Positions 1 through 25,649 of a DNA stretch of 25,649 nt are shown here, one piece after another. The position numbers and the translations under genes are program-made. Below the pieces are notes generated by a model that made no database searches, had not been told where the DNA came from, and saw only the letters and a list, made by a program, of their open reading frames with translations. Each line of letters starts with the position of its first letter. The first letter of the stretch is position 1. Source of the DNA: Chitinophagaceae bacterium (GTDB lineage Bacteria > Bacteroidota > Bacteroidia > Chitinophagales > Chitinophagaceae); assembly GCA_947442905.1 (NCBI GenBank), contig CANEWV010000001.1, forward strand, positions 1 to 25,649, read 5' to 3'.

Positions 1-396
1 AAGCACTTCATTGGCGTGCAGGCCACCATCTATCCATACAACCGCTTTGCCTTCGTTGGCAAGTTGTTTAGCAGTAGCATCCGATATGCCTTCTGCTCTA
101 GCCATTTGTTGCGAAATCGATTTGTACTTAGCAAGTTTTGACAAATTTGCAGGATCAGAAACAATCACCATATACTGGGTACGACCTTCTTCGGTAGTGC
201 CAATACTTTGTAGCTTCATTTTTTTTGAAACGGCTGCTAACTTTTGTAAATAAGATTCTGTTTGGGTATAGTTGGCTAACTTATAGTTATCGCCAATATT
301 AAATCCAAAATGAGATTTAGGTGAAGGTACTTCTTGTGCTTGACCAACAATCGTAACAACGAATAGGGTTACAAATAGAACCGCTTTTTGAAACAT
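1..396 (-). CDS. M14-family zinc carboxypeptidase, N-terminal part (partial)
   Basis: The frame is open from an ATG at 396 to the left edge, giving 132 residues. It begins with a signal peptide (MFQKAVLFVTLFVVTIVGQAQ), followed by a stretch typical of exported M14 metallopeptidases: YLQKLAAVSKKMKLQSIG, TTEEGRTQYMVIVSDP, then VVWIDGGLHANEV. The last contains the H-x-x-E pair (H127, E130) that binds zinc in M14 carboxypeptidases; the third ligand and the catalytic Glu lie beyond the window. Family knowledge predicts an exported zinc peptidase removing residues from the C-terminus of peptides. It lies 87 bp downstream of the histidine phosphatase gene on the same strand, so it may have its own promoter. 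The family is clear; substrate and full length are not visible. Confidence 0.88.
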   Translation of the reverse strand, partial: MFQKAVLFVTLFVVTIVGQAQEVPSPKSHFGFNIGDNYKLANYTQTESYLQKLAAVSKKMKLQSIGTTEEGRTQYMVIVSDPANLSKLAKYKSISQQMARAEGISDATAKQLANEGKAVVWIDGGLHANEVL

Positions 397-398
397 AT

Positions 399-448
399 AA
401 AGTAGTTTAGAGTTCGTAAATTAACCGAACTACTTTAAATTCTAAACT
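399..448. repeat. Overlapping inverted repeats upstream of the M14 gene
   Basis: Three partly exclusive inverted pairs lie here: AAAGTAGTT (399-407) with AACTACTTT (428-436); AGTTTAGA (404-411) with TCTAAACT (441-448); and AGTTCG (411-416) with CGAACT (426-431). The second and third can nest into one interrupted hairpin. They sit between the histidine phosphatase stop and the M14 start, on the leader side of the M14 gene. There is no long T run, so this is not a clear terminator; it could be a leader structure or an operator, or partly chance in AT-rich DNA. Confidence 0.35.
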
Positions 449-483
449 TTTGTGGGACCTTTTATAAAAGAAATAGGTTAATG

Positions 484-1014
484 CTAATGCATAGCTGCTG
501 TTCCGCCTCTATGAACCTGTCCAAAGTGAAAAAAGCTCACAACAGCAGGCTTACTAGCTTCCAATTCTATTTTAAATATGTAATCGTAGTCATCATCTGT
601 TAATAGCATTAAGGGCCTTTTACCACCAAGCGCTTCAATCGTTTCTAATACGGTATTGGAATGACCTACAATTAATACAGACTTTCCATTTGCATTTTGC
701 GTGATGAGATCAAGTAAGCCCGTTAAATTTTTAGGATTATAAATCTCTAATGGCGCCTTAAAATACTTTGCGGTTTGCTTAGTTCTTTTGGTATCGGTAG
801 AATAAACTTTTACAATCACTTCGTTTTGTAAATATGCAGCTAAATCAAGAGCTCTTTGCCTACCCGTAGCTGTTAAATCTGGATCCTGACGGTTTACAAA
901 TGCCGTGTCTTTTTCGGCGTGTCTAACAATCCAAACGGTTTTTTTTTGTGCACTGACAATCATGCATAGGTGCAATGATAGCATGAACAGAACACACTTA
1001 TAAAATCTAGACAT
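484..1014 (-). CDS. Exported histidine phosphatase (phosphoglycerate mutase-like / SixA-like)
   Basis: This 176-residue protein belongs to the histidine phosphatase superfamily. After a hydrophobic N-terminus ending near VSAQ (residues 8-23), the phosphate-binding motif VRHAEKD appears with phospho-acceptor H32 next to R31; LTATGRQRA (47-55) and STDTKRTKQTA (72-82, with conserved R77) follow, and the second catalytic His is in VGHSN (H118). The short length and motif order fit SixA/GpmB-like phosphatases rather than glycolytic mutases. The signal-like N-terminus suggests action in the periplasm. The start is one base after the stop of the upstream TPR gene, so the two are almost surely co-transcribed. 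The substrate cannot be told from the sequence. Confidence 0.88.
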   Translation of the reverse strand: MSRFYKCVLFMLSLHLCMIVSAQKKTVWIVRHAEKDTAFVNRQDPDLTATGRQRALDLAAYLQNEVIVKVYSTDTKRTKQTAKYFKAPLEIYNPKNLTGLLDLITQNANGKSVLIVGHSNTVLETIEALGGKRPLMLLTDDDYDYIFKIELEASKPAVVSFFHFGQVHRGGTAAMH

Positions 1015-1015
1015 A

Positions 1016-2437
1016 TTAATGCGCCGATTTTTCTAATTGTTCAATCGTTTTTTTAGCAGCTTCTAATCTGGCCTGTTTATTTTTTTCAATTAATTTATTA
1101 ACGGCCCAATGTTCGAGTTTATGATGAATAGGAATTAATAGTGCTGCTAATGCCACAAGACTTAACAACATTAAAAAAGGTGAATGATGCGTTACTTTTT
1201 CTAAAACTGGATGAATTAATAAATTGATAAATTCAAACACCATTAATAAAGAAACAACACTTAAAAACTGAATCACTTTTGTATTGGTAATATGTTTTCT
1301 GCTAAATAAAATAAATACCATCAAAAAACTAATAATACCAAGTCCTAAAAAAGTATATTCTAAATTTTGTTTGCGCGCTTCATTTGACTGTTCTGTTTCT
1401 AGTTTTAATTCTGCAAGTCGTGCTTCTTCTTCGACAGCCATTAACTGCGCTTGTTGCAGCGCTCTGATATTAGAAACGCTGTCATTTGCAATTCTATATA
1501 TTTCAGAATATTTAAAAGCACTATCAATATTGGTGTCATGATAAATGTTTAACAAAAGCTTTGCCGGATCTATATTTAAGGTATAAAAGGCAGTGTTCTT
1601 AACACTAGAAATGGCTCTGGTAGCATATAGTTTGGCCGAATCTGTTTGATTGGAAGCGTAGTAGTATTGCGCAATTGCATTATAAGCAGTACTTGCAAAT
1701 TTTGGGGAGCCAATTCTATTTGCTTCCTCTAGTGCTAGATTCCAATAATTTAATGCTAAACCAGAATTTTTCATAGCGGCATGAATACTTCCAAATTGTA
1801 GATAAGTTGAAGTTAACCAATATTTAATGCCTGAGTTGATTGCAAGTTCATACGCTTTTTGTGTATATATAAGTGCCGAATCAATTTTGCCCATAGCTAA
1901 ATAAATAGTGCCCATATCATTGACCGCACAAATAGAAATAATATCAGGTTCATATTTAGAACCTGCTTCAATGGCTGCTTTATTATATGAAATGGACTTT
2001 TCAAAATCACCCATTGTCAAATAAGTGAGGGCTAACATAGCTTTACCAAAAGTCTTTAACCTATCATTGTTTGATTTTTCGGCAACTTGATTTGCTTTAA
2101 TACCAAACTCTAAACTTTTTACTTTATTACCAAAGGCAATGTAATCATAACACAAACAAGCATAGCCTAATAACTGACAAACTAAATCATTGTTTTTTTG
2201 ACCGTGTAATAATATAATTTCAGAGTTATGCATATCCTCTACCGGATTGGTTTCGGAAATGGTTAAAGCCGACATTGCTAAATAATATCTGGCGCTATCA
2301 TTTTTTTCAGCTGCAATTTTAGGTAGCAACGAATCAAGATTAGGGGGTTTTTGAGAAAAATCGATTTTAGCTCCTTGCCCAAAACTATTCGTAAAAGAGA
2401 AGAGCAAATACAAACAAACGACAATGACTTTTTTCAT
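1016..2437 (-). CDS. Exported TPR protein with three C-terminal membrane helices
   Basis: I place the start at the ATG at 2437 (473 residues) because it opens a normal signal peptide (MKKVIVVCLYLLFSFTNSFGQ); an in-frame ATG ten codons upstream would add a non-signal tail. Residues from about 50 to 330 form repeated helical pairs of TPR type, for example the segments around SALIYTQKAYELA and FEKSISYNKAAIEAG. A coiled-coil-like stretch follows, then three membrane helices near residues 363-379, 387-408 and 420-435, and a charged C-terminal helix ending KKTIEQLEKSAH. This architecture resembles Bacteroidota TPR sensor proteins, but no histidine-kinase, LuxR or cyclase output domain is present. 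It probably has a periplasmic TPR domain. Function unknown; paired with the phosphatase downstream. Confidence 0.8.
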   Translation of the reverse strand: MKKVIVVCLYLLFSFTNSFGQGAKIDFSQKPPNLDSLLPKIAAEKNDSARYYLAMSALTISETNPVEDMHNSEIILLHGQKNNDLVCQLLGYACLCYDYIAFGNKVKSLEFGIKANQVAEKSNNDRLKTFGKAMLALTYLTMGDFEKSISYNKAAIEAGSKYEPDIISICAVNDMGTIYLAMGKIDSALIYTQKAYELAINSGIKYWLTSTYLQFGSIHAAMKNSGLALNYWNLALEEANRIGSPKFASTAYNAIAQYYYASNQTDSAKLYATRAISSVKNTAFYTLNIDPAKLLLNIYHDTNIDSAFKYSEIYRIANDSVSNIRALQQAQLMAVEEEARLAELKLETEQSNEARKQNLEYTFLGLGIISFLMVFILFSRKHITNTKVIQFLSVVSLLMVFEFINLLIHPVLEKVTHHSPFLMLLSLVALAALLIPIHHKLEHWAVNKLIEKNKQARLEAAKKTIEQLEKSAH

Positions 2438-2529
2438 AGATATTAATTGGTGCTTGCAATATAACAATATTTAATAAATATGTTGGCTTGTTGGGCATTT
2501 ATGCACGCTTCTGGACTATTCAGGGAAAT

Positions 2530-2562
2530 AAAAAAAGGCCCAGTTAGAAACTAACTGGACCC
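2530..2562 (-). terminator. Intrinsic terminator of the susC-susD operon
   Basis: Read on the minus strand, GGTCCAGTTAG pairs with CTAACTGGGCC around a three-base TTT loop. The stem is 11 bp with one U-G wobble, and seven T residues follow (complement of A2530-A2536). It starts 23 bases after the susD stop. It separates susCD from the TPR-phosphatase pair, which must therefore have its own promoter within about 2438-2530. Confidence 0.88.
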
Positions 2563-2584
2563 TTTTAATATGCAAGAGAAAATT

Positions 2585-4045
2585 TTAATTGTCTTTACAA
2601 AGTGGGTTTAATAATAACTCTGTAGAAGATATAGGCCAGATATACTGTTGTGCATCTGCTTTAATTTCACCTACACCAGGTTTTGCTGGCAAAGGAAGAC
2701 CTAGACGAGTAATGTCAGTACCACTAACACCCTCTCCTAATAACTCGATACGTCTTTCTTTTACAATTGCATTTGCTAGCGCTGTTGCGTTAGCAAAGTC
2801 TGCAGCTGTAAATACAGTTGATGCATCTGAACGGCCGCGAACTGCATTTAATAAAGCAATTGCTTGTGCATCTACGGTATTCAATGAACGCACTCTTGCT
2901 TCTGCTAAACTAAGAAGTACTTCAGCATATCTGATTACAGGTGCATAGTCAGTAAAGATAGATGCTACACTGTATTTTGTTAAATAGCTTTTACCACCAT
3001 ATACACCAACCATAGATCTTCTTTTATCCGTTGTTTTCCAACCAGCATCAGCAATGATACCAGTAGATAATAAAGAGTACTCTCCATTACCACCATTAAA
3101 TGCTGCAGGGCCATAATAGTAGCCTAATTGATTTTGTGTACCTGGTGCTTCATTAGAAGCAAATGGCATAGACAAAATAGATTCAGTAGTTGTATAAGGC
3201 GCTTTAAATACATTCGTAATATCTGATTGTAACGCATGTGCTACACCAGATGCAGCAGTATAAGGTGCTGCACTGCTTACTATTTTATTAGCTTCAGTAA
3301 TCACATTTGAATAACGACCCATGCTCATGTAAACTCTAGTTTTTAGAGCGATTGCTGTATTCTTGTGCGCGCGAATGGTATTGTTTAAAGCAGAGCTATA
3401 ACTAGCAGGCAAATTGGTTTCAGCAAAATCTAAATCTGCTAAAATTTGTGTGTACACTTCTGCTACTGTTGCTCTTGCTTTTGCATAATCATCAGAACCT
3501 GTGTTGCCTTTTAAACGCATTGGCACACCAGGCTTAGATCCATTGCCATCCCAAAAAGGACGTGCATATAATTGTAGTAAAGAGTAATAACTTAAAGCTC
3601 TAAGCAAACGTGCTTCGGCTTGATAGTTATTAGAAAGTGGAGTACCAACAACTGCAGTTCCTTTAGCGGTCATACCTTCTAAAAAAACGTTTGTTAAGTT
3701 AATTACATAGTAGGCTCTTGACCAATGGTTTTGAACCGAGTTGGTAGAACTGTTTGAAGGCGTATAGTTCCAAACATCAAAACCCGTAACTACGTTGGTT
3801 CTTTCATTCATAAAATCACCACCACGGATATCGTTAAATATTTGGTAACGACCACCGTACATACCTGAATTTTTAATAGAGGCATAAATTGCTCTTACCT
3901 GTCCTTCAACTCTATCCTTACTATCAAATGCAGTAAGATCAGAAATTACGTTGGTAGGAACCGGATTTACAAAATTTTCTTTGGCACAAGAGGTCATTTG
4001 AACAAGACCTGCTGCCATCAAAATGTATAATAGATTCTTTTTCAT
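2585..4045 (-). CDS. SusD/RagB-family nutrient-binding outer-membrane lipoprotein
   Basis: A 486-residue SusD-like protein. It begins with a lipoprotein signal whose lipobox ends at C20 (VQMTSC), so the mature protein should be lipid-anchored on the outer membrane. The N-terminal half has the SusD pattern of helical TPR-like segments (YYVINLTNVFLEGM; AEARLLRALSYYSLLQLYARPFW), and the C-terminal part has the typical RYAEVLLSLAEARVR, LNAVRGRS, IVKERRIELLGEG and YIWPISSTELLLNP. SusD proteins cap the SusC transporter and bind the incoming glycan or peptide. It starts 24 bases after susC. No glycosidase or peptidase lies in the same operon, so the ligand cannot be guessed. The family assignment is certain. 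Confidence 0.97.
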   Translation of the reverse strand: MKKNLLYILMAAGLVQMTSCAKENFVNPVPTNVISDLTAFDSKDRVEGQVRAIYASIKNSGMYGGRYQIFNDIRGGDFMNERTNVVTGFDVWNYTPSNSSTNSVQNHWSRAYYVINLTNVFLEGMTAKGTAVVGTPLSNNYQAEARLLRALSYYSLLQLYARPFWDGNGSKPGVPMRLKGNTGSDDYAKARATVAEVYTQILADLDFAETNLPASYSSALNNTIRAHKNTAIALKTRVYMSMGRYSNVITEANKIVSSAAPYTAASGVAHALQSDITNVFKAPYTTTESILSMPFASNEAPGTQNQLGYYYGPAAFNGGNGEYSLLSTGIIADAGWKTTDKRRSMVGVYGGKSYLTKYSVASIFTDYAPVIRYAEVLLSLAEARVRSLNTVDAQAIALLNAVRGRSDASTVFTAADFANATALANAIVKERRIELLGEGVSGTDITRLGLPLPAKPGVGEIKADAQQYIWPISSTELLLNPLCKDN

Positions 4046-4069
4046 TTTTCTTAATTAATAGTTTAACAA

Positions 4070-7000
4070 TTAGAACCCAACGTTGATACCAACAGTAATT
4101 GTGCGTTGGTTAGCTACGGTGTTTCTGTCAACACCAAAATTGGTAGTGCCGTTTCCGTTTGAAGAAACCTCAGGATCAGGTCCTGGATATGCTGTTAAGA
4201 TAAGCAAGTTGTTTCCTGAAACATAAAAACGAGCATTTGAAATTTTGATTTTTTCCAACATATTTTTTGGAATATTGTATCCAATTGTTAGGGTTCTTAA
4301 CTTAATAAAATCACCTTTAAATACATTGATGTCAAGAGGGAAAGAAGAACCGTTAGAAACGTTATCTCCAAACACAGCTCTTGGAAATTCAGTAACATCT
4401 CCAGCTTTCTGCCATCTATTTAATACACCTACTTCATTATTCCAGAAACGTTGGTCTCTTAAACCTGCTTGTGTACCATAATACAACCAGTTACCCATTT
4501 GGTAGGTAAATAAAGCATTCAATTCAAAATTCTTGAATCGTAGATTGTTTTCAAAACCGCCAAATATTTTAGCGTGTGTATTTTTGTATACAATCGCATC
4601 TGCACTACTTACAGTTGGAGCTACGCTACCATCTGCATACATGAAACGAGATTGACCCGCTGGTGCAACGTGTTGGAATAATACTTGTCTACCTTGAGCA
4701 TTCAAGAAAATTCTACGTCCAGAAGCTGGATCAACGCCCGCTGTTCTTGTTACAAACAACATACCAATTGGTTGACCAGGTATTGTGATGCTTGGGTTTT
4801 CTAGGCCACCTGTAGAACCAATGATATTAGTGATACCAGGTGCTAAAGACAATACTTTATTATCGTTGGTTGATAAATTAAATGAAGTAGTCCAAGAGAA
4901 ATCTTTGTTTTGAACTACGTTGTATTTAATATCAAATTCAAAACCTCTATTGTACATAGAACCAATGTTGGTAGGGATATTTGATGGTAAACCAGCAGAT
5001 GGAGGTTGTGGTACAAATAATAATAAACCGTCGTTGTTACTATTGTAGTATCCGATCTCTGCAGTTAAACGATCATTAAATAAACCAAAGTTTAAACCAA
5101 CATCCGTTTTTTTACTCGTTTCCCAAGTAAGGTTTGGATTACCTGCTTGGCTATAACCTACAGTTCCAGCACTTCCATATAAACCAGAGCTAAATGTTGA
5201 CAATGAAGCAAAGTTTCCTAAGCCACCAATATTACCAACTTTACCATAGCTACTTCTTAAACGTAAGCTGCTAAATACTTTGTCTAACTTGATGTTCTGA
5301 ATGAATTTTTCAGATAGCACATCCCAGCTTGCAGACACACCCCAGAAAATACCATACTTACTATTCACACCTAATTGAGATGCTCCATCTCTACGTACGT
5401 TAGCCGTTAAGAAATATTTTCTTTTATAATTATATTGTCCACGAGCAAACTCTGAGTACAAATAGTTTTCTCCAATACCTAGTCCAGAAGTGTTAGGTGT
5501 AACCCATCCACCCTGAATATTTGTAAATGCAGGATCCGCAACAGTTACACGGTTTAAACCATAGCTGTTTTGGTCAGATTTTTGTTGCTCAATACCTGCA
5601 AGCACACTAACTGTATGGTCTTGTGCAAACACTTTATCAAATTGAGCAGTAGTTGTCCAAACCCAACGTTTGTTTTTGTTAAATATAGCAGAAACAGAAC
5701 CTGTAGTTGAAAAACCTTCTCCAGATAATGGATGAGAAAATACATCATTGTCAACCATTAAATAATCAAGTCCATATTGTGTTCTTACAGCTAACCAATT
5801 TACAGGTTTGAACTGTGCGTATAAGTTGCTAATTAAGTGTTCGCCATAGCTATTAGATCTATTTAAATCCATCGTAATTTGTGGATTGTAAAAACCTACT
5901 TGTCCTAATTTATTACCCATAACACCAATCAATCCATTTGCTTGGTTATAAGAACCATCCGCATTGTAAGGACCAACGTTAGGTGCAGTTATTAAAGCCA
6001 CACGACCTAAACCAGCTGTTGCAAATGCATCACCCAATGATCCAGAACTTGTTGCAGCTGTGTTTTTATCGCTTGTGTATTGGATTTTACCACCCATGCT
6101 AAAAAACTTACCTGCTTTATGATCTACGTTCATTAATAATGTTAAACGCTTAAAATCATTTCTATTGATGATACCTTCTTGCTCTGTGTAACCAGTAGAA
6201 AAATAATAGCTAGTAGATTCATTAGCACCAGATAAACTAATGGTGTTGCTATGTTGTAAACCTTGGCGGTAAACTAAATCAGCCCAATTGGTATTAATGA
6301 TTTTACCATCTGCACCAACAGTTGTTGCAAAAGCATTTGTTGCCGCATTAAATGTTCCAGCATTTCTTAATGCTTCGTTTTTATAGTCGGTGTATTGTTG
6401 TGCATCCAATACTTGTTGTAAACGCTGTGGATTACTAAATCCAATCCAGCTATCTAATGTTACTTTAGAACGGCCCGGCTTACCTTTTTTAGTGGTAATA
6501 AATAAAACACCATTGGCAGCACGGCTACCATAAATAGCAGTTGCAGCAGCGTCTTTAGCAACGTCAACACTTTCAATATCATTTGGATTGATAGAAGATA
6601 AAACGTTACCCGCAGCATTTGTAGAACTACCATCACCTGTAAATACAGGTACACCATCTACTACGATAAGTGGATATGATGATAATGAAATAGAGTTTGC
6701 GCCTCTAATTCTTAAAACAGGTGGCGCATTTAATACACCACTAGGAATTACTACTTGTACACCAGCAGCTCTACCGCCCAAAGCTTGTTCAAAACTCTGT
6801 GTAGGCTTGTTTGCTAAAGCTTCACCCTTAACACTAGCGATACTTCCTGTGATATCTCTTTTCTTTTGCGTACCATATCCAACTACTACTACTTCATTTA
6901 AGGCTTTATCTTCTGGAGATAAAGAAACTGTAATAGTTGATACACCTGCAATACTTACTTCTTTAGAATCAAATCCTACATAAGTAATTTTTAAACTTTT

Positions 7001-7204
7001 TACTTTTTCAGAAACTTGGATTGAAAATGTTCCATTGTTTTCTGATAGTGCATTTTTGTTCATTCCAACAGCACTAATTGTAACACCGCTAAGTGGTGTT
7101 CCTTTGTCATCGGTTACCTTTCCGGTAACTGTTCGAGGGGATTGAGCGTATGCTTCAGCGATTAGTAGCAAAGCAAACGTCAAAAAAACAGTTAGTTTTT
7201 TCAT
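4070..7204 (-). CDS. SusC/RagA-family TonB-dependent outer-membrane transporter
   Basis: A 1044-residue TonB-linked outer-membrane protein. Order of parts: signal peptide (1-20, ending AYAQ), a carboxypeptidase-regulatory-like beta domain at about 25-98 (TVTGKVTDDKGTPLSGVTIS), the SusC signature VVVVGYGTQKKRDITGS at 105-121, a plug domain to about residue 240 (GGRAAGVQVV, LRIRGANSIS, YPLIVVDGVP, AATAIYGSRAANGV), then the long beta-barrel ending in aromatic F1044 (TITVGINVGF), as expected for insertion into the outer membrane. No N-terminal STN domain, so anti-sigma signalling through this receptor is unlikely. It forms the import channel with the SusD protein downstream. Length is normal for the family. 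Substrate unknown. Confidence 0.97.
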   Translation of the reverse strand: MKKLTVFLTFALLLIAEAYAQSPRTVTGKVTDDKGTPLSGVTISAVGMNKNALSENNGTFSIQVSEKVKSLKITYVGFDSKEVSIAGVSTITVSLSPEDKALNEVVVVGYGTQKKRDITGSIASVKGEALANKPTQSFEQALGGRAAGVQVVIPSGVLNAPPVLRIRGANSISLSSYPLIVVDGVPVFTGDGSSTNAAGNVLSSINPNDIESVDVAKDAAATAIYGSRAANGVLFITTKKGKPGRSKVTLDSWIGFSNPQRLQQVLDAQQYTDYKNEALRNAGTFNAATNAFATTVGADGKIINTNWADLVYRQGLQHSNTISLSGANESTSYYFSTGYTEQEGIINRNDFKRLTLLMNVDHKAGKFFSMGGKIQYTSDKNTAATSSGSLGDAFATAGLGRVALITAPNVGPYNADGSYNQANGLIGVMGNKLGQVGFYNPQITMDLNRSNSYGEHLISNLYAQFKPVNWLAVRTQYGLDYLMVDNDVFSHPLSGEGFSTTGSVSAIFNKNKRWVWTTTAQFDKVFAQDHTVSVLAGIEQQKSDQNSYGLNRVTVADPAFTNIQGGWVTPNTSGLGIGENYLYSEFARGQYNYKRKYFLTANVRRDGASQLGVNSKYGIFWGVSASWDVLSEKFIQNIKLDKVFSSLRLRSSYGKVGNIGGLGNFASLSTFSSGLYGSAGTVGYSQAGNPNLTWETSKKTDVGLNFGLFNDRLTAEIGYYNSNNDGLLLFVPQPPSAGLPSNIPTNIGSMYNRGFEFDIKYNVVQNKDFSWTTSFNLSTNDNKVLSLAPGITNIIGSTGGLENPSITIPGQPIGMLFVTRTAGVDPASGRRIFLNAQGRQVLFQHVAPAGQSRFMYADGSVAPTVSSADAIVYKNTHAKIFGGFENNLRFKNFELNALFTYQMGNWLYYGTQAGLRDQRFWNNEVGVLNRWQKAGDVTEFPRAVFGDNVSNGSSFPLDINVFKGDFIKLRTLTIGYNIPKNMLEKIKISNARFYVSGNNLLILTAYPGPDPEVSSNGNGTTNFGVDRNTVANQRTITVGINVGF

Positions 7205-7392
7205 CGTTTATAATTTTGGTTAAATAGAGATTAAATTTAGTTAAATTATTTTTACGTTAATTCTTTTATTTTTGAGAAATTCATTCATTAAAAATCCTTT
7301 TATTTATTAATATATTGTAAATCAATCTATTATAAAAAAACGAATGGAATAAATAATATATTCAAAAAATTAAGCTACATTTAATTTAAATC
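7205..7392. other. Divergent intergenic region between susC and the XRE gene
   Basis: A very AT-rich 188-bp stretch that must hold promoters for both divergent units. I found no full match to the Bacteroidota -7 box (TAnnTTTG) with a correctly spaced TTTG on either strand. The nearest on the minus strand is TAAATTTA ahead of susC, one base off and without a -33 box. No tRNA, riboswitch or clear operator is visible. Confidence 0.5.
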
Positions 7393-7719
7393 ATGAAAGT
7401 TAAAGAGATAATCGGTAGAAATATACGCAGGCACAGAGAGGGTTTGGGCATTAGACAAGGAGCTCTGGCGCAACAATTATCTATCACACCAAGTGCACTC
7501 AGTCAAATTGAAACTGGTAAAACGGATATTTCTGTAGATCGTATTGAGCAAATTGCTGGTGCACTTAAATTAAGTTTTTATGAACTTATGACAACACCTA
7601 ACCATGTAGGCGGCATTAAAGCAGGATTAGAAGTAGAAGAAGTAACAAATAATACCATTCACTTACTCATCGATAAAATTGATACACTGTTACAATCGGG
7701 TGCTAAAAAAGAAGGATAA
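7393..7719 (+). CDS. XRE-family helix-turn-helix transcriptional regulator
   Basis: A 108-residue DNA-binding protein with a Cro/C1-type HTH domain at about residues 5-65: helix 2-turn-helix 3 is in GALAQQLSITPSALSQIETG, followed by TDISVDRIEQIAGALKLSFYELM. The remaining 40 residues (GGIKAGLEVEEVTNN...) are short and may serve dimerisation; no ligand-binding or peptidase domain is present. It is divergent from susC and is followed 16 bases later by the DinB-like gene, so it could control either neighbour or itself. That is inference from position only. Confidence 0.93.
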   Translation: MKVKEIIGRNIRRHREGLGIRQGALAQQLSITPSALSQIETGKTDISVDRIEQIAGALKLSFYELMTTPNHVGGIKAGLEVEEVTNNTIHLLIDKIDTLLQSGAKKEG

Positions 7720-7735
7720 TGGCTATATTTATCGC

Positions 7736-8203
7736 ATGAGTAATAGCAGTTTAGATAAAAACATAGCCCAACTAATCCAACTAGAAAGCTATATCGAATT
7801 GCACCAAAATCTAAATGACTCAATTTCTGGGGAAACAATTGGCTGGCATATAGCCCATAGTTGTCAGGTAATAAACACTATAACAAAAGCTATTGTAAAT
7901 TCAGACCCTTCACAAGCAAAACCTAAGTTTAGCGGACTTTATTACTTGATTATGCTAACCAATCATATTCCAAGGGGTAAAGTAAAAGCGCCAAATATTG
8001 TAATTCCTAAAAAAACAATTTCGAAAGAAAAAATTATTGAAGAAATAGAAATTGCAAAGGCCAATTTGCAAACACTTAGTACCACCCAGCAAAATAAATA
8101 TTTTACACATCCAATTTTTGGTGATTTGAGTGTGCCTAAAACACTTCGTTTTTTTACAGTACACACCAACCATCACTTAAAAATTATTAGAGCTATTCAA
8201 TAA
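7736..8203 (+). CDS. DinB-like / DUF1569-type four-helix metal-site protein
   Basis: I choose the ATG at 7736 (155 residues) rather than the ATG at 7679, because the latter overlaps the XRE gene by 41 bases and adds a non-conserved tail. The protein looks mostly helical. It shows the His pattern of the DinB superfamily: a His in TIGWHIAHSCQVI near the end of the first helical part, and H-x-x-x-H in FFTVHTNHHLKII near the C-terminus. In that superfamily three His residues hold a metal ion, and some members are thiol-dependent S-transferases. The activity of this one is unknown. It sits between the XRE gene (16 bases) and the SulP gene (7 bases) and is probably in one operon with both. Confidence 0.72.
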   Translation: MSNSSLDKNIAQLIQLESYIELHQNLNDSISGETIGWHIAHSCQVINTITKAIVNSDPSQAKPKFSGLYYLIMLTNHIPRGKVKAPNIVIPKKTISKEKIIEEIEIAKANLQTLSTTQQNKYFTHPIFGDLSVPKTLRFFTVHTNHHLKIIRAIQ

Positions 8204-8210
8204 AAAAATA

Positions 8211-9716
8211 ATGAAAAACAAAGCACCAGAATTAACATTTAAATATCTAAAAGAAGACTTGCCTGCAGGTCTTGTTGTGTTTTTAGTAGCCTTACCTCTA
8301 TGCCTTGGTATTGCATTAGCCTCAGGAGCACCTTTATTTTCAGGAATCATTGCAGGTATTGTGGGCGGCATTGTGGTAGCACTTGCTAGTGGTTCAAACG
8401 TAAGTGTAACAGGCCCTGCAGCCGGATTAACTGTCATTGTATTAAATGGTATTAACGACCTTGGTAATTATAATTTTTTCTTATTGGCAGTTGTACTTGC
8501 TGGTATTCTTCAAATAGTACTCGGCTACTTAAAAGCGGGTGTAATTGGTTACTACTTTCCATCAAGTGTAATAAAAGGGATGCTTGCAGCAATTGGCATC
8601 ATTTTAATTTTAAAACAAGCACCTATCGCCGTTGGATATGTAAAAGGTTTAGCAACGCCTTATCATATCATGTCGATAGTAATTTCAAGTATTTCAATTG
8701 CTATTATATTAATATGGGATTTGCCATTTATTAAAAAGTTTGCAATTAGCAAATGGGTGCCTGGTGCATTAATTGCTGTAATTGTTGGGACGGGTATTAA
8801 CGAATTTATGGGCAACTACAATCCTGCCTTACAATTAGTAGATACACAATTAGTGAAACTCCCTGTAGCAAATTCGATAGGTCAATTTGCACAGCAATTT
8901 ACTTTTCCTGACCTGTCTGGATTTTTACAACCAAAAGTTTATATACTTGCTGTAACCATAGCAATTATTGCCAGTCTCGAAAGTTTATTAAGTACCGAAG
9001 CCGGCGATAAATTAGACCCGCAAAAAAGAATTACACCCACCAATCGTGAATTAAAAGCACAAGGTTTAGGTAATGTAATTTCAGGACTTATTGGAGGATT
9101 ACCCGTTACAGCCGTTATTGTCAGAACCTCTGCTAATGTGAATGCAGGTGCTAAAACAAAACTATCGGCTATTATTCATGGGGTATTTTTATTAATGAGC
9201 GTTATTTTACTAGCCTCAATTTTAAATAAAATCCCTTTGGCTTGTTTAGCGGCCGTTTTACTTGTAGTGGGCTATAAACTTGCTAAGGTTTCCTTATTCA
9301 AGCAAATGTATAAGCTTGGCTGGGAGCAATTCATACCATTTATCATTACAGTAGTTGCGATTCAATTTTCTGATTTATTAAAAGGAATTGCACTGGGTAT
9401 GATCGTAGCTATTTTTTATATTTTACGTGCAAATTTTAGAAGAGATTATTTGATTCATCACGACAAACAAAAAGAAGGTGGTGCTATCACCATTCAGTTA
9501 ACAGAGCATGTGACATTCTTAAATAAAGGTAGCTTGGCTATCAAACTATTTGAAATTGAAAACGGAACGCATGTTGTTATTGATGGAACGAATGCACATT
9601 ACATTGACCTAGATATTTTAGAAATAATCTACAATTTTAAAAATACAGCTACCGAAAAAAATATAACGCTAGAGCTAGTAAATGTTCCAGCTTTTAAAGG
9701 AAGCTTTGGGCACTAA
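8211..9716 (+). CDS. SulP/SLC26-family anion transporter with short STAS domain
   Basis: A 501-residue inner-membrane transporter. The membrane part covers about residues 15-410 and shows the SLC26/SulP hallmarks: LPAGLVVFLVALPLCLGIA near the N-terminus, VSVTGPAAGLTVIV, SLESLLSTEAGDKLDP, and GLGNVISGLIGGLPVTAVIVRTSANVNAGA. The last 75 residues (from about AITIQLTEHVTFLNKGSL) form a STAS domain with the expected VVIDGTNAHYIDLDILEII strand-helix unit; it is short, with no long C-terminal tail. Family members carry sulfate, bicarbonate, dicarboxylates or halides. No carbonic anhydrase or sulfate-assimilation gene is next to it, so the ion is undetermined. It starts 7 bases after the DinB-like gene. 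Confidence 0.95.
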   Translation: MKNKAPELTFKYLKEDLPAGLVVFLVALPLCLGIALASGAPLFSGIIAGIVGGIVVALASGSNVSVTGPAAGLTVIVLNGINDLGNYNFFLLAVVLAGILQIVLGYLKAGVIGYYFPSSVIKGMLAAIGIILILKQAPIAVGYVKGLATPYHIMSIVISSISIAIILIWDLPFIKKFAISKWVPGALIAVIVGTGINEFMGNYNPALQLVDTQLVKLPVANSIGQFAQQFTFPDLSGFLQPKVYILAVTIAIIASLESLLSTEAGDKLDPQKRITPTNRELKAQGLGNVISGLIGGLPVTAVIVRTSANVNAGAKTKLSAIIHGVFLLMSVILLASILNKIPLACLAAVLLVVGYKLAKVSLFKQMYKLGWEQFIPFIITVVAIQFSDLLKGIALGMIVAIFYILRANFRRDYLIHHDKQKEGGAITIQLTEHVTFLNKGSLAIKLFEIENGTHVVIDGTNAHYIDLDILEIIYNFKNTATEKNITLELVNVPAFKGSFGH

Positions 9717-9720
9717 GCCT

Positions 9721-9747
9721 AGAGGTATTTAATTAGCCTCTTTTTTT
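9721..9747 (+). terminator. Weak candidate terminator after the SulP gene
   Basis: AGAGG (9721-9725) can pair with CCTCT (9737-9741) around an 11-base loop, directly followed by a T run. The stem is only 5 bp. It overlaps the last codons and stop of the convergent PepSY-type gene. Weak, but placed where a terminator is expected. Confidence 0.4.
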
Positions 9748-10284
9748 ATTGCGAATAAGTTTAGGGCCATACCATAGCCAAAAGCCTGTAGTACAAAATA
9801 AAAATAAAGCGCTGCCCATAATGAGTGTGTAAGCAAGCTTTATGGGCTCTCCTTTGGTATTAAAATAAGTATCTAAATAGGAAGCGTCATGTATGTCTTC
9901 AATAAAATCTGATTTGCGCAGGTTAACCTGTAACACATTACCTGTGGCTCCATCAAGCTGAACCTCCCAATAATGTTTAGCATATACAAACTTAACAATA
10001 CCCTTATCTTTTCGAATATCGATACGGTCTAAATCAGTGGCTAACGAATTATCAAAACGCTTTAGTAACACACTGTCAGCGATTGTATGTAAAGTTGCTA
10101 TTGGTTTCCAAACTGCAAGGTTGGTAGAAGTTCCTTTAGAAGTTGCGGGCAAAAGCCATCCATTTGTATTTTTCTTCCATCCTAGTAAAACGCCAGTTAT
10201 TGCAACAACAAAAAAGAAGATAAATAAAACAGCCCCCATCAAACGGTGTACTTTTCTAAAGATTCTTAAAACAGCTACTTGCAT
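9733..10284 (-). CDS. PepSY-type two-helix membrane protein
   Basis: A 183-residue membrane protein. The N-terminus has the pattern of PepSY-associated membrane proteins, with a basic segment RIFRKVHRLMG (His13) leading into a long membrane helix at about 14-36 (GAVLFIFFFVVAITGVLLGW). A soluble segment of roughly 115 residues follows, with a PepSY-like strand pattern (WEVQLDGATGNVLQV), and then IEDIHDASYLD ahead of a second membrane helix at about 153-172 (TLIMGSALFLFCTTGFWLWYG). Related proteins are often linked to iron or heme and redox functions in Bacteroidota. The two His residues at the helix ends could be ligands, but that is inference. It converges on the SulP gene, and its upstream region is shared with the five-gene array. 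Confidence 0.82.
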   Translation of the reverse strand: MQVAVLRIFRKVHRLMGAVLFIFFFVVAITGVLLGWKKNTNGWLLPATSKGTSTNLAVWKPIATLHTIADSVLLKRFDNSLATDLDRIDIRKDKGIVKFVYAKHYWEVQLDGATGNVLQVNLRKSDFIEDIHDASYLDTYFNTKGEPIKLAYTLIMGSALFLFCTTGFWLWYGPKLIRNKKRG

Positions 10285-10381
10285 CTTTCAAAGTTAAATT
10301 AAATATGCAAGACGATAATCACAATTAATGAAGTTTACAACCCCCACAAAAAGAACCAAAAATCATCTTTTTTATCTGTTC

Positions 10382-10396
10382 AATTGTAGTACAATT
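10382..10396. promoter_or_regulatory. 15-bp palindrome upstream of the five-gene array
   Basis: AATTGTAGTACAATT is a perfect palindrome (AATTGTA, central G, TACAATT), centred 72 bases before the first start codon of the array and 105 bases from the divergent PepSY-type gene. Size and symmetry fit a dimeric repressor site. No second copy was noticed in the window, so the role is speculative. Confidence 0.4.
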
Positions 10397-10460
10397 ATTC
10401 TTAACGTGTAAATTAAGGAAATTCAAAAATAAAGTTTATTTTCAACAGAATTTAATATCC

Positions 10461-11225
10461 ATGGAAGTACATCATCACTCACATAAGCCCAAAAACTGGA
10501 AAGAATACATCACAGAATTTATTATGCTCTTTGCAGCAGTTACCCTTGGTTTTTTTGCAGAAAATTTAAGAGAGCACAGCATTATTTCGCACCGTATTGA
10601 GCAAAATAAGGTTGCCATTTTAAAAGATTTAGAAAATGATGCAGTTACAATCGATAGTCTTTTAGCAAATGAACAACTTATCATCAATAGATTTGATAGG
10701 GTAATCAATCTTTTATACTTACAAAAAAATAAAGTTATTAATGAATCTCAATTGATTGATTCCATTAAAGCATTTCCGGAAATGATTGCTGCAACATTTA
10801 CACTTTATGTAAATAATAGTTCATTTAAAAATATGCAATCTAGTGGTTTACTAAGTTATGTAGAAGAAGAGGATCTGAAAAATAGTTTATCTTATTATTA
10901 TGAAGTTGTTTTTAAAAGAATAGAAAGTAATAATGTATTTTTTGATCAAGCAGGTAAAGAGTTTGGCTCCGCATTGCCACTGGGCATTGGCTCTTATTTT
11001 AGAAAAATGAGGACTGATCAATCTAATTATGATTTAAATAAACCAAGCAACTATGTAAACTTTATGCTAAGCTTACAAGAAACAAAAAATATCTTACAAT
11101 CAGAAAAATTCATTTACGATATTCAAAAATATTACAATCAAATTTTCGTATACCAGATGGCGCTGAAAATGGCTAAAGAAGAAAATGGTAAATTATTGAA
11201 ATTATTAAAATCAGAACATTCATAA
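10461..11225 (+). CDS. Array paralogue 1 of 5: His-cluster single-pass membrane protein
   Basis: 254 residues, function unknown. The N-terminus is MEVHHHSHKPKNWKEY, a His cluster (H4, H5, H6, H8), followed by one membrane helix at about residues 17-33 (ITEFIMLFAAVTLGFFAEN) that starts with E19 and ends with E34. R37-E38-H39 follows, then a helical domain with coiled-coil character (HRIEQNKVAILKDLENDA). A second conserved block, FKNMQSSGLLSYV, lies at 122-134 and leads into LSYYYEVVFKR. The layout, including an SSG block followed by Leu and a YY pair, recalls DUF6090-type proteins of Bacteroidota (from memory, not searched). It opens the array, after a 176-bp intergenic region, and ends 1 base before the next start. 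Confidence 0.8.
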   Translation: MEVHHHSHKPKNWKEYITEFIMLFAAVTLGFFAENLREHSIISHRIEQNKVAILKDLENDAVTIDSLLANEQLIINRFDRVINLLYLQKNKVINESQLIDSIKAFPEMIAATFTLYVNNSSFKNMQSSGLLSYVEEEDLKNSLSYYYEVVFKRIESNNVFFDQAGKEFGSALPLGIGSYFRKMRTDQSNYDLNKPSNYVNFMLSLQETKNILQSEKFIYDIQKYYNQIFVYQMALKMAKEENGKLLKLLKSEHS

Positions 11226-11226
11226 A

Positions 11227-11925
11227 ATGGAAGTACACCGCCCTAAATTTTTAAAAGGATTTGTAGAAGAAGTTTTTGTTATTCTTCTAAGTATATCATT
11301 AGCCGTTGCCGCCGAAAGAATGGTAGAGCATTATGTTCATACCAAACAAGGAGAAGCAGCACTTGTAAGACTTGCAGCAGAAATGAAAAGAGACGTAGTA
11401 GATTTTAAATTTAATGTAAACATTCATAAAAATTCAGTTTTAGCGATAGATCAAATTACAGCCTGGTCTGCTGGAGATATTGAAATTAGTGACGATTCGC
11501 TTTCTATATACCTCTCTAATGCGCTTGATTATACATTTTTTGCTAGCAACACTTCAGAGTATGAATCTTTAAAAGCAACAAGCAAGCTAGCGTATATCGA
11601 AAATCATGAATTGCTATCAAAAATCATTGTTAGCTATAACCGTTACGAAGATTTTAAAATTTCTACCAATGTTGGCACCGATCTAGTTCAAAAGATATTT
11701 GCAAATCTTAGAAATAAAGTGAAATACAAATTTAGATCTATTGAAGAGCAACCGCATTACATTTTTGATGGCACAAGCATCAGACAACATTTGAAGGGAA
11801 ATCAAGAACTACTAAATTTATTACAAGAGAAAAAACTCGCTGATACCTTAGCTTTTATCTGGAACCAAAGAGGACTAGAAAGAACAAACGAATTAATTAA
11901 ACAAATAGAAGAAGAAACAAAATAA
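11227..11925 (+). CDS. Array paralogue 2 of 5: divergent member without the His cluster
   Basis: 232 residues, function unknown, the shortest and most divergent of the five. The N-terminus MEVHRPKFLKGFVEEV keeps Met-Glu-Val-His but lacks the His-rich run; the membrane helix at about 12-30 (VFVILLSISLAVAAERMVEH) lacks the TLGFFAEN wording of its sisters, though it retains an Ala-Glu near the helix end and E-H after it. The mid-block is YESLKATSKLAYI, with TS-K in place of SSG-L, at the matching position (113-125). The helix pattern VEEVFVILLSISLAV looks closest to classic DUF6090-type helices. It starts 1 base after paralogue 1, and its stop is immediately followed by the next start codon. It may be a structural partner rather than a metal-binding member; that is inference. 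Confidence 0.75.
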   Translation: MEVHRPKFLKGFVEEVFVILLSISLAVAAERMVEHYVHTKQGEAALVRLAAEMKRDVVDFKFNVNIHKNSVLAIDQITAWSAGDIEISDDSLSIYLSNALDYTFFASNTSEYESLKATSKLAYIENHELLSKIIVSYNRYEDFKISTNVGTDLVQKIFANLRNKVKYKFRSIEEQPHYIFDGTSIRQHLKGNQELLNLLQEKKLADTLAFIWNQRGLERTNELIKQIEEETK

Positions 11926-12720
11926 ATGGAAGTACATCACCACCCTCATATTCCTACACACGCAAAGCCTTGGAAAGAATATTTATTAGAAGGCTTAATG
12001 ATTTTTGTTGCGGTAACACTTGGTTATGGTGCCGAAAATGTTAGAGAGCATTATGTAGAAACAAAAAAAGCACTTATCAGTGCCAAAAATTTATACGTAG
12101 ACGTAATCAACGACTCTATCGGTTTTGCAAATACTAGAAGAAATAGAAACAAGCAAGACAGTTGTTTTGAAATCATTAATGCCCATTATAACAACAACGA
12201 GCTTGATAAAGAAATACCAGCAGTTTATGCTGCTCATGGCCATATAACAAGAAGAATGTTATACCAAATGAATAGTCTTGCATTAGATGAAGTTAAAAGT
12301 TCTGGGACTTTAAAATTTTTAGAATCAGACGAACTAAAAGCTGGCATTCAACGATATGCTAATTTAGCAGCTGGCCTTAAGTTAAGAGAACAGCGAGAAT
12401 TTGGTTATATAGATAGAATGTTAGACCCTATTTCAACTAAAAATTTTGAATTTAATTTTAATAGAGCTGCCGGAGACAACTTTAAAATTGATAGTAATAA
12501 AATAGTTGTTACAGTGCCAATTCCAGCCAATATAAAAATCATGAAAAAAGATCAATTAGATTGGGATAATTATATTGCAATTCTAGGGATGCTCCAAACA
12601 ATTAGACAATCTACCGATAAAGACTATATAGAGGGGGCGCAAGCTCAGTGTCACGAACTATTAACCTTACTTAGAAACTACCTTATAAAGCACGATGCTT
12701 TAGAAAATAACAATCATTAA
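11926..12720 (+). CDS. Array paralogue 3 of 5: His-cluster single-pass membrane protein
   Basis: 264 residues, function unknown. The N-terminus MEVHHHPHIPTHAKPWKEY has five His residues (H4, H5, H6, H8, H12), then a membrane helix at about 20-36 (LLEGLMIFVAVTLGYGAEN), with E22 at its start and E37 at its end, and VREHYVE after it. The mid-block LDEVKSSGTLKFL has SSG at residues 125-127, followed by ELKAGIQRYANL. The C-terminal part is long and differs from the sisters (IVVTVPIPANIKIMKKDQLD). It starts directly after the stop of paralogue 2 with no spacer, which favours coupled translation, and ends 2 bases before paralogue 4. Confidence 0.78.
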   Translation: MEVHHHPHIPTHAKPWKEYLLEGLMIFVAVTLGYGAENVREHYVETKKALISAKNLYVDVINDSIGFANTRRNRNKQDSCFEIINAHYNNNELDKEIPAVYAAHGHITRRMLYQMNSLALDEVKSSGTLKFLESDELKAGIQRYANLAAGLKLREQREFGYIDRMLDPISTKNFEFNFNRAAGDNFKIDSNKIVVTVPIPANIKIMKKDQLDWDNYIAILGMLQTIRQSTDKDYIEGAQAQCHELLTLLRNYLIKHDALENNNH

Positions 12721-12722
12721 AA

Positions 12723-13508
12723 ATGGAAGTACATCACGCCCATCATCCAAATCACAAGAAAAAGATTTCAGAATATTTACTGGAATTTTTTATGTTGTTT
12801 TTTGCAGTGACACTTGGTTTCTTTGCTGAAAACTATAGAGAACATAGTATTATAGAACACCGCATGCAAGAAAATTATGCTGCCATTATTGTTGATTTAG
12901 AACAGGATAACTTAAAAATAGATAGCATTTTTACAGAGGCAAAAAACGGCATCAACTTAATTACTTTATCGCATGTGTTGTATAAGTACAAAACAGGAGG
13001 CTTTACTGAAAAAGATCTCTTGGATAGTGTCTACAATATTAAAACGATTCCAAGCTATACGACGCTATTTGTTAACAATACGACGTTTAAAAATATGCAG
13101 TCTAGTGGTTTACTTAGCTATGTTACTGATAAAGATATAAAAACCGGTTTATCTTATTATTACGAAGTGTTATTTAAGAAATTAAATGATAATAATAAAC
13201 TTTTTGATGATGTAGGAAATAATTATTTAGATAAATACTTGATTTTTAATCAAGGGGCAGGTACAAGAAAATTTTTTCCTGAAATGTATAAAGATATTAG
13301 TCCTGAAAATGGATTTGCAGATCCAAAAGAATATCGAAAATTTTTAATGAGTCTCAAATCTACAAAATCTATTCTCACGTCAGACGATTTTGTGTCTGCC
13401 ACGAATGTATACATATCTAGGTATTTTGGTTATCAGCGCATACTTAACACAGTAAAAGCAAACAACAATAAATTAATCCAGCAATTAAAAGCGCAACTAG
13501 AACACTAA
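12723..13508 (+). CDS. Array paralogue 4 of 5: His-cluster single-pass membrane protein, close to paralogue 1
   Basis: 261 residues, function unknown. The N-terminus MEVHHAHHPNHKKKISEY has His at 4, 5, 7, 8 and 11. The membrane helix is at about 19-35 (LLEFFMLFFAVTLGFFAEN), with E21 and E36 bounding it and YREH after. The mid-block FKNMQSSGLLSYV lies at 122-134, identical in wording and numbering to that of paralogue 1, and LSYYYEVLFKKL follows as in paralogue 1. These two are the closest pair although two other members separate them. It starts 2 bases after paralogue 3 and ends 11 bases before paralogue 5. Confidence 0.8.
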   Translation: MEVHHAHHPNHKKKISEYLLEFFMLFFAVTLGFFAENYREHSIIEHRMQENYAAIIVDLEQDNLKIDSIFTEAKNGINLITLSHVLYKYKTGGFTEKDLLDSVYNIKTIPSYTTLFVNNTTFKNMQSSGLLSYVTDKDIKTGLSYYYEVLFKKLNDNNKLFDDVGNNYLDKYLIFNQGAGTRKFFPEMYKDISPENGFADPKEYRKFLMSLKSTKSILTSDDFVSATNVYISRYFGYQRILNTVKANNNKLIQQLKAQLEH

Positions 13509-13519
13509 TCAACATTTAA

Positions 13520-14281
13520 ATGGAAGTACATCACGCACACCACCCGGCACACAAGAAAAAATGGTCAGAATATTTACTAGAATTTTTCATGTTGTTTTTT
13601 GCGGTAACGCTAGGTTTTTTTGCTGAAAATGTAAGAGAACACCAGATTGTCATTGAAAGAAAAAATCAGAATTTACAAGCCATGGTGCAGGATTTAAAAA
13701 GAGATTCTGCTCAATTAGAACATAGAATTGTAGAGTACACAAAAGCAATTAGAACATTTGAAAATTTAAAGTACGCATCTTATCAGTACCACAATAAATT
13801 AATGAATGAACCCGACTTTATTAATTATGTAACCAATCAATACGATTCATCAAATATTGGTGATAGCTTTTTCTCAAACAATTCGGCTTATAAAAACACC
13901 ATTGCTACAGGTAGTTTAAGTGTAATTGAGTCTTTGCCTGTCAAACAATTGATTGCAGAATATTATGAAGAGCTCAGTGTAAAACTTTCTGATAACAATA
14001 GAAATTTAGATGATGAACTCAATGAATACATTCGTACCGATATGCAAATTGGGAATTCTATCAATTCTGAAGTGACTAAAAGTTTATCTAAACTAACACA
14101 CCAACAAGTACTAGAAGATCATAAAAAAAATCCGGCTTTTAAAGCCGCCATATTAAGCCCAACCTTTACCATCCACACCAACAAATTTGAAATGAGGTGC
14201 GATTATTACTTATACCTGCTCAAACGGTTCTTACAAGTAAACAAAGCCCTTTTGCATGAGTTAGAACTTGAAAAGGTATAG
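13520..14281 (+). CDS. Array paralogue 5 of 5: His-cluster single-pass membrane protein
   Basis: 253 residues, function unknown. The first 41 residues are nearly the same as those of paralogue 4: MEVHHAHHPAHKKKWSEY, the helix LLEFFMLFFAVTLGFFAEN, then VREH. The rest has diverged: the mid-block is YKNTIATGSLSVI (124-136), with TG-S-L in place of SSG-L-L, followed by AEYYEELSVKLSDNN. The middle part is rich in charged helical sequence (RKNQNLQAMVQDLKRDSAQ). An almost constant N-terminal anchor with a changing outer domain suggests that the anchors interact with each other or with a common partner. It is the last member; 60 bases follow to the next gene, including a long hairpin. Confidence 0.8.
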   Translation: MEVHHAHHPAHKKKWSEYLLEFFMLFFAVTLGFFAENVREHQIVIERKNQNLQAMVQDLKRDSAQLEHRIVEYTKAIRTFENLKYASYQYHNKLMNEPDFINYVTNQYDSSNIGDSFFSNNSAYKNTIATGSLSVIESLPVKQLIAEYYEELSVKLSDNNRNLDDELNEYIRTDMQIGNSINSEVTKSLSKLTHQQVLEDHKKNPAFKAAILSPTFTIHTNKFEMRCDYYLYLLKRFLQVNKALLHELELEKV

Positions 14282-14300
14282 CATTGATTTTTTAAAGGAT

Positions 14301-14342
14301 TAGCTTATATTTAAGTATTCATTAATATTTAAATATAAGCTA
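14301..14342 (+). promoter_or_regulatory. 19-bp hairpin ending on the start codon of the DUF5107-TPR-GH16 gene
   Basis: The arm at 14301-14319 (TAGCTTATATTTAAGTATT) pairs with 14324-14342 (AATATTTAAATATAAGCTA) around the loop CATT. All 19 positions pair, 18 by Watson-Crick and one by G-U (14315 with 14328). The last base of the right arm is the A of the ATG at 14342. In RNA it would cover the whole ribosome-entry region; in DNA, the outer 14 bp form a perfect inverted repeat that could bind a protein. No T run follows, so it is not an intrinsic terminator. The structure is read directly; the role is inferred. Confidence 0.65.
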
Positions 14343-17300
14343 TGAAAAAATTACTTTTTTTATTGCTATCATTTACTGCAGCTGCAAGTTTTAAATCCGT
14401 AGCGCAGGCGCCTTCAAGTATTAAAGTATCTCAACAGACTTTTGTCACGTATCCTTTTTCGGATCCGGATCCAATTGCGTCACAGACGGCCATTTATCCA
14501 TATTATAGGTTTGATGGTTTTACCAATAAGCCAGTTAACAAAAAATGGACAGTTGTAGAACTCGAAAACGATTATATCAAAGTTCTAATCCTTCCAGAAA
14601 TTGGCGGAAAAATTTGGACCGCTATTGATAAAACAACGGGTAAAGAATTTTTATACAACAACAAAGTTGTCAAGTTTAGGGATATTGCGATGCGCGGCCC
14701 ATGGACAAGTGGCGGACTAGAAGCCAATTATGGAATTATAGGTCATACACCCAATTGCGCTACACCAGTAGATTACAGCACTAAAAATAATATCGATGGT
14801 AGCGTTAGTTGCTTTATTGGAGTGCTAGATTTATTAACCAGAACCAATTGGCAAATAGAAATTAACCTACCCAAAGACAAAGCATACTTTACCACAAATT
14901 CAATATGGAATAATAATACAAGTATTGGTCAACCCTACTATCATTGGATGAACGCCGGTATCAAAACAAAAGGGAATCTCGAATTTATTTATCCGGGGAC
15001 AAATTATATTGGGCATGGCGGCGAATATGCGTCATGGCCAATCAACGAAGACAATGGCAAGCGTATCAATTTTTACGAAGAAAATAATTTTGGCACCTAC
15101 AAATCATACCATGTAATTGGCAAACAAACCGATTTTTTTGGCGCTTACTGGCATGACGATAATTACGGTATGGTACGCTATGCTCCATATGACAATAAAG
15201 CAGGAAAAAAGATTTGGATTTGGGGACTATCACGTCAGGGTATGATTTGGGAAAAAATATTAACCGACAACGATGGTCAGTACGCTGAAATACAGTCTGG
15301 ACGGTTATTTAACCAAAATGCCTCTAACAGTAGCTTCACACCATTTAAGCATATAGAATTTGCGCCGCATGCTACGGATACCTGGAAAGAATATTGGTAT
15401 CCCGTTAATAAAACAAAAGGTATTGTTGTAGCTGGCGAATCTGCTGCACTTAATATTAAAATAGAAGATGGATTTCTAAAATGGTACTGCTCACCAGTTG
15501 CATTTTTTAATGACACATTAGAAATCGTTGTAGATGGCAAGCAAATAGTAAAAAAAGTAATTAATGCAAAACCACTTCAAACAATAAGCGATTCAATTAA
15601 AATTGGACTCGGAAAAACAGATCTTTCAATTTCACTAACCAAACAACAACTCACATGGAAAAGTGATCCTACATATAATGCGCTTTCTAGACCACTAGAA
15701 ACGCCTGTAAAGTTTGAATGGAACACTGCAGAAGGCCTAGTTATTCAGGGTAAAGAACTCATGGACCAAAAAATGTTTGCAGAAGCTGAAATTAAATTAA
15801 AGGAGTCTTTAACAAAAGACCCTTATCATTTACAAGGGCTCATTAAACTAGCAGAATTATACATTAGAAACGGTGAAGACCAAAAAGCATTTGATGTTTC
15901 TAAAACTGCTATATCTATTGATGCACACCATGGTGCAGCAAATTATTATTATGGCTTAAGTGCAGCGCATTTGCATAAAGAGGCAGATGCTATTGATGGC
16001 TTTAGCATTGCAACCATGAGTGTAGAATATAAATCAGCAGCATTAACAGAACTTGCAAAAATACATGCCCAACACAAAAGATGGGACAAAGCCCTGTCCT
16101 ACGCATCACAAGCAACGGATTATAATAAATACAATAGTGATGCCATCGCAATTCAAATAATAGCAAAGCAACAATTAGGAAATTTTTCCGGGGCAAAACA
16201 ATTGATTACAAATCTAGAAAAAGAGCAGCCTTTAAATTTGTATGTAAAATGGTTTACAAACAAGCTTGCATTTAAAAATGAACTACCTGAAGAATCTATT
16301 CTAGAACTAGCCTCATTTTATGCCAACATAAAACTTGAATCAGAATTATTAAAAATATTAGAAGCGCTCCCCAATCATCCATTGGCTATTTATTGGAAAG
16401 CCTATTTACATAAATCCAATACGAGTAAAGCAAATGAATTATTAGCTAAAGCGAATAGCTCATCAACATTACTCATATTTCCTTTTAGGACATCCTTTAT
16501 ACCTATTTTACAATGGGCTGTAAAAAATAGTACGAGTTGGAAACCCAGTTATTATTTGGCCCTCTTAATGCATGATAAAAATAAAAAAGAAGAAGCATTA
16601 CAAATGGTTACTGCACTAGGCACAGCACCTACAGATGCTCACTTTTATGGACTTCGAGCTGTTTGGAATAAGGGCCAGACAAATGCCAAAGAATTAGACT
16701 TACATAAAGCAATACAATTAGACCCATCTGCTTGGAGATATCAAAAACTACTCGTTCAACACTATCTCCAAACAAAAAATTATGATAAAGCACTTGTGGT
16801 AGCAGAAAGTTTTAAAAAACAAAGCTCCAATGAAAATTTTATCATGGATATGCTTTTAGCTAAAACGCTACTCCTCAATAAAAAATACAAAGAATGTGAT
16901 GAGTTACTTTCAAGCATGGATGTTATTCCATTTGAAGGCTCTACCGACGGAAGAGCTTTATATTGGGAGGCAAAAATGATGCAAGCTGTTACTGCATTAA
17001 AAAATAAAAACTATAGAACTGCTATTCAATTTATTCAAGAAGCGCAAGAATGGCCAGAAAATTTAGGTGCAGGTAAACCTTATGAGTCTGATATAGACAG
17101 TAGGCTAGAACAGTACTTACAATATGTTTGTTTGAAACAACTAAACAAACTAGATAGTGCGCAAATATTACTTAAAAAAATTACTGCATTTAAACCAGGC
17201 ATTTACAACACTATTAGAAATTTTCAAGCGGCCAATAATTTAATTACCAAGTGGGCTTACAATGAGCTACATGAAAGCTTTGATTGGAATGCATGGATGC

Positions 17301-18253
17301 AAACTCAAATTAATAAATACCCTCAATTTAAAGAAACCTTTAACTGGGTATTAAGCAAAGCAAATAATAACAATGACAGCAGCCTAGCATCTGAAGATCC
17401 TTGGATGCGCGTTATTGATGAGAGTATGGAATCATTAGAACTCAATAATCATGATGCATATATTTTTATCCAAAAACCAGAAAGAAGAAATGATCAAACA
17501 AAATGGGAACTAGTATGGGAGGATAATTTTAATACGGGATATTTAGACACTACTTACTGGAGTAAAATTGGTTTATTTTCTACCCCTAAATGGAAAATGC
17601 CTAAAGAAAAATGGAGAGACAATACAGGCTGCTTTAGATACATCACTGATACCGATGATAGAGTTGTACAGTTTGATAATGAAAATATTATTTTAAGAGG
17701 CATTGTAAACAATGATACCATTAACGGAGATCCAAGACCTCTTTTAACAGGGGGCATTTATAGTTACAATAAATTTGCTTTTCAATATGGACGCATAGAA
17801 GTGCGTGCTAAATTAGATGCTGCCCATGGAGCTTGGCCTGCCATTTGGATGCTTTCTGAAAAAGATATGTATCCAAATCAAAACAATGGAGAAATGGATA
17901 TTATGGAAAGGCTCAATCATGATAGTTTTGCTTATCAAACAACACACAATCATGCTACCATAACATTAAAACAGGAAGTGCCTAAAAAATTTAACACCGG
18001 AAAAATTGACCCAAGCGGATATAACACTTACAGTGTAAGTTGGTACCCCGATAAATTAGTGTATGCTATTAATGGTATTGAAACCATCACCTATCCAAAA
18101 GTTGCAGGTGGTAGTACGTATCAATGGCCCTTTGATCAGCCCTTTTACTTAATTATTGATCAGCAACTTGAAGGCAGCTGGCCTGGCAAAGTCACCAATT
18201 TAAAGGAGCTACCTATAAACATGACTGTTGATTGGGTTAAGTTATATCAGTAA
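14342..18253 (+). CDS. Exported DUF5107-TPR-GH16 fusion protein
   Basis: A 1303-residue exported protein with three regions. (1) After a signal peptide (1-21), residues about 37-345 match DUF5107-type beta domains: YPFSDPDPI, LPEIGGKIWTAIDK, the WIWGLSRQGMIWE segment (around 292-303) and EIQSGRLFNQ. (2) Residues about 462-1000 are helical TPR-like repeats. (3) Residues 1055-1303 form a glycoside hydrolase family 16 domain: WELVWEDNF start, GRIEVRAKLDAAHGAWPAIW, the catalytic E-x-D-x-x-E as E1184-M-D1186-I-M-E1189, and the typical end MTVDWVKLYQ. GH16 enzymes cut beta-1,3- or beta-1,4-glucans or galactans by a retaining mechanism, so a periplasmic or surface polysaccharide hydrolase is likely. 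DUF5107 with TPR is familiar; joined to GH16 it is unusual. No T9SS sorting domain is present. Confidence 0.88.
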   Translation: MKKLLFLLLSFTAAASFKSVAQAPSSIKVSQQTFVTYPFSDPDPIASQTAIYPYYRFDGFTNKPVNKKWTVVELENDYIKVLILPEIGGKIWTAIDKTTGKEFLYNNKVVKFRDIAMRGPWTSGGLEANYGIIGHTPNCATPVDYSTKNNIDGSVSCFIGVLDLLTRTNWQIEINLPKDKAYFTTNSIWNNNTSIGQPYYHWMNAGIKTKGNLEFIYPGTNYIGHGGEYASWPINEDNGKRINFYEENNFGTYKSYHVIGKQTDFFGAYWHDDNYGMVRYAPYDNKAGKKIWIWGLSRQGMIWEKILTDNDGQYAEIQSGRLFNQNASNSSFTPFKHIEFAPHATDTWKEYWYPVNKTKGIVVAGESAALNIKIEDGFLKWYCSPVAFFNDTLEIVVDGKQIVKKVINAKPLQTISDSIKIGLGKTDLSISLTKQQLTWKSDPTYNALSRPLETPVKFEWNTAEGLVIQGKELMDQKMFAEAEIKLKESLTKDPYHLQGLIKLAELYIRNGEDQKAFDVSKTAISIDAHHGAANYYYGLSAAHLHKEADAIDGFSIATMSVEYKSAALTELAKIHAQHKRWDKALSYASQATDYNKYNSDAIAIQIIAKQQLGNFSGAKQLITNLEKEQPLNLYVKWFTNKLAFKNELPEESILELASFYANIKLESELLKILEALPNHPLAIYWKAYLHKSNTSKANELLAKANSSSTLLIFPFRTSFIPILQWAVKNSTSWKPSYYLALLMHDKNKKEEALQMVTALGTAPTDAHFYGLRAVWNKGQTNAKELDLHKAIQLDPSAWRYQKLLVQHYLQTKNYDKALVVAESFKKQSSNENFIMDMLLAKTLLLNKKYKECDELLSSMDVIPFEGSTDGRALYWEAKMMQAVTALKNKNYRTAIQFIQEAQEWPENLGAGKPYESDIDSRLEQYLQYVCLKQLNKLDSAQILLKKITAFKPGIYNTIRNFQAANNLITKWAYNELHESFDWNAWMQTQINKYPQFKETFNWVLSKANNNNDSSLASEDPWMRVIDESMESLELNNHDAYIFIQKPERRNDQTKWELVWEDNFNTGYLDTTYWSKIGLFSTPKWKMPKEKWRDNTGCFRYITDTDDRVVQFDNENIILRGIVNNDTINGDPRPLLTGGIYSYNKFAFQYGRIEVRAKLDAAHGAWPAIWMLSEKDMYPNQNNGEMDIMERLNHDSFAYQTTHNHATITLKQEVPKKFNTGKIDPSGYNTYSVSWYPDKLVYAINGIETITYPKVAGGSTYQWPFDQPFYLIIDQQLEGSWPGKVTNLKELPINMTVDWVKLYQ

Positions 18254-18380
18254 ATAGATGATTATCAATTAGTTAATTAATTTAGTAAGCCTCGAGTTAA
18301 CAATTTGATAATATAGCTGAATCCCTATTTGAATTGGATTTCAAGACCTTTACAATCAATTCATTAAACAAAAAATTGTC

Positions 18381-19028
18381 ATGGACTTTAATTCAATTTT
18401 CAAAGTATTCTTACCAAAAGACCGCGTATTTTATCAGTTATTCGAAGAAGTTGCAGAGCATGTGCACGAAATGGGTATCAAACTCAAGGAGATGGTGAAT
18501 GAGGCTGACGCAGATAAAAGAGCGAGTATTTTAGCCCAAATTGAATCATTAGAGCATACCAACGACGATTTAACCCATAACATTTTTACGGAGCTTGGAA
18601 GAAACTTTATCACACCATTTGATAGAGAAGATATTCACTACCTAGCTACATCACTAGATGATATTGCAGACTACATTTATGCGTCTGCTAAAAAGATCAA
18701 TTTTTATAAAATTAATCCTAACGATTTAGGTATCCACAAATTAACGGAGCTTGTTTTACAAGGCACTATCGAAACTAAAAAAGCGGTGATGGGTCTTCGC
18801 GATATGAAAAATATCAAAGAAATGACGGACGCTATGATTAAAGTTAATAGCATCGAAAACCAAGCAGATGATGTGTTTGATATGAGTATCGAAAAATTAT
18901 TTGAGCAAGAAAATGATTTTAAAATCATCATCAAAAAAAGAGAGATCTATCAAGTACTTGAAATTGCAACCGATAAAATCGAAGACGTTTCAAATGTGAT
19001 CGAATCTATTATTATCAAGTACGCTTAA
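18381..19028 (+). CDS. DUF47-family (PhoU-like) Pit accessory protein
   Basis: A 215-residue all-helical cytoplasmic protein of the DUF47/YkaA family, distantly related to PhoU. It begins MDFNSIFKVFLPKDRVFYQLFEE and shows the family's metal-site-like acidic helices: TELGRNFITPFDREDIHYLA and LDDIADYIYASAKKI in the first half, and IKVNSIENQADDVFDMSIEKLF and VLEIATDKIEDVSNVIESIIIKYA in the second. Members are commonly encoded next to Pit phosphate transporters and are thought to regulate them. Here the Pit gene starts 10 bases after the stop. The 127 bases upstream hold the operon's promoter, though I see no convincing consensus box. Confidence 0.94.
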   Translation: MDFNSIFKVFLPKDRVFYQLFEEVAEHVHEMGIKLKEMVNEADADKRASILAQIESLEHTNDDLTHNIFTELGRNFITPFDREDIHYLATSLDDIADYIYASAKKINFYKINPNDLGIHKLTELVLQGTIETKKAVMGLRDMKNIKEMTDAMIKVNSIENQADDVFDMSIEKLFEQENDFKIIIKKREIYQVLEIATDKIEDVSNVIESIIIKYA

Positions 19029-19038
19029 TTCCATTTTA

Positions 19039-20751
19039 ATGAGTTTATTAATTGTCATTATCGCATTAGCGTTAATATTTGATTATATTAATGGTTTCCA
19101 TGACGCGGCTAATTCAATTGCTACCGTTGTATCAACAAAAGTTTTAACCCCATTTCAGGCAGTATTGTGGGCTGCATTATTTAATGTAGTGGCATTTTTT
19201 ATTTTTAAAGACCACGCAGTTGCCAATTCCATTAGTAAAACTGTTTTTAAAGATTTTATTACACTTCCTGTAATTTTTTCTGGATTATTAGCTGCTATTT
19301 TTTGGAACCTACTTACCTGGTGGTATGGTATACCTTCTTCCTCATCACACACCTTAATTGGAGGCTTTGCTGGTGCTGCTATTGCCCATGCGCTTACTGT
19401 AAAAGGCATTGCTTACCCATGGTCTAAAATTGTAGATAGCCATACCATTTTAATGACTGTATTTTTCATTTTTTTAGCGCCAATTATAGGTATCATTATA
19501 TCGGTGTTTATTACGGTTGTAACTATCATGCGCAATATTTGGCTCCGAATAGCAATCATTATTGTAGTAACACTAGGCACCGCTGTTTTATTTGACAATT
19601 TTGAAACCAATAAAATGAACGAGAACGTTCAGAAATTTTATGGTATAGATAAATACAAAAAAGAGGTGGCTACCATTAAAGAAGAGCTTGAAACCAAACA
19701 GGGTAATAGCGACTTACTTGCAAAACTTGCGCTCAATCAAGAAAAATTAGATAAGGCAAACGTTTATTACAATCATATTCAACCCCTTATTAACGACTTT
19801 GATAATTCAAGTGCAAATGCAATTGCCAAAATAGCAAATGACAGCGGATGGCTCAAAAGTGCCGCTGCTAGCAAAATTAAAGATGCTGTCAGAAATGCAA
19901 ATGACTACTTAGTATTAGAATCTAAAGCACCATCAGACAAGGTAGCAAAAGCTGAATACGATATTGCGAAAGAAAAAACAGAAGGCTATAAAGAACCTTT
20001 AAAATCATATTTAGCTGGTGAAATTTCTGTTGACTCTGCTATTAAAGCAGTAGATGCAATTTATCCAATTAAGCCTCAAAACATAGAAAAAGTAAAAGGT
20101 AAAATTGAGAAATTTAATATCGAAAAGTCTTTTGCTGCAGAAATTGACAAGGCAGATAACTCCATGATTGTTTATGGCATTTTAATTTCATCACTCATCT
20201 TTATATTAATTTACCTCTACGTAGAAAAAATAAAAACGCCAACTGCTTATACCGTTGCCTATATGTTCAAGAAATTACAGCTATTTAGTTCGGCTGCATT
20301 TAGTATTGGACACGGTGGTAACGATGCTCAAAAAGTAATGGGTATTATTGGAGCTGCTTTAATTGCTAGTGGAAGTATTCAAGATTTTGGTCAACTTCCA
20401 ACTTGGGTTCCAATTGCTTGCTATGTATCTATTGGTCTTGGAACAATGAGTGGTGGTTGGAAAATTGTAAAAACAATGGGGTCAAAAATCACCAAAGTAA
20501 CACCACTAGAAGGCGTTGCTGCAGAAACTGCTGGTGCATTTACCTTGTTTTTTACAGGGCAAATGGGTATCCCAGTATCAACTACACATACCATTACAGG
20601 TTCTATTATTGGAGTGGGTGCTACTAAACGTTTAAGTGCGGTTAGATGGGGCGTAACAACCAATTTATTATGGGCCTGGGTACTTACCATTCCTGTGAGT
20701 GCAACCCTTGCTGCCATCACTTACTTTATTGTTACCTTATTTGTAAAATAG
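19039..20751 (+). CDS. Pit-family inorganic phosphate transporter with an enlarged central domain
   Basis: A 570-residue inner-membrane transporter of the PiT/PHO4 family, driving phosphate (often as a metal-phosphate complex) uptake with an ion gradient. Both halves of the inverted repeat carry the signature: GFHDAANSIATVVSTK at residues 19-34 and GHGGNDAQKVMG at 424-435; SSSSHTLIGGFAGAAIAHAL and IPVSTTHTITGSIIGVG are the matching second motifs. Between the halves, residues about 185-373 form a hydrophilic, charged, mostly helical insert (YKKEVATIKEELETKQ and following), larger than the loop in classic PitA proteins of about 500 residues. It is the second gene of a DUF47-pit operon and is followed by a strong terminator. 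Confidence 0.95.
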   Translation: MSLLIVIIALALIFDYINGFHDAANSIATVVSTKVLTPFQAVLWAALFNVVAFFIFKDHAVANSISKTVFKDFITLPVIFSGLLAAIFWNLLTWWYGIPSSSSHTLIGGFAGAAIAHALTVKGIAYPWSKIVDSHTILMTVFFIFLAPIIGIIISVFITVVTIMRNIWLRIAIIIVVTLGTAVLFDNFETNKMNENVQKFYGIDKYKKEVATIKEELETKQGNSDLLAKLALNQEKLDKANVYYNHIQPLINDFDNSSANAIAKIANDSGWLKSAAASKIKDAVRNANDYLVLESKAPSDKVAKAEYDIAKEKTEGYKEPLKSYLAGEISVDSAIKAVDAIYPIKPQNIEKVKGKIEKFNIEKSFAAEIDKADNSMIVYGILISSLIFILIYLYVEKIKTPTAYTVAYMFKKLQLFSSAAFSIGHGGNDAQKVMGIIGAALIASGSIQDFGQLPTWVPIACYVSIGLGTMSGGWKIVKTMGSKITKVTPLEGVAAETAGAFTLFFTGQMGIPVSTTHTITGSIIGVGATKRLSAVRWGVTTNLLWAWVLTIPVSATLAAITYFIVTLFVK

Positions 20752-20771
20752 AAATAATTAGTTCGTTTTTT

Positions 20772-20805
20772 AAACCCCAGTTGCTACGTGTAACTGGGGT
20801 TTTTT
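20772..20805 (+). terminator. Intrinsic terminator of the DUF47-pit operon
   Basis: AAACCCCAGTT (20772-20782) pairs with AACTGGGGTTT (20792-20802) in a perfect 11-bp stem around GCTACGTGT, and the T run continues to 20805. It lies 20 bases after the pit stop and 29 bases before the start of the next gene, so the BNR gene must have a promoter in the short space that follows or be expressed by read-through. Confidence 0.93.
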
Positions 20806-20833
20806 ATTACATTTAATGTACAAAAGAATTCCC

Positions 20834-23695
20834 ATGAAAAAATTCATACTGTTTGGCCTAGTGTTTACTTTCATAAGTGCTTCAATTACCGCACAAATAA
20901 TACAACCTAGTTTAGTAAAGGGTTTGCAATACCGCATGATTGGGCCTCACAGAGGAGGAAGAACAGTTGGTATGTGTGGTGTTCCATCACAACCAAATGT
21001 GTTTTATATGGGTGTGAACAATGGTGGCGTTTGGAAAACAACCGATTTTGGACATACATGGAATCCAATTTTCGATACTCAAAATACTGGATCTGTGGGT
21101 GATGTTGCTGTGGCTGTTTCAAATCCAAATGTAGTGTATGTTGGAAGTGGCGAAGGAATTCAAAGACCCGACTTATCTATTGGTAATGGACTCTATAAAT
21201 CTATTGATGCTGGAAAGACATGGAAAAATATGGGCCTACAAGATGCACAACAAATTGGTGGCATCAGTGTAGATCCAACCAATGAAAATAGAATTTTTGT
21301 TGCAGCACTCGGCCATCCTTATGGACCCAACAAAGAAAGAGGCGTTTACAAAAGTATTGATGGCGGTAAAACACTCGAGCAGGTTTTATATATCGATGAG
21401 AACACAGGTGCTGTGCAGGTTACTATCGATCCTAATAACACACAAATTGTTTTTGCAACACTTTGGGCGGCAAGACAAGGGCCTTGGGAAAATGGTGTAT
21501 TTAATGGGCCAGCAAGTGGATTATATAAATCAGTAGATGGCGGCAAAAATTGGAGAAAAATTACAAATGGTTTTCCTAGTACTACACAAGATGGTTTGGG
21601 TAGAATTGGTTTTACCATTGCTCCTAGTAATTCAAATAGAATGTATGCCACTGTTGATGCAGAAAAAAATGGTGGTATTTACAGAAGTGATGACGGCGGA
21701 GAAAATTGGTACTTACTTACAACAGATGCTAGGTTTTGGGGAAGAGGTTCAGATTTTGCAGAAGTAAAATGTGATCCGAAAAATGAAGACATAGTTTATT
21801 CTGCAAACGTTGTTATGTGGAAGTCTACCAATGGTGGAAAAAATTGGACAGGAATTAAAGGTGCGCCAGGTGGTGATGACTACCACCGTATTTGGATCAA
21901 TCCAAACAATCCAGATATTATGGCCATTGGATTAGATCAAGGAGGTATTGTTACGGTAAATGGTGGTGAAACATACTCAAGCTGGTACAACCAACCCACT
22001 GCGCAATTTTACCACGTTAGTACAGACAATGCTTTTCCTTACAATGTATATGGTGGCCAGCAAGAAAGTGGCTCTGTGGGTATTGTGTCTAGGAGTAACG
22101 ATGGTAATATTACTTTTAGAGAATGGCATCCTGTTGGCGTAGAAGAATATGGTTATGTTGCCCCAGATCCACTAGATCCAAATATTATTTATGGTGGAAA
22201 AATTACAAAGTTTGATAAGCGCACAGGTCAAGTACAAAACATTGCTCCTGAACCCGTAAGATCTGGTAAAGTTCGCTTTTTGAGAACTGCGCCCGTACTT
22301 TTTTCTCCAGTAGACAATAAAACATTATTTTTTGCGGGTAACGTTATTTTTAAAACCTTAGATGGCGGCAATAGCTGGCAAACCATTAGTCCTGATTTAT
22401 CTAGAGAAGCTTGGGATATCCCTAATAGCGTTGGCGTATATACTACAGAACAATTAAAAACAATGCCACGTAGAGGTGTTGTATATACACTTGCCCCTTC
22501 TTACCAAAATATAAATATTTTATGGGCTGGTACGGATGATGGCCTCATTCACATTACAAAAGATGGCGGAAAAACATGGAAAAATATTACACCACCAGCT
22601 ATAACTGCATGGAGTAAAATTTCTATGATTGAAGCAAGCCGATTTGATGAACAAACCGCCTATGTAGCAGTCAATAGAATTAGATGCGACGACATGCATG
22701 CCTATATCTATAAAACAACTGATGGTGGCGCTAGCTGGAAACTAATTACAACAGGTTTACCCAATGAACCTATTAATACAGTAAGAGAAGATGGTATAAA
22801 AAAAGGATTACTATTTGCAGGATCTGAAAATGCAATATACACATCATTAGATGGCGGAAATAACTGGCAGTCTTTGCAATTAAATATGCCAGCAACATCC
22901 ATTAGAGATTTGGTTATTAAAGATGATGATATTGTTGTAGGAACGCACGGAAGAAGTTTTTGGATTTTAGATAACATTACACCACTTCGTCAAATAAATA
23001 ATAGTACTTCAAAAGAAACGGTTTTATTTAAACCACAACCAGCTATTCGTGTAAGATGGAATATGAATACAGATACACCGCTTCCGCCAGAAGAACCCGC
23101 TGGTCAAAACCCGCCAGATGGAGCAGTGATAGATTTTCATATACCCGTTAATACAAACGGACCCGTTGTACTAAGCATTACAGATGCAAAAGGAAAAATA
23201 ATTAGAACATTTTCGAGTAATGATACTATGTACACTATTCCAGCAGTAAATATTCCTTTATACTGGATCAGGCCTCAAAGTGTTTTATCTAATTCAGTAG
23301 GTGCGCACCGCTTTTTATGGGACTTAAAATATGCGCCCATTAATATACCAGTTAGCTACCCTATGACGGCTGTAAAAAACAATACAGCTCCGGAAGCTAC
23401 AGCACCATGGGTAATGCCAGGTTCATACACAATTACTTTACAAGTTAATGGGAAAACTTATACGCAGCCAATAGAAATTAAAATAGATCCACGTGTAAAA
23501 ACGAGTGTACAAGACTTACAAAAACAACATGATCTTTCTATGATTTGTTATGAGGGCCGTAAAAAAACAATCGATAAAAATCCAGCACTGTATAGAAAAT
23601 TTAGTGCGCTATTTGAAATATTAGAACAAACAGAAATGGCGCCAACAAGCCAGGTCATCAATGCAGTATTAGCAGCACAAAAAGAATTAAACTAG
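20834..23695 (+). CDS. Secreted Asp-box (BNR/sortilin-like) beta-propeller protein
   Basis: I choose the ATG at 20834 (953 residues), which opens the signal peptide MKKFILFGLVFTFISASITAQ; an ATG 18 bases upstream only adds MYKRIP. Between residues about 66 and 690 there are ten Asp-box repeats of the form S/T-x-D-x-G-x-x-W or close to it: VWKTTDFGHTW, LYKSIDAGKTW, VYKSIDGGKTL, LYKSVDGGKNW, IYRSDDGGENW, MWKSTNGGKNW, IFKTLDGGNSW, IHITKDGGKTW, IYKTTDGGASW and IYTSLDGGNNW. These indicate one or two beta-propellers of the Vps10/sortilin type. GTHGRSFWILDNITPLRQ closes the propeller part, and a beta-rich region and a helical tail follow. Such proteins are often named glycosyl hydrolases, but no catalytic motif supports that here. 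No T9SS sorting domain is seen. Confidence 0.85.
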   Translation: MKKFILFGLVFTFISASITAQIIQPSLVKGLQYRMIGPHRGGRTVGMCGVPSQPNVFYMGVNNGGVWKTTDFGHTWNPIFDTQNTGSVGDVAVAVSNPNVVYVGSGEGIQRPDLSIGNGLYKSIDAGKTWKNMGLQDAQQIGGISVDPTNENRIFVAALGHPYGPNKERGVYKSIDGGKTLEQVLYIDENTGAVQVTIDPNNTQIVFATLWAARQGPWENGVFNGPASGLYKSVDGGKNWRKITNGFPSTTQDGLGRIGFTIAPSNSNRMYATVDAEKNGGIYRSDDGGENWYLLTTDARFWGRGSDFAEVKCDPKNEDIVYSANVVMWKSTNGGKNWTGIKGAPGGDDYHRIWINPNNPDIMAIGLDQGGIVTVNGGETYSSWYNQPTAQFYHVSTDNAFPYNVYGGQQESGSVGIVSRSNDGNITFREWHPVGVEEYGYVAPDPLDPNIIYGGKITKFDKRTGQVQNIAPEPVRSGKVRFLRTAPVLFSPVDNKTLFFAGNVIFKTLDGGNSWQTISPDLSREAWDIPNSVGVYTTEQLKTMPRRGVVYTLAPSYQNINILWAGTDDGLIHITKDGGKTWKNITPPAITAWSKISMIEASRFDEQTAYVAVNRIRCDDMHAYIYKTTDGGASWKLITTGLPNEPINTVREDGIKKGLLFAGSENAIYTSLDGGNNWQSLQLNMPATSIRDLVIKDDDIVVGTHGRSFWILDNITPLRQINNSTSKETVLFKPQPAIRVRWNMNTDTPLPPEEPAGQNPPDGAVIDFHIPVNTNGPVVLSITDAKGKIIRTFSSNDTMYTIPAVNIPLYWIRPQSVLSNSVGAHRFLWDLKYAPINIPVSYPMTAVKNNTAPEATAPWVMPGSYTITLQVNGKTYTQPIEIKIDPRVKTSVQDLQKQHDLSMICYEGRKKTIDKNPALYRKFSALFEILEQTEMAPTSQVINAVLAAQKELN

Positions 23696-24693
23696 AATTT
23701 AGGACATCTTAATTTAAAAGCTTTGCTTTTATTGTCCAATATGTAAATGAGTGAGAATTCGGAAGATTGATAAAATCTCGAAGAAGCTAGTGTAGTGCCG
23801 GCAGCAATGTCATACGTAAAGCCTGCTCTAATATGATTCCATTCGAGTCCAACGTATGGAATCATAGTTTCTTTTAGTCTACTCCAAAGTCCAGCATATA
23901 GTTCAAGCCCATTTTCTGTTCCCAAATAATAACTGAAGGCGCCGCCAACTAAAAGTTCGTTAGTCTCACCTTGTTTTTGATATTGAAAGCTGGTATGAAG
24001 TGATGCTGCATCTGATAAAGCAAAATAAGCACCGCCATGAATATTTACCCTGCTATTTGTAAAATAGGTTGGCGTAATAAAGCCTACCGGAGGTTTTGCA
24101 AAATGATAATAAGAAGCGCCTACATAAAATATATTATTGTCGGAAGTTGAGCCTGTATATAAAATGCCCGCATTAATATCAGTGGTATTTTTTGTGAAAT
24201 TATTTCCTAAAATCATCTCTGCCGAAGTACCTGTAAATCCTCCAGCTGTTAATTGATCTTCAAAATTTGCTTTTAACGGATCAAAGCGGTACATACTATA
24301 ATTTACCTGAAAACCAAGTGCAATAGAATGATTGGCATTTTCATCGAGTGCTTTACTATAACTTACAGAAGCTGCAATATTATTATCATTGAGTAATTTA
24401 TTGCCACTCTGATCTGACAATATTAATAACCCAACACTTAACTTATCGTCTTCCTTAATATACTTTTTTAAAATAGGCGCGTCTAACGATAGTGTTTTTG
24501 TCGCGTATGGATTATTGAATTCAGGCAACTGTGTTCTACTATTTAAAGCTGCGCGAAGTGATCCACTAAAATTTCCGGTGTTGGCAGGATTGATGGTTAA
24601 TGGAGACGCAAAAAATTGCGAAAAGTGTGGATCCTGTGCATAGGAATATCCATGAACAAGTAACACGGCGATAAATAATATTAATTTTTTCAT
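23692..24693 (-). CDS. PorP/SprF-family outer-membrane protein of the type IX secretion system
   Basis: A 333-residue outer-membrane beta-barrel protein. The signal peptide ends YAQ (residue 19-20), followed by the family hallmark DPHFSQFFASPLTINPANTG, then alternating strand patterns such as ALGFQVNYSMYRFDP and IHGGAYFALSDAASLHTSFQYQ. SprF of Flavobacterium johnsoniae, in the same family, is needed for export of the large adhesin SprB, which carries a type B sorting domain. Here the gene starts 5 bases after the stop of such a type B protein, so this copy is very likely its dedicated partner. Its stop overlaps the stop of the BNR gene on the other strand. Confidence 0.93.
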   Translation of the reverse strand: MKKLILFIAVLLVHGYSYAQDPHFSQFFASPLTINPANTGNFSGSLRAALNSRTQLPEFNNPYATKTLSLDAPILKKYIKEDDKLSVGLLILSDQSGNKLLNDNNIAASVSYSKALDENANHSIALGFQVNYSMYRFDPLKANFEDQLTAGGFTGTSAEMILGNNFTKNTTDINAGILYTGSTSDNNIFYVGASYYHFAKPPVGFITPTYFTNSRVNIHGGAYFALSDAASLHTSFQYQKQGETNELLVGGAFSYYLGTENGLELYAGLWSRLKETMIPYVGLEWNHIRAGFTYDIAAGTTLASSRFYQSSEFSLIYILDNKSKAFKLRCPKF

Positions 24694-24698
24694 GCTAC

Positions 24699-25649
24699 TT
24701 ATCTTACAACGCTAATATTACCTTTATGAATTTCCAATTCTCCAGTTAAAAGTTCTATAACTATTTGATATACATAAGTGCCTTGTGCCACTAGCTGTCC
24801 ATTGTAATAACCATTCCATCCAAAACTAGTATCGTTGGTTTTACCATTTGTTTTTTCAAACATTTTTTGACCCCACCTATTAAATACCTGAAACTGTTTT
24901 ACCTGTTTTACATCCTTACCTGCTATCACATAAAACACATCATTTAAACCATCGCCATTGGGTGAAAAAGCATTAGGAAGTGCAATATGTGATCTATGAT
25001 ATGCATTTACTTGGAGCGTGGCAGAGTCTTTACAAAAAAGCGCTGTAGTTCCAACAATCTTTAATAAAGTATTTGTGTTAGTAGTTAATATAGGGGTTAA
25101 ACAATTAGTACAACTCAGCCCCTGCGCCGGTGTCCAAACAATAGTAGTTGCTTTATCGCCACTATTTATAGGGAGTAAAGTAGTTGGATCACCACGGTAT
25201 ACATCTATTTGTGTAGGATTAAAACGAATTGAAAATGGAACATACGCTACGCTTGTTTTGTTGTTTGCTGTATTATTTTCAAAAGGCGTAAGTCCACTAT
25301 TTATATAAGCTACCACATTGGTTACATTTTGATTGCGTACAATATGCGTAATGGTTGCGCAGTTTCCTGCAAATGATTGACTGGCCAAAATCCATCCTGA
25401 ACCCAAAAATTTACTAGTAGGCAGCGTGCTATCGCTATCAAAATACCTGACTTGAGTAGCCTGATATAAACTGGTGTACTGATTATCTAAACATACCGTA
25501 CTCGTTATTTGCAAACTATCGGTTTTATAACAACGTACTATTAAATTATTGATAGATATATCAACCGGAAATACTTTAATGTTTGCAAATGTAGAATCTT
25601 CACAACCAAATATACTGATAGCACTTGCTTTAACTAATGTCGTATCAAT
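24699..25649 (-). CDS. Large surface protein with T9SS type B (gliding-motility-associated) C-terminal domain, partial
   Basis: The frame stays open from the stop at 24699 to the right edge (316 residues visible), so the N-terminus is missing; a TTG at 25514 is not a credible start because coding sequence continues upstream (CEDSTFANIKVFPVDISINN). The last 90 residues are the CHU_C-type domain: HIALPNAFSPNGDGLNDVF, then FQVFNRWGQKMFEKTN, GWNGYYNG, GTYVYQIVIE and a GNISVVR end. That domain directs secretion through the type IX system and surface attachment. The visible upstream part is beta-rich, with Cys residues (GLSCTNCLTP) and repeat-like Ig-type modules, as in adhesins. It is co-transcribed with the PorP/SprF gene. 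Confidence 0.9.
   Translation of the reverse strand: MDTTLVKASAISIFGCEDSTFANIKVFPVDISINNLIVRCYKTDSLQITSTVCLDNQYTSLYQATQVRYFDSDSTLPTSKFLGSGWILASQSFAGNCATITHIVRNQNVTNVVAYINSGLTPFENNTANNKTSVAYVPFSIRFNPTQIDVYRGDPTTLLPINSGDKATTIVWTPAQGLSCTNCLTPILTTNTNTLLKIVGTTALFCKDSATLQVNAYHRSHIALPNAFSPNGDGLNDVFYVIAGKDVKQVKQFQVFNRWGQKMFEKTNGKTNDTSFGWNGYYNGQLVAQGTYVYQIVIELLTGELEIHKGNISVVR

Follow-up and report, generated by a model that had tools for sequence, protein, structure and literature searches.

Why five adjacent genes should carry similar N-terminal membrane anchors while their soluble parts have diverged, and whether this means that their products form one complex, is the question raised by this locus. 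In the window, by which we mean the whole stretch of 25,649 nucleotides analysed from a Chitinophagaceae bacterium, five homologous open reading frames on the plus strand (T1 to T5, 232-264 residues) follow each other with gaps of 1, 0, 2 and 11 nt, which confirms the tight packing described in the initial annotation. On the opposite strand upstream of the array lies a gene for a PepSY membrane protein, preceded by one for a SulP transporter, and downstream lies a gene for a 1303-residue DUF5107/TPR/GH16 protein. The features referred to below are as follows, where the eight complete site copies are loci with an array between these same flanks.

10461..11225, plus strand: T1, 254 residues, anchor class HHHSHKPKNW, at 8 of 8 complete site copies
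11227..11925, plus strand: T2, 232 residues, divergent anchor class (one His), at 4 of 8 complete site copies
11926..12720, plus strand: T3, 264 residues, at 8 of 8 complete site copies
12723..13508, plus strand: T4, 261 residues, at 6 of 8 complete site copies
13520..14281, plus strand: T5, 253 residues, at 2 of 8 complete site copies
10461..10565, plus strand: T1 anchor module (tail and membrane helix), residues 1-35
11227..11319, plus strand: T2 anchor module, residues 1-31
11926..12039, plus strand: T3 anchor module, residues 1-38
12723..12833, plus strand: T4 anchor module, residues 1-37, with E21, A28, G32 and E36
13520..13630, plus strand: T5 anchor module, residues 1-37
11224..11242, plus strand: T1-T2 junction, TAA-a-ATGGAAGTACAC
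11923..11941, plus strand: T2-T3 junction, TAA-ATGGAAGTACATC, a copy of an 18-nt direct repeat at gene starts
10800..10957, plus strand: second conserved block of T1 (SSG region), 73% identical to 13062-13219
13062..13219, plus strand: second conserved block of T4 (SSG region)

The five proteins and their relation to DUF6090

Throughout this study the anchor is residues 1-37 of T4 and the equivalent residues of other members. As described initially, all five proteins start with MEVH and four continue into a His-rich run, T2 reading MEVHRPKFLKG.. without it, and a single membrane helix in each is borne out by one clearly most hydrophobic 19-residue stretch close to the N-terminus. Two finer points of that description need correction: the Lys/Trp segment ascribed to four of the proteins does not hold for T4, whose Lys segment has no Trp, and the block said to be of SSG type in every copy reads SSG in T1, T3 and T4 but ATS in T2 and ATG in T5. 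Pairwise amino-acid identities among T1-T5 are 33-95% in the anchors and 10-39% in the bodies, which supports the picture of a common anchor joined to a diverged soluble part. The claim that the anchors are nearly constant is true of T4 and T5, which share 95% of the anchor and 23% of the body, is less exact for T1 with T4 (69%) or T5 (71%) and for T3 with T1, T4 and T5 (60-68%), and fails for T2, whose anchor is 33-37% identical to the other four.

A search with T4 found 900 of 1176 scored candidates to be homologous at E<=1e-3, 120 of them listed, and a search with T2 recovered a narrower group (46 of 484 candidates). T2 is homologous to the family, since its profile-profile match to the family profile reaches a probability of 98.7% (E 1.5e-16, columns 1-153). 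For T1-T5 nothing in Pfam or NCBIfam was over the cut-off, and none of the five matched DUF6090 (PF19578) at E<=1, so that its curated cut-off of 23.5 bits was not reached. Among 110 aligned family members, however, 18 match DUF6090 at E<=1e-3; the relatives P0079 (25.0 bits) and P0105 (28.6 bits) pass the cut-off, while P0115 (18.1 bits) and P0110 (20.2 bits) stay below it. Comparison of the family with nine PF19578-matching array members by hhalign gave a probability of 97.3% (E 2.7e-11, columns 34-153). The similarity to DUF6090-type families suggested at the outset is thus upheld by profile homology and by a few relatives over the cut-off, although not by direct Pfam matches of the five proteins themselves, and the family appears to belong beside DUF6090 rather than inside PF19578 as curated.

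The membrane helix keeps a fixed spacing of E, +7, +11 and +16. Its E/small/small/N pattern, E21/A28/G32/N37 in T4, recurs as E28/G35/A39/N44 in a DUF6090 array of a second genus, a match that was read by eye for a helix lying outside the hhalign alignment; in T2, R replaces N at the +16 position. DUF6090 proteins have the same architecture, helix pattern and SG block as the window family, and in the second genus they likewise form tandem arrays with a constant anchor and a variable body. They differ in the tail, which is basic and of the MLRFFRQIR type in DUF6090 but MEVH/His-rich in the window family. At least four His stand in the first 16 residues of 153 of 167 members and one His in 8 of the 167, T2 among these; with a basic tail lacking the His run in the other-genus DUF6090 arrays, this run, put forward initially as a possible metal site, is not a trait of the superfamily.

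The structural model of T4 (pLDDT 91.9) starts with one helix, residues 15 to 73, predicted to make up the membrane part and a stalk, followed by a main bundle of helices 76-90, 137-172 and 221-260, and the model of T2 (pLDDT 89.1) has the same helix order. Two conserved residues of the SG block are modelled at the turn between two short helices. In 110 members only D58, D62, G129 and Y146 are nearly invariant in the body, and no catalytic residue set is apparent among these positions, so the body would be expected to bind rather than to catalyse. Among the closest known systems are the helical-bundle ligand-binding domains of chemoreceptors and a DUF3829 lipoprotein (8bsa, 2yfb, 4yjw); the second membrane helix and the cytoplasmic signalling domain of a chemoreceptor-type periplasmic sensor were not found in T1-T5, which have a single hydrophobic stretch and lack any Pfam domain of this kind. 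Counting Lys and Arg on either side of the helix does not by itself decide the topology; the basic tail of DUF6090 proteins, together with the acidic residues after the helix, would point to an N-inside orientation, and the heads are probably periplasmic.

Gene content of the arrays

Of 278 relatives found, the best 80 provided the loci fetched for comparison, a sample that leans to close relatives, and 16 of 183 members were left out before counting because they were truncated, duplicated or without an MEV-like start, so that 167 were kept. Loci L024/L028 and L026/L065 overlap on one contig, and exact duplicates were removed for pair counts and kept in run counts. The closest contigs carry the names Sediminibacterium sp., Chitinophagaceae and Bacteroidetes, so that the window may stem from a freshwater relative of this kind; nearly all loci come from metagenome assemblies. 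In the nine genomes from which fetched loci come, the number of matches ranges from 1 to 17, and these often share a contig. In the genus group of G001 a match was found in 36 of 61 genomes and none in the other 25, many assemblies being fragmentary and single absences weak; at the order level 12 of 99 genomes, many of them fragmentary, have a match. Tandem packing is common beyond the window: of the 180 family genes that the fetched loci contain, 112 sit in runs of two or more, and 73 of 76 gaps inside runs are at most 30 nt. The runs are 1 to 8 genes long, and 68 of 104 are single genes, some due to contig ends.

Between the PepSY and DUF5107 flanks, the eight complete site copies, the window included, differ in content. 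The window and L001 hold T1-T5; L002 holds T1-T4; L003 and L005 hold T1, T3 and T4; L006 holds T4, two other genes, T1 and T3; L013 holds X, T1 and T3; and L017 holds X, T1, T2 and T3, where X is a family member absent from the window. The five genes are not consistently retained together in these relatives, T2 being present in 4, T4 in 6 and T5 in 2 of the eight copies. A second site lies beside recO and, on contigs that include both genes, follows the phenylalanyl-tRNA synthetase gene and recO; it has 1, 1, 2, 3, 3 and 8 members in L071, L075, L068, L061, L076 and L078, respectively. The T1-T2 spacer is 1 nt in the window and L002, and in L003 and L005 T1 has the same spacer and runs straight into T3 (T1-T3 spacer 1 nt). 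A spacer of 8 nt separates T1 from T2 in L017 and L011 and T1 from T3 in L006 and L013, these 8-nt spacers not being identical in sequence. Where T2 is absent, T3 thus follows T1 with T1's own spacer, as would result from recombination between gene starts, whether by loss or by gain, and the four T1-T3 junctions fit a T2 gene inserted or removed precisely at the start codon.

Anchors and bodies with different histories

Among the 167 complete members (13,861 pairs), 121 genes have an orthologue, taken as one whose body is at least 60% identical in amino acids, and qualify for a nearest-anchor test. By DNA the nearest anchor belonged to an orthologue in 69 of these genes, was a tie in 7 and belonged to a non-orthologue in 45, and it was still on a non-orthologue in 42 of 121 when bodies below 40% were required. 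Part of the 45 may be noise, because the conserved anchor has less phylogenetic signal than body slices; safer are the 22 of 121 genes whose anchor is nearer in DNA, by at least 5%, to that of a gene with an unrelated body (<40% identity) than to that of any orthologue. As a control, five 37-codon slices of the body gave 2-6 of 121, and 0 of 121 each with the 5% margin and bodies below 40%. Anchors fell below 80% in 23 of 232 pairs with bodies above 60%.

Synonymous changes were compared in 47 orthologue pairs, not independent of each other, whose bodies are at least 88% identical in DNA. Their share of comparable codons is 24% for the anchor and 14% for the body; by block the values are 0.22-0.28 in the first four ten-codon blocks and 0.10-0.12 in codons 51-110, and they rise again, less strongly, over codons 111-150, where the second conserved block lies. 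In 21 disjoint pairs the first 40 codons differ by 0.156 and the rest by 0.088, whereas 48 control pairs of neighbouring genes show the opposite trend (0.107 and 0.150). Seven of the 21 pairs differ significantly, all with more change in the first 40 codons, against 5 of the 48 controls, 2 of them in this direction; with a looser 80% cut 9 of 33 pairs differ, 7 toward the first 40 codons, against 16 of 95 controls, 5 that way. By dS, however, the anchor exceeds the body in 27 of the 47 pairs and in 12 of the 21 disjoint pairs (one undefined through saturation), and by this measure the anchor excess is not general. In the 47 pairs the median dN/dS is 0.002 in the anchor, a strict amino-acid constraint, and 0.105 in the body, so that these are real genes under selection. 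Anchors at least 90% alike in amino acids have 0.70 of their codons in common within the same array and 0.58 elsewhere, and anchors on unrelated bodies in different loci share 0.53-0.58 identical codons, no closer than saturation predicts. No pair among the 13,861 combines bodies below 35% with anchors at least 95% identical in DNA, so very recent exchange from paralogue to paralogue was not caught.

Individual genes give a similar picture. The first 105 nt of T1 in L002 equal those of T1 in L001, while after nt 105 there are 88 differences from L001 and 2 in 657 from the window, and the 40 bases before the start equal the window's. Six synonymous differences separate the T1 anchors of the window and L002 at gene nt 24-63, where the L002 version matches L001. 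This pattern indicates a tract with one border on each side, lying within about 60 bases upstream and 500 bases downstream; it is the cleanest tract found, exchanged between lineages of one gene and not between paralogues. Exchange can also raise the likeness of anchors, as between T2 of L002 and of the window, which have no difference in 137 nt and 70 after. The clearest paralogue-anchor case is gene X, which in L017 and L011 has a T4-like anchor (94.6% to T4 of L006) and in L013 a T1-like one (92.4% to T1 of L006, 89.5% to its own neighbour T1); between L013 and L017 its body is 87% identical in nucleotides and its anchor 69%.

Arrays of DUF6090 proteins proper were also found elsewhere. A phylum-wide sample of 41 genomes contains, besides G001, two with DUF6090 matches over the cut-off, both in long arrays, and in the genus of those two 6 of 8 genomes have 3 to 12 DUF6090 matches and two have none. 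Among 39 members from this second genus, paralogue bodies share 16% and anchors 74%. In 9 of 22 orthologue pairs synonymous change is significantly higher in the anchor, and in no pair is it significantly higher in the body; the most extreme pair has 12/37 in the anchor against 2/184 (p 6e-9). In these arrays, too, the anchors diverge faster than the bodies. The same anchor also occurs in two members with a 356-358-residue body that has no other Pfam match. From these comparisons bodies follow orthology and anchors often do not, and a constant, recombining anchor joined to non-recombining heads is well supported at the sequence level. The constancy of the anchor is partly due to DNA exchange, a factor outside the initial reading.

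Proposed interchangeable heads and competing explanations

We consider it rather probable that the locus is a DUF6090-superfamily array of interchangeable heads on one recombining anchor with a common membrane interface, a proposal built on the homology, anchor exchange, variable content and purifying selection on both anchor and body read from the sequences, together with the predicted helical architecture. Its members would be single-pass, signal-anchored membrane proteins, each with a short cytoplasmic tail, one membrane helix and then a helical bundle, most likely periplasmic. Small-x-x-x-small pairs are known to pack helices; positions 28 and 32 (A28 and G32 in T4) are small and E21 and E36 are invariant in 167 of 167 members, and the anchor constraint, this pair and the two Glu would suit contacts between helices or with a shared partner. 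The E/small/small/E-or-N spacing probably lets members pair with each other or with a single membrane partner shared by all. The specific part would be the bundle, binding something outside, and the members would form a pool of interchangeable heads, not fixed subunits. Such an array would change through recombination in the common 5' DNA, by which anchor tracts are replaced and heads gain other anchors, and whole genes would enter or leave precisely between one start codon and the next. We infer the topology, the anchor as an interaction surface and the binding by heads; a shared interface in the membrane that bears exchangeable binding heads would agree with the evolutionary pattern. Polymorphic toxin systems, as outlined in PMC3482391, similarly join a constant N-terminal part to a variable C-terminal part that changes by recombination, standalone cassettes replacing the C-terminal toxin domains. 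In contrast, all members of the window family are complete genes, their heads resemble one fold and no toxin domain was seen. A wider version, in which the anchor would serve a Bacteroidota-wide head-swapping platform as interface and recombination handle, with heads fused in frame or shuffled onto one membrane hub, is possible but rather doubtful.

The hetero-oligomer first proposed for this locus would be a fixed complex of the five, their anchors touching each other. Tight gene packing, conserved anchors with small-x-x-x-small helices and the presence of T1 and T3 at all eight complete site copies agree with it, yet T2, T4 and T5 are absent from several copies of the same site, runs vary from 1 to 8 genes with 68 of 104 single (some at contig ends), and no match was found in 25 of the 61 genus-group genomes. 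That claim is not supported, and we regard such a complex as very unlikely. The genes might instead encode independent paralogues whose anchors are alike through membrane-insertion needs, by purifying selection without recombination. Both the anchor dN/dS of 0.002 and the saturation-level codon identity (0.53-0.58) of anchors on unrelated bodies in different loci speak for this. However, amino-acid selection cannot bring anchor DNA nearer to a non-orthologue, and neither can it give excess synonymous change between orthologues, tracts with sharp borders or the codon sharing of 0.70 against 0.58 within the same array (anchors at least 90% alike); this explanation is already disfavoured and, in our judgement, unlikely.

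As most sources are MAG contigs and the anchors are the most repeated part, metagenome assembly could have fused the anchor of one gene or strain to the body of another. The longest identical stretch between anchors of same-locus paralogues, however, has a median of 14 and a maximum of 53 nt (172 pairs), the L017 form of the swapped gene X recurs in L011, a separate assembly, the two spacer types are consistent between separate assemblies, and control genes of the same contigs have no 5' excess, so that an artefact of this kind seems very improbable. Lineage-specific arrays, patchy presence and head diversity would also be found in a repertoire of membrane-bound immunity or decoy proteins whose heads each neutralise a different attacker (bacteriocin, effector or phage). 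Such a repertoire is quite improbable in view of the purifying selection on orthologue bodies (median dN/dS 0.105), the lack of a PADLOC match for T1-T5 at E<=0.01 and of a T4 match in phage or plasmid collections, and the fact that no toxin-like neighbour was seen in the Pfam scans made.

In summary, the new aspect of this family is its apparent modularity, in which the body goes by orthology and the anchor often does not. Families of unknown function are usually studied gene by gene, and here the evolutionary pattern itself separates a general part, the anchor, from a specific part, the head. The array is also a bacterial case in which the recombination hot spot is the constant end of a membrane protein and not its exposed end. 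If the wider platform is true, new periplasmic heads could be joined to a compatible anchor and genes moved in and out of the operon. Sister strains with and without T2, T4 or T5 at one site, and one head on different anchors, provide natural experiments, and the question of what DUF6090-like proteins bind, and via which membrane partner, becomes directly testable.

Genes flanking and interrupting the array

Next to the array of five tandem membrane-protein genes (T1 to T5), relatives carry genes for an arginase-family protein, urocanase and an imidazolonepropionase-like amidohydrolase, which intervene between the SulP and PepSY genes.

Interval between the SulP and PepSY genes
8211-10284, window: SulP and PepSY genes adjoin each other
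3416-8263, L005 (a relative's locus with the array at the same site): the three genes lie between them

In L006, another such locus, the array is interrupted between T4 and T1 (5410-6685) by two opposite-strand genes, one of SCO1/SenC type and one with MORN repeats. On the other flank in the window, a single protein of 1303 residues (14342-18253) combines DUF5107 with TPR repeats and has a GH16 domain at its C-terminus. At the window end (23692-25649), a CHU_C domain protein adjoins a PorP/SprF-type protein, both type IX secretion-related.

Other anchor-bearing frames

In locus L065, a 92-residue frame (5700-5978) consists of an intact anchor and little else before a stop, and is possibly a family member in decay. 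In a second genus, a body of 356-358 residues is joined to the DUF6090 anchor (L094, 9047-10114, minus strand, and its L096 orthologue). This body has no Pfam match besides the DUF6090 anchor, and it is possible that it represents a different head on the same anchor.
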